NCBI RefSeq assembly: GCF_014204715.1
Contig: NZ_JACHLY010000001.1
Location: 4,300,501-4,364,500 of the forward strand
Direction: 5' to 3'
Source of the DNA: Streptomonospora salina
Lineage (GTDB): Bacteria > Actinomycetota > Actinomycetes > Streptosporangiales > Streptosporangiaceae
Length of the DNA: 64,000 nt
Under the pieces are notes generated by a model. The model searched no databases and was not told the DNA's origin. It saw nothing but the letters and a program-made list of their open reading frames with translations. The translations under genes were made by a program, and so were the position numbers. Every line of letters begins with the position of its first letter. The first letter of the stretch is position 1. Below, piece after piece: positions 1-64,000 of the stretch.

Positions 1-260
1 TCGCTGATCGCCGCCGCCGCTGCCTCGGTTCCGATCCAGGCGGAGGGGTCGAGGCGGGTGCTGTGCCGCCAGGACAGGCGCACCCAGGTGCCGGCGTCGG
101 TGCGGAAGCCCGCGGTGCCGTTGGCCCGGCCGTAGTGGGCGGCGGCCCCGACCAGGTGTCGGCCCAGGCGGGTGCGGGCCTGGTGCAGCACGTCGTCGAG
201 GTCCGCGGCCGAGAGGTCGTCCAACCCGCGTGGCGGGGTGCCGGTGTCTGGAGGGGGCAT
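1..260 (-). CDS. Unknown protein, N-terminal part (possible phosphotransferase), runs off left edge
   Basis: The reading frame starts at the ATG at 260-258, which overlaps the stop of the acetyltransferase by one base (TGATG), and stays open to the edge, giving 86 residues. The visible part has a helical start followed by TWVRLSWRH and SAWIGTEAA, a layout seen at the start of kinase-like phosphotransferases in actinomycetes, but no catalytic motif is in view. It is the third gene of an XRE regulator-acetyltransferase operon. Function is uncertain. Confidence 0.6.
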   Translation of the reverse strand, partial: MPPPDTGTPPRGLDDLSAADLDDVLHQARTRLGRHLVGAAAHYGRANGTAGFRTDAGTWVRLSWRHSTRLDPSAWIGTEAAAAAIS

Positions 261-865
261 CAGGCGGTAGGCGGTCCTGTCGGGTTCTCCTGCGTTCCCG
301 CTGGGGCGGGCGAGATCGGGAGCATCAGGACGTCGTAGGTCGGTGCGCCTTCCCATGCCGGACGCAACCGGGCCGCCTTCTGCCATCCCCACCGGGTGTA
401 GATCGCGTAGGCGTCGCGGTTCTCGGGGTTGACGAGAAGGGTGGCGCGGGACTCGCGGCGGTTGCCGAGGAGTTCGTCGTGCAGCCCGTGGGCCAGGCCC
501 CGCCCGGTCCAGGGCCGGGCCACCATGATCTCCGACACGGCGAAGGTGCGGGTGCCGTCCTCGTGTGTGAACGCGGGGGGCACCTCGTCGAGGAGGCCGT
601 TCCACCACGCGGTTCCCGCCTCCAAGGGCCATCCCCACGCCTGTCCGACGGGGGTGTCTCCGGCGAAGCCCATGACCAGGTCGAAGCCGTCCCGGCTCGT
701 GTAGGCGTCGAACCTGTGCAGGAACGCATCGACCGAGTAGAACGGGTCTGCCGCGTCGACCCGCCGGGCGTAGGCGTCCCGGTAGAGGAGGGCGACGCTG
801 TCGCGCAGCTCGCGGGCGTCGCGCGGGCCGTATCGGCGGAAGACGATCTCCGCGAGGCCGCTCAT
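260..865 (-). CDS. GNAT family N-acetyltransferase
   Basis: This 201-residue protein has the GNAT layout: beta strands and helices at the front, then VSEIMVARPWTGRGLAHGLH (about residues 110-130), the acetyl-CoA pyrophosphate loop in the form RPWTGRGLA, and the late NRDAYAIYTRWGW segment typical of the family C-terminus. It should move an acetyl group from acetyl-CoA to an amine; the substrate cannot be told. Its ATG directly follows the TAG stop of the XRE regulator and its stop overlaps the next start, so the three genes form one translationally coupled operon. Confidence 0.85.
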   Translation of the reverse strand: MSGLAEIVFRRYGPRDARELRDSVALLYRDAYARRVDAADPFYSVDAFLHRFDAYTSRDGFDLVMGFAGDTPVGQAWGWPLEAGTAWWNGLLDEVPPAFTHEDGTRTFAVSEIMVARPWTGRGLAHGLHDELLGNRRESRATLLVNPENRDAYAIYTRWGWQKAARLRPAWEGAPTYDVLMLPISPAPAGTQENPTGPPTA

Positions 866-2233
866 CTAGGCTCCTTCCGTTCCACGGGTCGGCGTCAGCG
901 CGAGCGCGTCGAAGCGCTCCACGAACTCCGCGTCCGGCGGGTCCGCGTCGCGGACCGGGCGCAGGCGGTCCACGATGCGGGCCGAGGTGATCTGTTTACT
1001 CTCCACCGCGGCCAGGACGGCCACGCCCTCGCTGGTGGAGGCTGCGATGTCGCCTTGGTGCAGCAGCGCCGTCGCGAGATAGGAGCGCCCGAGCGTGCGG
1101 TTGCGCGGTGTCAGGCCGTCCTGCTCGAGCGCGGCGGAGTACAGCTCCACGCTGCGCGCCGGCTCTGTGAGGTCGAGCCATCCCTGCGCCTCGTAGGAGT
1201 CGACTTCGCCCGGCGTGACGAAGCCGGTCCATCCGGGGTCGGTGTCGTGCGATCCCCGGTCGAGGTCGCGCCGCGCCCGGCCGATCGACGAACGGAAGGC
1301 CGCCCGGTCGCCGATCCGGGCGTGCGCCGCCGCTTTGCGCAGCGCCACCAGCGCGTGCAGGCGGGGGGAGGGCTCGCGCCGGATCAGTCCTTCGGCCTGT
1401 TCGGCCAGTCGCAGCCCTTCCCGTGCCCGGCTCGTGCGGCCCGTTTCGCGCGACAGGGCCGTGGATTGGGTCGCCATGTTGGCGCAGACGTGGGCGAGGA
1501 GTTCGTTGTCGCCCGTGCTGTTGGCCAGCAACTGGGCTTCGGTGTAGAGGTGGCGCGCGAGTTCCTGGTTTCCGGCGTCGTAGGCGACCCAGCCGCTGAT
1601 GATGCCGATGTCGGCCGTCAGGGTCAGCAGTTCCCGGCCGGTTGCGGCGTTGTAGTCGCCGTTGTCGAGCATCTGCCGTGCCCAGTCCCATTGCGTGAGG
1701 GCGTCCTGCAGCAGGGCGCCGCCTCCGACGCTTTGGTCGCGGTTGCGGAGCCCGTGCAGGCACGCGTTCAGCGCGCGGACGTGGGGTTCGCCGATCTTCC
1801 TGGAGTGCCAATCGACGGATGCGGCGCCCATGCCCAGTGCCGCGAGTCCGCCCAGCGCCCCGGCGGTGAAGGTTCGGCGGTCGATCTCAGACATGGATGA
1901 ATCGTCTCCGTAGACCAGAGGCAGGAGCGCTGCGCGGGGGAGCCCGAGCCGATCCACCACCCGCAGCAGCTCGCGCAGATCGTAGGCGGTGTCGCGCCGC
2001 CCGTTCTCCACGGTGCTCACGGTCTTCTGCGACCAGTCGACCACCGCGCCGAAGTCCTCTTGGGAGAGCCCCATCGACGTCCGAAGCACCTTGAGGGCGC
2101 CCCCGACATCCAGCGCCCCCAGCGCACGCCGCCACTCGGGAGAGTCCCACAGCCACGAAGCCCCCGCGCTCGGGATCGACGCCGCGCCGGTCGTCTGTGG
2201 CTTCGCAGACGTGTCCCAAGCCGAATCGCGCAT
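866..2233 (-). CDS. XRE-family helix-turn-helix regulator with helical C-terminal domain
   Basis: An XRE helix-turn-helix lies near the N-terminus (GLSQEDFGAVVDWSQKTVS, then VENGRR), followed by a linker and a long helical C-terminal region of TPR-like pairs. I chose the start at 2233 (MRDSAWDTS); an upstream ATG at 2317 would add 28 low-complexity residues. A segment DRRTFTAGALGGLAALGMG follows the HTH, a form common in this actinomycete group. It heads the operon with the acetyltransferase, so it probably controls that operon or the divergent genes at 2.4 kb. Confidence 0.8.
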   Translation of the reverse strand: MRDSAWDTSAKPQTTGAASIPSAGASWLWDSPEWRRALGALDVGGALKVLRTSMGLSQEDFGAVVDWSQKTVSTVENGRRDTAYDLRELLRVVDRLGLPRAALLPLVYGDDSSMSEIDRRTFTAGALGGLAALGMGAASVDWHSRKIGEPHVRALNACLHGLRNRDQSVGGGALLQDALTQWDWARQMLDNGDYNAATGRELLTLTADIGIISGWVAYDAGNQELARHLYTEAQLLANSTGDNELLAHVCANMATQSTALSRETGRTSRAREGLRLAEQAEGLIRREPSPRLHALVALRKAAAHARIGDRAAFRSSIGRARRDLDRGSHDTDPGWTGFVTPGEVDSYEAQGWLDLTEPARSVELYSAALEQDGLTPRNRTLGRSYLATALLHQGDIAASTSEGVAVLAAVESKQITSARIVDRLRPVRDADPPDAEFVERFDALALTPTRGTEGA

Positions 2234-2420
2234 CCTGGCCGCTCCCGAACGATGCCACTTCTTGCGGGCAATCGTAATCCCCGCCCGCATTGCCGTCGGG
2301 AGAATGCGGCAGCTCATCGCAGGTACCGGCGTTTATACCGATGTGGACTGAACCAGAGCCGGGCAGCGACGCCACACCGGCCATGGCCATGCCGTGCCTC
2401 CGGCGACCAGGATTTGTCTC

Positions 2421-2876
2421 ATGAGCAGCACTTCCCTGAACGGCTCGGCGGCCCGATCGCTCGGCCGGCCTGCGTACTTCGGTGCCTCCTCGGATTCGGC
2501 CTCGGTCGATTTCCTCGGCATTCCGGACAGCGTCGCGCTGGTCCGGCAATGGACGCGGCAGGCCCTGACCGGTGGGGTCCTGACCGAGGGCGAGCGGGAC
2601 GATGTCGTATTGGCGGCCAGCGAGCTGGCGACCAACGCCATACACCACTCCGCCTCCGGGCTTCCCGGCGGCGTCTTCGCCGTGCGCCTGCAGATGTCGG
2701 ACGTCGCCGTGCGCATCGAGGTCGAAGACCAGGGAGGGCCGGGTACGCCGCAGACCCGCCCCGGCCACCACTGGTCCGAAGGAGGCCGCGGCCTCGTCCT
2801 CGTCGCGGCCGTCATGGACGCGTGGGGACCCCTCGGCCACGGCTCGTGCGGAGCCTGGGCGGAGGTGCACACGTGA
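2421..2876 (+). CDS. Anti-sigma regulatory-type ATP-binding protein (HATPase_c_2)
   Basis: About 151 residues with the GHKL ATPase pattern of the RsbW/SpoIIAB type: an N-box in LAASELATNAIHHS, a G1-like VEDQGGPG, and a G2-like EGGRGLVLVAAVMDAWG. These single-domain proteins are usually serine kinases or anti-sigma factors in actinomycetes. ATG 2421 has an AGGA nine bases upstream; an in-frame ATG at 2394 is the alternative. It overlaps the next gene by four bases and reads into the lanthipeptide cluster, so it may be a cluster regulator (inference). Confidence 0.8.
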   Translation: MSSTSLNGSAARSLGRPAYFGASSDSASVDFLGIPDSVALVRQWTRQALTGGVLTEGERDDVVLAASELATNAIHHSASGLPGGVFAVRLQMSDVAVRIEVEDQGGPGTPQTRPGHHWSEGGRGLVLVAAVMDAWGPLGHGSCGAWAEVHT

Positions 2877-3283
2877 AGCAGCGCCTCCGCCGCCGGCGGC
2901 ATCTGCTGCCCGGAGCATCCGTCGCCGACGAGCTGAACCACCTCCGCGCCCGATACCCGGACCGGCTCGTCCACTGGCATGTGGCGACCCCGTCGTCACC
3001 GGGCGGCTGGCACTCCCGGAGCACCGCCCTCGCCGCCCCCGAATTCCAGGAACTGGGCATCTCGGTATGCATGAGCGCTCCGAGCGCCACCGGCCTCGCG
3101 AACCGATTGGCAGCCCAGGACGCCATCTCGGCCGGCCTTGCGACCGCGATGAATCTCGGGGCGGACCCGTCGGCGGAAACAGACGGCCTGGAGACCGTCC
3201 GCTCCGAACTCGCTCCGCTCGCCCACGAACTGGTGCAGAGACTGCGGGTCCGCGGCAGCCTGCGAACACCACCGCACACCTGA
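2873..3283 (+). CDS. Unknown protein at the head of the lanthipeptide cluster
   Basis: A GTG start at 2873 overlaps the stop of the ATPase gene (GTGA), giving 136 residues. The start is very basic (VKQRLRRRRHLL) and the rest is helical, ending in REL-type amphipathic helices (SELAPLAHELVQRLRVRG). There is no signal peptide, membrane span or catalytic motif that I recognise. Its tight coupling to the ATPase and its position 125 bases before the methyltransferase suggest a cluster-linked role, perhaps regulatory. Confidence 0.7.
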   Translation: MKQRLRRRRHLLPGASVADELNHLRARYPDRLVHWHVATPSSPGGWHSRSTALAAPEFQELGISVCMSAPSATGLANRLAAQDAISAGLATAMNLGADPSAETDGLETVRSELAPLAHELVQRLRVRGSLRTPPHT

Positions 3284-3408
3284 CGGGCACCTGGGAACCT
3301 GCTCGTATTCACGACCGCCGGTCCGTATTCCGCGCAATAGGCGACCGGCGAACGCGAAAACCGGACCGCTTCACCGTTCTCCGCACATGGGAGGGGCCAC
3401 CTACGATC

Positions 3409-4695
3409 ATGCCGACCGCACCCGCCTCGACTCCGTCCGCACATTCCCTTCGCGCTGCGATGGTCGACAGAACCGTCGCCAAGCGCGCCATGCTGGACAT
3501 GCCGCCCTTGTCGGCGCCGGAGGAGCAGGCGCTGAGGACGGTTCCCCGCGAGCTGTTCCTCCCCGGCCTGGAGCTGACCGACGTCTATGCCGAACAGGCG
3601 GTGGTGACCAAGCGCGACCAGGAACGCGGCGTCGCGCTGAGTTCCGTGTCGGCGCCCGCGATCATCGCGACCATGCTGCACCGCGCCGACATCCGGCCCG
3701 GCCACCGCATCCTGGAGATCGGATCAGGCGGCTACAACGCCGCACTGATCCGTGAACTGACCGGAGCGGGCGGCGACGTCACCTCGATCGACATCGATCC
3801 CGAGGTCGTCGACCGCGCCGGACGCTTCCTGGACCACGCCGGATACCGCGACGTCCATGTGGCCGCAGCCGACGGGGAGCACGGCTTCGCCCGACGCGCT
3901 CCCTACGACCGCATCCTCGTCACCGCCGGAGCCTGGGACGTTCCGCCCGCGTGGCGCGACCAGCTCGCCCCCGGCGGGCGCATGGTCGTCCCCATGCGCA
4001 TCCGCGGCCTGACACGCTGCCTGACCTTGGAACGCGCCGCCGAGGGGCACTGGAGCTGCGTGGCCGTCGACATGTGCGGGTTCGTGCGCATGCAGGGCGC
4101 CGGCGAGCACTGGGAGCCCATGCCCTACCTCAACGACGAGCCCGACCGCCGGGTCGGCCTGCGGCTGGAGGACGGCCCCTCCGCGGACGTCGCCGCACTG
4201 CGCCGCGCGCTCGCCCGGGAACCCGACACCGTGTGGTCGGGCGTACTCGTCCAAGCCGAGGAACCCACCGACGACCAAGACCTCTGGATCGCCACGGCCG
4301 CCGACGAATGGGCCCTGCTGACCGCCGACCGCGAAGCGATCCGTTCCGGCCTGGTCACACCCACCTGGGCGCTGGGCACGCCCACGCTGCTGAACGCCGA
4401 CGGCACCGGATTCGCCTACCGCACCCTGCGGCGCCACCCCACACGCGAGGGCCGATGGGAATTCGGCGCAATCGGACACGGGCCGCAGGCCCGTGCAACC
4501 GCAGAGCGGCTGTGCGACCTGATGGCCGCCTGGGACCGCGACCTGCGCGGGCGACCGGGCCCGGAGATCACCCTGCACCCCGTATCCAAACCCGATCACC
4601 GCCTGCCCGCCGGGCGCGTGATCGACAAGCGGTCCACCCGAATGGTCCTGAACTGGACCGCAACCACTGAAGAAGAGAAGAAGGAGGAGCTGTGA
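3409..4695 (+). CDS. FxLD-system methyltransferase (protein isoaspartyl O-methyltransferase-like)
   Basis: A 428-residue SAM-dependent methyltransferase of the protein-L-isoaspartate O-methyltransferase fold. Motif I is ILEIGSGGYNAALIREL (residues 101-117), the acidic motif II is TSIDIDPEV (125-133), and SSVSAPAII (78-86) matches the PIMT-type substrate loop. A C-terminal extension of about 200 residues, beyond the normal PIMT length, is typical of the version found with FxLD lanthipeptides. It overlaps the precursor gene (GTGA). Related enzymes methylate an aspartate side chain in a lanthipeptide, leading to a succinimide or isoaspartate; the same role is likely here, and the core contains three Asp residues after the first ring region. 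Confidence 0.9.
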   Translation: MPTAPASTPSAHSLRAAMVDRTVAKRAMLDMPPLSAPEEQALRTVPRELFLPGLELTDVYAEQAVVTKRDQERGVALSSVSAPAIIATMLHRADIRPGHRILEIGSGGYNAALIRELTGAGGDVTSIDIDPEVVDRAGRFLDHAGYRDVHVAAADGEHGFARRAPYDRILVTAGAWDVPPAWRDQLAPGGRMVVPMRIRGLTRCLTLERAAEGHWSCVAVDMCGFVRMQGAGEHWEPMPYLNDEPDRRVGLRLEDGPSADVAALRRALAREPDTVWSGVLVQAEEPTDDQDLWIATAADEWALLTADREAIRSGLVTPTWALGTPTLLNADGTGFAYRTLRRHPTREGRWEFGAIGHGPQARATAERLCDLMAAWDRDLRGRPGPEITLHPVSKPDHRLPAGRVIDKRSTRMVLNWTATTEEEKKEEL

Positions 4696-4895
4696 AGCTC
4701 GACGTCATCGAAACCCCGAACGGATTCACCCCGGTCTCCGAGATCGGACCGGACACCCAAGGCGACCCCTTCGACCTGGACCTGCAGGTACACGTGCCCG
4801 CGCAGTCGGGAGCGCTGTGGTCCATGACCGACGACGGCTGCGACCCCACGTGTGAAAGCGCCTGCTCGCCCAGCTGCACCGACAACGGCAACTGA
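4692..4895 (+). CDS. FxLD-family lanthipeptide precursor peptide
   Basis: This 67-residue peptide carries the FDLD motif at residues 27-30 (DPFDLDLQVH), which defines the FxLD leader. The C-terminal part is rich in Ser, Thr and Cys, with four Cys at residues 50, 54, 58 and 62 in an even i+4 spacing, and Ser/Thr at 44, 46, 53, 56, 59, 61 and 63 that could be dehydrated. Asp residues at 47, 48 and 51 are possible methyltransferase targets. The GTG start follows AAGGAGGAG closely and overlaps the methyltransferase stop. A leader cut somewhere after residue 38 is plausible; no protease gene is in the cluster. Confidence 0.92.
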   Translation: MKLDVIETPNGFTPVSEIGPDTQGDPFDLDLQVHVPAQSGALWSMTDDGCDPTCESACSPSCTDNGN

Positions 4896-4922
4896 GTCCG
4901 GCACGGCCACTCCGCCACGTCT

Positions 4923-4950
4923 GCCCCTGGGCGCCGCCGCGCCCAGGGGC
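4923..4950 (+). terminator. Perfect 12-bp hairpin between precursor and lanB
   Basis: GCCCCTGGGCGC (4923-4934) pairs perfectly with 4939-4950 around a four-base loop. It lies 27 bases after the precursor stop and 21 bases before the lanB start and has no T tract. It looks like an attenuator that lets the precursor be made in excess of the enzymes. Confidence 0.75.
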
Positions 4951-4971
4951 ACCGTCCCGAAGGAGCCCTGC

Positions 4972-7920
4972 GTGTACGCACCCCCGGACCCGCCGGCCAT
5001 GACGCTGCGGGCCACCGCACTGTCCGCCCCCGCCGCAACACCCTGGCCGGATCCAGCGAGCGCGACCTCCCACGAGCTGCGGGCATGGATCCACCGCTGC
5101 TGGACACAGGATCCCGGCTTCGCCGAAGCACTCGATGCGGCCAGCCCGTCACTGGCCCGACAGCTCGATACGCTCACCCGCCCCGGTCCCGCACCACGAC
5201 ACGCGAAGGTGCGGCGCGCCGCAATCGCGCTCATGCGGTACCTGCTGCGCACGCAGAACCGCCCCACCCCCTACGGGCTGTTCGCCGGAGTCGCGCCCGT
5301 GGCCCACGGAACGGAAACCCGCGCCCACTGGGGGAGCAACCACCAGGCGGTGGCACGGCCGGACGCCGCATGGCTCTCGGCCTACGCCCGCCACCACGCC
5401 GATCCGAACCCCCGCGACGTGCTCGTCGCAGCCCACACCGCACACGTGCGGGGAGCACGGCTCGTCCGCCCCTGGGTCCCGAGCCAGGACGACCCCCGCG
5501 GAGCCGCGGCCGTATCGGTACGCTTCACCCCCGTCGTCGCCCGAGCGATGCACGCCGCACGCACCCCGGCATCCCCGGCCGCCGTCGTCGACGCGCTGGC
5601 CGCGGAGTTTCCCCAGGCCGAGGCCAGCGCCCTTGCGGCTGTCGTCGACCAACTCCGCACCCACGGCATCCTCATCAGCACACGGCGCCCCGCCATCTGG
5701 GTCACCGACCCCCTGGAGGCCGCGGCCGAGAACGCCGCCCCCGAATCGCCCCTGCCCGAGGCGTGCGCCGTCCTGGCCGAACACAACTACCTCCGGTCCG
5801 ACCGGCGCGCACAGCTGCGCGCCGCCGCGACGAGCCGCCTCGGTCGCGCCCTTCCCGGCCACACGGCGCGGTTGGCGGTGGACACACGACTGGACGCCGA
5901 CGTCACGCTCCCGCCGCATGTGGCCCGCGAGGCGGGACGGGCCGCACAGGTCCTGGCGTCGCTCGCTCCGCACGCCACCGGCACCGCGGCCTGGACCGAC
6001 TACCACGTCCGCTGCCTGGACACCTACGGGCCCGGCGCCACCGTGGACCTCCTCGAACTCGTCGGCCCCCCCGGCCTCGGATTGCCCACCGGCTACCGCG
6101 GCTCCCGCCTGCCCGAGTCCGCCCGAACCGATGGTGAACGCGAAGGCGCCTTGGTCACCGCGGCGTACACCGCCGCCCTCGACGGCAGCTACGAGATCGC
6201 CGTAGACGAGATACCGGCCTTGGCGGAGTCGGCCGCCCATCCGCCTCCCCACGTGGAAGTCCGTGCGCAACTGCACGCCGCATCTCCGAGCGCGGTCGAC
6301 GCGGGCGACTTCGACCTCCGGATCACCGGGGTCTCACGCAGCATCGGCACCCTGACCGGCCGCTTCGCCCACCTGGACGGCATGGCCACCCCGGAGGTCT
6401 ACCGCGACCTCCCCACCGTCACGCACGGGGCCCTCCCGGTCCAGATACTGGCGCCGCCCATGGCCGACACCGCGGCCAATGTCGCCCGGGCCCCCGTCCT
6501 CGCGCCGCACACGCTGGTCATCGATGAACACCCACCTCCCGCAGGCGCCGGCGGCACCGAGACCATCGTCCCCGACGACGTGGCGGTGCACATCGAGGCC
6601 GATCATCTGCGACTGCTCCACCGCCCCTCGGGCCGGGTCATCGAGCCCTACCTGGCCTCGGCGCTCGAACCCCACCGCTACACCCACCCCCTGGCCCGGT
6701 TCTGCTACGAACTCCCGCGCGCCCGCATGCCCGCCCATCTCGGATTCACCTGGCCCACCATCGCCAGTGCGTTCCGGTTCCTGCCGCGGCTGCGTTCCGG
6801 CCGCAGCATCCTCGCCCCGGCGCAGTGGCGCATCAGCGCAAGCGGCCACGACGGGGCCGGACCGCGCAGTGACCTGCCCGACCGGGTCGTGCTCCTCGAC
6901 GGAGAGCGCTACCTGAGCCTGGACCTGACCCGAGCCGCCCACCGGTACCTCCTCGACGACCACCTCGCCCACAACACGACCGCCATAGTCACCGAGGCCC
7001 CGCCCGCGCACGCATTCGGATGGTGCGGCGACCGCGCCCACGAGATCGTCATTCCGCTGCACTCCACCGTCCCGCCCACCCCCGAACCGCCGCGGCTACC
7101 GAAACCGGCAGACGCCGGTGCGCCGGTCCCTCAACCGCCGGGAGGCGCCGATTGGGTCGCGGCCCACCTCTACACCGACGCCGACCTGTTCGTCCCGCTG
7201 CTGACGGAGCACCTGCCGCAGCTGTGGACCCTGCTGGGAGAGGTCCCGGACTGGTGGTTCGTCCGCTACCGCGACGCCGACGGTCCGCACCTGCGTCTGC
7301 GCGTACGAACCGGCGGCCGAGCCGACGCCGTGACCACGGCGTTCGGTACGTGGGCGCGGTCCCTCCACGCGCACGGGGCGCTGCACGAGATGACCCTGTC
7401 CACCTACCGTCCCGAAACCGGACGCTACGGCTGTGGCCCCGCGATGCACGCCGCCGAGGACGTCTTCGTAGCCGACTCGGCAGCCGCCGTAGCCCAGCTC
7501 GAACTCGCGGCAGGCGACCAGAGCCGCACACACGCGTTCGCTGCCGCCTCACTGATCGACCTGGCGATCGAAGCGGTGGGCACGACATGGCTGCTCGACC
7601 ACCTGCCGCGCTCCGGCGAACCCGTGGACCGCAGCGCCCACGCCCTGGCCGACCGCACTCTGACCGACCTCGACCGGCACCCGGACCAGGTACCCGGAGA
7701 GCTGGCGAAAGCGTGGAAGGAGCGCACCGACGCCTTCACGTCCTACCTCGGCGATCACTCCGCACCGGTCCAGGCGGCCCGGCGGGTGCTCCCATCGCTG
7801 CTGCATATGCACCACAACCGGATCGCGGGCCCCGACCGGCCCGACGAACGGCGCCTTCTCGCATTGACGAGAGCGGTCGCCCTGAGCCGTCACGCTCGCC
7901 AACCCCGCGATCGGCCATGA
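4972..7920 (+). CDS. Lantibiotic dehydratase LanB, full-length with C-terminal SpaB-type domain
   Basis: A 982-residue class I lanthipeptide dehydratase. The N-terminal glutamylation part includes RYLLRTQNRPTPYGLFAGV, the conserved LanB start. The elimination domain is the last 270 residues or so, starting near DWVAAHLYTDADLFVPLL and containing WWFVRYRDADGPHLRLRVR. The enzyme should glutamylate Ser/Thr in the precursor with Glu-tRNA and eliminate to give Dha/Dhb. GTG 4972 has AAGGAG six bases upstream; ATG 4999 is an alternative. It overlaps lanC by ATGA, so both are coupled. Confidence 0.92.
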   Translation: MYAPPDPPAMTLRATALSAPAATPWPDPASATSHELRAWIHRCWTQDPGFAEALDAASPSLARQLDTLTRPGPAPRHAKVRRAAIALMRYLLRTQNRPTPYGLFAGVAPVAHGTETRAHWGSNHQAVARPDAAWLSAYARHHADPNPRDVLVAAHTAHVRGARLVRPWVPSQDDPRGAAAVSVRFTPVVARAMHAARTPASPAAVVDALAAEFPQAEASALAAVVDQLRTHGILISTRRPAIWVTDPLEAAAENAAPESPLPEACAVLAEHNYLRSDRRAQLRAAATSRLGRALPGHTARLAVDTRLDADVTLPPHVAREAGRAAQVLASLAPHATGTAAWTDYHVRCLDTYGPGATVDLLELVGPPGLGLPTGYRGSRLPESARTDGEREGALVTAAYTAALDGSYEIAVDEIPALAESAAHPPPHVEVRAQLHAASPSAVDAGDFDLRITGVSRSIGTLTGRFAHLDGMATPEVYRDLPTVTHGALPVQILAPPMADTAANVARAPVLAPHTLVIDEHPPPAGAGGTETIVPDDVAVHIEADHLRLLHRPSGRVIEPYLASALEPHRYTHPLARFCYELPRARMPAHLGFTWPTIASAFRFLPRLRSGRSILAPAQWRISASGHDGAGPRSDLPDRVVLLDGERYLSLDLTRAAHRYLLDDHLAHNTTAIVTEAPPAHAFGWCGDRAHEIVIPLHSTVPPTPEPPRLPKPADAGAPVPQPPGGADWVAAHLYTDADLFVPLLTEHLPQLWTLLGEVPDWWFVRYRDADGPHLRLRVRTGGRADAVTTAFGTWARSLHAHGALHEMTLSTYRPETGRYGCGPAMHAAEDVFVADSAAAVAQLELAAGDQSRTHAFAAASLIDLAIEAVGTTWLLDHLPRSGEPVDRSAHALADRTLTDLDRHPDQVPGELAKAWKERTDAFTSYLGDHSAPVQAARRVLPSLLHMHHNRIAGPDRPDERRLLALTRAVALSRHARQPRDRP

Positions 7921-9089
7921 CCACGTCCAGCGACACAGGCTTCCCGGAGCCGCCGGCCGAGCCCGGTGCCATCGACGCCCGACCGCTGCTGTCGCTGGGC
8001 TTCGGGGCCGCAGGGATCGCACTGACCCACCTCGCTCGGGGCTCGGGCCGCTCGCATGCCTGGATCATGGCGGCCACCGCCGACGGAGTCGACACCGGAG
8101 GCCGCGCGACGCTCTTCCACGGGCTGCCCGCCCTCGCCTTCGTGCTGTCCCACGCCCAGCCGGAGGACTATCCGCACGCCCGGCGCACACTGCTCGGGCA
8201 CCTGCAGAGCCTGGCGCAGCGGCGCACCGAGGCCGCTCACGCCCGCATCGATCAAGCGAAGCCCGCCTCATTCGCCGAGTACGACCTCATCAGCGGGCTG
8301 ACCGGGATCGGCGTGGCGCTGCTGCGTACCGACCCGAACGGCGCGGCCCTCGAATCGGTGCTGCGCTACCTCGTCCGCCTCACCGAACCCCTCCGGACAC
8401 CGCAGGGGCGCCTGCCGGGCTGGTGGGCCCGTCACGACCCGTGGGGCAGCGACAGCCGCGACTTCCCCCACGGGCACGCCAACCTCGGCATGGCCCACGG
8501 TGCCGCCGGACCGCTGGCGCTGCTGTCGCTGGCCTACCGGTCCGGGAAGGAGGTCCCCCGACACGTGGAAGCGATCCGGCGCATCTGCGCGACCTTGGAC
8601 TCCTGGCGCCGCGACGCGCCGGGCGGACCGTGGTGGCCGGGCTGGGTCGCCCACGGGGACCACGCTCCCGGCCTTCGCCGCCCCGGCCCTCCGTCCTGGT
8701 GCTACGGAACGCCGGGTCTCGCCCGCGCCCAGCAACTCGCCGGGCTGGCCCTCGCCGACCGCGCCCGATGCCGCATCGCCGAGGAAGCACTCGCACGGTG
8801 CCTCGACGATCCGGTGCAGCAGGCCCTCCTGCAGGAGAACGGACTGTGCCACGGTCGCGCCGGCATTCTGCACGTCCTGCGCCGCATGGCCGACGATCAG
8901 CGCCCGGACGGTGGACGCTGGGACCTCGGCGCCCATGTCGGTCCGGTCCGCAGTTCGCTGCTGCGCTCCGTCCACGGCGACACCGGCAACGGCTTCCTCG
9001 AAGGACGAGCCGGAGCCGTTCTCGCCCTATCGGCTCCCGACAGCCTTGAAGCCCCCGACTGGGACAGCTGCCTGCTCCTGTCGTGCTGA
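7917..9089 (+). CDS. Lanthionine synthetase C-like cyclase
   Basis: A 390-residue LanC. The zinc ligands are visible: Cys262 in SWCYGTPG, and Cys311-His312 in GLCHGRAG. The catalytic His194 lies in NLGMAHGAAG. It should join Cys thiols of the precursor to the Dha/Dhb made by LanB, giving lanthionine rings. It is the last gene of the cluster; no transporter or leader protease follows, so export must rely on genes elsewhere. Confidence 0.92.
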   Translation: MTTSSDTGFPEPPAEPGAIDARPLLSLGFGAAGIALTHLARGSGRSHAWIMAATADGVDTGGRATLFHGLPALAFVLSHAQPEDYPHARRTLLGHLQSLAQRRTEAAHARIDQAKPASFAEYDLISGLTGIGVALLRTDPNGAALESVLRYLVRLTEPLRTPQGRLPGWWARHDPWGSDSRDFPHGHANLGMAHGAAGPLALLSLAYRSGKEVPRHVEAIRRICATLDSWRRDAPGGPWWPGWVAHGDHAPGLRRPGPPSWCYGTPGLARAQQLAGLALADRARCRIAEEALARCLDDPVQQALLQENGLCHGRAGILHVLRRMADDQRPDGGRWDLGAHVGPVRSSLLRSVHGDTGNGFLEGRAGAVLALSAPDSLEAPDWDSCLLLSC

Positions 9090-9174
9090 CGAGTATGCGC
9101 AGGTGAGCGGATTGGACAACCCGACGGTGTGGCCTATCCGGCATTCTTGATCACTCTGAGCTGCCGGATTCCGG

Positions 9175-9203
9175 TTGTGCGGCCTGTAGCGGCTGGTTAG
9201 AGT
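9175..9203 (+). promoter_or_regulatory. Candidate promoter for the lipoprotein gene
   Basis: TTGTGC (9175-9180) and TAGAGT (9198-9203) are spaced by 17 bases, upstream of the GTG at 9259. This resembles a housekeeping sigma promoter; no experimental support. Confidence 0.4.
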
Positions 9204-9258
9204 CACCTCCGATTTCAGAGAGTGAAGGTCTGGCTGCGTTTCGGATTGAAGGTGGCGC

Positions 9259-9774
9259 GTGCGGTATGCCGTTGGGGCGGCGGTGGCGGGCCTTGTCGTG
9301 GTGGCAGGCGGATGCTCAGCGCAGGAGCACGAAACGGAGGCGGAACCGTCGCCGAGCGCCGCTGCAACGCCGGCGGCCAAGGCGCAGGCATTGGAGGCAT
9401 ACCGGGGCCTCATGGGGGCGATCGTCGAGGGCTCGCATAGCGGCGCTGACGACCATCCCGACTTGGCGTGGCACGCCAAAGGGCAGGCGCTCCAACATGC
9501 CGACGACTTGCTCGACGGCACGCAAGCGACAGGGCGACCGGTCCTCAGCCCGGAGGTCGCCAGCGTCGATACCGCTGCGGAGCCGCCTACGGTCGTCGTC
9601 AAGGACTGTGCCGACACCTCGGATTGGCAGATCGCGGACGAGGATCTGGAAGAACTCGGTCCTCTGCCCGATGCGGACGGCCCCCGCCCGATCACCGCGA
9701 CTGTCACCGAGGAAGGCGGCGCCTGGCAGGTCGCGAAGCTCGTGTTCGGGGAGTACGGCGCATGCGAAAGGTAA
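9259..9774 (+). CDS. Putative lipoprotein
   Basis: A 171-residue exported lipoprotein: a short hydrophobic signal (VGAAVAGLVVV) ends in the lipobox AGGC, with Cys19 as the lipid-bearing residue. The mature part starts with an acidic, Ala/Pro-rich linker and continues with a small alpha/beta domain (VVVKDCADTSDWQIADE, then PRPITATVTEEGGAWQVAKLVFGEYGAC) resembling the secreted domains found in actinomycete lipoproteins of unknown role. The GTG start has GAAGG upstream. It overlaps the next secreted-protein gene by 13 bases. Confidence 0.8.
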   Translation: MRYAVGAAVAGLVVVAGGCSAQEHETEAEPSPSAAATPAAKAQALEAYRGLMGAIVEGSHSGADDHPDLAWHAKGQALQHADDLLDGTQATGRPVLSPEVASVDTAAEPPTVVVKDCADTSDWQIADEDLEELGPLPDADGPRPITATVTEEGGAWQVAKLVFGEYGACER

Positions 9775-10571
9775 GGGTGGCGTGCGTCCTCTCGCTGTCA
9801 GCGGCAGTCGCTTTCGCGGGAGCAACGACGCCCGTCGGCCAGGCCCATGCTGACGGCGACTTCCTCGTGCGCTCCGAGTGTGCTGAAACCGCGTGCGACG
9901 TCCAGGCACGATCAGAGCGACCGAGGACGGATGGCGGTGCGACAGACGCGCCAGGTGGCGCGGCCCCGTCGTCGGGTTCGGTTCCGCTTGAGCCGGAGTC
10001 GCGGTGCAGTGAGCCGGAGAACGGGCGGGCGCACTGCACGACGACCCTGTCCGTTCCAGCCGCCGGTGGCGGGAACGGCGTCGATGGGGCGGCGCTGGCC
10101 GATCAGGCGCGGGCGCGGTTGGAGCTGCCGGATCCCGACATCGGATCGGCGCCGCCGATGGGCGGGATGATGGTGGTGCGGTTCCCCGTGTGGCTCTGGA
10201 TCGAGGAGGACCAGTGGGAGCCGCGTAGCGCGGAGGTGTCGGTGGCGGGCGGGTCGGCGTCGGTGACGGCCGCTCCGCGCGAGGTGGTCTGGGACATGGG
10301 CGACGGGAGCGAGGTGGCGTGTGCGGGGCCGGGGACGGTGTACGACTCGGCGGTGCACAGCCCCGGGGCGGAGTCGCCGGATTGCGGTTACACCTACACG
10401 TTGTCGTCGAGGAACCGGCCGGGCGCCACCGACACGGTGACGGCCACCATCGTGTGGGACGTGGCGTGGGAGGCCTCGTCCGGTCGGGGCGGGGAGCTGG
10501 AGCCGATGGAGACGAGCGCTTCTCGGGAGGCGGAGGTGGTGGAGGTGCATTCGCTGGTGGTCGAGGGCTGA
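9762..10571 (+). CDS. Secreted protein with PKD-like fold
   Basis: The ATG at 9762 gives 269 residues with a signal peptide (MRKVRVACVLSLSAAVAFAG, cut near AHA). After a Pro/Ser-rich linker, residues around 120-150 include LPDPDIGSAPPMGG and VRFPVWLWIEEDQW. The part VVWDMGDGSEVACAGPGTVYD has the WDMGDGS signature of a PKD-type beta domain. The protein is probably exported with the lipoprotein encoded just upstream, and the 13-base overlap supports joint production. The role of the pair is unknown. Confidence 0.78.
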   Translation: MRKVRVACVLSLSAAVAFAGATTPVGQAHADGDFLVRSECAETACDVQARSERPRTDGGATDAPGGAAPSSGSVPLEPESRCSEPENGRAHCTTTLSVPAAGGGNGVDGAALADQARARLELPDPDIGSAPPMGGMMVVRFPVWLWIEEDQWEPRSAEVSVAGGSASVTAAPREVVWDMGDGSEVACAGPGTVYDSAVHSPGAESPDCGYTYTLSSRNRPGATDTVTATIVWDVAWEASSGRGGELEPMETSASREAEVVEVHSLVVEG

Positions 10572-11115
10572 CCGTCGCTCATGCGACGGCCGGCGGGTGA
10601 GGCGGTCGTGTTTGATGTACGGCCTGCTTTGCCGCGCGATTCGGTGTCGCGATCGCGCGTGTTCGGAACATGCCGGGTGGCACATCTCGGTGCGCGCTTG
10701 AGAGTGTGCTCCCGGGCGCGATAATCAGCGCGGGGAAGGGTGTATTCAGGAGCGCACGCCGGGACATGGAACCGGGCGCCACAGGTTCCCTGAATCCCGT
10801 AGACGAACGGCCCGTCCAGCGGCCGTCCGCCCCGGTTTCCCGGCTGGCCCGGTTCGGCTTTATTTCATTCTTCCTGCTGTGGATGAACGTTCTGCCGATG
10901 CTGGTCGAGGTGTATTCGGACTATGGCGGAGCCGATCCGGCGAGGCGGGCGTGTCGGTGGCTGCGTGTGGGTGTCCGGGGATTTGCGGTCGCCGATGGAA
11001 CGGCGCCGTTCGGGTGCGCCGATGTGCGCGGGAGCATCCTTCCGGTGCTCGGGGAAGTAGGGCGGTCGCGGGTCGATGCGGGGGTGTCTGCTTTACCGCC
11101 TGATTTGCCGCGCGA
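10572..11115. other. Gene-poor stretch with diverged repeat
   Basis: No convincing gene is seen. The segment at 10611-10660 (TTTGATGTACGGCCTGCTTT, GCCGCGCGATTCGG) resembles 11090-11130 (CTTTACCGCCTGATTTGCCG, CGCGATTTGG), so the stretch is bordered by diverged copies of one sequence. Confidence 0.4.
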
Positions 11116-11174
11116 TTTGGGGCCTGATTCGGGGCACGCACGCGCCACGTTTTGGGGCCTGATTCGGGGCACGC
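11116..11174. repeat. Two perfect 24-bp direct repeats, period 35
   Basis: TTTGGGGCCTGATTCGGGGC continuing ACGC occurs at 11116-11139 and again at 11151-11174, with an 11-base spacer. The same block is related to sequence near 10.63 kb. Confidence 0.85.
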
Positions 11175-11576
11175 TTGAACGTGCCCCCCAGGTGTGGTGA
11201 TCAGTGCAGGTCAGGATGCAATCAGGGGATAGGCCGGTGCACAGAACCAGAGACCACAGGTGTCTCTGGTATCCGTAGGGTGCGGGCCGCCCGGCGGCCC
11301 GTTCGTCCCGCTGTCCTGCTGCCTCGGACCGGCTATTACTCCGTTCATCGCATTCATCGTCCCTTCCTCTTCATTGCTCTCCTTCTGTTTCTTTGTATCT
11401 TCTTTGTTTCTGTGTCCTTCCGTCTCGCCGGGTTCGCGTATTCCGGGGCCCATGATCACCCAGAACGGAGTCGTTCGCGGGTTGTCGGATGTTCGCCGGC
11501 GGGCCCCGGAAGCCTTTCCCGCGCGTGCGCGGTTCCTCCTATGCGCGGGCGCCGCGAAAAAAGTTGCCGGAACGGT

Positions 11577-11684
11577 TTGACATTCACGCCGGACCCAAGT
11601 TGCTCTTGGTGGTGTCAGCGGGAACGCCGACGGAAACCGCAGGGCGGAAACGCCGAACGGCTTGACTCGGCAAACGGACCCAAG
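11577..11684 (+). repeat. Duplicated TTGAC-N8-GGACCCAAG element
   Basis: TTGACA, eight bases, GGACCCAAG occurs at 11577-11599; TTGACT, eight bases, GGACCCAAG occurs at 11662-11684, exactly 85 bases on. The TTGACA/T boxes look like -35 elements, but no good -10 follows, so the element may bind a regulator of the gene at 11745. The stretch 11340-11430 upstream is markedly pyrimidine- and T-rich for this DNA. Confidence 0.5.
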
Positions 11685-11744
11685 CGACGTTTGGGTTTCC
11701 CGAGGGCGACGGAATCCGACCGCCCCGAAAAAAGGGAGGTAATC

Positions 11745-11933
11745 ATGGGCGAGAAGCGAGATGTTTTCTGTCCGGAATGCGAGGAGCCGGTCCAGGCGCA
11801 GCCGCCGCGGATCTGGGCCTGCGGGACCGACCGGCCGGCCTACAGCCACCTCGACGGCGAACCGCTGTGCCCGGTGATGACCGGCGCGGGTTACCTGCCC
11901 GCCGAACCGGTCACCCAGGTCCCGGCCGAGTAG
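11745..11933 (+). CDS. Small zinc-ribbon-like protein
   Basis: A 62-residue protein with FCPECEE near the start and ACG and LCPV further on, giving four Cys plus His34 as possible zinc ligands. A strong GGGAGGT lies four bases before the ATG. It opens the group of small genes that leads to the integrase. Function unknown; a zinc-bound adaptor or DNA-binding role would fit. Confidence 0.75.
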   Translation: MGEKRDVFCPECEEPVQAQPPRIWACGTDRPAYSHLDGEPLCPVMTGAGYLPAEPVTQVPAE

Positions 11934-12060
11934 ACCGCGGGGCGGCCATTCGCCCCGTAGGAAAGAGCGCCCGCGCCCGAACACCCGGCGTTGAATTCCA
12001 CCTCACTACCGGGGTGGGCGCGGGCCCCACACAACAACCCTGTGTAGTTAGGAGTGTGCT

Positions 12061-12681
12061 GTGCGCACCATTATGCCGCATGCGGCGACCATCACGGTCA
12101 CCCCCGAGCACGTCAGGGCCCTGGAGGAGGCCACCCTGGGCAGCCTCCTGGTCTGGTACGAGGCCACCAACCGGGTGACGCGCACCCGCCCCGACGACGT
12201 GCCCGGCCCTGAGGGGATGATCATCGCCGGGATCGACACCCCGAACGGGATCATCGAGCAGGCCATCGACAACGGCGACGACTACTCCGACGCCTACATG
12301 GCCAGCAACCTCACCGACATCGCCAACGACTCCCTGGCCGACTGGCCGCGTGTCAAGGCTCTGACTCCCGCTGTGACCGACCTGCGCACGGACCTGTCCC
12401 TGCGGTCCTGCCACCTGGCCGACGGTCCTCTCTCCTGCGAGGTCAAAGGCGAGTACTTCCTCACCGACACCTACCGGAGCGCCCACCGCCCCGAGGTGAT
12501 CCTCCAGGTCACGATCGCGTTCATGCAGACCTCACCCACTCGTGTGCGCATCCTGCGCGCCGACGGGCGCAGCGAGGTCATGCGGTTCCACCTCGACCTG
12601 CAGGGCCCGCGGCCCGGCATGTCCAGCCGCCTGCTCACCGGGGCCATCGAGGCGGCCTTGAGCGCCCTGCCCTCGGTCTGA
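12061..12681 (+). CDS. Unknown protein, member A of a tandem paralogous family
   Basis: A GTG at 12061 with GGAG six bases upstream gives 206 residues. The pattern is shared with the next two genes: an N-terminal helix (EHVRALEEATLGSLLVWYEA), a short beta part, an acidic helical middle and a C-terminal beta region with YFLTDTY then VILQVTIAFM. No membrane span, catalytic motif or known domain is visible. A GC hairpin follows its stop. This is the most diverged of the three members. Confidence 0.72.
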   Translation: MRTIMPHAATITVTPEHVRALEEATLGSLLVWYEATNRVTRTRPDDVPGPEGMIIAGIDTPNGIIEQAIDNGDDYSDAYMASNLTDIANDSLADWPRVKALTPAVTDLRTDLSLRSCHLADGPLSCEVKGEYFLTDTYRSAHRPEVILQVTIAFMQTSPTRVRILRADGRSEVMRFHLDLQGPRPGMSSRLLTGAIEAALSALPSV

Positions 12682-12696
12682 GTCGACCGCACACCC

Positions 12697-12725
12697 GGGG
12701 CGCCGCCGCCCGGCGGCGGCGCCCC
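12697..12725 (+). terminator. GC hairpin after member A
   Basis: GGGGCGCCGCCGCC (12697-12710) is fully complementary to 12712-12725. No T tract follows, as is usual for actinomycete terminators. Confidence 0.75.
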
Positions 12726-12765
12726 GCCCCAGACACCCCTTTTACGCACGTCACGGAGTATCTCT

Positions 12766-13395
12766 ATGTCTGAATTCCCGGACACTTTCATGTCCCACGC
12801 CGCCGAGGCGGTCCTCTACCCGGACCAGGTGATCACCGCCTACGCGGGCGGGCCGGGCACGGTCATCGTCTACAGCTGCCACGACCGCCGCTACCGCACC
12901 GTCCTGGCCGAGCAGAAGCTCAACGCCTTCGAACCCGACGAGGTCGTCGTCTGCGGTTACGGCGACATCGAACAGGCCCGGGTTCGGGCCCGCGCCGCGG
13001 GCCTGACCGTCCGGCAGGTGACCTGGTCCCTGGCCGAGAACTGCCGGGCCCACCTGGAGGCCTGGGCCGATACGGAGCGCCTCGCCGGTCTGCCCCCGGT
13101 CCTGGACCTGCGGCGCGAGCTGGCCCGGCGCGGCTTCTGCCTCAACTGGCGCAGCGAGCTGACGGTCTGCGACCGGGCGTGCGTCACCCGGGACTTCTTC
13201 ATCCACACCCGTGTCCCGACGATCACGGCAGCCGTGCGCCACATGCCTCTCGGAGAGGGGCGGGCCGAGGTGCGGGTCGACCTTTACGACATCGCCGCGG
13301 AGTTCGCTTCCTTCAGCGCCCCGCTGCAGGAGGGCCTGGTGCGCACCCGCGCCAACGAGATCACCACCGCGCTGTACCGCTACCTCGGCCACTGA
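12766..13395 (+). CDS. Unknown protein, member B of a tandem paralogous family
   Basis: A 209-residue protein starting after ACGGAGTA, the same ribosome-binding sequence as member C. Features shared with member C are GPGTVIVYSCHDRRYRTV (C: GPGSAIAYHEHRGRPAYRI), PDEVVVCGYGDIEQ (C: PEAVIVWGHADLAEE) and CVTRDFFIHTRVPTITA (C: IVRDHFVYWQAPYITA). The family looks like an alpha/beta protein without a catalytic triad or nucleotide-binding loop I can name. A hairpin follows the stop. Confidence 0.75.
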   Translation: MSEFPDTFMSHAAEAVLYPDQVITAYAGGPGTVIVYSCHDRRYRTVLAEQKLNAFEPDEVVVCGYGDIEQARVRARAAGLTVRQVTWSLAENCRAHLEAWADTERLAGLPPVLDLRRELARRGFCLNWRSELTVCDRACVTRDFFIHTRVPTITAAVRHMPLGEGRAEVRVDLYDIAAEFASFSAPLQEGLVRTRANEITTALYRYLGH

Positions 13396-13405
13396 CGTAT
13401 CCGGC

Positions 13406-13436
13406 GGGCGGGCGCGGCCCCCGGCCGCGCCCGCCC
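13406..13436 (+). terminator. GC hairpin after member B
   Basis: A perfect 14-bp stem pairs 13406-13419 with 13423-13436 around a CCC loop. Confidence 0.78.
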
Positions 13437-13477
13437 CACCGCCCGACCTCATGAACCACTCGAAACGGAGTAGCACC

Positions 13478-14119
13478 ATGCGCACCACCGACAGCATCGA
13501 CGTTTTCCTCGACCGGGCCGTCGAGGCCCCGATGACCCTCGAGCAGGTCCTGCGCTGCCTGAACGCCGGTCCCGGATCCGCCATCGCCTACCACGAGCAC
13601 CGCGGCCGCCCCGCCTACCGGATCATCAACCCCGAGCGGATCCGGCGGGTGCCCGAGCCCGAGGCGGTCATCGTCTGGGGCCACGCCGACCTCGCCGAGG
13701 AGATGACCACCCACCGCGCCAACGGCGAAACCATGGACGACCTCCTGGACGCCCTCGCCTACACCGCATTCGACTACCTGGGGGACTGGTACGACCAGGG
13801 CCCGGTGCCCTTCGCCCCGATCGAGCGGGTGCGCGCGGCGATGCACACCGAGGACTTCCTCCTCGACCGCCGCAGCGACCGCTGGGCCACCGACCAGACC
13901 CGCATCGTGCGCGACCACTTCGTCTACTGGCAGGCCCCCTACATCACCGCAACGGCGAAGTACGCCGCCGACGCCCAGGGCCGCCCCACGCGCATGCTCC
14001 TGCGCGCCTGGGACCTGGGACGCCAGATCAAGGGCCTCGTCGTCAACGGCGACGGAGCCGACTCCCAGGACCACGTCGACCACCTCGTCGCCACTGCCAA
14101 GGCCCACGCCTGGCGCTGA
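13478..14119 (+). CDS. Unknown protein, member C of a tandem paralogous family
   Basis: A 213-residue protein whose motifs line up with member B (see that entry). It has the additional acidic helix DDLLDALAYTAFDYLGDWYD in the middle and a C-terminal LVVNGDGADSQDHVDHLVAT. The ribosome-binding ACGGAGTA is identical to that of member B, supporting origin by duplication. Nothing indicates secretion. The group sits between a repeat region and an excisionase-integrase pair, so it may be element cargo. Confidence 0.75.
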   Translation: MRTTDSIDVFLDRAVEAPMTLEQVLRCLNAGPGSAIAYHEHRGRPAYRIINPERIRRVPEPEAVIVWGHADLAEEMTTHRANGETMDDLLDALAYTAFDYLGDWYDQGPVPFAPIERVRAAMHTEDFLLDRRSDRWATDQTRIVRDHFVYWQAPYITATAKYAADAQGRPTRMLLRAWDLGRQIKGLVVNGDGADSQDHVDHLVATAKAHAWR

Positions 14120-14124
14120 CACCC

Positions 14125-14157
14125 GCGGGCGGGGCGGCCCCGGGCCGCCCTGCCCGC
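14125..14157 (+). terminator. GC hairpin after member C
   Basis: 14125-14140 pairs with 14142-14157 with one G-T wobble. It is the third hairpin in the series. Confidence 0.72.
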
Positions 14158-14193
14158 CGGGCACCGGCCGATTCCGCATCTTCGAAGGGACCG

Positions 14194-14982
14194 ATGACCA
14201 TGGCCAGCATCGCTGTGCGCACCGACATCCTCACCTGCCTGCACGGACGCACCGCCCCCGCCACCGCGGCCGAGATCGCCGAGGCCACCGGCCGCGGTCG
14301 CTCGACCGTCACCCAGGCCCTGCGCGGCCTGGAGACCGACGGCCGCGCCGCCCGCACCCGCAGGAACCACGAGCCGGGCAAGCGCGTGGCCGACCTCTGG
14401 AGCCTCGCGGCCACCGGCGCCGCCACCGAGACGGAGGCCGAGGCCCCCACCTCGCCGGACCCGGACAACGACGCCCCGGCACCCGCGGCCGAGTCGCCGG
14501 CCCCGCCCGAGGCCCCGGCCGCCGCAGACGCGCCCGACACACCGAAGGCCGCGGCCGCACCCGCGCCCACCGCCGAGGAGGTGCCCGCACCGCAGGGCGC
14601 AGAGACGGCCACCTCGTCGCCGAAGTCGGAGGCACCCGCATCCGCGTCCGCTGCCCCACAGGCGGCTGCAACGGCGACTACGGAGAACGAGGCCCCGGCA
14701 CCAACGCCTGCGGCCCGACCGGCCGAGGCCACCGATGCCACTGGGGCCGGGGCGCAGACCAACAAGATCAGCCGCACGAGTCGGCTGGAACCGGGCGGGT
14801 TGCGGCAGATCGTCAAGGCCGTCCTCGCCTCCGAGCCCGGGGAGGAGTTCTCGCCCACCGAGATCAGCCACCTGCTGCGCGGACGCAGCGTCGGCGCGAT
14901 CCAGAACGCCCTGGCCCGGCTGGCCAAGGACGGCGAGGCCGAGCTGACGTGTGAAGCCCCGCGCCGCTACAGCGCCGCCTGA
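14194..14982 (+). CDS. Two winged-helix domains joined by an Ala/Pro/Glu-rich linker
   Basis: A 262-residue protein. An N-terminal winged helix covers about residues 5-70 (ATAAEIAEATGRGRSTVTQA, LRGLETDGRAARTR), an acidic Ala/Pro/Glu linker spans about 75-190, and a second winged helix covers about 200-260 (FSPTEISHLLRGRSVGAIQN, ALARLAKDGEAEL). It should be a DNA-binding protein able to bridge two sites. The linker is repetitive and probably unstructured. It follows the three paralogues, may control them, and is followed by its own hairpin. Confidence 0.8.
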   Translation: MTMASIAVRTDILTCLHGRTAPATAAEIAEATGRGRSTVTQALRGLETDGRAARTRRNHEPGKRVADLWSLAATGAATETEAEAPTSPDPDNDAPAPAAESPAPPEAPAAADAPDTPKAAAAPAPTAEEVPAPQGAETATSSPKSEAPASASAAPQAAATATTENEAPAPTPAARPAEATDATGAGAQTNKISRTSRLEPGGLRQIVKAVLASEPGEEFSPTEISHLLRGRSVGAIQNALARLAKDGEAELTCEAPRRYSAA

Positions 14983-14987
14983 CACCA

Positions 14988-15032
14988 GGGCGGGTGCCCG
15001 GGCGCGTGTTCATCCGCCCCGGGCGCCCGCCC
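14988..15032 (+). terminator. GC hairpin after the winged-helix gene
   Basis: GGGCGGGTGCCCGGG (14988-15002) pairs with 15018-15032 with one wobble pair around a 15-base loop. Confidence 0.72.
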
Positions 15033-15546
15033 TTCGTGCTTGCCCGGAGGCCGTGGAGGTCTTCGGGTGCCTGCGTTCGTGGGGTGGTTGTGGTGTGTGC
15101 GGTGTCCAATCCGGCGGCGGGTCCGGCTTTGTTCGGGGGTGTCAGGGCCCTTCGGGGCGGGTGTTTGCGAGGTGGGTGGATGCGGCGGGCAGCGGGACGA
15201 CCGACGGCTGGTGGGGATTTTGCGGCCGGTCGGGGACGGGGCGCGGGTGCCCGTGGGCCGAGGTGGCGGTGTGTGGGCGGTCGACCAGGACCGCCCCAGT
15301 AACGGTCGGGATGCGCCCCCGGCGGGGGCGCCCCCACGGGCCTATCGGGGCGCGTGCGGACCGGACCGCGTCCCGTGTCGCCCCTGGAGCGGCCCGGCCG
15401 GACGCGGGCTTGGGCCGTTGGGGGCCGCTCGCCCGGATCACCCCCGAAGGCCCGCAAATCGGGCGGCGGTGGCGAGGTTCTTCGTGGATCCGATGGGTGA
15501 GTCCACGAATCCGCTTGTGATCGGGGGCGGAGTGGAGCGGCCATGG
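15033..15546. other. Non-coding stretch upstream of excisionase
   Basis: No supported gene. An 8-bp inverted repeat, TTCGTGGA at 15481-15488 and TCCACGAA at 15502-15509, is the clearest structure and could bind a regulator or recombination protein. Confidence 0.4.
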
Positions 15547-15574
15547 GGCCGCTCCCGCACCGGCGGGAGCGGCC
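15547..15574 (+). terminator. 12-bp perfect hairpin before the excisionase gene
   Basis: GGCCGCTCCCGC (15547-15558) pairs with 15563-15574 around an ACCG loop. It would shield the excisionase-integrase operon from upstream transcription. Confidence 0.65.
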
Positions 15575-15617
15575 GACCACGCCGCACCCTCGAAGCACGC
15601 ACCGGAAGGAGGAGGAG

Positions 15618-15908
15618 ATGGGAATCACCGGCGATGGGCCGGGGCGGTCGATGACCGCTGAGGAGGTGGCCGAGTTGCCGGTGGTGCTGGATCCGGTCAC
15701 CGCCGGACGCCTGCTCGGGATCGGGCGCACCAGCACCTACCGGCTGCTGGAAACCGGCGCGTTTCCCGCCCCGGCCTTCCGGGCGGGCACGCGGTGGCGC
15801 ATCCCCACCAGCGGGGTCTGCGCGCTGCTCGGGCTCGCCTACCCGCCCACCGGCGGGACGGGCACCCGCGGGGGTGGTCGGCCTTCGGATTCTGAACAGG
15901 AAAGGTGA
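15618..15908 (+). CDS. Excisionase-like helix-turn-helix protein
   Basis: A 96-residue protein with the MerR/excisionase helix-turn-helix fold: LDPVTAGRLLGIGRTSTYRL followed by LLETGAFPAPAF and GTRWRIPTSGV. A very strong GGAAGGAGGAGG lies just before the ATG. It is three bases from the integrase gene. In actinomycete integrative elements this gene pair directs excision and integration. Confidence 0.88.
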   Translation: MGITGDGPGRSMTAEEVAELPVVLDPVTAGRLLGIGRTSTYRLLETGAFPAPAFRAGTRWRIPTSGVCALLGLAYPPTGGTGTRGGGRPSDSEQER

Positions 15909-15911
15909 CCG

Positions 15912-17390
15912 ATGGCCATCCGCGAGGGATCGGTGTTCAAACGCTGCAGCTGCCGCGACGAGACCACAGGCAAACCCCTGGGAACGACGTGCCCCAAGCT
16001 GAAACGGCCCAACGGGGGCTGGAGCTCCGCCCACGGAAGTTGGGCCTTGCAGATCGAACTGCCCCGACGCGCCTCCGGCGCGCGGCGCCAGGCGCGGCGG
16101 ATCGGGTACGACACCCAGGAAGCCGCGCGCGACCACCTCGACCACATCAAAACGGCCTTGGCCGTGGCCGAGGGAGACGAGCAGGCCGCGACCAAGGCGG
16201 CCGACCTCATCGAGGCGGCGATCACGAAGCGCACCGACCTCCCGACGGTGGGGGAGGTGCGCCGCCGCATCGGCGGGGGCGCCGATACCCGCGCGCAGGT
16301 GCCCACGGTGGGCGAGTGGCTCCAGGAGTGGTTGGCGGGTAAGAAGAAGCTGGCCGCCTCCACCCGGTTGTCGTATCAGGGCCACATCACCAACTACCTC
16401 GCCCCGCACCTGGGCTGGGTGCGCCTCGACAAGCTCGGGGTGGGGCATCTGCAGATGATGTTCGAGGCGATCGAGGAGACCAACGACCACATCCGCACCA
16501 GCCGCGCCTCGGAGGATCCGCAGGTGCGGGCCTCGGTGCACGGGATGCGCACCGTCAGCGTGTCCACCGAGCACCGGATCCGTGCCACCCTGCGCAGCGC
16601 CCTCTCGGCGGCCGTGTCCCGGCCCGACGTGCCGCTGCAGGTGAACGTGGCCTCCCACATCGAGCTGGAGTCGGCCCCGCGCCCGAAACCGGTGGTGTGG
16701 AGCACGGAGCGGGTCGCCCGCTACCGCAAAACGGGCGAGGTGCCGGCCCCGGTGATGGTGTGGACCCCCGAGCAGACCGGCCGCTTCCTCGAACGCGCCC
16801 ACCGCGACCGGCTCTACGCCCTGTTCCACCTGATCGCCCTGAAGGGCCCGAGGCGGGGTGAAGCCGTGGGTCTGGAGTGGGAGTCGGTGCGCCTGGACGA
16901 CGGGGCGGTCGACATCACGACGCAGGTGGTGCAGTTGGGGTGGGACACGGCGGTGTCCACACCCAAGAGCGCGGCGGGGCGGCGCACCATCACCTTGGAC
17001 GAGGACACGGTCACGGTGTTGAAGGCGTGGCGGGCCCGCCAGCGCCAGGAGCGCCTCAAAGCGGGGGAGGCGTGGGTGGAGTCGGGGCGGGTGTTCACCC
17101 ACCCCGACGGATCCGGATTGCACCCGGGCTGGGTGAGCGGGCTGTTCTGCCGCATCGCCGCCGAGGCGGATCTGCCGCCGATCAGCCTGCACGGGCTGCG
17201 CCACGGCGCCGCCTCGCTGAGCCTGGCGGCGGGGGTGGACGTGAAGGTGGTCTCCTCCGAACTCGGCCACTCGACCACCGCGTTCACCCAGGACACGTAC
17301 CAGAGCGTGTTCCCGGATGTGGCCAAGGCGGCGGCGGAGGCGACGGCCGCGCTGGTGCCGCTGGCGAGGACCGCACGCGCCGGAGGATAA
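15912..17390 (+). CDS. Tyrosine site-specific integrase
   Basis: A 492-residue phage-type integrase. It has an N-terminal Cys-containing arm-binding region (FKRCSCRDETTGKPLGTTC), a SAM-like core-binding domain around residues 135-230, and the catalytic domain with Arg in LKGPRRGEAVGLEW, the His-x-x-Arg box HGLRHGAASL near 427-436, GHSTTAFTQDTYQS and the nucleophile Tyr463. All catalytic residues are in place, so it is probably active. No tRNA or duplicated attachment sequence was found next to its 3' end. Confidence 0.92.
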   Translation: MAIREGSVFKRCSCRDETTGKPLGTTCPKLKRPNGGWSSAHGSWALQIELPRRASGARRQARRIGYDTQEAARDHLDHIKTALAVAEGDEQAATKAADLIEAAITKRTDLPTVGEVRRRIGGGADTRAQVPTVGEWLQEWLAGKKKLAASTRLSYQGHITNYLAPHLGWVRLDKLGVGHLQMMFEAIEETNDHIRTSRASEDPQVRASVHGMRTVSVSTEHRIRATLRSALSAAVSRPDVPLQVNVASHIELESAPRPKPVVWSTERVARYRKTGEVPAPVMVWTPEQTGRFLERAHRDRLYALFHLIALKGPRRGEAVGLEWESVRLDDGAVDITTQVVQLGWDTAVSTPKSAAGRRTITLDEDTVTVLKAWRARQRQERLKAGEAWVESGRVFTHPDGSGLHPGWVSGLFCRIAAEADLPPISLHGLRHGAASLSLAAGVDVKVVSSELGHSTTAFTQDTYQSVFPDVAKAAAEATAALVPLARTARAGG

Positions 17391-17407
17391 GCACGTCCGC
17401 CGTCTCG

Positions 17408-17441
17408 CCCTGGTCCCGGCCGGAATCGGCCGGGGCCAGGG
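17408..17441 (+). terminator. Hairpin between convergent integrase and STAND genes
   Basis: CCCTGGTCCCGGCCG (17408-17422) pairs with 17427-17441 around GAAT with one wobble pair. It can end transcription from both sides. Confidence 0.7.
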
Positions 17442-17517
17442 GCCTCGACCGTGGTCCGTCACACGGCCGTCGTTGACAGCAGTCGGCGAACATGGAGGCG
17501 GAGCGCTCGCGTGGCGG

Positions 17518-19781
17518 TCAGCGTTTCCAGAACGCCCACCACCGCGGTCGCCGGTGAACGCGGTCGCGGTTTCTCCGCGCGACGGCGAGGCCGTGGCGGT
17601 CATCAGTGGCCTGAAATCCCCGAATGGCGCGGTCGAACGCTTCGATGGCCTCCTCGAAGCGTCGCACCTTTAGGAGGGCGCTGCCGAGGTTGTTCCAGGC
17701 GTCGGCTTCGCGGTGGGTGTCGCCGGTTTCTTGGTCGAGGGTGCGGGCGTGGGTGTGGGCGTCGATGGCTTCCTCGAAGCGGCGCACGTCGGTAGCACAA
17801 CGCCGAGGTTGTTCCAGGCTGTGGCTTCGCGGTGGGTGTCGCCGGTGTGCTGGAAGGTGTTGCGGGCGTGGGTGTACGCGTTGATGGCGGCGTCGAAGCG
17901 GCGCACCTGGCGGAGGGCGAGGCCGAGGTTGTTCCAGGCGCCGGCTTCGCTGTGGGGGTCGCCGATGTCTTGGTAGTAGGAGAGGGCGTGGGTGTGGGCG
18001 TCGATGGCCTCGTCGAAGCGGCGGACTTCTTGGAGGGCGGTGCCGAGGTTGTTCCAGGCGCTGGCTTCGCGGTGGGTGTCGCCGACCTCTTGGTGGAGGG
18101 TGCGTGCGTGGGTGTGGGCGTTGATGGCGTCGTCGAAGCGGCGCACCTGGCGGAGGGCGGTGCCGAGGTTGGTCCAGGCCATGGCTTGGCCGTGGGTGTC
18201 GCCGATGTCTTGGTGGAGGGTGCGTGCGTGGGTGTGGGCGTCGATGGCCTCGTCGAAGCGGCGCGTCTCCCGTAGCGCGAGGCCGAGACTGTTCCATGCG
18301 GCCGCTTCGTTTTGGGTGTCGCCGGAGGCGTGTGCAACCTCTTGGGCGATGCGGCTGATCTGCTCCCATTCGGTGAACCGGCGCCGATGCTCCAGGTATC
18401 TGGCCAGGTTGAGGGGCAGGTGGACGGCTGCGCGGGTGTGGCCGGTGGCCTGGGCGGTGCGTACCGCCTCGATCAGGGTGGCGTGTTCCTCGTCCAGCCA
18501 GGCCATGGCCTCCTGCCGGTCGTCGAACGCGTCGGGTACCCCCTGGCCCGGCAGCGCCCGCAGGTGATCGTCGGCCGCATCGACCGTGTCGGTGTAGGCA
18601 TCCAGCAGCCGGGTCAGGGCCGGCTCGCGGTCGGCAGGCGGGTCGGGATGGTTCCGGGCGTAGTCGGCGGCCAGATCGTGCATGGCCCACCGGTCGGGCG
18701 CGGGCCGGGTGAGCAGGCGGGCCGTGGCCAGTTCCTCCAGCACCTCTGCGGCCTCCTCGAACTCCAGTCCGGTGAGCACGGCTACGGCCGCGGTGGAGGT
18801 ACTGGGACCCGGGGCCGATCCCAGCAGCAGGAACACCCGCGCCTGGGTGGTCTCCAGGGTGGCGAGGGAGGTGTCGAAGACGGTGCGCACCGCCCGGTCG
18901 CGGTCGCTCAGTTCCCTCAGGAGGGAGGAGGCGGATTCCAGGCGCTGAACCAGCCGGCCGGGGGCCAGATGGGGGCTGCGTTTGAGGTGGGCGGCGGTGA
19001 CCTCCAGCGCCAGCGGCAGGTGTCCGCAGCACCGCGCCAACCGCTCCAGACCCGCCTCATCATGAGAGCGGGGGTCGTCGGGGGTATGGGTGGAGAGTTC
19101 GGCCGCCAGCAGGGCGAGGGCGTCGGGTTCGGCGAGGACGTCGAGGTCGAGGTGGTGGGCGCCGGCGAGTTCGGCCAGCCCGGTGCGGGCGGTGGCCACC
19201 AGCCGGTGGCCACCGGGCCCGGGCAGCAGGGGGCGGACCTGGGCGGGGTCGCGGGCGTTGTCGGCCACCACCAGCACGGGCCGTGCGTGGGGGTCGGTGC
19301 GGGAGAGCTCCTGCAGGGCGGAGCGGTAGGCGGCGGCGCGTTCCTGGAGCCCGAGGGGGATGTCGTCGGGGCGGGTGCCCAGGGCCCGCAGCAGGGTGTC
19401 CAGGGCCGCTTCGGCGGTGACGGGTGGGGTGTGGGGGGTGTAGCCGTGCAGGTCGATCCACAGGTGGGCGCAGAACCAGTCGTGCTCGGCGGCGGTGGCG
19501 GCGGCGTGGGCGGCCAGGGCGGTTTTGCCGATGCCGCCCATTCCGGCCAGGGCCGAGACCACCACCGCTTGCGAGTCCCGTCGGGGGTCGAGCCGGTGGA
19601 CGAGGGCGGTGAGTTCGCGGGTGCGGCCGGTGAAGCGGGGCGGCGGGGGCGGTGCGGCGAACAGGGCGGTCGGGGAGGTCGGACCCTGATGGTGGTGGGT
19701 GTGTTGGGTTCCGATGACGTCGCGGCCGGCGCTGACGCCGGTCTGCGCGAGGCGGTCACCGTCGGGGGTGGGGGGTGTCAT
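17518..19781 (-). CDS. STAND NTPase (NB-ARC) with TPR repeats, frameshifted near the 3' end
   Basis: The ATPase core has Walker A GMGGIGKT (residues 80-87), Walker B region VLVVADNARD, and an MHD-type motif in WAMHDLAADYAR, followed by 40-residue TPR repeats. Such proteins are signal-sensing oligomerising ATPases, as in AfsR-like regulators and bacterial immune proteins. The frame open from 19781 runs to a stop at 17670. Within the repeat at about 17702-17820 one base is missing (119 instead of 120 bases), and the homologous TPR sequence continues in another frame to 17518, ending RRPRWWAFWKR. Either the gene is damaged or the base is a sequencing error. It overlaps the small membrane gene by ATGA. 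Confidence 0.85.
17665..18310 (-). repeat. Tandem 120-bp repeats encoding 40-residue TPR units
   Basis: Units recur every 120 bases; for instance TGGTGGAGGGTGCGTGCGTG is found at 18091 and again at 18211. The core protein unit contains AWNNLGTAL, VRRFDEAIDAHTHA and GDTHREA. The unit near 17702 is 119 bases long, which causes the frameshift. Confidence 0.9.
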
Positions 19782-20137
19782 TCGCGGTCCTGTTTTCCGA
19801 TCACGTCGCCGTCATCGGAGTGGATGTCGCGTTGGCGGATGCGGTCGCCGCCTCCTTCGGTGCCGCGGCCTTGCTTGCCGATGACGTTGCGCTTGGTGCG
19901 GATCCTGGTCTGGTCGATCGCGTCGCCGGCCCCGTTCCCGGGGCTCGAAGAGTCGTCAGGTGCGGGGGTGCGGGTGCGTGTGAGGAGGCCGCCGGCCAGG
20001 GACAGGGCGCCGATGACGGCGGCGACCCAGCTCGCGTATTCCATGCCGTGCTGCCATACGGCCAGCGCGACCGCACCGACGACGAGTAGGGCGCCGACCG
20101 TGCACAGGCTTCGCCAGATCCACACCATGGCCGTCAT
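19778..20137 (-). CDS. Small membrane protein coupled to the STAND NTPase
   Basis: A 119-residue protein with two membrane spans (SLCTVGALLVVGAVALAVW and YASWVAAVIGALSLAGGLL) and a charged cytoplasmic tail. The tail has two similar pieces, TKRNVIGKQ and DDGDVIGKQ, and the STAND protein N-terminus has AGRDVIGTQ. The genes overlap by four bases. I infer that the tail anchors or senses for the NTPase at the membrane. The protein matches no family I can name. Confidence 0.75.
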   Translation of the reverse strand: MTAMVWIWRSLCTVGALLVVGAVALAVWQHGMEYASWVAAVIGALSLAGGLLTRTRTPAPDDSSSPGNGAGDAIDQTRIRTKRNVIGKQGRGTEGGGDRIRQRDIHSDDGDVIGKQDRE

Positions 20138-20610
20138 TATCGCCGGGATCGCGCGTTCGAATCAGCGTGTTGTCACCGATCCGAGGTGACCGGAACAGGA
20201 CACCGGGTCGGGAGGGCCGGGATTCGGGCGCGGTTTCTGGGGAGGTCCCGCGTTCGCGTCCGGGGGAGGTCGGGAGTCCGGTGCCCGGGCCGATCGGGTC
20301 CCGGACGGGCGGGGGCGTGGCGGCCCTGTGCGGCCCTGTTCGGCCCGGTGGCGGGTTTGGTCGGGGCCGCTGGTGTTTGGGGCGCTGTCCGGCGGGCGGG
20401 GGCGGTGTGTGGGGCGTGTGGCGGGTTGCCGTCGCGCCCCGGTCGGGCTGGCGGTCGAGGCCAAGGTGCGGTAGGGCCTGGTCCGCTAATCCGATGGGGC
20501 TCTTCGAGCGGGGTCCCAGCTGGGGAGCGAGCACGGAGCGAGCGCGGAAGACAAACCGGACGAATCGACGGCCATCCGAGAGCCATGCAGGCCGTTGACC
20601 TGGTAAAATA
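20138..20610. other. Non-coding stretch before tRNA-Arg
   Basis: GC-rich sequence without a supported gene. No attachment-site duplication of the tRNA 3' end was found. Confidence 0.4.
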
Positions 20611-20686
20611 TGGTGCACCTGGCAGGATTCGAACCTGCGGCCGTCGGATTAGAAGTCCGATGCTCTTTCCACTGAGCTACAGGTGC
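20611..20686 (-). tRNA. tRNA-Arg (anticodon UCU), CCA encoded
   Basis: The gene folds as a standard cloverleaf: acceptor GCACCTG with CAGGTGC, D arm GCTC-GAGC, anticodon stem TCGGA-TCCGA with loop CTTCTAA (anticodon TCT), T arm GCAGG-TTCGAAT-CCTGC, discriminator A and encoded CCA at 20613-20611. It reads the AGA codon, rare in GC-rich genomes. Confidence 0.95.
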
Positions 20687-21309
20687 TTGGTTCAATTGTG
20701 GCGTGGACTCACCGTTTGTAACGACATCGTGACCTGCGTGTTGGTGAGGTGTGTCGCTCTGCGGCCCTGCGTCCTGCTGTGGCCGGCCGGGCGCCGCGGG
20801 TGCCGCGGATGGCGGGTGGGCGAGGTGGCGGGTAGTGCTGGCGTCGGTGCGGTGAGATTCTAGGGTATTTGGAAGATGTCACCCATCGCCGGGCAAAACA
20901 ATAACAACTACGGACATTCGTAGTTACGTCTCGTTAGCACGCGGCTCCCACCAAATCGGTCTCTACCGGCCTCGTGGAACACGTTACCCGTGATTAACCG
21001 CAGGTGGCGTGCCCGGTAGTGGTGTTTTGCCAACTCGGTGCGGCGGTCGCCGGCGGCGCGGTGTAATGCGTGTCACCAGGTCAGCGGCTAGAAGCACCAC
21101 CAGCTTCCGGTCGTTGCGAGGAAGGCGAGCAGCGCGAGGGCCGTCATTGTGCCCCTCCTCTCCGGTGCCGGTGTCCGGCGGCTTCCTGTGGTGGGGCGAA
21201 TGCTCAGTTCAATTACATTAAGTGATCATTGTGCACGTATAGTTACTGTGCGCGCGGGTGTCGCGGGGGCGTGTGGGGCGCTGCCCTGGCGCGCACTACC
21301 GTTGGCCGA
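20687..21309. other. Intergenic region with an AT-rich palindrome and a cobD promoter candidate
   Basis: No gene is supported. AACTACG-N6-CGTAGTT lies at 20906-20925 in an unusually AT-rich patch. A -10-like TATAGT is at 21238-21243, 67 bases before cobD. No cobalamin riboswitch box was recognised. Confidence 0.4.
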
Positions 21310-22374
21310 GTGAAGAACCTGGATCGAGAGTCGGCCTGGCCGATCGCTGCGGGGCTGTTGTCGGGTGCGGCGCTGGACCGTGTGCTGCCCGACCCCCGGC
21401 GCGGGCATCCGGTAGCCCTCTACGGCCGGACCGCTGCGCGTCTGGAGCAGCGGGTATACGAGCCTTCCCGCGCGCGGGGAGCCGCGTTCGTCCTGCTTGC
21501 CGTCGCTCCCGTGGTCGCGGGCGGCGCGCTCGCGCAGGCCCGCACCTCCGGTGCGGGCCGCGCGGTGCTGACCGGTGCGGCTACGTGGGCGGTCGTGGGC
21601 GGGGCGATGCTCGCCCGCGAAGCCGAAGGTGTCGCCGACGCCCTGGAGGCCGGAGACGTGCCCGGTGCGCGGCGCCGCCTGCCCGGCTTGTGCGGGCGCG
21701 ACCCCGAGTCGCTGGACGGGAAGGGCATCGCCCGCGCTACGGCGGAGTCGGTCGCCGAGAACACCGCAGACGCGGTGGTGGCCCCGTTGCTGTGGGGCGG
21801 GCTGCTGGGGGTGCCCGGCCTGGTCGGCTACCGTGCCGCCAACACGCTGGACGCCATGGTGGGCCACCCGTCGGCGCGGTATGAGCGTTTCGGCTGGGCG
21901 GCCGCCCGGCTCGACGATGTGGCCAATTGGGCGCCGGCGCGGCTGACCGCGGCGTTGGCCTGCGCGGCGGCGCCGGTCGTCGGCGGCTCGCCGTCCCGGG
22001 CGTTGCGGGTGCGGGTCCGGGACGGGGCGCGCCATCCCAGCCCCAACGCCGGGCACTGCGAAGCGGCGTTCGCCGGAGCGCTGGATGTGCGGCTGGGGGG
22101 AAGGAACGTGTACGGCTCCCGCGGTGAGGACCGTCCGGAACTGGGCGAGGGGCCCCACCCCGGGGTCGTCGACATTCGGCGCGCGGTGCGGCTGGCGCGT
22201 GTCGTCAACGCTGCCGCCGCCGGCGTCGCTGCGGCGGTGGCGTTGGCCGTGGGCCGCTCCCGCACGGTCGGTGGGGCCGCGCCGGCCGGCACGCCGCGGT
22301 CGGCTCCGCGCGGGCGGTGCGCAGGTGCCGCAGTCCGGGCCCTGGCCGGGCCGCGTGCGGGGAGGGTGTCGTGA
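21310..22374 (+). CDS. cobD: Adenosylcobinamide-phosphate synthase CobD/CbiB
   Basis: A 354-residue membrane protein of late cobalamin synthesis. It joins adenosylcobyric acid to the aminopropanol side chain. Family signatures are visible: [13 protein letters not shown] near the start, [30 protein letters not shown], and [17 protein letters not shown]; there are several hydrophobic spans. The GTG start at 21310 gives the family length. It overlaps cobQ, the preceding pathway step, which supports one operon. Confidence 0.93.
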
Positions 22375-23906
22375 TGCGCCGGGGGCCCGCAGGATCTCCC
22401 GCTCTGCTGGTGGCCGGAACCACCTCCGATGCCGGCAAGAGCGTCCTCGTCACCGGAATCTGCCGCTGGCTCGCCCGCCAGGGCTTCAAGGTGGCCCCGT
22501 TCAAGGCGCAGAACATGTCGCTGAACTCGGTGGTGACCGCCGACGGCGCCGAGATCGGCCGTGCGCAGGCCGCCCAGGCCGCGGCTGCGGGCGTGGAACC
22601 CACCGCCGCGATGAACCCGGTGCTGCTCAAACCCGGCAGCGACCGCCGCAGCCAGGTCGTGGTCCGCGGCCGTCCCGTCGGCGAGGCCGACGCGCTGGGC
22701 TACCGCGATTTCAAGGACCGGTTGCGCACGGTCGCCGCTGAAAGCCTCGCGGAGCTGCGGGCGGAGTACGACGCCGTCATCTGCGAGGGCGCGGGCAGTC
22801 CGGCCGAGATCAACCTGCGCCCCGGCGACATCGCCAACATGGGGCTGGCGCGTGCGGCCGACCTTCCGGTGCTGGTCGTCGGCGACATCGACCGCGGCGG
22901 TGTCTTCGCGGCGATGCACGGCACGCTGGCGCTGCTGGAGCCGGCCGACCAGGCGCTGATTGCGGGATTCGTCGTCAACAAGTTCCGCGGCGCCCCCGAA
23001 CTGCTGGAGCCGGGCTTGGACATGCTGCGCCGCGTCACCGGCCGACCCGTGCACGGCGTGCTGCCGTGGCTGGAGGGACGGGCGATCGACGTGGAGGATT
23101 CGTTGGCGCTGACCGCCGAGCGCACCCCGGCCCGTGCCCCGGTGCAGGGGCGCACGCTGCGTGTCGCCGTCGTGCACACGCCGCGGATCAGCAACTTCAC
23201 CGATATCGACGCTCTGGCCGTGGAACCCGGGGTCGACCTTCGTTTCGTCTCGTCCCCGCAGGAGATGGGCGACGCCGACCTGGTGGTCCTTCCCGGAACT
23301 CGCGCCACGGTCGCCGACTTGGCGTGGATGCGTGAGCGCGGGCTGGACACCGCGGTGGCGGAGCGTGCCGAACAGGGGCGCCCGGTGCTGGGGATCTGCG
23401 GCGGGTACCAGATGCTGGCGCGCCGCATCCACGACGAGGTCGAGTCGCGGGCCGGGGCGGTACCCGGGCTGGGGCTGCTGCCCACCGCCGTCGCCTTCGC
23501 CGCGGAGAAGACGCTGGGCCGTCCGGTGGGTTCGGCCTACGGGCATCCGGTCGAGGGTTACGAGATCCACCACGGCCACAGCGTGCTCGACGACGGGGCC
23601 GCGGGTGACGCCGAGCCGTTCCTGGACGGTTGGCGGCGGGGTGCGGTGTGGGGCACGACGTGGCACGGTGCGCTGGAGAACGACGCGTTCCGCCGGGCGT
23701 TCCTCGCCGACGCCGCACGCTGGGCCGGCCGGGATTTCGCGCCCGCCCCCGACACCGATTTCGCCGCCGAACGCAAAGCCCGGATGGACGCGCTGGGGGA
23801 CCTGGTGGAACGGCATATGGACACCGGTGCCCTGCTGCGGCTGCTTGAGGAGGGTCCTCCCGGCGGAATGCCGGTGATACCGCCTGCGGGGGTGCCGGAC
23901 GTGTGA
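22374..23906 (+). CDS. cobQ: Cobyric acid synthase CobQ
   Basis: A 510-residue glutamine-dependent amidase that amidates four carboxyl groups of adenosylcobyrinic a,c-diamide. The N-terminal ATPase domain has the P-loop GTTSDAGKS and [10 protein letters not shown]; the C-terminal glutaminase domain has the nucleophile Cys342 in GICGGYQML and the His of YEIHHGHS. The ATG at 22374 is preceded by GGAGG; a GTG three bases earlier is equally possible. Confidence 0.95.
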
Positions 23907-23918
23907 CCGCGAGGCAGT

Positions 23919-23950
23919 CGGCCCGGTCGCGTGCGCCGGTGACCGGGCCG
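23919..23950 (+). terminator. Hairpin after cobQ
   Basis: CGGCCCGGTC (23919-23928) pairs perfectly with 23941-23950 around a 12-base loop, 13 bases after the cobQ stop. Confidence 0.7.
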
Positions 23951-24139
23951 GTCGTGTGGCGCTGCGGTTGTGGACGGCGCCTGCAGCCTGATGCTGCGGC
24001 GGGTTAGCTTGGAGGGGAAGTAGAAGCGGCCAGGTGTCATGGGCGCGCCGGGTGTACCGGCGGTTCCCATCGCGGAGGCGGCCGCGGGCCGCGCAGGGCG
24101 CGGCCGAGTCCGCTTTCGCCCATGACCTGGGAGGTTCAG

Positions 24140-24649
24140 GTGAACACCGCTACGATTCCGTCCCGCTCTGCCGCTTCGGAGAGCGTGGACGCCCCCGCAC
24201 CCGGCAGCACCGGTTCCGGCGACGACGGCCCCGCCGCGCCGCCCCCGGCGCGGCGGGTCAGCCTTGCCCTCGACCCGGTGACCCACGAGGAGCTGCAGCG
24301 CGCCGCCGGCCACCGCGACGTGGCGTCTTACCTGTACGTGCTCGCCGGGCGCTACGCGCGCTGGAACGAGCTGCGGGAGTGGCTGGTGCAGTTGGAGACC
24401 GCCTACGGGCCCTTGCCGCCCGAGGCGCTGGAGCGCGTCCACCGCCGGATGCTGGGGTTGCCGCGTCGGAAGGACGGGGCGCGGTCGGTGTCGATCGGTT
24501 TCAGCGACGCCGAGTTCCGGGCGCTCAGCGATGCGGCCGGGGAGCGCCCGGTGGCCGACTATCTCCGCGAGCTGCTGGCCGATCTCGTGCGACCGGCGCA
24601 GGAGGGCGGCTGTGCTGAGGAGGGGAGCGCAGGAGAGCACGCCGGGTAG
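24140..24649 (+). CDS. Protein with two ribbon-helix-helix-like segments
   Basis: GTG 24140 lies five bases after GGGAGG and gives 169 residues. Two similar parts are visible: RVSLALDPVTHEELQRAAGH, then VASYLYVLAGRYA, and again SVSIGFSDAEFRALSDAAGE, then VADYLRELLADL. Each matches the strand-helix-helix order of CopG-type DNA-binding proteins, so the protein may be a fused pseudo-dimer. The N-terminal 35 residues are Ala/Pro/Ser-rich. The neighbourhood gives no target. Confidence 0.7.
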   Translation: MNTATIPSRSAASESVDAPAPGSTGSGDDGPAAPPPARRVSLALDPVTHEELQRAAGHRDVASYLYVLAGRYARWNELREWLVQLETAYGPLPPEALERVHRRMLGLPRRKDGARSVSIGFSDAEFRALSDAAGERPVADYLRELLADLVRPAQEGGCAEEGSAGEHAG

Positions 24650-24657
24650 CGGGTTGC

Positions 24658-24699
24658 GCGGCGGTCGTCCGGCGCTTCCGGGCGTCGGACGACCGCCGC
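24658..24699 (+). terminator. 14-bp perfect hairpin terminator
   Basis: 24658-24671 pairs perfectly with 24686-24699 around a 14-base loop, followed by CCTCTTT. The following 280 bases hold no supported gene. Confidence 0.75.
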
Positions 24700-24980
24700 G
24701 ATCCTCTTTCCGCCGGCGGGGCGGCGGCCACCGTCGCCGAGCTGCACGTCGTCCTGCGCTGCCGGAGCGGCGATCCCCGCCGTGGCGCCGTCTGCCCGCA
24801 CGGCGGCGTGCCCCTGGCAGGTAGAGGGCTCCGCCTTCGCGGTGATGCCGGACACGGTGCCGGGCTCGTGCCCGGCATTTCCGCGATGGGTGCGCTCGGC
24901 GCCGTTCCGGTGGCGCGCATCGGGCCGCCGCTTACACGCCCGAAGCAGCGGGGTGTGCGTGCGGCGCCACCCGTTTACGG

Positions 24981-25020
24981 CTGATTGGTCGATCAGTTAG
25001 TCTGCTGATTATGCGATCAG
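24981..25020 (+). promoter_or_regulatory. Double palindromic operator of the TetR regulator
   Basis: Two copies of CTGATT-N4-GATCAG lie at 24981-24996 and 25005-25020, 24 bases apart. The second covers the start codon of the tetR gene at 25011. The arrangement suits binding of two TetR dimers and autoregulation of the exporter operon. Confidence 0.8.
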
Positions 25021-25667
25021 CTTCGACGGAGGATCTCACCGCCCGGGCACGGATCCGGGACGCCGCCATCGCCCTCTTCGCCGAGCACGGCATGGGGGGG
25101 ACCAGCATGAAGCGGGTCGCCGCCGAGGCCGGAGTCTCGCAGGCCCTGGTCTCCCACCACTTCGGTTCCAAGGAGGGCCTGCGGACGGCCTGCGACGAGC
25201 ACGTGGCCGCGGTCATCGAGGAAGGCAAGCACGAGGCCATGAGCAAGGGGCCCGACTTGGACATCCTGTCGGCGCTACGCGACCAGTCGGGCACCATGCC
25301 GCTCCTGCGCTACCTGGCCAGGATGCTGATCGAAGGCTCGCCCCAGGTCGACAGCCTGGTCGACGGGATCGTCGGCGCCACCGCCGCGTCGATGGAGGAA
25401 GGCGAGCGGGCCGGCATCTTCCACTCCCTCGACCGGCCCCAGGACGTCAACGCCGTTCTCGTGCTGTGGTCGCTGGGCCTGCTCGTGCTGCACGGCCAGG
25501 CCGAACGCCTCCTCGGGCTGACCTTCGACGGGCCCGCCGAAGACAAGGTCCGCTACGCGCGGGCCGCCATGGAGGCGTTGCAGGGTCTCTTCACCGACAA
25601 CGCCTACGAGCAGATCAACCGGGAGTTCGCTCCGCGCGAGGACGAGGAAGAAGGCAGTGATGACTGA
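25011..25667 (+). CDS. TetR/AcrR-family regulator
   Basis: A 218-residue repressor with the TetR helix-turn-helix at residues 12-58: [40 protein letters not shown] and [13 protein letters not shown]. The C-terminal ligand domain is helical. It overlaps the ABC ATPase gene, and the double palindrome at its start makes it the probable repressor of the operon, released by the transported compound. Confidence 0.92.
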
Positions 25668-26592
25668 ACGGTCCCCCGTGATCGACATCCGCGGGCTGGG
25701 CAAGTCGTTCGGGTCCGTTGCGGCCCTGGACGGGCTGGACCTCAGCGTGGCCGAGGGGGAGGTGCACGGCTTCCTCGGGCCCAACGGGGCGGGCAAGACC
25801 ACCACGCTGCGGGTGCTGCTGGGGCTGCTGCGCGCCGACTCCGGGCGCGCGCGGATGCTGGGCGGCGATCCGTGGTCGGAGGCGGTTCCCCTGCATCGCA
25901 GGCTGGCCTTCGTCCCCGGAGACGTGGAGCTGTGGCCCAACCTCACCGGCGGCGAGGCGATCGACCTGTTCGCCCGCCTGCGCGGGCGCTTCGACCGCAC
26001 GCGCCGCGACGAGCTCTGCGAGCGCTTCGACCTGGACCCGACGAAGAAGGGACGCACCTATTCGAAGGGCAACCGGCAGAAGGTCGCGCTGATCTCGGCG
26101 CTGGCCTCCGACGTCGAGCTGCTGCTGCTCGACGAGCCCACCGCGGGGCTGGACCCGCTGATGGAGGCGGTGTTCCAGGAGTGCATCCGCGAGGAGAAGG
26201 ACGCGGGCCGCACGGTCCTGCTGTCCAGCCACATCCTCGCCCAGGTGGAGGCGCTGGCCGACCGGATCTCCATCGTCCGCAGCGGAACGGTCGTCGAGAC
26301 CGGCACCCTGACCGAGCTGCGCCACCTCACCCGCACCACCGTGGTGGCCGAGACCGCCGAATCGCCCGAGGCTCTGGCCGGACTCGCGGGCGTGCACGGC
26401 CTGGAGCACCGCGACGGCCAGATCCGCTTCGAGGTCGACGGCGAGCACGTCGACGAGGCCGTGCGGGCGCTGGCTCCGCTCGGCGTGCGCTCGCTGGCCG
26501 CCCACCCGCCGACGCTCGAACAGCTGCTGCTGCGCCACTACGGCGACGAGCGGCACGGCGGCGGCGCGAAACCCGCGGAGGTGGCGAAGTGA
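25660..26592 (+). CDS. ABC transporter ATP-binding protein (drug-exporter type)
   Basis: A 310-residue ATPase with Walker [11 protein letters not shown]-loop region [11 protein letters not shown], signature YSKGNRQK (a variant of LSGGQ typical of this exporter subfamily), Walker [13 protein letters not shown], and the switch His in LLSSHIL. The C-terminal DrrA-like extension is present. ATG 25660 and GTG 25657 are both possible. It overlaps the permease gene by GTGA. Confidence 0.93.
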
Positions 26593-28244
26593 CCGCCGCC
26601 GCGTCCGCGCCGCGCACGGCGCCCGCACCGGACCCGCGCAGCGGCGGGCACGGGTTCGTCGGTACCTGGACGCTGACCCGCTTCCTGCTGCGCCGCGACC
26701 GGGTCCGGATCCCGGGCTGGGCCGTCGGCTTCGCCGTGTTCGTGGGCTATCTGGTGGCTGCGCTGCCCACCGTCTACGGCGGCGAGACCGAGCTTCAGGC
26801 CGTCTCGCAGCTGTTCCGGGACCCCGTCGGCCGGCTCATGGTGGGCCCCGGCTACGGGCTCGGCGACCCCACCCTGGAGCGGTTCGTGGCCAACGGGTAC
26901 GGGCTGTACTTCCTGGCCTTGGCCGCGCTCATGAACATCCTGCTCGTGAGCCGGCACACGCGGAGCGAGGAGCAGCACGGCCGGGCGGAGCTGGTGCGCG
27001 CCAACGTGGTCGGGAGGTACGCGTCCCTGACTGCGGCGCTGGCCGTCGCCGTGGTCACCGACGCCGCGATCGCTGCCGCGGTCTTCGTGGCGATGGCGGG
27101 CGTGGGCGGCTACGCCGCCGCGGGCTCGGTGCTGTTCTCCGTCGGCGTGGGCGTGACCGGATTCGCGTTCGCCGGGGTCGCCGCGGTCACCGTGCAGTTG
27201 ACGGAGTACTCCCGTGCGGCGTCGGGAATGGCGGGCGCTGTGCTGGGAGCCGCATTCGTGGTGCGCTCGGGCGGCGACATGGCCCGGCAGGAAGGCTCGC
27301 TGCTGTCGTGGTTCTCGCCGCTGGCCTGGGGGCAGCAGACCGCGCCGTTCGTGCTCGACCGCTGGTGGCCGCTGCTGCTGCCGCTCGCCGCCGCCGCGGT
27401 CGGTATCGCGGCGGGCTACGGCCTGCTGATGCGTCGCGACCTGGGCGCGGGCCTGTTGGCCGTGCGGGCGGGCCGCTCCCGGGCCCCGGCCTGGCTGGGT
27501 ACCCCGTGGGGGTTGGCTCTGCGCCTGCAGCGCAGCTCCATCGCCTGGTGGGCCGTCGGGATGGGCGTCGCCGCGCTCGCCTTCGGCTCCTACGCCGACA
27601 CGCTGCTGCAGGCCGCCGACGACCTGCCCGCGGTGTTCGTCGATCTGTTCGGCGGTGCCGACCAGATGCTGGCCGGCTACCTCGCCTACATGGCCGAGTT
27701 CATGGCGCTCCTCGCCGGCGCCTACGTGATCCTGGCCGTGCAGGGCCTGCGCGGCGAGGAGACCAAGGGCCGCGGCGAGCCGGTGCTGGCGACCCCGGTG
27801 AGCCGCTGGGCGTGGCTGGGCAGCAGCCTGGCCGTCACCGCCGCCGGTGCGGTGGTGCTGATGGCGGTCGCCGGCGCGGCCACCGGTCTGGGCGCCGCCG
27901 CGGTCACCGGCGACTCCGACCGCATCGGCGACCTGGTCCTGGCCCACCTGAACCAGGTGCCGCCGGTGCTGGTGGTGCTGGGGGCCGCGGCGCTGCTGTT
28001 CGGTGCGCTGCCGCGCGCGGTCCCGGCGGCCTGGGTCGTCGTCGGCTACGGGCTGGTGGTCGGTACCTTCGGGGCGTTGATGGATCTGCCCGACGCGGCC
28101 TTCGGCGTTTCGCCGTTCCACCACTCGGCGTCGATGCCGCTGGAGGAGTTCGCGGCCGGACCCGCCGTCGCCCTACTGGCGCTGGCCGCCGTGCTCGCCG
28201 CGCTCGGCCTGGCCGCCTTCCGCCGGCGGGCGGTCAACGTCTGA
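26589..28244 (+). CDS. ABC transporter permease, double-length
   Basis: A 551-residue membrane protein with about 12 predicted spans in two halves; each half is like a six-span ABC-2 permease (first half about residues 30-290, second half about 310-545). Full-length fused permeases of this type, paired with one DrrA-like ATPase and a TetR gene, export lipophilic or antibiotic compounds in actinomycetes. The substrate is unknown. The GTG start overlaps the ATPase stop. Confidence 0.9.
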
Positions 28245-28260
28245 CCCGCAAGTGTCGCGG

Positions 28261-28299
28261 CAGCGCCGCCGTCTCGCGTGCAGCGGGGCGGCGGCGCTG
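28261..28299 (+). terminator. Hairpin between convergent permease and reductase genes
   Basis: CAGCGCCGCCG (28261-28271) pairs perfectly with 28289-28299. Confidence 0.65.
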
Positions 28300-28350
28300 C
28301 GCGGCCGTTGGGGTGGGCGGAGGCTGGGGACCGGCCGCGGCTGCACCCGG

Positions 28351-28836
28351 TCACGTGTCGGGGCGCAGGGCGATGACGGGGATGCCGTTCTCGGGATCGG
28401 CGCCGAGGCGTTCGTATACGCGGCCGGCGCTGTCGGGCTCGTGGCCCAAGGCCCGGATCAGGCCGGCGGCGGTGCGCGGCCGGCGGTGGGCGTAGCCGGC
28501 CAGGGCGCGGCCGGATTCCCGCGGCGGCAGCAGGACGGCGGTGCCGCGGTAACGCCGGCGCCCCGTCTCTACCAGTACGCGGGGGTCGGCGCGGACGTTT
28601 CGGTACCACTGCGACCTGCCCCCGTATCCGGAGACGGCCAGCACACCGCCGCTGTCCTCGTCGCGGCCGATCACCTCCAGAACCGTCTGGCGGGCGCGGC
28701 CCGTGACTCGGCCGCGGTGGGTGAGCAGCAGGAAGCGGCCTCCCAGCACAGCCCCGAGGCCGAGCCGGTAGATCCAGACGGGCGCCCGGTACAGGGCACG
28801 GCGCAGGGGTGTGCGCGGCGGGTCGGCGAAGGTCAC
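28351..28836 (-). CDS. F420-dependent nitroreductase-type (DDN-like) protein
   Basis: A 161-residue protein of the deazaflavin-dependent nitroreductase family: GRFLLLTHRGRVTGRARQTV matches the conserved L-T-x-G-R-K-S/T-G segment, and GGRSQWYRNVRADPRV matches the phosphate-binding W-Y-x-N segment. Members use reduced F420 for redox chemistry or are close relatives. The GTG start at 28836 gives the family length. It is transcribed away from paaI. Confidence 0.85.
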   Translation of the reverse strand: MTFADPPRTPLRRALYRAPVWIYRLGLGAVLGGRFLLLTHRGRVTGRARQTVLEVIGRDEDSGGVLAVSGYGGRSQWYRNVRADPRVLVETGRRRYRGTAVLLPPRESGRALAGYAHRRPRTAAGLIRALGHEPDSAGRVYERLGADPENGIPVIALRPDT

Positions 28837-28988
28837 GGCTGATGGGCTCCTCGGCGGGTCGCGGGCGGCGCGGCCTCGATTCCACCATCGGCGGGCACCC
28901 GGCGCCCAGCCGCCGCGGCGGGACCGCCCGCGGCGCAGCCGGCCTCTTGACACCGGTCGGGGCGGCGGCTTGAATTGGCCGCGACTAT

Positions 28989-29010
28989 TTACCGTCCATT
29001 CGGTCAGTAA
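28989..29010 (+). promoter_or_regulatory. TetR-type operator upstream of paaI-paaK
   Basis: TTACCGTCC-ATTC-GGTCAGTAA is an imperfect palindrome (seven of nine arm positions match) 16 bases before the paaI start. It resembles operators of TetR-type regulators of phenylacetate genes; no such regulator gene is next to it. Confidence 0.6.
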
Positions 29011-29026
29011 GTGAGGCGGTGGGGCC

Positions 29027-29458
29027 GTGTCGCACCCGTCGGCCGAGGTCGCTGACGCGACCCGCGCCATGCTCGACGCCGATACCGCCTCGGCTTCGCT
29101 CGGCATCGACGTCACTGCGGCGAAAGAGGGCCGCTCCGCGGCCCGGATGCGCGTGACAGAGGCGATGGTCAACGGGCACGGCATCGTGCACGGCGGATTC
29201 CTCTTCATTCTGGCCGACACCGCGTTCGCCGCCGCGTGCAACAGCCACGGCCCCGTCACCGTCGCCGCCGGTGCCGAGATCACGTTCGTCGCCACCGCTC
29301 GCGTCGGCGACGAACTCGCCGCGACCGCCGAGCAGCGCACCCGCTACGGCCGCAACGGCATCTACGACGTCACGGTGCACCGCCTGACCCCGCACGGGCG
29401 GGAGGTCGTCGCCGAGTTCCGCGGCCGCAGCCGCACCGTGGCCGCCCCCGACGACTGA
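29027..29458 (+). CDS. paaI: PaaI-like hydroxyphenylacetyl-CoA thioesterase
   Basis: A 143-residue hotdog-fold thioesterase. NGHGIVHGGFLFILADTAFA is the PaaI signature, with the catalytic Asp in LADTAFA and the HGG turn. In phenylacetate degradation PaaI hydrolyses stalled CoA thioesters and frees CoA. It starts with GTG and ends 12 bases before paaK, in one operon. Confidence 0.9.
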   Translation: MSHPSAEVADATRAMLDADTASASLGIDVTAAKEGRSAARMRVTEAMVNGHGIVHGGFLFILADTAFAAACNSHGPVTVAAGAEITFVATARVGDELAATAEQRTRYGRNGIYDVTVHRLTPHGREVVAEFRGRSRTVAAPDD

Positions 29459-29470
29459 GGAGCCGCCGGC

Positions 29471-30817
29471 ATGACCACCACGCACGGACCGGTGCCGAGC
29501 GCCCGGCGCCCGGGAGCCGCACCGGGGGCCGGCGAGCTGTCGGCGGCCGAGCGCCTCAGCGCCGACGAACTGCGCGGACGACAACTGCAGCGCCTGCGGT
29601 GGACACTGCGCCACGCCTACGACAACGTGCCGCTGTACCGGCGCAAGTTCGACGACGCCGGCGTGCACCCCGACGACTGCCGCACGCTCGACGACATCGC
29701 GAAGTTCCCCTGCACGACCAAGCAGGACCTGCGCGAGGGCTACCCCTTCGGGATGTTCGCCGTCCCGCGCGGCGACGTGCGCCGCATCCACGCCTCCAGC
29801 GGCACCACCGGGAAACCCACCGTGGTCGGCTACACCGAAGTCGACCTGGACGTGTGGGCCGAGACGATGGCCCGCTCCATCCGCGCCGCCGGCGGCCGCC
29901 CCGGCCACACCGTGCACATCTCCTACGGATACGGCCTGTTCACGGGCGGTCTCGGCGCCCACTACGGCGCCGAGAAGCTCGGCTGCACCGTCGTCCCCGC
30001 CTCCGGGGGCATGACGGCCCGGCAGGTGCGGATCATCGACGACTTCCGCCCCGAAGTCGTCATGGTCACCCCGTCCTACATGCTCACGCTGCTCGACGAG
30101 TTCGAGCGCCAGGGCATCGACCCGCGCACCACCTCGCTGACGACCGGCATCTTCGGCGCCGAGCCCTGGACCGAACGGATGCGCCGCGAGATCGAGGAGC
30201 GCGCGGGCATCGACGCGGTCGACGTCTACGGCCTGTCCGAAGTGATGGGGCCCGGTGTCTCCCAGGAGTGCGTCGAGACCAAGGACGGCCTGCACATCTG
30301 GGAGGACCACTTCTATCCCGAGGTCGTCGACCCGGCAGACGGGCGCGTGCTGCCCGACGGCGCCGCGGGCGAACTGCTCTTCACCTCCTTGACCAAGCAG
30401 GCGCTGCCGGTCATCCGGTACCGCACCCGCGACCTCACCGCGCTGCGCCCCGGGACCGCGCGCCCGGCGTTCCGCCGCATGGACCGGGTCACCGGGCGCA
30501 GCGACGACATGATCATCCTGCGCGGCGTCAACGTGTTCCCCACGCAGGTCGAGGAGATCGTGCTCGGTACCGACGGGCTGGCCCCGCATTTCCAGCTGCG
30601 GCTGACCCGCGCGGACCGGGCGGACCACCTCACGGTCCTGGTCGAAGCGCTCGGCACGACCGCGGCCGACCGCCGCGACGCCGCCGCTGCCGAGGTCGCC
30701 CGCCGCGTCAGGGACGGTGTCGGGGTGCGCGTCGGCGTGGAGATCCGCGATCCCGAATCCCTCGAACGCTCGACGGGCAAGGTCCGCCGGGTGATCGACG
30801 AGCGGCCGACGGACTGA
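29471..30817 (+). CDS. paaK: Phenylacetate-CoA ligase PaaK
   Basis: A 448-residue adenylate-forming ligase. The AMP-binding loop is SSGTTGKPTVVGYT, with YGLSEVMGPG and the late Asp/Arg motif YRTRDLTAL and the Lys-containing C-terminus STGKVRRV. It activates phenylacetate to phenylacetyl-CoA. Only the thioesterase and ligase are present here; the ring oxygenase genes paaABCDE are not in this window. Confidence 0.93.
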   Translation: MTTTHGPVPSARRPGAAPGAGELSAAERLSADELRGRQLQRLRWTLRHAYDNVPLYRRKFDDAGVHPDDCRTLDDIAKFPCTTKQDLREGYPFGMFAVPRGDVRRIHASSGTTGKPTVVGYTEVDLDVWAETMARSIRAAGGRPGHTVHISYGYGLFTGGLGAHYGAEKLGCTVVPASGGMTARQVRIIDDFRPEVVMVTPSYMLTLLDEFERQGIDPRTTSLTTGIFGAEPWTERMRREIEERAGIDAVDVYGLSEVMGPGVSQECVETKDGLHIWEDHFYPEVVDPADGRVLPDGAAGELLFTSLTKQALPVIRYRTRDLTALRPGTARPAFRRMDRVTGRSDDMIILRGVNVFPTQVEEIVLGTDGLAPHFQLRLTRADRADHLTVLVEALGTTAADRRDAAAAEVARRVRDGVGVRVGVEIRDPESLERSTGKVRRVIDERPTD

Positions 30818-31086
30818 CCGGCCCCGCGGGGCGCTCCCGGAGGGCCCGGTTCCGCACGCGTGGGGCGGCATGCGCCGCCGGCGGCCCGCCGGCGCGGTGG
30901 CCGAGCGCACGAGGCGGTCCCCGGGCACCGGCGCCGGCCCGTGCGCCGGAGTGAGCCCGGGAGTGCGGGGCAGGTGCCGTCGGCGTGCGGCCGCGACGCC
31001 GGTGCCGCGACTGATGCGGCCGGCAGCGGCTCCTGTGCCGCTCTCCCCGTAATGTTCTCCGCCGGGAGTGAACCGGAGGCGGTCCG

Positions 31087-31647
31087 GTGTGCTACGTACA
31101 GGGCGTGGACCCCGAACAGCAGCTGCTCGCCCAGGTCGCCTCGGGAGACGAGGGAGGACTGCGCGAGCTGTATCACCGGCATTCCGCAGCCATGCTCCGG
31201 CTGCTGGGGCGGTTGACGTCGGACGCAGGGACCGCCGAGGAGATCCTGCAGGAGGCGTGGCTGGCGGTGTGGCGGTCGGCGGGCTCTTACCGGGCGTCGG
31301 CCTCGGTGCGCGCCTGGCTGCTCGGCATCGCACGGCGGCAGGCGCACAACCGGCTGCGCCGCGCCGCCGCACCAGCGGTGGACATCGACGCGGCGCCCGA
31401 ACCCGCCGACCGCACCGCCGACGTGGAGAGCCGGGTGCTGGCGTCGGCCGGCCACGAGGCGATCCTCGCGGCCATCGCCCGGCTGCCGGAGGCGCACCGC
31501 GACGTCGTGGTGCTGGCCCTGGTCGAGGAGTTGCCCTATGCCGACATCGCCGAGGTGCTGCGTGTGCCGGTGGGCACCGTGAAGAGCCGCATGTCCACGG
31601 CGCGCAGGACGCTGTCGGCGGAGCTGTCGCGAGAGCGGGTGAACTGA
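31087..31647 (+). CDS. ECF-type RNA polymerase sigma factor
   Basis: A 186-residue sigma-70 family protein with region 2 (LRELYHRHSAAMLRLLGRLT, EILQEAWLAVW) and region 4 (LPEAHRDVVVLALVEELPYA, DIAEVLRVPVGTVKSRM). GTG 31087 with GGAGG is chosen; GTG 31105 would remove six residues. The anti-sigma gene follows by one base, a typical ECF pair. Confidence 0.93.
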   Translation: MCYVQGVDPEQQLLAQVASGDEGGLRELYHRHSAAMLRLLGRLTSDAGTAEEILQEAWLAVWRSAGSYRASASVRAWLLGIARRQAHNRLRRAAAPAVDIDAAPEPADRTADVESRVLASAGHEAILAAIARLPEAHRDVVVLALVEELPYADIAEVLRVPVGTVKSRMSTARRTLSAELSRERVN

Positions 31648-31648
31648 C

Positions 31649-32536
31649 ATGGACCATCTGGACGAGGAGGCGCTGACGCGGGCCGGTGCTCGGGAGCGTG
31701 CGGCCCTGCCCGCGGCCGAGGCCGCCCATCTGGACGCGTGCACGCCGTGCCGGAGGCGGGCCGCGGGGGATGCGCGGCTCGCGGAGGCCCTGCGTGCGGC
31801 GGAACCGGCCCCGGCCGTCCCGCCGTTCGACGCGTTGGTCGCCCCGCACCTGGACGCGCCGCCCGAACCGGTGCCGGTGCCCGCGGTGGGAGCGGGCCGC
31901 GCGTGCCGCCTGACCCTCGCGGTCGCGCTGCGCCAGGTCGGCTTCGTGCCGCGGGTGCTGTGGGCGGCGACCCTGGGCGGGTTCGCGGTGCTGGCCGCCG
32001 CGGTGGTCCTGCTGCCGCGCAGCGGTGAGGTCGTCGCGGCCTACCTCGGCCCCGTCAGCGTGGGGTTGGTGACGCTCGGTGCGGTGGCCGTGTGCGACCC
32101 CAAGCGCGATCCGCGCCGACCGGAGCTGTTCGCGACGGCGGTGCCCCCCGTCGCCGTGTGGCTGGCCCGGCTGACGGTGGTGCTGGGCGCGCTGCTGCTC
32201 AGCGGGTCGGCGGTTTCGGTCCTGGCGGCCGCGCTCCCGGGAAGCGGCGCCCAGGCGGGGCCGCTGATCGGGTCGTGGCTGGCGCCGGCGCTGCTGGGCG
32301 CCGGGCTCACCGCGTTCGGCGCCGTGTGGCGGTCCCCGGGCCTGGGGACGGCGCTGGGGGCGGTGTCGTGGGGGGTGTCCGTCGTCGCGATCCGGGGCGA
32401 CCTGTTCGGCACCGCGGCGGGCGCGGCGGTCGCCGCCGTGTGGGACTACGACGGCGTACTGGTGGCCGTGGCGGGGACCGCTCTGGCCGCGGCCGCCCGG
32501 CTCGCGACCCGGCCGGCCCAGCACCCGAGCGGCTGA
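31649..32536 (+). CDS. Zinc-finger anti-sigma factor with membrane spans
   Basis: A 295-residue protein with the N-terminal zinc anti-sigma motif AHLDACTPCRR (His-x3-Cys-x2-Cys, residues 27-34) and five or six hydrophobic spans further on. It should hold the ECF sigma factor at the membrane and release it on a signal. It is one base from the sigma gene and 16 bases before the interrupted ABC ATPase gene. Confidence 0.88.
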   Translation: MDHLDEEALTRAGARERAALPAAEAAHLDACTPCRRRAAGDARLAEALRAAEPAPAVPPFDALVAPHLDAPPEPVPVPAVGAGRACRLTLAVALRQVGFVPRVLWAATLGGFAVLAAAVVLLPRSGEVVAAYLGPVSVGLVTLGAVAVCDPKRDPRRPELFATAVPPVAVWLARLTVVLGALLLSGSAVSVLAAALPGSGAQAGPLIGSWLAPALLGAGLTAFGAVWRSPGLGTALGAVSWGVSVVAIRGDLFGTAAGAAVAAVWDYDGVLVAVAGTALAAAARLATRPAQHPSG

Positions 32537-32552
32537 GGCCGAGAAGGTGTCG

Positions 32553-32693
32553 ATGCGCATATCCGCCCGGAACCTGGCCTACCGGTACGGGCGGACGCCC
32601 GCCCTCACCGGGATCGGCCTCGACATCGGCGGCGGCGTGTTCGGGCTGCTGGGCCCCAAGGGGACGCATTTATTATACGCAATAGCGCTTTAG
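32553..32693 (+). pseudogene. ABC transporter ATPase, 5' fragment cut by the prophage
   Basis: The frame reads MRISARNLAYRYGRTPALTG and reaches FGLLGPKG, the start of a Walker A motif, where homology stops; it then runs into phage sequence and ends after 46 residues. The rest of the ATPase (GAGKT, Walker B) is not in the window. The gene would have been the third of the sigma-anti-sigma-ABC operon. Confidence 0.85.
32655..32670. other. Left attachment junction (attL) of the prophage
   Basis: GGCCCCAAGGGG-ACGCATT marks the switch from the GC-rich ABC gene to AT-rich phage DNA (ATTTATTATACGCAA). The crossover lies near 32661. The matching right junction is not visible. Confidence 0.6.
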
Positions 32694-32920
32694 CTGGGGT
32701 TTTGAGCACTTCACCGCACCGGAGCTGCGCTGGTTGGACCGGGCGACGCCCCCTGCGGAGCGGCTGATGGCGTACTCCGATGGAAGACGGGTTGAAGCGG
32801 CACTGTGAGCTGGGTAAACGAATCCGGCGCACAGAGTAAACGAGGCATCTGCGGGGGCGCCTGGAGGCTTCGCTAGCGTCGATCTTGGTAAACAGCGATT
32901 GCGTAGCCAAGGGGGATCTG

Positions 32921-33232
32921 GTGATTGGGGCCAGGGCCGAACTGAATGACCTGCTGGACCAGGCGGCGGAGATGGGCGAGTACGTGCTCGAATGCCGCGA
33001 CGTCGGGCACATCTGGAAGGATTGGACCGTCGCGCGGCTTCGACACGGGTTCGAGCAGACGATGCGGTGCTCCCAGTGCGGCACCGAACGCGTCCGGTTC
33101 ATCGACCCTGAGGGCTACATCGACAGCTCCCATTACCGGTACCCGGACGGCTACCTCGTTCACGGACTCGGGCGGTTGACCGTGGACCACCGCGCGGCAC
33201 TGCGACTGGAATTACTCCAGCGGTCAGCGTGA
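32921..33232 (+). CDS. Small zinc-ribbon phage protein
   Basis: GTG 32921 with GGGGGAT upstream gives 103 residues. CRDVGHIWKDW near the start and MRCSQCGTERVRFID in the middle offer Cys, His and a Cys-x2-Cys pair for zinc. It lies alone on the plus strand between the attachment site and the lysis gene. Function unknown; a DNA- or protein-binding adaptor is possible. Confidence 0.7.
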   Translation: MIGARAELNDLLDQAAEMGEYVLECRDVGHIWKDWTVARLRHGFEQTMRCSQCGTERVRFIDPEGYIDSSHYRYPDGYLVHGLGRLTVDHRAALRLELLQRSA

Positions 33233-33299
33233 GGCATGAAGAAGGGCCCCGACCGGAGCGCAAGGCTCACGGCCGGGGCCGACATCTACCTGTCCGGGG

Positions 33300-34274
33300 C
33301 TACAGCTCCCACGCTTGGATGCGTGCCTGTCCGCCGGTGACGCGCGGGCGGACGTCCTCGCCGCCGAAGTGGACGACTTCGAGGCGCAGCTTATGCCCCT
33401 TTCCGACGAAGCCGCAGAACGTGGCCTTCGGGTACGCGTTGCCGTTGGTGCCCTCGTACTCCTGCGGAAAGTAGCGCTCGGACTCGGCGTATTCGCCGTC
33501 GCGCTTGGTCACCTCGACGGCGCGGATCTGGCCTTCAGCACCCTTGGGAAGCCCTTCGATGCGAAGGCTGACCTCGCCCTGGAAGTAGGTAGGGCCGGTG
33601 ACCAGACTGGGATAGTCGCCGTCGGCGTGATGCCCCTCGCAGCCGCCGGAGTTGTTCTTGTCGAAGTAGATCTGCTGCCACTCATGAGAGCGCAGCTCTT
33701 CCTGACGGGAGTCGCGGGTCTTTCCGACGGAGATGTAGGTGGGCACGTCGTCCTCCTTGTCGATGGTGCCGGGCGGTTGCGAGAAGACCCCGTCACGCAC
33801 GAACGCATACGCGGCGTCGCCGGGGCAGTCGGTGGAGTTGAAGTCGCGGTGTCCGAAGACGGCGCCGGCAATGGAAGATTCGGGCTCCATGAGCCACTGG
33901 CGCAGCTCGCGAACGGCGTTGATCTGCGCGGCGGTGAGCTCGTCGTTGGGGCCGGTCGCCAGCGTCACCGAGTAGTGCGAATCGTTCGCGCCGCGTTGGG
34001 CTGCCTGCTGCTTGAACAGGCCGCGCCCCTCGATGACGAACCCATGGGCGCAGCAGAACCAGGAGTAGCCGACATCGACCCAGCCGTTGCCGTTGACGTG
34101 GTAGTCGCGGCAGCCGTTCCAGTAGTCAAGGCACGCGGCGTGGTCCTTGTCGGCGAGCCCTTGATCGTAGCTGTCGTAATGGACGACGAGCCCCTGCTTG
34201 GGGTCGGCGCCGTCGGCGGGCGACGGCCCCCACCCGAGTTCCGAGCGCCAGACGAGGCGCGTTGGCCGTGACAA
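33300..34274 (-). CDS. Phage endolysin, N-acetylmuramoyl-L-alanine amidase
   Basis: A 324-residue lysin. The N-terminal amidase_2/PGRP domain (about residues 1-160) has zinc ligands in LVVHYDSYDQ and GHRDFNSTDCPGD. The rest is a beta-rich C-terminal region, perhaps for cell-wall binding. A TTG start follows GAGGAGGT, giving an unusual but well-supported start. It is the last gene of the late operon. Confidence 0.85.
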   Translation of the reverse strand: MSRPTRLVWRSELGWGPSPADGADPKQGLVVHYDSYDQGLADKDHAACLDYWNGCRDYHVNGNGWVDVGYSWFCCAHGFVIEGRGLFKQQAAQRGANDSHYSVTLATGPNDELTAAQINAVRELRQWLMEPESSIAGAVFGHRDFNSTDCPGDAAYAFVRDGVFSQPPGTIDKEDDVPTYISVGKTRDSRQEELRSHEWQQIYFDKNNSGGCEGHHADGDYPSLVTGPTYFQGEVSLRIEGLPKGAEGQIRAVEVTKRDGEYAESERYFPQEYEGTNGNAYPKATFCGFVGKGHKLRLEVVHFGGEDVRPRVTGGQARIQAWEL

Positions 34275-34334
34275 TGAAACCTCCTCAAGGCATGGAAGAG
34301 GACCCGCGCGGCGGGTCGGTTGGTAGTGCGGGAT

Positions 34335-34568
34335 CTATGTGGAGCGGTCGGGCGGCCGATCGGGCGTCTCGTCGTCCGGATTCTTGAGGTCGTCAAGCCA
34401 GCGCTGCGCTTCGGCGGTCCCGGCGTCTTCACGCTCGGGCGCCTCGGGCGCCTCGGGCGCAGCTCCGCGCTGATCGAGCCAGGTCCGCAGCTTCTTGAGG
34501 AGCTGGACTCCGGCGAGGTAGATGACCGCAGCCAGCAGCGCGATCAGCTCGCGGCGCAGGTCATCCAC
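34335..34568 (-). CDS. Small membrane protein, holin candidate
   Basis: A 77-residue protein starting at GTG 34568 after AGGAGG. One hydrophobic span (LIALLAAVIYLAGVQLL) is followed by a charged helical tail rich in Glu and Pro. The position just upstream of the endolysin and the layout of one span plus a charged tail suit a holin or spanin-like role. Confidence 0.7.
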   Translation of the reverse strand: MDDLRRELIALLAAVIYLAGVQLLKKLRTWLDQRGAAPEAPEAPEREDAGTAEAQRWLDDLKNPDDETPDRPPDRST

Positions 34569-34935
34569 GAACGGCCTCCTGGGCTTCGCGATGGCGGGTC
34601 TCGCGGAGGTAAGCGGCGGTGGCCAGAGGGATCTGCGTGACGAACAGCAGCAGGAACCCGGCCTGTCCCCAGATGTCGAGCGGCGAGTGGTAGGCGACAT
34701 AGAGGACGCCGACGACGACCGAGTACACGCCGACACCCAGGATCGTGCGAATCGGGGGCGGCCAGCCGAGTAATGCTGCCGACGTGCACCCTCCGGCGAG
34801 CACGACCCCCACGGCGACGAGCCCGATCTGGACGGGCAGGGTGATGGCCGCGCCGAGCCCGGATCCGGCGAAGATGAAAGCGATGGCCAGGCTGTAGAGC
34901 GCATGGCCGATCAGGCGTATTGAGGCGGGTTCCAT
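34561..34935 (-). CDS. Four-span membrane protein, holin candidate
   Basis: A 124-residue protein with about four spans (LYSLAIAFIFAGSGLGAAIT, IGLVAVGVVLAGGCTSAALL, TILGVGVYSVVVGVLYVAY and AGFLLLFVTQIPLATAAYL). It overlaps the next small membrane gene by eight bases and lies just before the endolysin. Phage genes of this type often encode holins, but membrane-topology evidence alone does not settle it. Confidence 0.7.
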   Translation of the reverse strand: MEPASIRLIGHALYSLAIAFIFAGSGLGAAITLPVQIGLVAVGVVLAGGCTSAALLGWPPPIRTILGVGVYSVVVGVLYVAYHSPLDIWGQAGFLLLFVTQIPLATAAYLRETRHREAQEAVRG

Positions 34936-34979
34936 CGAGGGACCTCCAGACAGTGACGCCCCCGGACCGGTGCCGGGGG

Positions 34980-35192
34980 TCAGGTGGTGGCGACGCGTCG
35001 GACGGTGCCGCTGGCGTCGCGGTAGCGGAGTTGGGAGCCGACGATCCACAGGTTGCAGACCGAATCGGCGGGCGGGTCCTCGCCGAGCACCGGGACTGCG
35101 AACGTGCGGCGCTCCAAGGCGGCGACGCGCCGCTCCAGGGCACGTTCGTTGGTAATCGCGCGATGCTGCGGGGACAGGTTGGAGCGCGGCAC
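34980..35192 (-). CDS. Small tail-associated protein, unknown
   Basis: A 70-residue protein starting at GTG 35192, preceded by GGAGG and two bases from the upstream stop. The first half is a coiled-coil-like helix (ERALERRVAALERRTFAV); the second half ends in a beta segment (GSQLRYRDASGTVRRV). It lies among tail genes. Function unknown. Confidence 0.6.
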   Translation of the reverse strand: MPRSNLSPQHRAITNERALERRVAALERRTFAVPVLGEDPPADSVCNLWIVGSQLRYRDASGTVRRVATT

Positions 35193-35194
35193 CG

Positions 35195-36304
35195 TCAGCC
35201 TCCGGGCGGTTGGTCGTCGGCGAGGTCGAGCGTGAGCGTGGCCTTGGCGACCTCTTCGCGCGTGGTGTCGTGGATGGTGCGCTCGGTGACGCGCACTCCC
35301 GAGCGGTCCACGTCGAGCCAGTCGTCGCGCAATACCAGACGGCACCGGTCGCCCACGCCGTAGGAGTCCAGCGGCGGCGAGTCCGCGGTGACGTCGATCT
35401 GCACCGTGGTCGGTGAGACGGCCGAGGCCAGCCGCTCGGCGCGCGCGTGCTCGGCCAGCGTGGCGCGCTTGGCGACGCCGGAGAACGTCTCGGCCTTCTC
35501 CCGCAGCAGGACATGCCCCTCGGCCAGACCGGGGGCGGCATCCACGGCCATCAGCGCATCCGGCGGAGGCGGATCGTCGGCGAGCGCCCACATGCGGGTG
35601 ATGCGCTCGGCGGCGCTGTCGTCCCAGTCGTAGGCCAGGATGTTCCCGCCGCTGGGAGCGGCCTCGAACCGCAGTGGCACCGCCGATCGGCGCCGTTCGG
35701 GAAACCACAACTCCAGCACCCATTCGGGAGCGCCCGCGTCATAGCGGGCGGAGACGTCCCAGTCGAACCCGTTCTCGCGCTCGGCCATGGTTCCGATGGC
35801 CTCGGCGACTTCGGTGAACTTCTGGGCCTCCACGGTCAGGTCCCGGCGCACCCCTGAGGTCTGTGAACCGACGCGGACAGGCGGGCACCCTGGCTCGCTC
35901 GCGGCGAATGCGATCAGGTCTTGAACGATGCGGAATTGGTCGGCGTCGCTCCACCTCCAGGCCACATGTTCGGAACCGCTCATCTTGCGGATGAGGCGGC
36001 TCTTCAGCCATGCCTTCGCGTGGGCGGCGGTCAGCGTGATCGCGCGCTCTTTGGGTGACCAGGGGCGGGCGACGACGATGCCGTGCCAGGCGACTCGGTT
36101 GGCTTCATCGAGCACGTACAAACACGCGCGGTCGGGCAGAGTCGCGTCCGCGATGGCGTCGCGGTTGTCCGGCGTGATGGCGATGGAACCGGTCAGACTG
36201 CCCGGTTCGGTCAGCGCCTGGGACCACTGGGCACCGGAGAGCGGAAGCCCGTCGCCGTACATCGGCCGGCCGGTGAGGACATCGTGGACGCGGTAGCGCC
36301 ACAT
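35195..36304 (-). CDS. Tail-tip protein (Gp37-like minor tail protein)
   Basis: A 369-residue protein: an N-terminal jelly-like region (MWRYRVHDVLTGRPMYGDGL), a hub region with YDWDDSAAERITRMWALAD, and a C-terminal region ending in DRCRLVLRDDWLDVDRSGVR. This is the layout of tail-tip hub proteins of actinophages that follow the distal tail gene. It is overlapped on both sides, as in a tail operon. Confidence 0.75.
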   Translation of the reverse strand: MWRYRVHDVLTGRPMYGDGLPLSGAQWSQALTEPGSLTGSIAITPDNRDAIADATLPDRACLYVLDEANRVAWHGIVVARPWSPKERAITLTAAHAKAWLKSRLIRKMSGSEHVAWRWSDADQFRIVQDLIAFAASEPGCPPVRVGSQTSGVRRDLTVEAQKFTEVAEAIGTMAERENGFDWDVSARYDAGAPEWVLELWFPERRRSAVPLRFEAAPSGGNILAYDWDDSAAERITRMWALADDPPPPDALMAVDAAPGLAEGHVLLREKAETFSGVAKRATLAEHARAERLASAVSPTTVQIDVTADSPPLDSYGVGDRCRLVLRDDWLDVDRSGVRVTERTIHDTTREEVAKATLTLDLADDQPPGG

Positions 36305-37191
36305 CAGTCCAGCCACCAGAACACGCCGTCGAAGCCGATCCACACCGGTTGGTAGTCATGCGACCAGCGGTAGGCGCGGATGGTGCCATCGGCCTGGATC
36401 TCACCGCGCAGGCCGTGACCGCCCCGGTTCGGGTCGCCCTCGTGCCCGTAGTAGATAGAACCGGCCAAGAAGCCATAGGTGATCCGCTGCGGCGCCAGTT
36501 CGGGCGGCATCCGCGCGAGCACGCTGCCGGAGAGTTGGGCGTCGGTGAACTGGGCACCGTTGGTGCGCCCCATTTGGCCGGACAGCCAGACTCGGCCGTC
36601 GCGCACCCGGTAGGAGGGCGGCCGCCCGTTGTAGGTCTCATAGCCTGGCTCCAGGCTGAAGAGCTTCCATCCGCCGTCGTGCGGCAGGAGCGCACGCTCG
36701 ATGTTGGCCGGAGCGATAGTTGCGTCGCCGGGGTCGACGCGCACGTTGGCCACACGCGTCCACGCCCCGGGCTCCGTCATGGCGCTGATCTCGGCGTCGG
36801 AGGGCGCGACGGGGGTCGTGGAGGCTACGCCTTCCACGATCAGCCATGTCGGCCCCTGCGTTTCGACCTCGCCGTACTGAGCGTCGGCCACCGACAGCAC
36901 CAGCGCGTCTACGCGCGGCTGAGCGGCCGGGGCCGGCCAGGACTGCACCTCCGGCTCTGCCGACCACACGAAATAGGAGCCCTGGAGCGTAGCGGCGTTG
37001 CCATCCAGCACCGCTATACCGGGGCCGATCTCCACCGCGATCCCGATCTCCTGCTGCACGGGGGCGACGGGAAACTGCCAGCCGACACCGATCCCGCCGT
37101 CACCGGGCAGCACAGCCGCGACCAGGTTGCGCACGTCTTCGATGGTGGTCGTGTACTGGTTGGTGCCGAGCGCGGCGACACTGAGCGCCAT
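36304..37191 (-). CDS. Minor tail or receptor-binding protein
   Basis: A 295-residue beta-rich protein. The first part has IGIAVEIGPGIAVLDGNAAT and the middle VWLSGQMGRTN with a GRVWLSG pattern typical of phage fibre beta domains; the end is WSHDYQPVWIGFDGVFWWLD. Position between distal tail protein and hub points to a tail-tip or receptor-binding part. Confidence 0.7.
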   Translation of the reverse strand: MALSVAALGTNQYTTTIEDVRNLVAAVLPGDGGIGVGWQFPVAPVQQEIGIAVEIGPGIAVLDGNAATLQGSYFVWSAEPEVQSWPAPAAQPRVDALVLSVADAQYGEVETQGPTWLIVEGVASTTPVAPSDAEISAMTEPGAWTRVANVRVDPGDATIAPANIERALLPHDGGWKLFSLEPGYETYNGRPPSYRVRDGRVWLSGQMGRTNGAQFTDAQLSGSVLARMPPELAPQRITYGFLAGSIYYGHEGDPNRGGHGLRGEIQADGTIRAYRWSHDYQPVWIGFDGVFWWLD

Positions 37192-37204
37192 CACAGACTC
37201 CTCA

Positions 37205-38137
37205 TCACAGGTAGGCGTCGTAGAAGCTGGCCGTCCACGCGGCCTCGGGGTGATAGGCCGGAGCCAGGAACCGCACCGGGTTGCGCCCCGGTTGCAGCGG
37301 CCACCACGACCCGTTCGCCAGGGCGGCGATGGGTGCGCCGTTGATGTCGGCGGTGCGCGCGGCATGGTCGATGCGCAACCGCTGGCCGTGGCCGAGCCCG
37401 GTGGAGAAGCTGAGGAAGTCGCCGGTGGCCTCGTTGACGATGCGCCACCCCTCGCTGAGCGGCCCGTTAAGCACCGAGACCGGGTACGTCGGGGCGGTGC
37501 CGGAGTTGGTCAGCGTCATGCGCCCGGTGCCGCGCCCGGAGTCGGTGAAGGTCAGTGGGAACTCCAGCGGGAAGGTGGTGCCGAGCTCGCCCGGTGCTTG
37601 GGCGTCGGTGGCCTTCCGGCGCAGGTTCAACCCGTACTTGAGCGGGTCGGGCAGGATCAGCGGCACAGCGAAGGTGAAGTGCGTCGGCCCCAACGGGGCG
37701 GTCTCGATCGCCCCGGCCGTGCGCGCGCTGATCCGTTTGGGCGTGGACTCCTCCACGACGATGGGCAGCTCGCGCGCGTAGCCGTCGAAGGCTCGGTAGA
37801 GGCGGTTGCGCGCGTCCTCGGCGGTGTCGAAGGAGCCGGTGAGCGCATAGCCGTGGACGGTGATCTCGCGGGGCGACTTGGGAAACCGCGCGGCGGCCAC
37901 CGACCGGTCCGAGAGCCCGAGCGGGGTGACGACGGCTTCGGTCGGCGGGGTCGCGTGCCAGCCGTCGATGTCGGAGAGCAGCCACGCGACCCCGGACTCA
38001 TCAGCAGCGGGGTCGGTGGACAGCACGAGCGCGGCCTCGTCCTCGCCGACGCGCAGGGAGATGATCAGCGGCTGCGGTGTGGGTTCGGCCATCGGCAGCA
38101 CCGACAGTGCACGAGCCGTATGGGGGGAGAAGTGCAT
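37205..38137 (-). CDS. Distal tail protein (Dit-like)
   Basis: A 310-residue siphovirus distal tail protein. Its N-terminal part contains PREITVHGYALTGSFDTAED and the C-terminal part has the galectin-like beta sequence NGSWWPLQPGRNPVRFLAPA, typical of the family. It directly follows the tape-measure gene with an ATGA overlap, as Dit does. Confidence 0.82.
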   Translation of the reverse strand: MHFSPHTARALSVLPMAEPTPQPLIISLRVGEDEAALVLSTDPAADESGVAWLLSDIDGWHATPPTEAVVTPLGLSDRSVAAARFPKSPREITVHGYALTGSFDTAEDARNRLYRAFDGYARELPIVVEESTPKRISARTAGAIETAPLGPTHFTFAVPLILPDPLKYGLNLRRKATDAQAPGELGTTFPLEFPLTFTDSGRGTGRMTLTNSGTAPTYPVSVLNGPLSEGWRIVNEATGDFLSFSTGLGHGQRLRIDHAARTADINGAPIAALANGSWWPLQPGRNPVRFLAPAYHPEAAWTASFYDAYL

Positions 38138-41100
38138 CAGCGGGCTCCCACGGGTGCGGCGGGCGGAACGATCGCCGCGTTGCGCAGCAGCGTCGTGCGG
38201 CGCTGGATCGCGGCGGCGATGGCGTGCGGATCGGCGTCGGTGCGCGCGTGCACGGTGATCGGCTGAGCCGGGGCCGACTGCGTCTGAGCGGCGCGTTCGG
38301 GCAGGTTGCCCGCATTGGCGATGCGGCGGCCCAGTTCGTCCAGTCCTCGGCCGAGCGGAATGACCGCTTCGGGGCCGGCCTCACCGACGAGCGCGTGAAG
38401 CGGCCGGGTGACGATGCCACCGTCGCCGAGCGCGGTGTTGTAGGACGGGCGTCCCCACTTCTGCATGGAGCGGGAGTTGGAGCGTTCGCGCACATGCGCC
38501 CCGGTGTAAGGGGCCTCGATGATTCGGTCCCCGCCCTTCTCGGTCGCCATTAGGACGTGACCGGGATGCGGGAATCCGAGGTCGCCGGGGCGCGGCGAGC
38601 CGACCCGCTTGGTCCAGCCCATCTGCGCCTGCGAGACGCGCGGCACGCCCGAGAGCCCGGCGTTGACGAGTGCGTACTGCATCAGTGACGAGCAGTCGAA
38701 GCCCTTGATGCCGCTTCCTTGGGCGAATCCGAAGCTCGGACCGGCCGGGCCTCCACCGCCCCAGGAGTAGGGGACGCCGATCTGGGAGCGGGCGAGCTTG
38801 ATCGCCTTGCGCGCGATCGGTCCGCCGCCGAGGCGCCCGTCCGCATTGCCGAACCAGTCCAGGAGCTTGTCCACGAGATTGGCGGGGATGGTGGCGATCA
38901 TCCGTCCCCACTCGGTGTCCCCGAGGACGCGCTTCGCGCCTTCGACCATGGGGTCCAGAACCGTCTTGGCGGAGGCGCGGATGCCATCGGTCCACAGATC
39001 CTTCGCCTGTCCGAGGAATCCGCTGACACTGCTGGAGATGGAGCCGACGACACCGCCGTCCGCGAAGGCCGGGAGCCGGCCGCGACGCGCCATCAGGTTG
39101 ATGTCGCTGATGGCGTCGGCGCCGAGCCATCGGGTCGCCTCGGGCCGCAGCACCGCCTCACCGGGCGAGAGCATCGCCATCACAGAGTCGTGGCCGGGGT
39201 TGTAGCCGGGGATGATGCCGCCCGTGGCGAACTTCGGCGCGGCCGGAAGCTTGTCGAGGCCCACCTTGCCCGCGACGGAGTCCCACATCTTCTTGATGCC
39301 GTCGGTGTAGACGACGTCCACGACCCACTTCACCGGCTGCTTCGTGGCGGACTTGATGCCCTTCCAGTGGCGCTTCAGCGCCGCGACGCCGGACTTGAAG
39401 GAGTCGGCCACCCGCGAGACGCCCGCCTTCAGGGCGGAGAAGGCGGGCGAGACCCAGTTGTCCCAGACGTCGGAGACCACCGAGCCGACACCGCGCATCG
39501 CCGGGCCGATGACCTTGCGCCACAACCAGGTGAAGACCGGTGCGACGACGTTCTTCAAGTAGCGGACGTAGAGCCCGAAGATCGGGCGACCCACGTTCTT
39601 CCACAGCCAGGTGATGACGGCGCCGATCGCGCGGAGCGCCGGTTGGACGATCTTGGCGTTGAGCCAACTGAAGACCGGCCCGACCTGGGTACGCACGAAA
39701 CGCCCGATCCAGGCGAAGAAGGGCGACAGCACGGTGTCCCACAGCCACAGCCCGACGGCGGCGATCGCGCGGAACGCGGCCTGGACGAGGTTGCGGAACC
39801 AGGTGAAGCGTTTGTAGGCGAGCACGACCGCTGCGATCACGGCGCCGATCGCCACGACGATCAGTCCCAGCGGGTTCGCCGACATCGCCGCGTTCAGCGC
39901 CCACTGCGCAACCGCCCACACTCGGCTCGCGATCGCGGCGGTGCGCTGGGCGATGGCGGTCGCGACGGTGGCGACGCGGGTGCGCACTGCTGCCGCAGCG
40001 GCGGCGGTCTGTGCGGCCGCGAGTCGCGTCCATGCGGCCGTCGTGGACAGGGCGGCGGTTCCGGCTCGGCGCACTGCTCCGGCCGCCGCGACCGCTCCGG
40101 AGCGCAGGCGGGCGAGTCCGGTTTGCGCGGCGCTGCTCAGTGTGGAAGCGCCGGTGCGCGTCGCCGCCGAGGCGCGTTGCCATCCGGAGGTCAGCGCGCC
40201 ACCGAGTGAGGACGCGGCGCGTCGCGTGAGGCTGGTTGTGGCGGCGAGCCCGGACCGGGCGGCGCGGCTGACGGCCGCAGCGCCGGAGCGGGTAGCCGAC
40301 GCCGCACCGTTCCACCCGGAGCGCAGGATTCCGCCGAGCGTCCCCGCCCGACCGCTGAATGCCGACTGGGCGACGGCGGCGCTGCGGAAGCCTTGCCCCA
40401 TCCGCGCCAAAGCGCCGACTGTGCCGGAGGCTCCCTTGGCCACCAGTCCGATGCTTTTGGACGCCAGCGTTGCGGCCGGAGCCAGCGACCGCACGCGCCC
40501 CAGCAGCGGCCCTAGCACGACCATCCACGCCAGCGAGGAGGTGACGACGCTTTGCACCGGAGCGGGCAGCGCGGAGAACCCGGTCGCCACGGTCCCGACG
40601 ACCCCGGCGATATCGGGAAGGATGGCCAGTAGATCGCTGGAGATCTGCGTGAGCAGCCCGAAGACACGGCCGATCTGCTCTTGGCCTTGGGCCGACTGCG
40701 CCCACGTGGCCCACTGTCCGGTCAGCGACTCGATCGTGTCGAGAAGCGTCTGCCCATCGGAGGATGCGGCGCCGAAGATTCCGCCGAGTAGACGGCCGAG
40801 ATTGGCACCGATGCTGCCCAGTTGCCCCAGTAGCGACAGTGAGCCGTTGAGGGCGGCGCTCATCTGTGCGGCGCCTTGTTCGCTGGAGAGGAACGCGGCG
40901 GCCGAAGTGAGCGCACCGCCTGTCCATTCGCCCAGCCGCTCCACCAGCGGCAGCCCGAGCTTGACGAGTTCGGCGACCGTGGTCGTCAGCGGGGTGACCG
41001 CGCCCTCGAAGCTGGTCGCGGCATCGGCGGTGCCGGAGAAGATGTCGGCCGTCTGCTGGCGGAACAGCGGCGTGCTCGCCGCTTCGCCCGCTTCCACCGC

Positions 41101-41706
41101 GAGGTCGTTGATGCTGTCGGCGACCTCGGTCATGCCGCGTTGCAGGGTCGGCATGCCGTTGTCGGCCAGGGCTGAGACCTGCTCGTCCAGTCCGGCGAAG
41201 AGCCCGTCTTGGACCGCTTTCTGGACCGGCGCAAACTGCTCGGCCACGCCTTGCCAGCTCCGCACGAACGTGCGCGCATTCGGACTGAGTTCTTCGAGCG
41301 CGGTGTTCAGCGCTGCGGCGTCGCCCTCGGCGACGGCCGTCATCGCATCGCCCATCCCGCGCAGACCGACCGCCACGGTGCTGATGGCAGCCCCGGCGAT
41401 ACCGGCAGCGGCCGGAAGCGCCAGCAGCGCGCCCGAGGCCGGGGCGAGCGCACCGGCGACGGCCGCGCCGCTCGCACCCAGCGAGCTGACCAGGATGCGG
41501 TCGGCCGAGCGCGCGATGCCGCGCAGACTGGCGGTGATCGCCCGATCGGCGCCCCGCCCGAACCGGCTGCCGAACCGCGCCCCCGACTTCTCGGCGGTCT
41601 CCTCCGCCCCGGAGAGGGCGGGGGCGAGCTTGCGCACCACCTCGCGGCCGAACCCGCTCAGGTCCGGCCGGACGGTGAGGAACGCGGCGCCGATGCCCTC
41701 AGCCAC
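38137..41706 (-). CDS. Tape measure protein with C-terminal NlpC/P60 lytic domain
   Basis: An 1189-residue protein. The first 900 residues are Ala/Ser-rich helices with hydrophobic membrane-like stretches, the hallmark of tape-measure proteins that set tail length. Residues about 975-1090 hold an NlpC/P60 domain with catalytic Cys1005 in GFDCSSLM and His1050 in HPGHVLM, which can cut cell-wall peptides during DNA entry. It starts at GTG 41706 and overlaps the frameshifted tail chaperone. Confidence 0.9.
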   Translation of the reverse strand: MAEGIGAAFLTVRPDLSGFGREVVRKLAPALSGAEETAEKSGARFGSRFGRGADRAITASLRGIARSADRILVSSLGASGAAVAGALAPASGALLALPAAAGIAGAAISTVAVGLRGMGDAMTAVAEGDAAALNTALEELSPNARTFVRSWQGVAEQFAPVQKAVQDGLFAGLDEQVSALADNGMPTLQRGMTEVADSINDLAVEAGEAASTPLFRQQTADIFSGTADAATSFEGAVTPLTTTVAELVKLGLPLVERLGEWTGGALTSAAAFLSSEQGAAQMSAALNGSLSLLGQLGSIGANLGRLLGGIFGAASSDGQTLLDTIESLTGQWATWAQSAQGQEQIGRVFGLLTQISSDLLAILPDIAGVVGTVATGFSALPAPVQSVVTSSLAWMVVLGPLLGRVRSLAPAATLASKSIGLVAKGASGTVGALARMGQGFRSAAVAQSAFSGRAGTLGGILRSGWNGAASATRSGAAAVSRAARSGLAATTSLTRRAASSLGGALTSGWQRASAATRTGASTLSSAAQTGLARLRSGAVAAAGAVRRAGTAALSTTAAWTRLAAAQTAAAAAAVRTRVATVATAIAQRTAAIASRVWAVAQWALNAAMSANPLGLIVVAIGAVIAAVVLAYKRFTWFRNLVQAAFRAIAAVGLWLWDTVLSPFFAWIGRFVRTQVGPVFSWLNAKIVQPALRAIGAVITWLWKNVGRPIFGLYVRYLKNVVAPVFTWLWRKVIGPAMRGVGSVVSDVWDNWVSPAFSALKAGVSRVADSFKSGVAALKRHWKGIKSATKQPVKWVVDVVYTDGIKKMWDSVAGKVGLDKLPAAPKFATGGIIPGYNPGHDSVMAMLSPGEAVLRPEATRWLGADAISDINLMARRGRLPAFADGGVVGSISSSVSGFLGQAKDLWTDGIRASAKTVLDPMVEGAKRVLGDTEWGRMIATIPANLVDKLLDWFGNADGRLGGGPIARKAIKLARSQIGVPYSWGGGGPAGPSFGFAQGSGIKGFDCSSLMQYALVNAGLSGVPRVSQAQMGWTKRVGSPRPGDLGFPHPGHVLMATEKGGDRIIEAPYTGAHVRERSNSRSMQKWGRPSYNTALGDGGIVTRPLHALVGEAGPEAVIPLGRGLDELGRRIANAGNLPERAAQTQSAPAQPITVHARTDADPHAIAAAIQRRTTLLRNAAIVPPAAPVGAR

Positions 41707-42354
41707 CGTCGCCTCCCCACGCGGCGGCGATCACCCGGCGGACCTCGTCGGGGTCGTTGGCGCGGCGACGCGGGTGGGAGTCGCGCGGCCGGGGCACCGT
41801 GAGCTGATCGGGCAGGGCCGATCGGCGGACGCCGTTGGCCTCCAGGTGCGACCGGTACAGCGCGTGCAGAACCTCGGCGATGATGGCCAGCAGTTCAATG
41901 GAGACCGGCCACGCACCGTCAGAGGTGTTGGTGTTGGCGTCGGGCGGGAGCCCGCGGATCAGGGCAGCGGCCTCGTCGATGTCGGCACAGTCGCTCAGCT
42001 TCGCGTGGTAGAAGCGCCGGAAGTCCGCTTCGACCGAGCGCTGGACTTCCGGGTCGTCGAGGACGCCCGCGACGAGGCTGAGGTTTTTCCCGCCTCACCG
42101 CCGTAGACCGCTTCCACGGCATCGCGGAGCCAGTCGATGGAGATGTCGACGCCGGCGAGCTCCAGCAGCTCTTCCCAGCGATCACCGAACAGGCACTTCA
42201 GCGCCTTGATGATCTCCTCTTGCTGGAGGTAGGCCGGAAACGCCAGGGGCAGCTTCGCGGGCATGGCGAACTCGACACCTTTGACGGTGATGCCGGTTTC
42301 GGCGTCGGTGGAGGCGAGGTTCTTGGCGATCGCGTCGCCGTCGATCCAGGGCAT
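41699..42354 (-). CDS. Tail assembly chaperone GT fusion made by -1 frameshifting
   Basis: Reading 42354 to the slippery site at 42091-42085, then -1, gives a 218-residue protein. The part after the slip (KNLSLVAGVLDDPEVQRSVE, ADFRRFYHAKLSDC) ends in DPDEVRRVIAAAWGGDGG at 41699, overlapping the tape-measure start by eight bases. In siphoviruses this fusion guides tape-measure folding and tail assembly. Confidence 0.85.
41995..42354 (-). CDS. Tail assembly chaperone G
   Basis: The 119-residue zero-frame product begins MPWIDGDAIAKNLASTDAET, with helices EEIIKALKCLFGDRWEELLE. It ends in a Ser/Arg-rich tail read in the zero frame past the slippery site. It lies between the tail-tube and tape-measure genes, the invariant place for gpG. 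Confidence 0.85.
   Translation of the reverse strand: MPWIDGDAIAKNLASTDAETGITVKGVEFAMPAKLPLAFPAYLQQEEIIKALKCLFGDRWEELLELAGVDISIDWLRDAVEAVYGGEAGKTSASSRASSTTRKSSARSKRTSGASTTRS
42085..42091 (-). promoter_or_regulatory. -1 ribosomal frameshift heptamer GGGAAAA
   Basis: The minus-strand heptamer G-GGA-AAA, followed by another A, is in the correct phase (codons GGA AAA) for simultaneous slippage. It is the same type as lambda G/GT slippery sites. Confidence 0.88.
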
Positions 42355-42428
42355 GACAGTGCCTTCCTGACAGGTGCGTCAGGGGCGCGGCCGGACGGTG
42401 CCGCACCCCTGGAGGTTCGGGGTGCGGC

Positions 42429-43037
42429 TCAGGCGGCCTTGCTGCGCTTTCCGGAAGACTCGGTAGCGGCCAGAGTGGCGGGTTCGCCGGGCGGGGCGAA
42501 GCGGGCGTCAGCGGAGTCGAACTGCCACGGAGGCATGCCGACCTGTCCCAGGACGGCGACGGTCACGCCCAGCAGAGCGGCCTCGTCCTTCTTGATGGTC
42601 AGGTCCTCGTTCTCGCTGAGCGTGGAGCGCGGGAACCAGAGCTGACCGGTGAAATCGCCGTCCAACCAGCGCATGAGCACCGCGTACTCGGCCTCGTGGC
42701 CGGGCTCGGGCGGGGTGTAGGTGAACCCGGCCGTGGCGTCGCCCGACCAGGTGCCGCCGCCGAAAGCGAACCGCACTGAGTCGCGGCTCCAGGTCGCCAG
42801 GGCAAAGGCCATGGTGTTCTCGACCTCGGTGGTCAGGCGCCGCGCCGGATAGAAGGACTGCCAGACCGGGATGTTGGTGGTGTCTCGGCTGTTGCCGAAG
42901 GTCACCCCGTCCTCGGAGACCAAGCCGAGCTTGGTCAGGTCGGCGGGGACTTCGGCGGTGACTTGGGGCTTGGCGGTACCGACGGGACCGAACCAGATGT
43001 CTCCGTTGGCGCCGACGATCGGCTGATCGCTGGCCAT
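42429..43037 (-). CDS. Major tail tube protein
   Basis: A 202-residue protein that starts MASDQPIVGANGDIWFGPVG and contains a beta-rich region (TTNIPVWQSFYPARRLTTEV) and the C-terminal LTIKKDEAALLGVTVAVLG. It lies between tail terminator and chaperones, the normal place of the tube protein. Copy number would be high. Confidence 0.82.
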   Translation of the reverse strand: MASDQPIVGANGDIWFGPVGTAKPQVTAEVPADLTKLGLVSEDGVTFGNSRDTTNIPVWQSFYPARRLTTEVENTMAFALATWSRDSVRFAFGGGTWSGDATAGFTYTPPEPGHEAEYAVLMRWLDGDFTGQLWFPRSTLSENEDLTIKKDEAALLGVTVAVLGQVGMPPWQFDSADARFAPPGEPATLAATESSGKRSKAA

Positions 43038-43081
43038 GACGGTGGCTCCCTAGAAGAACGGGTGCCGCCGAGCGGTCGCCG

Positions 43082-43486
43082 TCAGGGGTGGGCGGTGACG
43101 GTCGCCTGGATGCGCGCCCGATGCAGAACGGGCGTGAAGTCGGCGTCCAGCTCGGTGGCAAGAGACGTGACGGACGAAGCGGTCACGACGCCACCGGGAC
43201 GCCTGCCGGGAAGGCGCTCAACGAGCGCTTCGACGCAGCACCGGGCCACGTCGTACACCTGGAGCTGACGAGTCGCCCAGGCATCGATCTGGAAGTCGGC
43301 GCGGTCCAGCCACACCAGACCGGGAATGCGGGTGTCGAGGTCGCCGCCCCAGCGCACGACCCGGATCAGTGGGAAGGTCTTGTCCTTGGGCAAGACCGTG
43401 TAGACGCGATCGCCCACGAGCCCCGCCAATGCGGCGTCGGCGCGTAGCGCGTCGGTGAGCAGCCGCAGCGCGTCCAGCGTCGCCAT
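43082..43486 (-). CDS. Tail terminator-like protein
   Basis: A 134-residue protein; MATLDALRLLTDALRADAAL, then VYTVLPKDKTFPLIRVVRWG, matches tail terminator or minor tail U-type proteins. Position just after the gp10-like gene and before the tail tube supports this. Confidence 0.75.
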   Translation of the reverse strand: MATLDALRLLTDALRADAALAGLVGDRVYTVLPKDKTFPLIRVVRWGGDLDTRIPGLVWLDRADFQIDAWATRQLQVYDVARCCVEALVERLPGRRPGGVVTASSVTSLATELDADFTPVLHRARIQATVTAHP

Positions 43487-43488
43487 GG

Positions 43489-43809
43489 CTACTCGCCCTC
43501 CAGGCGCAGCCCCGCCGAACGGGCGGCGCGGCTGATGGGGCGCAGTGGAGGCGTATTGATGGAGCCGAACTCCCACAGATGCGCCAGCGACCACGACGAA
43601 CCGACGTGGACGCAGGCGGTGTCGCCCTCCACGCGCGGCCGGGTCTGGGTGATGCGCTTGGTGAACGGCTTGGTGCGCTGATCGCCGGGCGGGTTCTTCT
43701 TCGCCTCCAGGGCGACGCGCCGCGCGGCCAGCTCCAGTTCGGGGCCGATGAATTCCACGTCGCGGGCGAGCCGGCCGATGGCCGACTGGTCCATGCGGAT
43801 GCGCGCCAT
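43489..43809 (-). CDS. HK97 gp10-like head-tail protein
   Basis: A 106-residue protein. LARDVEFIGPELELAARRVA, with KNPPGDQRTKPFTKRI and WEFGSINTPPLRPISRAA, fits the HK97-gp10 family used at head-tail joining (tail-completion protein). It overlaps the previous gene by one base. Confidence 0.78.
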   Translation of the reverse strand: MARIRMDQSAIGRLARDVEFIGPELELAARRVALEAKKNPPGDQRTKPFTKRITQTRPRVEGDTACVHVGSSWSLAHLWEFGSINTPPLRPISRAARSAGLRLEGE

Positions 43810-44135
43810 CAGCTCGCCTCCTCGATCGCGGCCTCGATGTGGGTCGGCGCCCCGGTGACGGGGTCCAGCGGGGCGAACGGTGCGGCGGTGACGGTGAAGG
43901 CGCGACCGCCCCACTCGATGCGGTCGCCGCGCTCCAGGCGCAGCGATGCCGGGGCGATCAGGCGCCAGCGGTGTTCGCCGATGTTGGTTTCGGCGTCGGC
44001 GCGGGCTTCCTCGGCCGACAGGTACACATCCGCCTGGGCCTCGACCCACGAGAAGGTCTCGTTGCCGTAGGCGTCGCGGCCGTCGCTCGTTTGGTGGCGC
44101 ACCATCACCCGGTGCGGGGTCATCAGCGGCATCAC
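43809..44135 (-). CDS. Head closure/adaptor protein (SPP1 gp16-like)
   Basis: A 108-residue protein with MTPHRVMVRHQTSDGRDAYG, a beta region and LRLERGDRIEWGGRAFTVTA, matching phage head-tail joining proteins of the SPP1 gp16 type. GTG 44135 follows GGAGGT; ATG 44132 is the second option. It overlaps the connector gene. Confidence 0.78.
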   Translation of the reverse strand: MMPLMTPHRVMVRHQTSDGRDAYGNETFSWVEAQADVYLSAEEARADAETNIGEHRWRLIAPASLRLERGDRIEWGGRAFTVTAAPFAPLDPVTGAPTHIEAAIEEAS

Positions 44136-44554
44136 GGCGCCTCACCTCCGGCATCCAGCGCGGAGGCGGGCGGGTCGTCGCCCTGATAGGCGCGGCGCGA
44201 CGGAGTGCGCACCGAGTAGGCCGGAGCCTTGCCGTAGGCTGCGCGGATCGCGTCGATGTCGGCCGGTGCGAGCACCGGTCCCGCGTTGCCACCAGCGGCA
44301 GCCGGACCGGCCGTGAACGACACCGCACCCGCCGAGTAGGACTTGAGCCCGCTCGGGTTGTAGACGCAGCGCGCCACAGCAGCGGCGAGCGTCGCGTGCG
44401 CCCCCGGCCGGAGATCGGCGGCGTCGAGGGCGCGCACATGCGGACTCGCCTGCGCGATCGCGTCGCCGATCCACGCCTGTACCTGTGCTTCCTGAGCGGT
44501 GGTGAAGGTGCGGCCGGTGCGCGTGGCGATGTCGTTCGCGGTCAGCTCCGGCAT
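44132..44554 (-). CDS. Head-tail connector protein
   Basis: A 140-residue protein beginning MPELTANDIATRTGRTFTTA; helical front half (QVQAWIGDAIAQASPHVRAL) and a Gly/Ala-rich part, as in gp15/gp6-type connectors. It follows the major capsid gene by two bases. Confidence 0.75.
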   Translation of the reverse strand: MPELTANDIATRTGRTFTTAQEAQVQAWIGDAIAQASPHVRALDAADLRPGAHATLAAAVARCVYNPSGLKSYSAGAVSFTAGPAAAGGNAGPVLAPADIDAIRAAYGKAPAYSVRTPSRRAYQGDDPPASALDAGGEAP

Positions 44555-44556
44555 CG

Positions 44557-45480
44557 CTACGCGGCCTTCTTCGTGCGCGCGGTCGCGGCGGGCTCGGCAG
44601 GCAGCGCCAGCTTCATCCCGAGATGGAGCGGGTTGGCGGTATCGCCCGAGTGGTTGATCAGCGCCGAGCCGATCAGCGTGTCGAAGCTGAGCAGATTGGT
44701 CTTCTTGGTGATGTCGTAGCCGCGCGTCGCCCGGACGGCGAAGCCCTCGAACGCCTGGCTGGAGCCGTCCACCTCGCCCACGGGCAGCGCCGGAGCGCGC
44801 ACGGCCAGCGAACACGCCTCGGGGTGGAAGGCGAACGCGGTACTCGGTTCAGGCAAGGCGTTGCACTCGTAGATGTCGAAGCCCATCAGCCGACCGAGCG
44901 AGGCTTCGCGCAGCGTCTGTCCACCGTTGCCGGAGGCGTCGGCGCGACGCACGATGTCGGTGTCCAGCAGCAGCTTCGCGGCCTCGGGCGAGCACACCAG
45001 CGCGCGGCGGGTCAGCGGCGCCTTCAGCTTGTTGAGCCGCATGCGCGCGGCACTGATGGTGGACACCGGATCAGCGGTGTCCCAGGTCGGACCGGCCGGA
45101 AGCCCGTTCAGCGTGGCGGCGACGCGCTCTTCGACGCCGTCGGCGATAGCGGTCATCGCCGGCGTGATGACCTGAGTGGTCATGTCGCGCAGATCCAGCG
45201 TCAGTTCCTCGGCGGTCAGCGACACCGACACGTCGAGGAACTTGTCCAGGGTCAGCTTGACGCCGGACTCGCGGATGTCCTGGAGCTCCACGCCGTTGGC
45301 GCGGACGAACTCCTTAGCCACGAACGAGGGCGGGCGGCGGATGGTGATGGTGTCGCCGGAGCCGCCGCCGAACTCGCGTTCGGCGTCGCGGTAGACCAGC
45401 GAGCCCAGGATGGTTCGGTTGCGCAGCGCCGAGAGAGCGGCGCGCGCGACCACTTCGGGGTTGAGGAACTGGTGTGCCAT
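44557..45480 (-). CDS. Major capsid protein (P22 coat protein-like)
   Basis: A 307-residue protein starting MAHQFLNPEVVARAALSALR and containing LVYRDAEREFGGGSGDTITI, a pattern typical of the P22 gene 5-like capsid family in actinophages. The body holds long helices and the domain ending in GYDITKKTNLLSFDTLIGSA. I chose ATG 45480 with GAGGTG upstream. It follows the scaffold gene. Confidence 0.88.
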   Translation of the reverse strand: MAHQFLNPEVVARAALSALRNRTILGSLVYRDAEREFGGGSGDTITIRRPPSFVAKEFVRANGVELQDIRESGVKLTLDKFLDVSVSLTAEELTLDLRDMTTQVITPAMTAIADGVEERVAATLNGLPAGPTWDTADPVSTISAARMRLNKLKAPLTRRALVCSPEAAKLLLDTDIVRRADASGNGGQTLREASLGRLMGFDIYECNALPEPSTAFAFHPEACSLAVRAPALPVGEVDGSSQAFEGFAVRATRGYDITKKTNLLSFDTLIGSALINHSGDTANPLHLGMKLALPAEPAATARTKKAA

Positions 45481-45610
45481 GGGGTGCGGCACCTCTCGAC
45501 TTCAGGGTCAGCGGATGAATCCGCGCGCACCTGGCGTCGCGATGAAGTGCCGCACCTGGCGGCTCGAACGAGGATAGATCCGATCACCGGATGTCTCAAC
45601 TCCGGATGAC

Positions 45611-46201
45611 CTACTGCGAGCCGAACAGCTCCTTGTCCATGTCGGACACGGACAGGTTGCCGTAGTCGCTACCGGGAGCGCCGGTGACGCCGATCCCCGC
45701 ATCAGCCGGAGACGGAACCGGGGCGGCCTCGATGAGGTAAGGCTTCTTGTCGGCGACCGTACGCAGCACCGAGCGGATCGACTCGCGATCCACCGCGCCG
45801 TCCTCGCCGGCCTCGACGTCGGCCAGATCGACCAGGCGCACCGCGTCCTCGGGGTCGCGGAACTTCAGCTCGGCGGCCAGCGCGCGGGCTTCAGCCTGAA
45901 CCAGCAGACCCCGATACTTCTCCGCCGTCGCCTTTTCGGTCTCGGCCTTGGCAGCGGTCACGGCGCGCTCGTTCTCGGTCGCGTTGGCCTGCTCCAGCTC
46001 ATCGGCTTTGGCGGCCTTCGGCTCCAGCTCCCGCACCTGCGTGCGGTACCTCGCGTTCTCGCGGCGCAGCTTCTCCACGTAGTCGCGGGAGAACTCGCCG
46101 CCTTCGCTGGGCTCGGTGGACTCGCCGGTCGAGGCGCCGCTGTCGCTGGCGGGCGGAGTCGCGGGCTCGGCCGGGGGCGCGGCTGCGGTGGACTCAGACA
46201 T
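45611..46201 (-). CDS. Scaffolding protein
   Basis: A 196-residue protein with a Pro/Ala/Ser-rich start and a long coiled-coil helix (YVEKLRRENARYRTQVRELE, AKADELEQANATENERAVTA), then an acidic C-terminus. This is the layout of capsid scaffolding proteins. It precedes the coat-protein gene. Confidence 0.85.
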   Translation of the reverse strand: MSESTAAAPPAEPATPPASDSGASTGESTEPSEGGEFSRDYVEKLRRENARYRTQVRELEPKAAKADELEQANATENERAVTAAKAETEKATAEKYRGLLVQAEARALAAELKFRDPEDAVRLVDLADVEAGEDGAVDRESIRSVLRTVADKKPYLIEAAPVPSPADAGIGVTGAPGSDYGNLSVSDMDKELFGSQ

Positions 46202-46216
46202 CGGTGGTCTCCGTTT

Positions 46217-47218
46217 CTAGACGTCGGCGGCTTCGGTGAGCCAGCCGTGGCGCGCGAGTTCTTCGCGCAGGACGGTCGGGTTATGGGCGTAGCGGGCGCG
46301 AATCCAGCGCAGGGACCGACCCTTGCCTTCCTCGTTGGCGTTGATTTCACCGGGCTCGATCCCGAGCCGTTTGGCGGTGGCCTTGTCGGCGCGGCTGATG
46401 CGGCGCGGCGGAGCGTGGCGCCCCTGCACGACCGGCGAGACAGACGCGCCGTTCTCGATGGCCTCGGCGCCCTCGGGGCCGAAGACCTCGCGACGCTCGG
46501 CCGGATTCAGCGACGTGGCGAGCGCATCGGGGGTGTGGTCGCTGGGCGTTCCGCCGATCACGCCCCATCCGGGTACGTGGTAGGTCGGCACGTGCACGCA
46601 GCCCGAGCACGCGGGATGGCGCTCGAAGCCGTCGCTGTAGCGGTAGAACCTCCCGGCCAGGACTAGGCATTTGTCGCAGGCCGGAAGGGTGACCAGGCGC
46701 TCATAGCCGGTGATCCGGTCGTCCAGGCTGACGCCGGTGTTGAGGACTTCGCGGGCGGCGTCGGCGACCTCGGTCCGCACCGTCGTCTCCAGGGTGGAGC
46801 GCGCCCGCTGCCATGCCTGGTCGGGCGCCATCCCGCCCCAGATCAGCGAACGCGCCTGGACCTGAGCGGTCCTCAGCACGTCGGTAAGCGGCTTGCCGGT
46901 CTGGGAGCGGCCGACCACAGCCGCCTCCACGTCCACCACGGGCGCGTCGCTGTCGGGGACGCCGCAGGCGTCGGCGTGCGCCTGGAGATAGGCCAAAGCC
47001 ATGAGCGCCGCATCGCGCTGAGCCTCGGCCACCGCCGAGTGAGCCTGGTCGTTGATGGCCTCCCACTGAGCCCGGATGGAGGCGAACGGGTTGATCTGCT
47101 CCCACAGCAGCAGCACCAGAGCAGCCGCCTGAGCCGCGACGGAGACCTGCGAAGCGGCGTAGCGCTGGGACAGCGCCACCGTCGCCAGACCGACACGGCG
47201 CCGCTCTTCGGCACGCAT
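46217..47218 (-). CDS. MuF-like minor head protein
   Basis: A 333-residue protein with a helical front and the MuF-type Cys/His region: LVTLPACDKCLVLAGRFYRY, then ERHPACSGCVHVPTY. MuF-like proteins sit at the portal and may be ejected. It overlaps the portal gene by one base. No toxin domain follows; the C-terminus is RWIRARYAHNPTVLREELAR. Confidence 0.83.
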   Translation of the reverse strand: MRAEERRRVGLATVALSQRYAASQVSVAAQAAALVLLLWEQINPFASIRAQWEAINDQAHSAVAEAQRDAALMALAYLQAHADACGVPDSDAPVVDVEAAVVGRSQTGKPLTDVLRTAQVQARSLIWGGMAPDQAWQRARSTLETTVRTEVADAAREVLNTGVSLDDRITGYERLVTLPACDKCLVLAGRFYRYSDGFERHPACSGCVHVPTYHVPGWGVIGGTPSDHTPDALATSLNPAERREVFGPEGAEAIENGASVSPVVQGRHAPPRRISRADKATAKRLGIEPGEINANEEGKGRSLRWIRARYAHNPTVLREELARHGWLTEAADV

Positions 47219-48567
47219 CAGGCAGCCTCGCCCACGGGCTCCGTCTCGCCATCGGGAAGCCGGGCACCGGTCAGCGCCCCGGACGTCTGGGCTGCGACCG
47301 CGCGCTGCGTCCCCTCGGTCTGCATGCGCTTCCACCGCGCGATAGTCGCCGGGGACGCCCCGTAGCGCTCCCAGACGGCTTCCTGCGGCATGGAGATCGG
47401 CGGCGTGCCGAGCTTCACGAGCGCGTCAACGAGCTGGCCTTCGGTGCGGGTCTCGGGATCGGCCCACACCGGTTCGCACGGGGTCTGGACGTCACCGCCG
47501 GCCAGGGACACGAGATCGAGGACGCGGCTCCAGGCTTCGCCGAGAACGAGCTGCTTGGCGCGCACCTTGGACACGAGACCGGCCTCGGCCGCCTTGATGG
47601 CGTCCCCACTCAGGTTGACCATCTGCCCGAGGAGATAGTGCGGGGGAACCTGGCTGATGGCGGCGAGCTGACGCACGAGCGAGTCCAGCACCGCGACGTA
47701 GTTGTTCAGGTTGGACTCGGTGAACTCGCCGAACTTGGTGTCGGGCCGCTCGGCGACCCACAGCCGGTCAACCGCCGAGTTGAACGGTTCGACCGGGTTG
47801 CCGTCGTCGTCTTCCGGGATCGCCATGCCGGTGACCCACCGCTGCCGGTAGGCGCTGTAGGTCATGGCGAGCTGCATGTTCAGGTTGGTGGCGTTGATGC
47901 GCTCCTGGATCGGCAGCAGCGGCGCGAGTTCGCTCTGAGGCTGGCCGAGCAGATCGGGGTCGTTGGCGAACTCCACGAACGGCACGCGCCGCATCGGGTT
48001 GGGGATCGCGTCGCGCCGACGCCAGTCCCCGAACCCTCGGTCGCGGACGTAGCGCTGAATGCGTGCCCAGTCGTAGAGGTAAGCGTGCTCAACTTGCCCG
48101 TCAGCCCACTTCTTGACCGCCCACACCGGAGTGAAGTCGGCCGGTTCGCGCTCGACGTGGACGCGCAGCGGCGACTCCCCGCGGATGACCGGCGTCGCCG
48201 GTTTCTGCGGGTTGGGCCAGACGGAGACGTAGGCGCGCCCCGATTTCAGCGACTCGGTGTAGAGCTGGGCTTGGACGGCGGCCATCCGGTTGGCCTCCAG
48301 GATGCGCCACGCCTCCAGGTCCCCGGCCTGGTCGCCCCGTCCGCGCAGCCCGTCCAGGCGCATCCGCTCGACGATGGCGTCCACCACCAGCCGCAGCCAC
48401 GCACTCGTCGCCGACTCGGCGAGCTTCTTGTACTCGCTGCGGGCGTTGCGTGGAAGGTACGGAGTGTCGTGGTCGCCCCGGTAGTAGCGGTGAAGCAGCT
48501 CCAGGTCGGACCGCCCGTGCTCTAGGGCAGAGACCCCTTGCAGTAAGCGCGGATCGACATCGGGCAT
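47218..48567 (-). CDS. Portal protein
   Basis: A 449-residue SPP1 gp6-like portal. Signs are ELLHRYYRGDHDTPYLPRNA, KLAESATSAWLRLVVDAIVE at the start, and the core with LLPIQERINATNLNMQLAMT and VPPHYLLGQMVNLSGDAIKA. It forms the ring through which DNA is packaged. It is next to the large terminase gene, as usual. Confidence 0.9.
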   Translation of the reverse strand: MPDVDPRLLQGVSALEHGRSDLELLHRYYRGDHDTPYLPRNARSEYKKLAESATSAWLRLVVDAIVERMRLDGLRGRGDQAGDLEAWRILEANRMAAVQAQLYTESLKSGRAYVSVWPNPQKPATPVIRGESPLRVHVEREPADFTPVWAVKKWADGQVEHAYLYDWARIQRYVRDRGFGDWRRRDAIPNPMRRVPFVEFANDPDLLGQPQSELAPLLPIQERINATNLNMQLAMTYSAYRQRWVTGMAIPEDDDGNPVEPFNSAVDRLWVAERPDTKFGEFTESNLNNYVAVLDSLVRQLAAISQVPPHYLLGQMVNLSGDAIKAAEAGLVSKVRAKQLVLGEAWSRVLDLVSLAGGDVQTPCEPVWADPETRTEGQLVDALVKLGTPPISMPQEAVWERYGASPATIARWKRMQTEGTQRAVAAQTSGALTGARLPDGETEPVGEAA

Positions 48568-48604
48568 GGTGAAACCGCCCCCTGACGGTCGGTGGGTGGA
48601 TGGA

Positions 48605-50275
48605 TCAGAACCCGACGACGCGGCCGGGGCGGTGCTCCTGGCGTGCGCGGGTACGCCACGCGGCGACCGCCATCGCGGCCGTCAGAACGCCGTCGATGCG
48701 CTTGTTCGCGCCGCCGCGCCTCGGCTTGACGGGCTTGATCAGCTCCGGGTCGTCGGTGCCGCGTTTGACCTCCACGGCGTCGAAGCAGTGCCGCGAGACC
48801 GGATTGGCGTGGTGGTCGAACGCCCGGGTCTTGAGCACCGCCATGAGTTCGCGCATGCCGGGGGAGAGCCCCGTGAAGGTCTGCGGCACCGGAACCAGCT
48901 CGGTGGAAGGGCCGAGACGGCGGCCCAACTCCTGAACGGCCGGTTCGCCGCTCCAGGGGTCGTAGTCGATCTCGGCGAGCGTGACCCGCTGGGCATCGGC
49001 CGCGATGTCGTCATAGACCCGCTGGTAGTCGATGACATCGCCTTCGGTGATGGTCAGCCAGCCGTCGCGCACCCACGACTCGGCCGCCCCGCCCGTACTC
49101 GTCACCAGAGCGGGAAGCGCAGCTTCGGGCAGCCAGTAGCGCCACAGGACTTCGGCGCCCCCGTCCGGCCGGGGCACGATCACACACCACGCGGTCAGGT
49201 CGAGCTTGGCCGAAAGGTCGAGCCCGCCGTAGGCCAGAGGCCGGCCGACCGGAAGACGCCACTCTGGGCTCGGCCACGGCTCCCCGGCCGCGCAGTCGTA
49301 GAGGTCCATCGGCACCCAACGGGAGACTTGCGAGACCCACTGGTTCAGCCGGAACTGTCTGAAGACGTTCTCGCGTGCGGGGTCCTCGCGGGCTTCGGAC
49401 GCCTCCTCGCGAAGGGTCTCGATGCTGAGGAAGTCACCGAGAGCCGGGTTGGCGAGCTTCCAGACCTCTTCGTCCCACGGGTCGGCATCGGGTGGTGCCT
49501 CGGCGAGGTAGGCGAACCGGTGCGGCGCGCGGTTGGGGTTCTCCAGGACGCGCTTGGCTTCCAGGTACTCCTGATAGCAGAAGCTGTCGCGGTCGTTTCC
49601 GGCGGTGGTGATGGCGACCATCAGCGGTTGCGTGCGGGTTCCGGCGCCGGTGCGCAGCGCGTTCCACAGGTCGCCGTTGGGGGCGGTCAGCAGTTCGTCA
49701 TAGACCGCGCCGTGCGGGTTGTGACCGAGGTTGCCCCCGGCGTCGGCCGGGATCGCCTCGTAGTACGAGCCGGTCTGCTCGTCCACGATGCGCTTGACGT
49801 GGTCCTTGACGACGAGGCGGCGCGAGAGCACCGGCGAGAGCTTGACCATGCGCGCGGCGACGTCGAAGACCTTGCGCGCCTGGTCCTTGTCCACGGCCGC
49901 GCCGTAGATCTCGGCGCCTTCCTCCCCGTCGGCGCAGAGCAGGTAGAGGCAGATTCCGGCCGCGATCTCGGACTTGCCGCACTTGCGCGCCATGGAAATG
50001 TAGGCGAGCCGGTAGCGGCGCACGTACTGCTCAGCCTGTTCGTCCCAGCGGACCGTGCCGAACAGCGGCCGAATGATGTCGTGCTCCTGCCACGGAGCGA
50101 GCCGGAACGCCTGGCGAGCCCAACGCGCTTTCGTGTGCACGAGCAGTTCAGAGAAGAACGCGACGACGTGATCGGCGCGCTGTTGGCAGTAGTGCTCCCC
50201 GCGCTTGGTGCAGGTGTCGCCGTCGAACGTCCGACCGCACACGGGAAACCGGGAGCGGGAGGCGCGCGCGGGCAT
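48605..50275 (-). CDS. terL: Terminase large subunit
   Basis: A 556-residue packaging motor. The N-terminus has a Cys-His zinc element (FPVCGRTFDGDTCTKRGEHY). The ATPase has Walker A SMARKCGKSE (residues 94-103) and Walker B GAVYDEL (189-195). The nuclease part has DLSAKLDLTAW and EIDYDPW with acidic residues. Two plus-strand genes separate it from the small subunit. Confidence 0.93.
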   Translation of the reverse strand: MPARASRSRFPVCGRTFDGDTCTKRGEHYCQQRADHVVAFFSELLVHTKARWARQAFRLAPWQEHDIIRPLFGTVRWDEQAEQYVRRYRLAYISMARKCGKSEIAAGICLYLLCADGEEGAEIYGAAVDKDQARKVFDVAARMVKLSPVLSRRLVVKDHVKRIVDEQTGSYYEAIPADAGGNLGHNPHGAVYDELLTAPNGDLWNALRTGAGTRTQPLMVAITTAGNDRDSFCYQEYLEAKRVLENPNRAPHRFAYLAEAPPDADPWDEEVWKLANPALGDFLSIETLREEASEAREDPARENVFRQFRLNQWVSQVSRWVPMDLYDCAAGEPWPSPEWRLPVGRPLAYGGLDLSAKLDLTAWCVIVPRPDGGAEVLWRYWLPEAALPALVTSTGGAAESWVRDGWLTITEGDVIDYQRVYDDIAADAQRVTLAEIDYDPWSGEPAVQELGRRLGPSTELVPVPQTFTGLSPGMRELMAVLKTRAFDHHANPVSRHCFDAVEVKRGTDDPELIKPVKPRRGGANKRIDGVLTAAMAVAAWRTRARQEHRPGRVVGF

Positions 50276-50338
50276 GACGGCACCTCCCGTTGACGATCGG
50301 GCAGCGGGCGTCAGTGGGATCCGTTAGCGTCTGGAGCT

Positions 50339-50989
50339 ATGTCCTCAGAGCTGGTTCAAGTGCTCACCGCGTTCATCGGAGTTGCGGGCACTCTGGCGGC
50401 GGCCATCGTCACCCAGGCCATCGCCCGTAGGAACGAACGTGATCGGCGGACTGCTGACGATCAGCGCCGGTGGAACGACCTGAGCTTCGAGCTAGCTCAT
50501 TCACTGCTACAGGAGACCGACGCTCTAGCGGACAGGGCGCATACAGGCAAAGCTGGGTACTGGATTCGCTCTCGTAAACGTAGGGCTGCGCTCGCGCGCG
50601 CCGGGCATCTCCATATGGGAGACCTCCCGGACGAGGGAGTTGACGGCCTCATCACCGCTGGGGAGGTTGCCTGGTTCCGCTCATATGAGACGACCTTGTC
50701 GGACTACGCACATAAGTTCCAGGAGATCAACTCGAAGCTGTCGTTGATCGCGGATGTCGAAGTCAGTGAGGCGGCAGCTCGGATGCAGGTTGCCGCGTTA
50801 GAACTAGCCGATTGCTGCTGTCAATTCGAAAGCAGTCTCTACGACTCGCGACAGCGGGCACTGCATGAAGCTGAGGGTCAGTTCAGGTCGGTCGTGCGCT
50901 CGTACCTGCGTCGTGACATCGAGAAGGAGCCCGTCAATAACCGGCGCCTCGAAGGCATCCTGGACGAGATTAACCTGCGGCGGCTCTGA
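50339..50989 (+). CDS. Membrane-anchored protein between terminase genes (moron-like)
   Basis: A 216-residue protein with one N-terminal span (VLTAFIGVAGTLAAAIVTQA) and a long helical cytoplasmic part with a Cys cluster (ADCCCQFESS). It is read against the late operon and its sequence is visibly less GC-rich than its neighbours. Such genes in lysogens often act for the host, as superinfection exclusion does. The function is not known. Confidence 0.7.
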   Translation: MSSELVQVLTAFIGVAGTLAAAIVTQAIARRNERDRRTADDQRRWNDLSFELAHSLLQETDALADRAHTGKAGYWIRSRKRRAALARAGHLHMGDLPDEGVDGLITAGEVAWFRSYETTLSDYAHKFQEINSKLSLIADVEVSEAAARMQVAALELADCCCQFESSLYDSRQRALHEAEGQFRSVVRSYLRRDIEKEPVNNRRLEGILDEINLRRL

Positions 50990-51047
50990 TAGAGCCCGAT
51001 CCTGTGTCTTGGTCTGGCCATCCGCAGAGTAACTAGTAGACGCGTCC

Positions 51048-51437
51048 ATGAAGCCATGTAGGCTCCAGTGCGTGGGTAAACGAGGTCGTCGTAGAGCAGC
51101 GCAGCCGTCCTCAGATGGCTCCTGGCGCTGGACCGTGCCCGTGCTCACGGCTGCGGGAGCGATCACCGCAGCCTGTGCCGGGTTCAATGATTGGCCGAGC
51201 CCCTTCCAAGTCGCGATGGTCGCCTCAAGCGCTGCGTTCGCGGCGGCGGCAGTTGTTTTTTCGGACCCGCGCACCCCCCTCAATCGAAAAAAACGCCCCG
51301 CTCGCGTGGGGACGAACCGCACTGCCGAGTTTCCGTTGGCCAAGCACGCATATGAAACGGGGCGGTTGGCCGATGGGCAGTGGCGCATCCTCGCGGCTAT
51401 CCATGACCTGGGCAAGGTGGGGGTCTGGTCTACGTAG
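51048..51437 (+). CDS. Small membrane protein, second moron-like gene
   Basis: A 129-residue protein with a basic N-terminus and two hydrophobic spans (WTVPVLTAAGAITAACAGF and FQVAMVASSAAFAAAAVVF), then a soluble tail. It lies just after the first moron-like gene on the plus strand. Its last codons form half of a perfect 24-bp palindrome that likely ends its transcript. Confidence 0.65.
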   Translation: MKPCRLQCVGKRGRRRAAQPSSDGSWRWTVPVLTAAGAITAACAGFNDWPSPFQVAMVASSAAFAAAAVVFSDPRTPLNRKKRPARVGTNRTAEFPLAKHAYETGRLADGQWRILAAIHDLGKVGVWST

Positions 51438-51445
51438 ACCAGACC
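51422..51445. terminator. Perfect 24-bp palindrome at the moron-terminase junction
   Basis: GGTCTGGTCTAC and GTAGACCAGACC meet without a loop; the stop codon of the plus-strand gene (51435-51437) is inside it. It can end the plus-strand transcript and perhaps shield it from the late operon. Confidence 0.75.
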
Positions 51446-51481
51446 GGCTACGCGAGTGTGCGCAGAACGCGCATGCTGGAG

Positions 51482-51937
51482 TCATCCCAGTAGCCGCGCC
51501 GCATGGTCCTCGGCGACCCGCTCAGTCGTGAGCTGGACGCGCGCGGCCGGGGTCAGGCCGAACTCGCGGGCGAAGGCGAGCATGGTCCGCGCGGCCTCGC
51601 GCTGGATGCGGACGGCCGGGTTCGTGCGTAGCGCACCGTCGCGGTCCTTGATCAGCGGTCCGGCCTTCTGCACCATCGCAGAAGCCTGAGCGTGCAGTCG
51701 CACGGCTTCGACGTAGGCGTGAAGCTGGTGGGCGTCGGTGCGGTGGATGAGCCCCATCGCGTCCAGTTCGGCGACGACGTGTTCCCAGATCGCCCGGCCG
51801 GCCTCGTCCAGTTCGGCTGGGACCTCTGGAAGGCCGGGGGAAGGCTGAGGCTCGTCCTCGTTGATGCGGTAGGGGCGCTCTCCGTGCAGGACCCGGAGAT
51901 TGGTCGGTTTGGGCGGCGGTCCGCGACGGCCCATCAT
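51482..51937 (-). CDS. terS: Terminase small subunit (P27 family)
   Basis: A 151-residue protein starting MMGRRGPPPKPTNLRVLHGE, the conserved start of P27-type small terminases, with helical parts EAGRAIWEHVVAELDAMGLI and IQREAARTMLAFAREFGLTP. It recognises the packaging site. It follows the dioxygenase gene by 14 bases. Confidence 0.9.
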   Translation of the reverse strand: MMGRRGPPPKPTNLRVLHGERPYRINEDEPQPSPGLPEVPAELDEAGRAIWEHVVAELDAMGLIHRTDAHQLHAYVEAVRLHAQASAMVQKAGPLIKDRDGALRTNPAVRIQREAARTMLAFAREFGLTPAARVQLTTERVAEDHAARLLG

Positions 51938-51951
51938 GCGCCCCCTCTGCG

Positions 51952-52860
51952 TTAGCCCTTCTGCGCGGTGCGTGCGTTGCGGCGCTCAGCGGCGGCGATC
52001 GCCTTGTTCTGCTCTTCCTCGGCGGAGCCGCAGGCGTTCATCCGTTCGCGGTAGTAGGCCACGACCGAGATCCGCTCGGCGCCGCAGCATCTGAGCATCT
52101 GATCGTTCTTCGCGCCGTGCGGGCATGTCATCGCCGTGTTGGCGTGCCACTGGTGGGCGTCCATGAGGAGTAGATCGCCCTCGTCCATGTCGGCGGCGAC
52201 GCGGTACTCGGGGAACACCAGACGGCCGCCGGAGTAGTCGCCTCGGCGTAGTACCGCGAGGGTGGAGAACCCTTCGGCCAGATCCCCGGCGTCCTTGTGT
52301 CCGCCGGTCGGGTAGGAGTTGTTGACGGTGACCGTGGAGAACACGGTCCCCGGCACGATCCAGTCGGGATGGGTCGCCGCGACCCGTTCGGCCTGGGCCT
52401 CGTAGCGGTCGGGTACGTGCTCGGCCAGGGCCGTACTCATCGACTCCAGCAGTGGCGCGAGCTGGCGGAAGCGCGGAAGGTGCTCCCCGGTCCAGGCGGT
52501 CAGCCGACAGTAGCGCTGCTGCCCGGAGGGGTCCATGGACCCGACGATCGCCGAGGACACGTTGCGCGCTCGGGTCCGCGTCTGGCCGGGGATCTTCACG
52601 CGCCGCGTGCCGGAGGCGAGTCCGCGGTTGTCGGTGCGCTGCGAGCGCAGACCGTGCAGCACGTCGTAGATGTCGGGATGCTTCTCCAGCACCGGCCGCA
52701 GGTGGCCGGGCAGGTATATGCACAGCGGCCGTCCATCAGGCATCAGCACCCGTGCGGGTTGGGTCAGCAGAAGCCCGTAGGACTCGTCAGTAGGCAACCG
52801 CCCCTCGTGTGCCTGAACGGTGGTGGGATGCGCGCGGTTGCGTAGGCGAAGTTCGATCAT
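51952..52860 (-). CDS. TET/JBP-like Fe(II)/2-oxoglutarate dioxygenase
   Basis: A 302-residue protein with the double-stranded beta-helix motif set: His188-x-Asp190 in TGGHKDAGD, the distal His239 in DAHQWHANT and a 2-oxoglutarate-binding Arg263 in AERISVVAYY. The segment YSGGRLVFPEYRVAADMDEG is typical of the TET/JBP family, which oxidises the methyl group of thymine or 5-methylcytosine in DNA. It ends a four-gene overlapped group with ParB-like, P-loop kinase and a 143-residue protein, next to the terminase. DNA-base modification is the leading idea; a nucleotide or protein target is not ruled out. Confidence 0.82.
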   Translation of the reverse strand: MIELRLRNRAHPTTVQAHEGRLPTDESYGLLLTQPARVLMPDGRPLCIYLPGHLRPVLEKHPDIYDVLHGLRSQRTDNRGLASGTRRVKIPGQTRTRARNVSSAIVGSMDPSGQQRYCRLTAWTGEHLPRFRQLAPLLESMSTALAEHVPDRYEAQAERVAATHPDWIVPGTVFSTVTVNNSYPTGGHKDAGDLAEGFSTLAVLRRGDYSGGRLVFPEYRVAADMDEGDLLLMDAHQWHANTAMTCPHGAKNDQMLRCCGAERISVVAYYRERMNACGSAEEEQNKAIAAAERRNARTAQKG

Positions 52861-53288
52861 GCCGCGCCCTTCTCCACATCGGATGTGACTTCCAGCCGCT
52901 TGCAGACCAGTTCGACGGCGACGGCCGGTAGCTCGTCGGCGCGCACGAACGTCGAGACCGAGTCGCGGGCGATGAACCACGGGAAGGCAACGTCATCGAC
53001 CATCACCTGCGCTTCGTCGCCGGCGCGGACGACGCGGATCACATCCGGGAGCCGACCGGCCCCGTCGGCGGGGTCGCGCCACTCCAGCCGCGTCGCGCCG
53101 TCGTGTCCGTGGACGGCAAACGCCGTGTCGATGTCGGGCCAGAAGACGGTCGAGGCATACTCGCTCATCCAGCGCACCGCAACGGTTCCATCCGAGAACC
53201 GCACGCCTTCGGCGACGGCGCCGGTGCCGCTGACGCCGGTCTCATCGGCCTCGCGCACGAGCAGGAAGCGGCGGCTTCCTCGGGTCAT
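52857..53288 (-). CDS. Unknown protein in the modification cassette
   Basis: A 143-residue protein. Its first half (RFLLVREADETGVSGTGAVA, EGVRFSDGTVAVRWMSEYAS) is a small beta-barrel-like domain seen in actinophage and actinobacterial proteins of unknown role; the second half has VIRVVRAGDEAQVMVDDVAF. It overlaps its neighbours by four bases on each side (ATGA), so it is made together with the kinase and the dioxygenase. Confidence 0.72.
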   Translation of the reverse strand: MTRGSRRFLLVREADETGVSGTGAVAEGVRFSDGTVAVRWMSEYASTVFWPDIDTAFAVHGHDGATRLEWRDPADGAGRLPDVIRVVRAGDEAQVMVDDVAFPWFIARDSVSTFVRADELPAVAVELVCKRLEVTSDVEKGAA

Positions 53289-53836
53289 GTCAGAGCCTCC
53301 AGTTCGGGGACGCGGGCGGCCAGACGCGCACCGATCTCTTGCGGCGCGTCGGTGCAGGCGTCGGTGATGACCGGCCATCCGCGCGCCTCGGCGAGCGCGG
53401 CCAGGCGCCGCGCCTTCGTCGTACGGCCGCGAACCCACGACGGTTCATGGGCGGAGCCGCGGGCTCGGCGTCGTTGAGCAGCGACCTCGGCGGGCGGTCG
53501 GCACCACACGAGGGTCGGGGCGAACCCGACCGCCTCGGCGGCGCCGAGGAACCCGGCCGTGGCGAGCCGATCGCCCTCGGCCAGAACCAGCGGGACGGGC
53601 GAGCTGGGCAGCCAGGAGCGCGCGGACGGTTCCACCGAGAGTGCGAGCGCATCGGTTCCAGGGAAGCGCGCTCGACGCCGGCCGAGCTCGACCGCGACCA
53701 CTTCGCGTGAGCGAACGAGCAGATCGTGAGCGAACGGGGCGCGGCGGCCGATGCGATCGCAGCGCGCGGTGAGCGCGGCCATCGTGGTCGACTTGCCTGC
53801 TCCCGGTTCACCGATCAGGTAGACGAGCCGGGTCAC
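53285..53836 (-). CDS. P-loop kinase of the modification cassette
   Basis: A 183-residue nucleoside-kinase-like P-loop protein with Walker A GEPGAGKST (residues 9-17) and a late RGRTTKARRLAALAEARGW segment. Phage P-loop kinases of this size include the 5-hydroxymethyluracil DNA kinases that act after a hydroxylase. It starts at GTG 53836 and overlaps ParB by four bases. Its partner dioxygenase suggests kinase action on an oxidised base in DNA, but the target is inferred. Confidence 0.8.
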   Translation of the reverse strand: MTRLVYLIGEPGAGKSTTMAALTARCDRIGRRAPFAHDLLVRSREVVAVELGRRRARFPGTDALALSVEPSARSWLPSSPVPLVLAEGDRLATAGFLGAAEAVGFAPTLVWCRPPAEVAAQRRRARGSAHEPSWVRGRTTKARRLAALAEARGWPVITDACTDAPQEIGARLAARVPELEALT

Positions 53837-54528
53837 GCCGCGTCTCGCAGATGCAGATGCGCGCGCATCGCCTCGGGCTCGGCGGCGCGCAGAGCGGCGA
53901 GCACGATCTCTCCCGAGGACGCCTCGGCGTCGGCGGCTTCGCGCAGTTCGCTGATGCGCTCGACCGCTGCGGCGTGCTCATCCAGGGGCAGCACCACGAC
54001 GAGATCGCGCAGTCCCGACGCCGAGCCGGTGTTCGCGCCGAGGTTGGCGGTGCGCTCGTGCTCCTCCTCCTCGCTCTCGGCGTAGTCGGGATGGATCGGC
54101 GCGGGCTCGGAGGTCGGCACTTCACCGACGCGCACGGCCAGATCTTCCAGGTCGTCTACCGAGTAGGCGGTTCCGGCCAGTGCCGAGGCGTCGGCGCCCA
54201 CGTCATCGAGGAGCGCGAGCAGAGCCTTCTCGTCGTAGGTGGCCAGATCGTTGGTCTTGTTGTCGGCGAGCAGGATCTTGCGTGCGCGGTCGTCGTCCAC
54301 GTCGATCCACAGGACGGGCACCTTCTTCTCGCCCTGGGTCTTCGCCGCTTTCCAGCGGTGGTTGCCCGCGAGGATGCGGCCGGTGGACTTCTGTGCGATC
54401 ACCGCGCCGTAGAACCCGTTGTGCTCGATCGACTCGGCGATCGCCCCGGTGTCGCCGCGACGCGGGTTGTCGGGGTGCGGTTCGAGCTTGCCGATCGGCA
54501 CGAGTTCGTACTTCTGGTCCGCGATCAT
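53833..54528 (-). CDS. ParB-like nuclease-domain protein
   Basis: A 231-residue protein with the ParB N-terminal fold: LEPHPDNPR (residues 15-23), IAESIEHNGFYGAVIAQ and GRILAGNHRWKAA (50-62), the latter two being the ParB boxes. ParB-fold phage proteins bind nucleotides and often lie with DNA-modification enzymes. The C-terminal half is acidic and unlike chromosome ParB. It is the first gene of the cassette. Confidence 0.85.
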   Translation of the reverse strand: MIADQKYELVPIGKLEPHPDNPRRGDTGAIAESIEHNGFYGAVIAQKSTGRILAGNHRWKAAKTQGEKKVPVLWIDVDDDRARKILLADNKTNDLATYDEKALLALLDDVGADASALAGTAYSVDDLEDLAVRVGEVPTSEPAPIHPDYAESEEEEHERTANLGANTGSASGLRDLVVVLPLDEHAAAVERISELREAADAEASSGEIVLAALRAAEPEAMRAHLHLRDAA

Positions 54529-54964
54529 GCGGCTGACCCCCTTGAACAGCAGGGGCGACGCCCCAACTTTTCGGACGAAACCGTGGCGCGTGTGCCCGGC
54601 CCTGGCCGCCGGGCTTCTGTTGGATGCGGCCGGGGGTGGTTCCCCGCCCCCGGCGAGTGGCCAGGGCGGAGCGCGGCGGAGCCCAGCAGGCGAGCAGACG
54701 CCTCGGTGGTCACGCGCGGTGATGGATGGTCGGGTGTGGTGCGGCCGGTCCGGCAGGCGCGCCTACAGCGGGAGCGACCTGGGCGACCCTGCACCGTTTT
54801 ATAACGGCTTGGTAAAACATGCTGGTCAATTGGACGCGCGGGCGATCTCCGGTGGCCTGGGGAGGTGTCACGTTGTCGCCGATGGGCGGTCCGTTGGATG
54901 TGGCGACCATCACCCATAGCATTTATGCGTACGCAAAAACGGCAACAGCCCAGGGAGGCACCAC
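54529..54964. promoter_or_regulatory. Divergent control region between late and small-gene operons
   Basis: Plus strand: TTGGAT (54894-54899), 17 bases, TAGCAT (54917-54922), then the gene at 54965 with GGGAGG. Minus strand: TTGACC (complement of 54824-54829) and TATAAA (complement of 54798-54803) are spaced by 20 bases and could drive the late operon. CCGTTTTATAACGG (54794-54807) is a near palindrome at the minus -10, and TGCGTACGCA (54926-54935) is a perfect palindrome at the plus start. Confidence 0.5.
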
Positions 54965-55594
54965 ATGGCCGCCAACACCGGCAAGACCACCGCCCCGACC
55001 CGCACGCGCAAGGCGGCTCCGGCCAAGACCGCCAACCAGAAGGGCAACGTGAACACCACGCAGCAGACCCCCGCCCCGAAGCCGGAGCCCGCCACCGAGC
55101 AGACTCCGGCCGTCAAGCAGGACGCCAAGCAGAGCGCCAACATCCCCGGTCTTCCCGACGTCACCAAGGAGCAGGTCGACGCCGCCGCCGAGGCCACTAC
55201 TCCGGCTCAGCCCAGCAAGGGCGACGCGGCCAGCAAGAGCAAGGAGGCGGCCCCCAAGAAGACGGAGGGAGCGACCGCCCCGGCCGCCGAGACCAAGCCC
55301 AAGGCGGCGCGCGCGGCCAAACCGACCACCTACATCCGCAAGGACCGCACGCGCCGCGCCACGGGTAGCCGCGTCCAGGTGCTGGAGCTGACCGCCCCCG
55401 ACGCCCCGGTCGAATCCATCAAGCCCAAGACCGAGGACGGCAAGGTGTACAACTTCGCCGCCTACTGCGTGACCCACGAGAAGACGGCGTTCCACGAGAC
55501 CTACGGCGCCGCGTACAAGGACTCCAAGGTCAGCAACGAGTGGTGCGACAAGTGCAAGATCGTCAACGCTGACGCCGCCACCAAGGGCAAGTAA
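54965..55594 (+). CDS. Lys/Ala-rich protein with C-terminal zinc-binding domain
   Basis: A 209-residue protein. The first 120 residues are Lys/Ala/Pro/Thr-rich and probably unstructured, like histone tails. The C-terminal part contains AAYCVTHEKTAFHETYGAAY and EWCDKCKIVNA, offering Cys and His zinc ligands. It is the first gene of the plus-strand operon with a strong GGGAGG. A nucleic-acid-binding role is likely. Confidence 0.75.
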   Translation: MAANTGKTTAPTRTRKAAPAKTANQKGNVNTTQQTPAPKPEPATEQTPAVKQDAKQSANIPGLPDVTKEQVDAAAEATTPAQPSKGDAASKSKEAAPKKTEGATAPAAETKPKAARAAKPTTYIRKDRTRRATGSRVQVLELTAPDAPVESIKPKTEDGKVYNFAAYCVTHEKTAFHETYGAAYKDSKVSNEWCDKCKIVNADAATKGK

Positions 55595-55602
55595 CCCAAT
55601 CG

Positions 55603-55632
55603 GGCGGGGGGCGGTTCGTGCCGCCCCCCGCC
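55603..55632 (+). terminator. 12-bp perfect hairpin
   Basis: GGCGGGGGGCGG (55603-55614) pairs with 55621-55632 around TTCGTG, nine bases after the stop of the Lys-rich protein gene. It probably reduces read-through into the following small genes. Confidence 0.75.
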
Positions 55633-55670
55633 TCCGATTCATCCCATCACCAGATGACAGGAGGAAAGTC

Positions 55671-55982
55671 GTGGTCTTGTTCTCTGACCGTGGCTACGCG
55701 CTGCGCACCGGCTACGCGCTCGCGCACGACCACCTGATCCGCTGCCTGCGACGCAGCGTCGCGGGCGACCCCGACGAGGCGCTGTTGGAGCAGTTCGCCC
55801 GGATGTTCGTCGCCTACGTCAACGACAACCACCTGGACGAATCCTTCACCTGGGTTCCCCGCTACGCGGTGATCATCGGCCCCTCCGACCGCGCCGACGA
55901 CCCCGCTCTGGAACAGGTCGAGCACGCCATCAACACCGCGTTCACGACCTTCTGCTCCCTCATGCCCGGAAGCGCTCACTAG
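55671..55982 (+). CDS. Small phage protein, unknown
   Basis: A 103-residue protein starting at GTG 55671 after AGGAGG. It is mostly helical (HLIRCLRRSVAGDPDEALLE) with YAVIIGPSDRADDPALEQVE. No known motif. It lies in the plus-strand operon of small genes. Confidence 0.65.
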   Translation: MVLFSDRGYALRTGYALAHDHLIRCLRRSVAGDPDEALLEQFARMFVAYVNDNHLDESFTWVPRYAVIIGPSDRADDPALEQVEHAINTAFTTFCSLMPGSAH

Positions 55983-56054
55983 CGCTTCCGCCGATCGGCG
56001 CCGCCCCGTTCAACGGGGGGCGGGGCGATTCCACCGACCACAGAAAGGCAGGAC

Positions 56055-56210
56055 ATGAACCACGAGGAAACGCTGCGCGACCTCCTCCCCGCAGGGTGGG
56101 ACGTGACCGCGCTCGGAGATCTGGTCTGCCCGTGCGGCGACCTGATCGAACCGGACGGCGGATGCCCCGAAGGGTGCGTCTCCCCGCTGCGCGAAGCGGG
56201 GTGGATCTGA
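56055..56210 (+). CDS. Tiny zinc-binding protein
   Basis: A 51-residue reading frame with LVCPCGDLIEPDGGCPEGCV: four Cys in two pairs form a compact zinc site. It has AGGCAGG upstream and overlaps the next start (TGATG), which supports translation. Confidence 0.68.
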   Translation: MNHEETLRDLLPAGWDVTALGDLVCPCGDLIEPDGGCPEGCVSPLREAGWI

Positions 56211-56494
56211 TGGCCGCTGATTCCCGACGCCGGCTCGCTGAGATCGTGCGGCGAATCCGGCGCCGCTTCACCGAGCCGCGCCGCACCGAACCGGCGCCGA
56301 ACGTCCACACCAGCGCGCGGTCGTGGTCGTGGAGCGACTTCGGCCCCAGCAGCGCCGATATCGACTGGTCGGCCTGGAAGCTCCCGTCCCCGCCCGTCAT
56401 CGGCCCGTGCGGCTGCTCCTGCAAGCGCGGAGCACCGTGCTCGGGATGCGGTCACGCCCGATGCGGCCGAGCCTCCTACAGAAAGGCAGCCTGA
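56210..56494 (+). CDS. Small Arg-rich, Cys-rich protein
   Basis: A 94-residue protein. The front is Arg-rich (SRRRLAEIVRRIRRRFTEPR); the end is CGCSCKRGAPCSGCGHARCG, a cluster of six Cys and a His that may bind two zinc ions. It overlaps both neighbours. Likely a nucleic-acid- or protein-binding small factor. Confidence 0.68.
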   Translation: MAADSRRRLAEIVRRIRRRFTEPRRTEPAPNVHTSARSWSWSDFGPSSADIDWSAWKLPSPPVIGPCGCSCKRGAPCSGCGHARCGRASYRKAA

Positions 56495-56847
56495 TGCACG
56501 AACAGCTTCCCCGCGTCATCCGCGACGCCACGGCCCTGCACGATCCGGACGACCGCGGAGTTCTGACGATCTACCGCTCGTCCATGTTCAGCATCAATAC
56601 GCGGAACCTCAGATTCGCGGACTTCACCACGCTGGATGGCCGCTGGTCTCAGGTGCATCGCCAGCTTCGCGGCAGCGGCTACTACGTGATCGGTTCGCAC
56701 GGCATCGCCGGTGAGACCGGCTTCCACGAGTCCATCGAAGCCGCCGTGCTCAACGCCCTGAACTACCACTACCCGCCGTGCTCCGACGAGGACGCGGCCC
56801 CCGAACGCATCGACGCCGACCCCCGTGAAGGGGACCGGCGCCGATGA
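56494..56847 (+). CDS. Small phage protein, unknown
   Basis: A 117-residue protein with YRSSMFSINTRNLRFADFTT and RGSGYYVIGSHGIAGETGFH; no motif recognised. The start overlaps the previous stop (TGATG) and its end overlaps an in-frame alternative start of the next gene. Confidence 0.65.
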   Translation: MHEQLPRVIRDATALHDPDDRGVLTIYRSSMFSINTRNLRFADFTTLDGRWSQVHRQLRGSGYYVIGSHGIAGETGFHESIEAAVLNALNYHYPPCSDEDAAPERIDADPREGDRRR

Positions 56848-56936
56848 CGACCGCCCCGGCCGGACACCGACTACCAATCCGCTCCGGCCGGGGCGCCGCT
56901 CCAACCCGAATCGCTTCAGGAAGGAAGCACCTCTCA

Positions 56937-57404
56937 ATGTACGACACACCCCATCCGCTCGCGCGGATGACCGAGACGCAGAGCGAGCGGCGCGGACACG
57001 CGTTCCTGCCGCCCGACGAGGAGCTGATCGACATCCCCGGCCTGTTCGACCAGGAGGAGACGCCCGACTGGCTGGTGATGATCCACCTGCACTACTTCGG
57101 CTTCGGAATCGACTGGTGGGTGGCCGAACTCGGGCAGCGCAAGGACGCCCCCGGCCGCTGGGACGCATTCGGCTATCGGCGCATTGAGAACGACAGCGCC
57201 CCCGTGCTCACCCGCTTCAGCCTCAACGACATCGAGTGGCTGAGCGTCCCGATCGGGCCGCACCCCTCGGATCCCATCCTCCATCTGCATCACCTCGCGG
57301 GGGTCCGCTCCGTGGTGGAGCGGGATCTGCACTGGTCGCCCGCAGCCGCCTTCGAGTGCATTCCCGGAATGGCCGACAAGCAGAACGGAGCCACCCGTGC
57401 CTGA
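56937..57404 (+). CDS. DUF2958-like protein
   Basis: ATG 56937 gives 155 residues (an ATG at 56844 would add 31). The order LPPDEELIDIPGLFDQEETP, WWVAELGQRKDAPGRWDAFG and VLTRFSLNDIEWLSVP follows the DUF2958 pattern, a small family often found in mobile elements. The role is unknown. It overlaps the next gene by eight bases. Confidence 0.68.
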   Translation: MYDTPHPLARMTETQSERRGHAFLPPDEELIDIPGLFDQEETPDWLVMIHLHYFGFGIDWWVAELGQRKDAPGRWDAFGYRRIENDSAPVLTRFSLNDIEWLSVPIGPHPSDPILHLHHLAGVRSVVERDLHWSPAAAFECIPGMADKQNGATRA

Positions 57405-57822
57405 ACTGAGTAACCCGCTTCTGCGCCTGCCCGAACTCCCGGCGCGCGACGTCGGCGACGGCTACGACTGGATGGACGAGCTGAGCGACGGATGGCGCTT
57501 CGTTCCGGCATGGGGGCTTCACGGCTGGGATCTGGGCGACTGGCCCTATGTCATCGCCTGCGTCTACAGCGACCCGGCCGAACCCCTCTACGGAATGGCC
57601 ACCTACACCGAGGGCGACATCGAGGTCCGCGCGTTCGACACCGCTCACGACCGCAACGCCGCGCTCGATGAGATCGCCGCCTGGCACTGGCGACACGGCA
57701 TGCCCGTCGGCCCGGACGACCTTCCACCCGAAGGCGAGCCGCTGCTGCCACACCATCGGCGCCCCTTCTCGTGGGGCCGCTGGGAACGCGAGCGCGGGCA
57801 GTCGCAGGGAGGTGTCCGATGA
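57397..57822 (+). CDS. Unknown phage protein
   Basis: A 141-residue protein starting at GTG 57397, with WDLGDWPYVIACVYSDP and WHWRHGMPVGPDDLPPEGEP. It has no known motif and no membrane span. The coupled overlaps on both sides fix its place in the operon. Confidence 0.65.
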   Translation: MPELSNPLLRLPELPARDVGDGYDWMDELSDGWRFVPAWGLHGWDLGDWPYVIACVYSDPAEPLYGMATYTEGDIEVRAFDTAHDRNAALDEIAAWHWRHGMPVGPDDLPPEGEPLLPHHRRPFSWGRWERERGQSQGGVR

Positions 57823-58289
57823 CCGAGCTGATCGCCACCTGCGTCGTCTGCGACGAGCTGATCACCGCGATCGAATGGAAGAACGGCGGGGAGGTCTCAT
57901 GGGAGCTGATTCACCGCTCCGATGCCGACCACGATCCCGTACCCGCTCCCGGTTCCTTTGCCGAAGCCGTCAAGCGCTGCGACTTCTGCTCCGCGCTCAA
58001 CCCGCCGTGGCGCTTTGTCACGCGAGGGGCGTTCGAGATGCTTACCGTCACCGACGAGGCGTCCTTCGTCCACAAGGACGACAGCGCTTGGGCAGCCTGC
58101 GCGCCGTGCAAGCGGCTCGTGGTCAAACGCGCCAAAGACCGGCTTGCCCATCGGGCGATGCTCGACCTCCGCAAGGCGCGTCCGGGGCTCGGAGAGGAGT
58201 TCTACCGGCTCGCGGAGCAGCAGATCCGCGCTGCGCACGAAGGGTTCTTCGAGTGCCACCCCGGCGCTCCCGAGAGGCTGGAGAGCTGA
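57819..58289 (+). CDS. Zinc-binding phage protein
   Basis: A 156-residue protein with three Cys pairs: ATCVVCDE, KRCDFCSA and CAPCKR, suggesting two zinc sites. The end is helical (EEFYRLAEQQIRAAHEGFFE). It overlaps both neighbours by four and one bases. A DNA- or RNA-binding role is likely. Confidence 0.7.
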   Translation: MTELIATCVVCDELITAIEWKNGGEVSWELIHRSDADHDPVPAPGSFAEAVKRCDFCSALNPPWRFVTRGAFEMLTVTDEASFVHKDDSAWAACAPCKRLVVKRAKDRLAHRAMLDLRKARPGLGEEFYRLAEQQIRAAHEGFFECHPGAPERLES

Positions 58290-58522
58290 TGACAGTCTCA
58301 CTCGACCGGGTGCGCATCAACGAGGCGGGGAACTCGGCGACGTTCACGCTCGTCCTCTCGGACGGTGCATGCGGTGAGATCACTCTGCCACTGAGCCATG
58401 CCGAGAGCGCCGCCCGTGCCGTCCTGAACGGCGGCGAGCTGGTCTTCCGGCTTGACGAGGCCAGTGCCGTGATGATGGCCGTATCCCTGCGACGCTGGCA
58501 GCAGAACGCCGCAGAACACTAA
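58289..58522 (+). CDS. Small phage protein at operon end
   Basis: A 77-residue protein with beta start (DRVRINEAGNSATFTLVL) and a helix (ESAARAVLNGGELVFRLDEA). It starts at the TGATG overlap and ends the operon just before a hairpin. Confidence 0.62.
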   Translation: MTVSLDRVRINEAGNSATFTLVLSDGACGEITLPLSHAESAARAVLNGGELVFRLDEASAVMMAVSLRRWQQNAAEH

Positions 58523-58536
58523 CCGCCCCAACCCTG

Positions 58537-58565
58537 CCCCGGCCGCGCCCATGGTGCGGTCGGGG
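58537..58565. terminator. Hairpin between convergent operon end and HNH gene
   Basis: CCCCGGCCGC (58537-58546) pairs with 58556-58565, with one G-T wobble. Confidence 0.65.
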
Positions 58566-58583
58566 CGTTGCTGTGTTGGTCAC

Positions 58584-58946
58584 CTAAGCTGCGCCGTTGC
58601 GGCGCTCGGCCCACCAGCCGCCCGGCTGGTCGCGCGCGGTGCGCGCGCTGTGGTGGTCGTGACACAACGGCCGAAGGTTGGCCTCGTCGTAGCCGCGCGG
58701 ACCGTTCGGACCCCGGCCGTCGATGTGGTCCACCTCGGTCGCCGCCCGACCGCACCCCGGCCGCACACACCAGGGATGGCGCCGCAAGTACGACGCCGCA
58801 AAACCGCGCCAGCGGCTCGTATAGCCGCGTTGGGTAGGCGTGCCCCGTGCGGCGTCGGCGCGCGCCAGGCAGGCTTTACAGCGCCCGCCCGAGGTGCGGT
58901 TGCCGCAACCGGGCGTTGTGCAGTACGGCCACTGCCGGTAGGGCAT
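58584..58946 (-). CDS. HNH endonuclease
   Basis: A 120-residue HNH nuclease. The zinc frame is CTTPGCGNRTSGGRCKAC and CVRPGCGRAATEVDHIDGRG, with the HNH box in VDHID, then DEANLRPLCHDHHSARTA. Such proteins are often needed for DNA packaging with the terminase. Here it lies about 6.6 kb from the small terminase gene and on the same strand. Confidence 0.88.
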   Translation of the reverse strand: MPYRQWPYCTTPGCGNRTSGGRCKACLARADAARGTPTQRGYTSRWRGFAASYLRRHPWCVRPGCGRAATEVDHIDGRGPNGPRGYDEANLRPLCHDHHSARTARDQPGGWWAERRNGAA

Positions 58947-59064
58947 CGCGACCACCGCCCTGCACAGCACAAGGCGCCCCCGGCCGCTCGGCCGCGAGGC
59001 GCCCCAGAAACAGAAACGGCCGGAGGTACAGAACCTCCAGCCTGGATTCAGGATAGTTGCACAG

Positions 59065-59274
59065 TCACCGGGTTGCGCGCAACGGGGCGGTCCCCGCGTC
59101 GCGGTCGCGCTGACAGCGAAGCACGTCGGCCTCAAGGTACAGATACGCCCGCCCCTGGCGAGCACGCGACCTCAGATACCCGCGACGAACCCACGACTTC
59201 AACGTGTTCCGCCGGACCCCGTGCTTCTCCTCGATCTCCTCCCACCGCAGCAGCCGGCGATGAGCCCTACCCAT
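59065..59274 (-). CDS. Small helix-turn-helix protein, excisionase-like
   Basis: A 69-residue protein with LLRWEEIEEKHGVRRNTLKS, WVRRGYLRSRARQGRAYLYL and EADVLRCQRDRD, the MerR/excisionase layout. An ATG at 59280 would add two residues. It overlaps the upstream ribbon-helix-helix gene by eight bases, so the two DNA-binding proteins are made together. Confidence 0.75.
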   Translation of the reverse strand: MGRAHRRLLRWEEIEEKHGVRRNTLKSWVRRGYLRSRARQGRAYLYLEADVLRCQRDRDAGTAPLRATR

Positions 59275-59491
59275 CCGCATCGTCCTCGCCCTCCTGAACC
59301 ACGGAGACGCGCCCCTCGGCGTCAATGACCAGTTCGCCCCGGTTGTACGCCTCCAGCAGCGTTCGGACCAGCCAAGGAAACGTCCTCGGTCCGAACTGCC
59401 GCTCCGCGCGGTCCTTAGCGCCGTACCACAGGTCGTTCTCGGCGCGAACGTGCTGAGTCGGCGCCTGCCCCGTCGCCGGACGCCCCACCAC
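59267..59491 (-). CDS. CopG-like ribbon-helix-helix protein
   Basis: A 74-residue protein with GRPATGQAPTQHVRAENDLW, the basic and strand-like front of actinobacterial CopG-type proteins, then WYGAKDRAERQFG and FPWLVRTLLEAY helices. A palindrome lies just upstream, suggesting autoregulation. GTG 59491 is followed by a second GTG. Confidence 0.75.
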   Translation of the reverse strand: MVGRPATGQAPTQHVRAENDLWYGAKDRAERQFGPRTFPWLVRTLLEAYNRGELVIDAEGRVSVVQEGEDDADG

Positions 59492-59506
59492 GCTCTCACT
59501 CCCATC

Positions 59507-59522
59507 TGAACGCTTTCGTTCA
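59507..59522 (-). promoter_or_regulatory. Palindromic operator upstream of the CopG-like gene
   Basis: TGAACG-CTTT-CGTTCA is a perfect 6-bp-arm palindrome, 16 bases before the start of the CopG-like gene. Confidence 0.62.
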
Positions 59523-59647
59523 CTACAGGTTAGGAGCCGCTGAGCATGCCGGAGCCCCTGAACCAGTGGGGCTCAGGGGCTCAAAGAGACTGGTGTAACC
59601 CGCCTGCGAACATAATCGTCCCCAGAACCGGCGCTCGTCGTGTCTGG

Positions 59648-59926
59648 CTAGCCGACCAGCGCCGAGTTTCGCATGGCGGCGAGCAGCTTCTCAGAGTCGA
59701 ACTCGCCGTCCTTGACACCTTCCACGAACGCATCCCACTCGGCTCGGGTGAAGGCCAGAGCCGGCCGGTCCGGGTTCTTGGAATCTCGGACAGCGAAGAC
59801 GATCTCTTCGTCAGCCTTGTTCGCCGTTGCCGCGTCTCGGCCCTCGGCGGCAGCTACCTCCACGCAGTCGCCGCCGTTGTTCCCACTGCGGCGGCTCTTC
59901 CGCCACTGGGCACGGGACAGGTCCAT
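59648..59926 (-). CDS. DUF397 protein
   Basis: A 92-residue protein with the DUF397 pattern: QWRKSRRSGNNGGDCVEVA, then VFAVRDSKNPDRPALAFTRA and EWDAFVEGVKDGEF. DUF397 proteins regulate development and are almost always encoded with an XRE/DUF5753 regulator, as here 34 bases upstream. The pair is normal in actinomycete chromosomes. Confidence 0.88.
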   Translation of the reverse strand: MDLSRAQWRKSRRSGNNGGDCVEVAAAEGRDAATANKADEEIVFAVRDSKNPDRPALAFTRAEWDAFVEGVKDGEFDSEKLLAAMRNSALVG

Positions 59927-59960
59927 CAGGGACACCCGCACTCTCTTATCGCTGGTTGGT

Positions 59961-60815
59961 TCACTGGAGTTCCTTCGCCGCCTGCTTGAGCATGGACAGT
60001 GACTCCGGGCCACTGATGGCCTTCTCGCGCAGGTGGTCAAACATCAGGCTATACCGGCGAACTTCCTCAAGCTTCTCCACGTAGAGGCTTCCGGTCTGCT
60101 CCTCCAGGTACACGACGTCCGGATCCTCGTCTTGAGGGAACTGGAGGATCTTGAATGACCCCAGCATGCTGGCGTGCTCACCCTTGTTGAAGGGGCAGAT
60201 CTGGAGGGTGACGTTGCGGAGCTCGCCCATCGCGATCAAGTGCTCGATCTGCTCCCGCATGACTGCGCGGCCTCCGACGAGCCGCCTGATGACGCCTTCG
60301 TCGAGCACGATCCAGAGGGTCACGGGCTCCTGGGCCGTGACCCGCGCCTGGCGTGCCAGACGGACGGCGACCTGCCGGTCGATCCCATCGTCGCTGTCGG
60401 TCACCGGGGCGGTGGACAAGATCGCCCGCATGTAGGCCTCAGTCTGTAGAAGCCCAGGGACAAGCGAGAGCTGATACTCGTGTACGGCTGATGCCTCGTT
60501 CTCCAAGCCGACGTAGAACTGGAACCACTCGGGGATAGCGCCGTCGTACTGGTGCCACCATCCCTTCTCGCTGGCCTTCTTCGCCAGTTCCAGCAGCGCT
60601 TCCCGCTCCTCTCCCTCGACGCTGAACAGGCTCAGCAGGCGCTTGACGTCGCGGACGAGGACGCGGACCTTGTCAGCCTCGATGCGGTAGACCTTGGACG
60701 CCGACCAGCCCATCTCTTCGGCTACCGATTCCCAGGTCATGCCTGACTTCTCGCGAAGTCTGCGCAGCTCACCCGTGAGACGACGGGTGCGCACTGTCGG
60801 TATGTGCTTGCCCAT
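59961..60815 (-). CDS. XRE-DUF5753 regulator
   Basis: A 284-residue protein. The helix-turn-helix covers residues 15-60 (LRRLREKSGMTWESVAEEMG, WSASKVYRIEADKV), and the DUF5753 effector domain includes VPGLLQTEAYMRAILSTAPV and WIVLDEGVIRRLVGGRAVMR. It works with the DUF397 protein. It may be host or prophage; it could also act as the prophage repressor. Confidence 0.9.
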   Translation of the reverse strand: MGKHIPTVRTRRLTGELRRLREKSGMTWESVAEEMGWSASKVYRIEADKVRVLVRDVKRLLSLFSVEGEEREALLELAKKASEKGWWHQYDGAIPEWFQFYVGLENEASAVHEYQLSLVPGLLQTEAYMRAILSTAPVTDSDDGIDRQVAVRLARQARVTAQEPVTLWIVLDEGVIRRLVGGRAVMREQIEHLIAMGELRNVTLQICPFNKGEHASMLGSFKILQFPQDEDPDVVYLEEQTGSLYVEKLEEVRRYSLMFDHLREKAISGPESLSMLKQAAKELQ

Positions 60816-60840
60816 GCCACGGACGATACACGTTCCTTGC

Positions 60841-60871
60841 CGATGACATGTTGCATCGAATCTATTGCATC
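60841..60871. promoter_or_regulatory. Repeat and palindrome upstream of the XRE gene
   Basis: TTGCATC occurs at 60851-60857 and 60865-60871 (period 14), and CGATG-N8-CATCG spans 60841-60858. This AT-rich gap separates the XRE gene from the divergent ATPase gene and is a good operator candidate. Confidence 0.55.
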
Positions 60872-61013
60872 AGTGTTGTGGAACATGCATCCTAGCGAAA
60901 GGCAGACGTCATCGGCCGCTGATCGCCGCACACAGGCGTCTTTGGGTCGAAGCGGACGCAACTGGACGGGCGAGTAGCCGTCCAGACACTGATCTCAGGC
61001 AGGGGTGATCGAC

Positions 61014-61535
61014 ATGGCGCTAGCGGCCGAGCAACACGAGAATCCGGGGGTCAACGGCTCTGCGCCTGCGAAGACGCGCTTGTCGCTGCCGCACCGGATT
61101 CCGGCGACCAACCCCGATCTGAGCAGCGTCTTCTTCGGTCACGAGCGCGACCAGATCAAGCTCGCTCGAAGCTGGTGCTGGCGGACGACCGGCCTCGCCT
61201 ATGACCGCGCGTACCCGATCCTGCTGGCGCTGTCGGAGATCTACACGAACGCGATCAAACACACTGCATCAGGGCTTCCCGGAGGTCGCGTTCGGATCGA
61301 CATCACCCGGCTGACCGGCAATATGCGATTGGCCGTCACTGACCAGGGGCTGCGGCCGGAACGGCCCGTCACTCTTCCGGAACCGCGCCCCACATGCATC
61401 GAAGACATTGAGGAAGCCGGGCGCGGATTGTCCCTCGTCGAAGCGGTCAGCCGCCGCTGGGGATGGGAGGGGAACCCCGGCGATCCCCTCACCGTGTGGG
61501 CTCTCTTCGACCGCAATCCGAGCCACCACGGGTGA
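61014..61535 (+). CDS. Anti-sigma regulatory-type ATPase (HATPase_c_2)
   Basis: A 173-residue GHKL ATPase similar in type to the one at 2.4 kb: LALSEIYTNAIKHTASGLPG (N-box) and AVTDQGLRPE, EEAGRGLSLVEAVSRRWGWE (G2 box). ATG 61014 is preferred to GTG 61005 because AGGGG is better spaced. It lies divergently from the XRE-DUF397 pair, a common grouping in actinomycetes. Confidence 0.82.
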   Translation: MALAAEQHENPGVNGSAPAKTRLSLPHRIPATNPDLSSVFFGHERDQIKLARSWCWRTTGLAYDRAYPILLALSEIYTNAIKHTASGLPGGRVRIDITRLTGNMRLAVTDQGLRPERPVTLPEPRPTCIEDIEEAGRGLSLVEAVSRRWGWEGNPGDPLTVWALFDRNPSHHG

Positions 61536-61541
61536 TGTGCC

Positions 61542-61817
61542 ATGGCGTGGGACGTCGGACAAGACGCCGATCACTACCGGATCGCTTATCACCTTCAGCG
61601 CGACCTCGGGCCTCGCTGGCTCGTCATGTGGGGTCCGGGATCACACGCTTTCTGGGCCTTCTATCGCGGCCCCTCGACCGTCCGCCCGCTCTCAGCCCCG
61701 ACACCGCAGCGGCTCCTCGACCACATCCACACCACGGAGAGGCATGTCGCAGCCGGCATGGACCCCTATGACCCATGCCGACCAGACCTCCGGCGTCCCG
61801 GAGCCGACACCTTCTGA
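61542..61817 (+). CDS. Small conserved-type protein, unknown
   Basis: A 91-residue protein with YRIAYHLQRDLGPRWLVMWG and SHAFWAFYRGPSTVRPLSAP, a Trp-rich domain found as a small partner in actinomycete regulator loci. It follows the ATPase by six bases. Confidence 0.65.
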   Translation: MAWDVGQDADHYRIAYHLQRDLGPRWLVMWGPGSHAFWAFYRGPSTVRPLSAPTPQRLLDHIHTTERHVAAGMDPYDPCRPDLRRPGADTF

Positions 61818-61900
61818 GTCACCGCGTGTCTGCGCGTCCCTTGCTGCTTGGAACTTCCGCCAGGAACAACCTGACCGGAGAACACGAAGGAGAAGTGATT

Positions 61901-62650
61901 ATGACCGGAGTCATAGCCGAGACCATCAGCGTCGACCTCCCCTCGGCGTTCAACCAAGGGTGGAACCGCCTGCCTGGAGTCACAGCCGTAGGCACACTCC
62001 TCATCATCGACCCCGGCGAGTTCTTCTTCCGGAACGAGAGCTCCACGTGGACGGTCTGCGACTGGGAAGGCGTCCGCAACGACGTCCTCAGCGCGCGGGA
62101 AACGGATGACACCACCATCGAGCAGATGGCGTTGGACTACCTGCGAGACCACGGCCGGACCACGTCCGACGCCGCCGAAGTGCTGTCCGTCGCCTGGGAG
62201 GTCTACTCCTACCTGTTCCGCAGCGAACACTTGGAAGACCCCTCGTTGCAACGGATGGGCGTTGGCGAGAAGCACCTGCGGATGCTTCGCGAGATGGGTA
62301 CGGTCATGAGCCTGAACCGGGTCGAGCAGGACGGCCACATCTCCAACGTCAGCCCTGCCTGGATGTTCGGCGAAGCGTGCCGGGTCGTCTACGACGCCAC
62401 CGAAACGGATGCTGAACTCGTGGACGAGCTATACCACGGTGGATGGTTCAACGAACCGCGCCGTATCGAGCAGGTGAAGGCGCACACGGCTCTCGGCGGA
62501 CGGCTGGTTCACGGCTGCCAGTCGAGCGTCTACAAGAACATGGCCGGAGGCGCCGTCGTGCCGTTCGGAGCCGACATCGACCGGTTCCGAACAGAACTGG
62601 GCGACTTCCGCGACGAGTGGATCCAGAAGGTAAGGGACTGTGCCAAGTAG
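61901..62650 (+). CDS. Unknown protein
   Basis: A 249-residue protein, mostly helical, with GTLLIIDPGEFFFRNESSTW and VLSVAWEVYSYLFRSEHLED. The ATG at 61901 has AAGGAG upstream. It overlaps the phosphotransferase-like gene by 11 bases, so both are probably made together. No catalytic motif is recognised. Confidence 0.68.
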   Translation: MTGVIAETISVDLPSAFNQGWNRLPGVTAVGTLLIIDPGEFFFRNESSTWTVCDWEGVRNDVLSARETDDTTIEQMALDYLRDHGRTTSDAAEVLSVAWEVYSYLFRSEHLEDPSLQRMGVGEKHLRMLREMGTVMSLNRVEQDGHISNVSPAWMFGEACRVVYDATETDAELVDELYHGGWFNEPRRIEQVKAHTALGGRLVHGCQSSVYKNMAGGAVVPFGADIDRFRTELGDFRDEWIQKVRDCAK

Positions 62651-63596
62651 TACCGACGAACAGGGGCGGGCGGCGGAAGTCGCCCGCCCCTCGACGCAGA
62701 CGCTGCGGTCAACCCTGGAGCCCCAGATCGACCAATCGATCGTGGGACGTGAGGACATCCGCGTCTGGGAGCAATCCGGCGTTGAGCGGCTCCGGCTGGA
62801 CGACGGACAGACGGTCGTCCTCAAGTACGCGATCGGGGATTTCGACGAGAGGGATGCCCTGACGCATGTGGCGGAGAACGGCGTACCCGTTCCGCGACTG
62901 CTCGCCGACTACGCCCAAGCGGACGGCAGTGTTCTCATGCTGTTGGAGGATCTTGGCCCTGAACTGCGTGCCCCCACGCTCGAAGACGCCGCGCAGACGG
63001 CTGTACAGATCCACATGTGTCCTGGCGTACCCGGCCGGACCGTCTTGGACAGCGCCGCACTGTCCCGACTCCCGGAAAAGACGCTGGCCTGGATCGGCGA
63101 CCTGCGGGAAGCCGGTCGCTGGGGACCGGACGAGGCGGGCGACATCAAGGACGACCTCGAAAAGATCGCCCGTGTCGCTGACCGTCGCGCGAGGGGAGCT
63201 GAGGAACCGCCGTTCGGCTTGTGCCACTCGGAGTTCCACCCCACGTCGATCCACATCGGTAACAGCGGCCGGAAGATCCTTGATTGGGCACGCTCCTACA
63301 CCGGTCCAGGGCTCTTGGACCTCGTGTCCTGGCAAGGCACTTCAGAGCCGCTTGACCTCGGTGCCGTCTCCTCGCTGATCGACGCCTACATCGCCGCTGG
63401 TGGTCCGCCGGAAGCTGCGCACGCGCGGGGCGACCTCCCCGCGCACGTCTGGGCAGGTGGCTGGGACAAGATGTGGATCATCGAATGGTTCCTTGAGGGG
63501 ACCGTGCGGTGGATCGCTGACCCCGCCGACGACGCCGGAATCCAAGACATGATCCGTGTCCATCTGAAGGAAGTGGTCGAGTGCCTGACGGACTGA
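62640..63596 (+). CDS. Aminoglycoside-phosphotransferase-like protein
   Basis: A 318-residue kinase-fold protein. The lobe-one Lys is in VVLKYAIGD, followed by the hinge LLEDLGPELR. The catalytic loop reads CHSEFHPTSIH, where the usual catalytic Asp of HGDxHxxN is Glu and the usual Asn is His, and the metal Asp is in ILDWARSY. The changes suggest altered or lost phosphotransfer. It starts at GTG 62640. Confidence 0.78.
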   Translation: MPSSTDEQGRAAEVARPSTQTLRSTLEPQIDQSIVGREDIRVWEQSGVERLRLDDGQTVVLKYAIGDFDERDALTHVAENGVPVPRLLADYAQADGSVLMLLEDLGPELRAPTLEDAAQTAVQIHMCPGVPGRTVLDSAALSRLPEKTLAWIGDLREAGRWGPDEAGDIKDDLEKIARVADRRARGAEEPPFGLCHSEFHPTSIHIGNSGRKILDWARSYTGPGLLDLVSWQGTSEPLDLGAVSSLIDAYIAAGGPPEAAHARGDLPAHVWAGGWDKMWIIEWFLEGTVRWIADPADDAGIQDMIRVHLKEVVECLTD

Positions 63597-64000
63597 TGCA
63601 GATCCATCCTGTTGAACGCCTCGTCCTACCTGACGGCGGAGAGGCCGACATCGATGCCGAACTCGTGCCCCTGATGCGAGCCCTGTGGTCTTTGGGTCTC
63701 AGCACCCTCGGATGCTGCCAAGACCACGGCGAAGCGATCGGAGACAACGGGCACCGGTCGCCGACCTCGGCTCAGGACCGGCAACGCCACGCCGACTTCT
63801 ACCGTGGCTACGTGTGGCTGAAGATGCCGAACGACGACGCCAAGGCACTCGTGGCCATTCTGGGCGAGCATCCCGCGTTCGCTCATCGCGTGCGGCGCTG
63901 GACCCACCCTGAGGCGTGGATGAACATCGTCTACATGTTCCCCGAGGACGAGGGCGGTGGAGCCGAACTCGCCGACGCGGCGCAGCTTCACTTTCCTCGC
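63596..64000 (+). CDS. Unknown protein, N-terminal part, runs off right edge
   Basis: The ATG at 63596 overlaps the previous stop (TGATG); a GTG at 63581 is the other option. The open 135 residues contain ALWSLGLSTLGCCQDHGEAI with a Cys-Cys-x2-His group and WLKMPNDDAKALVAILGEHP. It is coupled to the phosphotransferase-like gene. No family is recognised. Confidence 0.68.
   Translation, partial: MQIHPVERLVLPDGGEADIDAELVPLMRALWSLGLSTLGCCQDHGEAIGDNGHRSPTSAQDRQRHADFYRGYVWLKMPNDDAKALVAILGEHPAFAHRVRRWTHPEAWMNIVYMFPEDEGGGAELADAAQLHFPR

Follow-up and report, generated by a model that had tools for sequence, protein, structure and literature searches.

A prophage in the genome of Streptomonospora salina raises the question of whether four of its genes, which include those for a TET/JBP-like dioxygenase and a P-loop kinase, together modify phage DNA, and if so at which base and to what product. 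An initial annotation had proposed a DNA-hypermodification cassette. We followed up this proposal within a stretch of 64,000 nucleotides (the window) and by comparison with related loci in viruses and bacteria.

The gene cluster and its enzymes

The cassette is composed of four genes on the minus strand, encoding a ParB-like protein, a kinase of the PF18751 family, a 143-residue protein and the dioxygenase (Table 1). The coordinates and the junctions, 4-base overlaps of GTGA, ATGA and ATGA, were verified as annotated. The gene for the small terminase subunit starts 14 bases downstream of the dioxygenase gene, without overlap, and is followed by that for the large subunit, confirming that the cassette lies just ahead of the terminase genes. 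The prophage looks intact. The gene order recurs in other viruses, and therefore the cluster is not due to chance.

Table 1 Positions within the window of the cassette genes, their motifs and the adjoining terminase genes
Feature	Positions	Strand	Details
ParB-like protein, ParB_N domain, first cassette gene	53833..54528	-	231 aa, ATG start; PF02195 2.2e-7; phrog_723 1.7e-41
P-loop kinase, PF18751 (Ploopntkinase3)	53285..53836	-	183 aa, GTG start; PF18751 4.8e-34
Kinase Walker A GEPGAGKS, residues 9-16	53789..53812	-	GxxGxGK positions invariant in alignment
143-aa protein, no assigned function	52857..53288	-	ATG start; N-terminal half is phrog_7499, a common small phage domain
TET/JBP-family 2-oxoglutarate/Fe(II) dioxygenase	51952..52860	-	302 aa, ATG start; PF12851 3.5e-21
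Dioxygenase HxD iron-binding motif, His188 and Asp190	52291..52299	-	alignment
Dioxygenase distal iron ligand His239	52144..52146	-	alignment
Dioxygenase Arg263, putatively 2-oxoglutarate-binding (role from family)	52072..52074	-	alignment
Terminase small subunit (context)	51482..51937	-	PF05119 4.7e-22
Terminase large subunit (context)	48605..50275	-	PF20441 1.9e-25, PF03354 3.3e-23

By sequence, the dioxygenase is a member of the TET/JBP family. It scores 75.6 bits against Tet_JBP, well above the cut-off of 34.9, and the residues singled out initially (His188, Asp190, His239 and Arg263) are at the positions given and do not vary across 20 aligned sequences, among them the window's own. When its profile was compared with PDB sequences, all eight matches up to E 1 were TET-family proteins, with TET2 best (7.6e-7) and Naegleria Tet-like and CcTet as the other nearest solved enzymes; this comparison is one of sequences only (the AlphaFold2 model, built on a 10-sequence alignment, has a pLDDT of 37). 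A small-molecule hydroxylase reading was rejected on these matches, none of which places the enzyme in a small-molecule or protein hydroxylase family, the outcome named in the initial annotation as contrary to its proposal.

The kinase retains its Walker A motif, whose GxxGxGK residues do not vary among 18 aligned sequences, one of them from the window. Its AlphaFold2 model (pLDDT 96.5) matches various small-molecule, nucleoside and nucleotide kinases in Foldseek at a TM of about 0.5; because these are many and none is a specific relative, the model does not decide the substrate. The kinase had been likened to P-loop kinases that phosphorylate hydroxymethyluracil in phage DNA. The enzyme does not belong to their family, having no match to the 5-hmdU DNA kinase family PF18748 up to E 1, and its own family also occurs in some phages that lack TET. 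At the profile level it is distantly similar to the PF18748 kinase of PAC6 (hhalign probability 65, E 5.9e-5, 120 columns), which hmmsearch with PF18751 profiles misses. The HMUDK_hel partner (PF18723) was found neither in the genome that holds the window nor in any of the 17 TET records examined. Matches to it are present in Montesquieu, Sinatra and PAC6; in Sinatra, the PF18751 gene overlaps one carrying the 5-hmdU kinase helical domain. Compared with locus L027, the TET and kinase genes have dN/dS values of 0.22 and 0.33, respectively, and are under purifying selection in that comparison.

Kinases and glycosyltransferases across TET loci

An initial scan of genome contigs gave no loci, a later profile scan gave three bacterial loci, and a viral scan for relatives contributed the best 80 of at least 561. 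The resulting 109 TET loci, a mixture of TET-seeded, kinase-seeded and hand-picked phage loci, form 73 clusters at 90% identity. Upstream context is available for 69 clusters, on which the main comparison is based; L021 and L068 (kinase), L085 (glycosyltransferase) and L099 (neither) were left out. Among the matches listed, these 69 clusters hold a kinase only in 44 cases, a glycosyltransferase only in 20, both in none and neither in 5, an exclusion with a Fisher p of 4.6e-13 in which the entries are clusters, not independent events. The corresponding counts (kinase/glycosyltransferase/both/neither) are 46/21/0/6 for all 73 clusters and 25/15/0/3 for clustering at 70% identity (p 5.4e-9); when clustering at 50% leaves 13 entries, exclusion is only weakly seen (p 0.007 to 0.13).

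On a TET tree (built quickly, with SH-aLRT as its sole support measure, and with long rows that may be misplaced), the kinase or glycosyltransferase label changes 14 times, and at least 10 changes are forced by supported (starred) branches. The window falls in a supported clade of four with two kinases, one TAGT-family gene and one GT-B-like gene, the last (in L035) matching PF13439 below the cut-off (E 0.004). The exchanged family is assigned to TAGT through PF20691, which matches 12 of its 22 members (best 3.3e-22); P0007, after which this family type is named, has itself no Pfam match. At the window locus (3.9 kb), no TAGT is found beside TET and a kinase is present instead. Since kinase and glycosyltransferase never co-occur and the label changes repeatedly, the kinase and the TET-associated glycosyltransferase (TAGT) look like alternative tailoring enzymes acting on the TET product. 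We found no description of this exchange in the titles and abstract openings of the literature searched, and one may exist.

The five clusters with neither enzyme are L018, L107, L109, L113 and L117; L018 holds an FkbM methyltransferase and L109 a gene for 187 residues. L003-type cassettes contain an NlpC-like gene (CHAP 0.087). A point against the pathway proposed below is that in Cr30, TET, ADDT, a TAGT-like gene and thymidylate synthase are found together.

ParB is a near-constant companion of TET, lying within 6.5 kb of it in 66 of the 69 clusters. The 143-residue protein, put forward as a possible new component, did not hold up: it is missing from the closest kinase-type relatives (L026–L028), parts of it are found in 5 of the 73 TET clusters, window included, and its N-terminal half is widespread, matching 145 phage records (128 from Streptomyces phages). 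Pfam gives no match to it at E values up to 1, and a scan of viral contigs with it gave no match. It is probably a passenger and is not a conserved part of the cassette.

Relation to known systems and the target base

Among the matches listed, the amino acid:DNA transferase ADDT accompanies the kinase in 38 of the 44 kinase-bearing TET clusters, and a PALP or FAD enzyme does so in 27. In the window's own genome, ADDT was found neither with PF18724, which matches 9 of 22 phage and viral records, nor with a wider ADDT profile, which matches both controls (Zemanar and Montesquieu). The thymidylate-synthase family PF00303, which among 24 related records has matches in three (Montesquieu, Sinatra and Cr30), has none in that whole genome, and thus no hydroxymethylase of this family competes with TET as the source of the hydroxyl. 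In gene content, the window is a stripped version of the TET–kinase–ADDT cassette, with neither the transferase nor a thymidylate-synthase-family gene found in its genome. TET and kinase also occur without ADDT in five clusters besides the window's (L027, L093, Terij, L033 and L034) and in Stinger, some of these records being fragments.

The closest isolates compared are Bclasvirinae mycobacteriophages (Stinger, Zemanar and Reprobate), Gordonia phage LittleMunchkin and Microbacterium phages Terij and Kozie, in which ParB, a TET-like gene, in some cases ADDT, the PF18751 kinase and terminase stand in this order at the left genome end (the Kozie record starts at the TET-like gene). Their TET proteins, annotated as oxidoreductase, queuine tRNA-ribosyltransferase or hypothetical, are only 20–24% identical to the window's, and TET precedes the kinase in these phages, whereas it follows the kinase in the window. 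The cassette also resembles phage TET and TAGT systems in its ParB–TET core and in a second enzyme for the hydroxymethyl group, encoded mostly between ParB and TET; unlike these systems, it would add a phosphate, not a sugar. Base J of kinetoplastids resembles the TET and TAGT systems by analogy, and Iyer et al. reportedly predicted in 2013 (NAR) that hydroxymethyl pyrimidines generated by TET/JBP enzymes are starting points for further modification.

In M6, ViI and phiW-14, 5hmdU is thought to be acted on by a 5hmdU DNA kinase and then by transferases (PMC6449724). As in this M6-type thymidine hypermodification, the window's TET relatives combine a P-loop kinase with homologues of ADDT and PLP enzymes, and a hydroxymethyl pyrimidine in DNA would be phosphorylated as the activating step. 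In contrast to it, the hydroxymethyl group is presumably made on DNA by TET and not in the nucleotide pool, the kinase is of PF18751 and not PF18748 and has no HMUDK_hel partner, and ADDT and the thymidylate-synthase family were not found in the genome. PAC6, an M6 relative, has a comparable gene set with a different kinase family, and in Montesquieu, homologues of the kinase, ADDT and PLP enzymes accompany a thymidylate-synthase-family enzyme in place of TET.

Thymine had been favoured as the substrate because the window lacked a DNA methyltransferase. This holds for the C5-cytosine type, as PF00145 has no match in the window. The same search found none in 68 virus records (22 and 46; 67 with TET, many of them fragments), which favours thymine, as does the absence of PF00303 from the genome. 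In agreement, the Montesquieu thymidylate-synthase-family enzyme carries Asn at the column of ThyA Asn177, which marks the dUMP type by a rule given in PMC8670742. The Sinatra thymidylate-synthase-like protein has no Asn at this column, and its base is therefore not readable. TAGT alone is no pointer to thymine, because T2/T6 TAGT is described as acting on glucosylated hydroxymethylcytosine (PMC13216743).

A proposed pathway and its alternatives

We consider it likely that the cassette is a post-replicative DNA base-modification system of a temperate actinophage, in which TET and then the kinase act on phage DNA, most probably at thymine. The dioxygenase would hydroxylate a pyrimidine of phage dsDNA at its 5-methyl group, most likely converting thymine to 5-hydroxymethyluracil, and the kinase would move a phosphate from ATP onto the new hydroxyl, a step suggested by its exchange with TET-associated glycosyltransferases and its co-occurrence with ADDT. 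The activated base initially predicted from a hydroxylase and a kinase is supported by these patterns and by TET membership. ParB and the adjoining terminase suggest, through gene order, that modification may be targeted to phage concatemers before packaging. In most kinase-bearing relatives, ADDT, often with PLP or FAD enzymes, would swap the phosphate for an amino acid and trim it; because no ADDT was found in the window's genome, the product here would be a charged phosphomethyl base, or one completed by a host enzyme or an enzyme that escaped recognition. It would probably serve to shield the DNA against restriction by the host, as in other phages with hypermodified DNA.

The same pathway could run on cytosine, with TET oxidizing host-made 5-methylcytosine and the kinase phosphorylating 5-hydroxymethylcytosine. 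The host genome outside the window has six PF00145 matches, read as four genes, which could provide 5-methylcytosine, and this base is the substrate of TET2, Naegleria Tet-like and CcTet. However, C5-methyltransferases are missing from both sets of virus records (0/22 and 0/46, many of them fragments), the Montesquieu kinase, ADDT and PLP homologues go with a dUMP-type enzyme (PMC8670742), and 5-HMUDK, although of another Pfam family, is reported to phosphorylate 5hmU and not 5hmC in DNA (PMC6457204), making cytosine an unlikely target. Decay is a further possibility: with ADDT lost (38 of 44 kinase clusters have it and the window's genome does not), TET and kinase would yield an unfinished intermediate or nothing. 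We regard this as improbable, given that TET and kinase without ADDT recur in the five clusters and Stinger (some fragments), and that the window's frames are open, with catalytic residues kept and dN/dS values of 0.22 and 0.33.

Alternatively, the kinase, with ParB, might have a packaging or nucleotide role linked to the terminase and be a mere neighbour of TET. In UncleHowie and Funsized, a PF18751 kinase adjoins the terminase and neither TET nor a thymidylate-synthase-family gene is present. Isolated-phage records with the kinase (389) far exceed those with a Stinger-type TET (89), so that a different role, linked to packaging, may exist for it. PHROGs files the kinase family as terminase small subunit (phrog_800), and phage records label it adenylate kinase or terminase. 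Yet a kinase-seeded search found TET in 7 of 9 kinase-bearing contigs (L031 and L032 lack it), the window already has a separate small terminase, and the two kinases of Montesquieu adjoin ADDT and a PLP homologue, with no terminase annotated in the 17 kb viewed. Funsized, for its part, encodes a deazaguanine DNA-modification set, placed between the ParB and kinase genes; since Rosebush, with such a set, is reported to have dPreQ0 in its DNA (PMC6884629), the TET-less kinase is still found in a DNA-modifying phage. Finally, a bystander kinase would not show the exclusion from glycosyltransferases seen in all 73 TET clusters. A packaging role in place of base modification thus seems quite unlikely.

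Returning to base modification at thymine, we tentatively raise a more specific possibility, to which we give well under even weight: that this prophage and viruses of the Stinger, Terij and L027 types package 5-hydroxymethyluracil esterified with phosphate or pyrophosphate as the final base, made by TET and the PF18751 kinase alone, with sites chosen by TET or ParB, no helical partner needed, and tailoring as an interchangeable module that adds phosphate, amino acid or sugar. If true, the negatively charged base would be terminal and not a pathway intermediate. A phosphomethyl base would be easily overlooked, because digests containing phosphatase would show 5-hydroxymethyluracil. The virion DNA of isolated phages with related cassettes (Terij, Kozie, LittleMunchkin, Stinger and Zemanar) can be analysed now. 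The proposed route, in which a TET enzyme would start thymine hypermodification directly on DNA, is concrete and testable, and repeated exchange with glycosyltransferases would tie to base chemistry a kinase family so far labelled adenylate kinase or terminase.

The cassette and its prophage

As the initial annotation described, four genes lie in the claimed position and order on the reverse strand, with 4-base overlaps between them (see the table). Small and then large terminase genes come next (Pfam), and past these lie genes for portal, coat, tail tube, a tape-measure-sized protein of 1189 amino acids and an amidase. A serine integrase gene lies past the window's right edge. The prophage looks intact; by gene content alone, it extends from roughly 33 to 72 kb in window numbering. 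Outside the prophage, the window carries what, from inspection by eye of the first part of each translation, resembles a class I lanthipeptide cluster, and a 703-aa gene resembling a large signalling or defence-type NTPase (by eye).

Coordinates of the cassette, of other features of the window and its flank, and of loci in other records (Pfam scores in the last column where given)
Feature	Locus	Coordinates	Strand	Basis or content
TET/JBP dioxygenase	window	51952-52860	-	Tet_JBP, 3.5e-21
143-aa protein	window	52857-53288	-	Pfam search, no match
PF18751 kinase	window	53285-53836	-	Ploopntkinase3, 4.8e-34
ParB	window	53833-54528	-	ParB_N, 2.2e-7
Serine integrase	L122, own genome	8528-10063 (about 70.5-72.1 kb window numbering)		
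Lanthipeptide-like cluster	window	3460-9089	+	by eye
Small Cys-containing peptide gene	window	4692-4895	+	by eye
LanB-like gene	window	5209-7920	+	by eye
Methyltransferase-like gene	window	within 3460-9089	+	by eye
Further gene	window	to 9089	+	by eye
703-aa gene	window	17670-19781	-	by eye
Deazaguanine pathway	L013, Funsized	1-7280		
NlpC/CHAP-like protein	L003, viral contig	8848-9414		
ParB, TET, FkbM methyltransferase	L018, phage HTVC112P	6021-8243		
ParB, TET, 187-aa gene, terminase-like gene	L109	1568-5535		

His188, Asp190, His239 and Arg263 of the dioxygenase are kept by all 20 aligned sequences, whose identity to the window's protein goes down to 20%. When the profile of these sequences was compared with PDB sequences up to E 1, all eight entries found were TET-family, including TET2 (7.6e-7), Naegleria Tet-like, CcTet and CMD1; at the sequence level, this argues for the proposed TET/JBP assignment over a small-molecule or protein hydroxylase family. 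Mycobacteriophage proteins labelled 'queuine tRNA-ribosyltransferase' or 'oxidoreductase' (gene 2 of L015, L023 and L024, and further records) are also TET-like by profile and alignment, and their annotation is probably wrong; the Zemanar protein scores 26.1 bits against Tet_JBP, under the cut-off of 34.9.

A first search of viral contigs gave 11 TET relatives, and a search with a diverse profile kept 80 of at least 561 matches listed. Three loci in bacteria came from GTDB genomes, in Actinomadura rayongensis (69%), Haloechinothrix alba (53%) and Streptomyces africanus (52%). Within the host family, 2 of 297 genomes have a Tet_JBP match, the window's own and one in the L035 cluster. Isolated-phage records match the window TET in 13 cases, the more distant Stinger-type TET in 89 and the kinase in 389. 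TET was present in seven of nine viral contigs from a kinase-seeded search, L031 and L032 being without it.

The 143-residue protein had been put forward as a new component. It is absent from the closest kinase-type relatives (L026–L028), and it has partial counterparts in 5 of the 73 TET clusters, with the window's as one of these. The N-terminal half corresponds to phrog_7499, a small domain common in phages, and matches 145 phage records. We regard it as a passenger.

Exchange of kinase and glycosyltransferase

All fetched loci were searched with family profiles, and 109 TET loci formed 73 clusters at 90% identity, of which the 69 with either a ParB gene or an upstream stretch of 3.5 kb or more make up the main comparison. 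ParB is present in 66 of the 69. Kinase alone is found in 44, glycosyltransferase alone in 20, both in none and neither in 5 (Fisher p 4.6e-13); the corresponding counts are 46, 21, 0 and 6 over all 73 clusters, and 25, 15, 0 and 3 at 70% identity (p 5.4e-9). At 50% identity 13 entries are left, and the p value for exclusion ranges from 0.007 to 0.13. The exchanged glycosyltransferase family matches Pfam TAGT (TET-associated glycosyltransferase, PF20691) in 12 of 22 members, and many members carry DDD and KEDYD motifs.

On a maximum-likelihood TET tree, the kinase and glycosyltransferase labels change 14 times, with starred branches forcing at least 10 changes. Shuffled labels gave a mean of 18.1, and 9 and 3 of 500 shuffles were as low, so the labels are only weakly clustered on the tree. 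In the window's own clade of four, the gene between ParB and TET is a kinase in two members (window and L028), of the TAGT family in L002 and GT-B-like in L035; elsewhere the glycosyltransferase comes after TET, as in L116 and L118. Because the two genes exclude each other and have been exchanged repeatedly, they probably perform alternative jobs on one substrate, the TET product, a statistical argument in which clusters, not events, are counted. Exclusion and exchange are the strongest evidence for the predicted activity of the kinase on the oxidized base. Two further gene rows were observed: an FkbM methyltransferase follows ParB and TET in Pelagibacter phage HTVC112P, possibly another tailoring chemistry, and the 187-aa gene in L109, followed by a large terminase-like gene, may encode a further tailoring enzyme.

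A possible link to thymidine hypermodification, and the predicted base

A homologue of ADDT (amino acid:DNA transferase) is present in 38 of the 44 kinase clusters, and a PALP or FAD enzyme in 27. Contigs of the L003 type read ParB, ADDT, PALP, NlpC-like, kinase, TET; several viral contigs encode an NlpC/CHAP-like protein within this cassette of ADDT, PALP, kinase and TET. Montesquieu has ADDT and PLP homologues (detected by our profiles, not by Pfam), two PF18751 kinases and a thymidylate-synthase-family enzyme; no TET was found. In this enzyme, unlike Sinatra's, the ThyA Asn177 column is occupied by Asn, which an excerpt of PMC8670742 describes as a mark of the dUMP type. PAC6, an M6 relative, combines aGPT-Pplase2, PALP, radical SAM, kinase, HMUDK_hel and thymidylate synthase, and M6-type phages are reported, in part of PMC6449724, to proceed from 5hmdU through 5hmdU DNA kinase to transferases. 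The PAC6 kinase belongs to PF18748, whereas that of the window belongs to PF18751; profile comparison gives a distant similarity between the two (probability 65, E 5.9e-5), and a plain search with PF18751 profiles did not find the PAC6 kinase. HMUDK_hel is present in Montesquieu, Sinatra (where its gene overlaps the PF18751 kinase gene) and PAC6, and in none of 20 other records searched (own genome, 17 TET records, Funsized and UncleHowie).

Against a TET-linked role for the kinase stand UncleHowie and Funsized, in which the kinase lies beside the terminase and neither TET nor a thymidylate-synthase-family gene was found. In Funsized, genes of a deazaguanine pathway separate ParB from the PF18751 kinase; the frame of ParB, kinase and terminase can thus house different DNA-modification modules. 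Also counting as counter-evidence, Cr30 combines TET and ADDT with a TAGT-like gene and a thymidylate synthase, and the T2/T6 TAGT substrate is given as glucosylated hydroxymethylcytosine in an excerpt of PMC13216743. A TET-linked kinase remains our reading of the exchange. As to the base, thymine had been proposed, and it is favoured over cytosine: no C5-cytosine methyltransferase (PF00145) turned up in two sets of 22 and 46 virus records, many of them fragmentary; Montesquieu, in the set of 22, has no TET. Cytosine keeps some weight, as the host has four PF00145 genes, all outside the window. A thymidylate-synthase-family search of the same genome gave no match.

The ADDT-free form

No ADDT was detected in the window's genome with PF18724 or with a wider profile that gave a signal in both controls; TET and kinase without detected ADDT also occur in five other clusters and in Stinger. 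Comparison with L027 shows purifying selection, with dN/dS of 0.22 for TET, 0.33 for the kinase, 0.47 for ParB and 0.21 for TerL. The cassette may end at a phosphomethyl base, or an unrecognised enzyme may carry this base further.

Titles and abstract openings of the literature searched held no description of the kinase/glycosyltransferase exchange. Phage hypermodification started by TET was reportedly predicted in 2013. Because of this prediction, and of one phage record that names a Stinger-type TET-like gene thymidine hydroxylase, we call TET-started phage hypermodification an already known kind, and the kinase-only, ADDT-free form new here.
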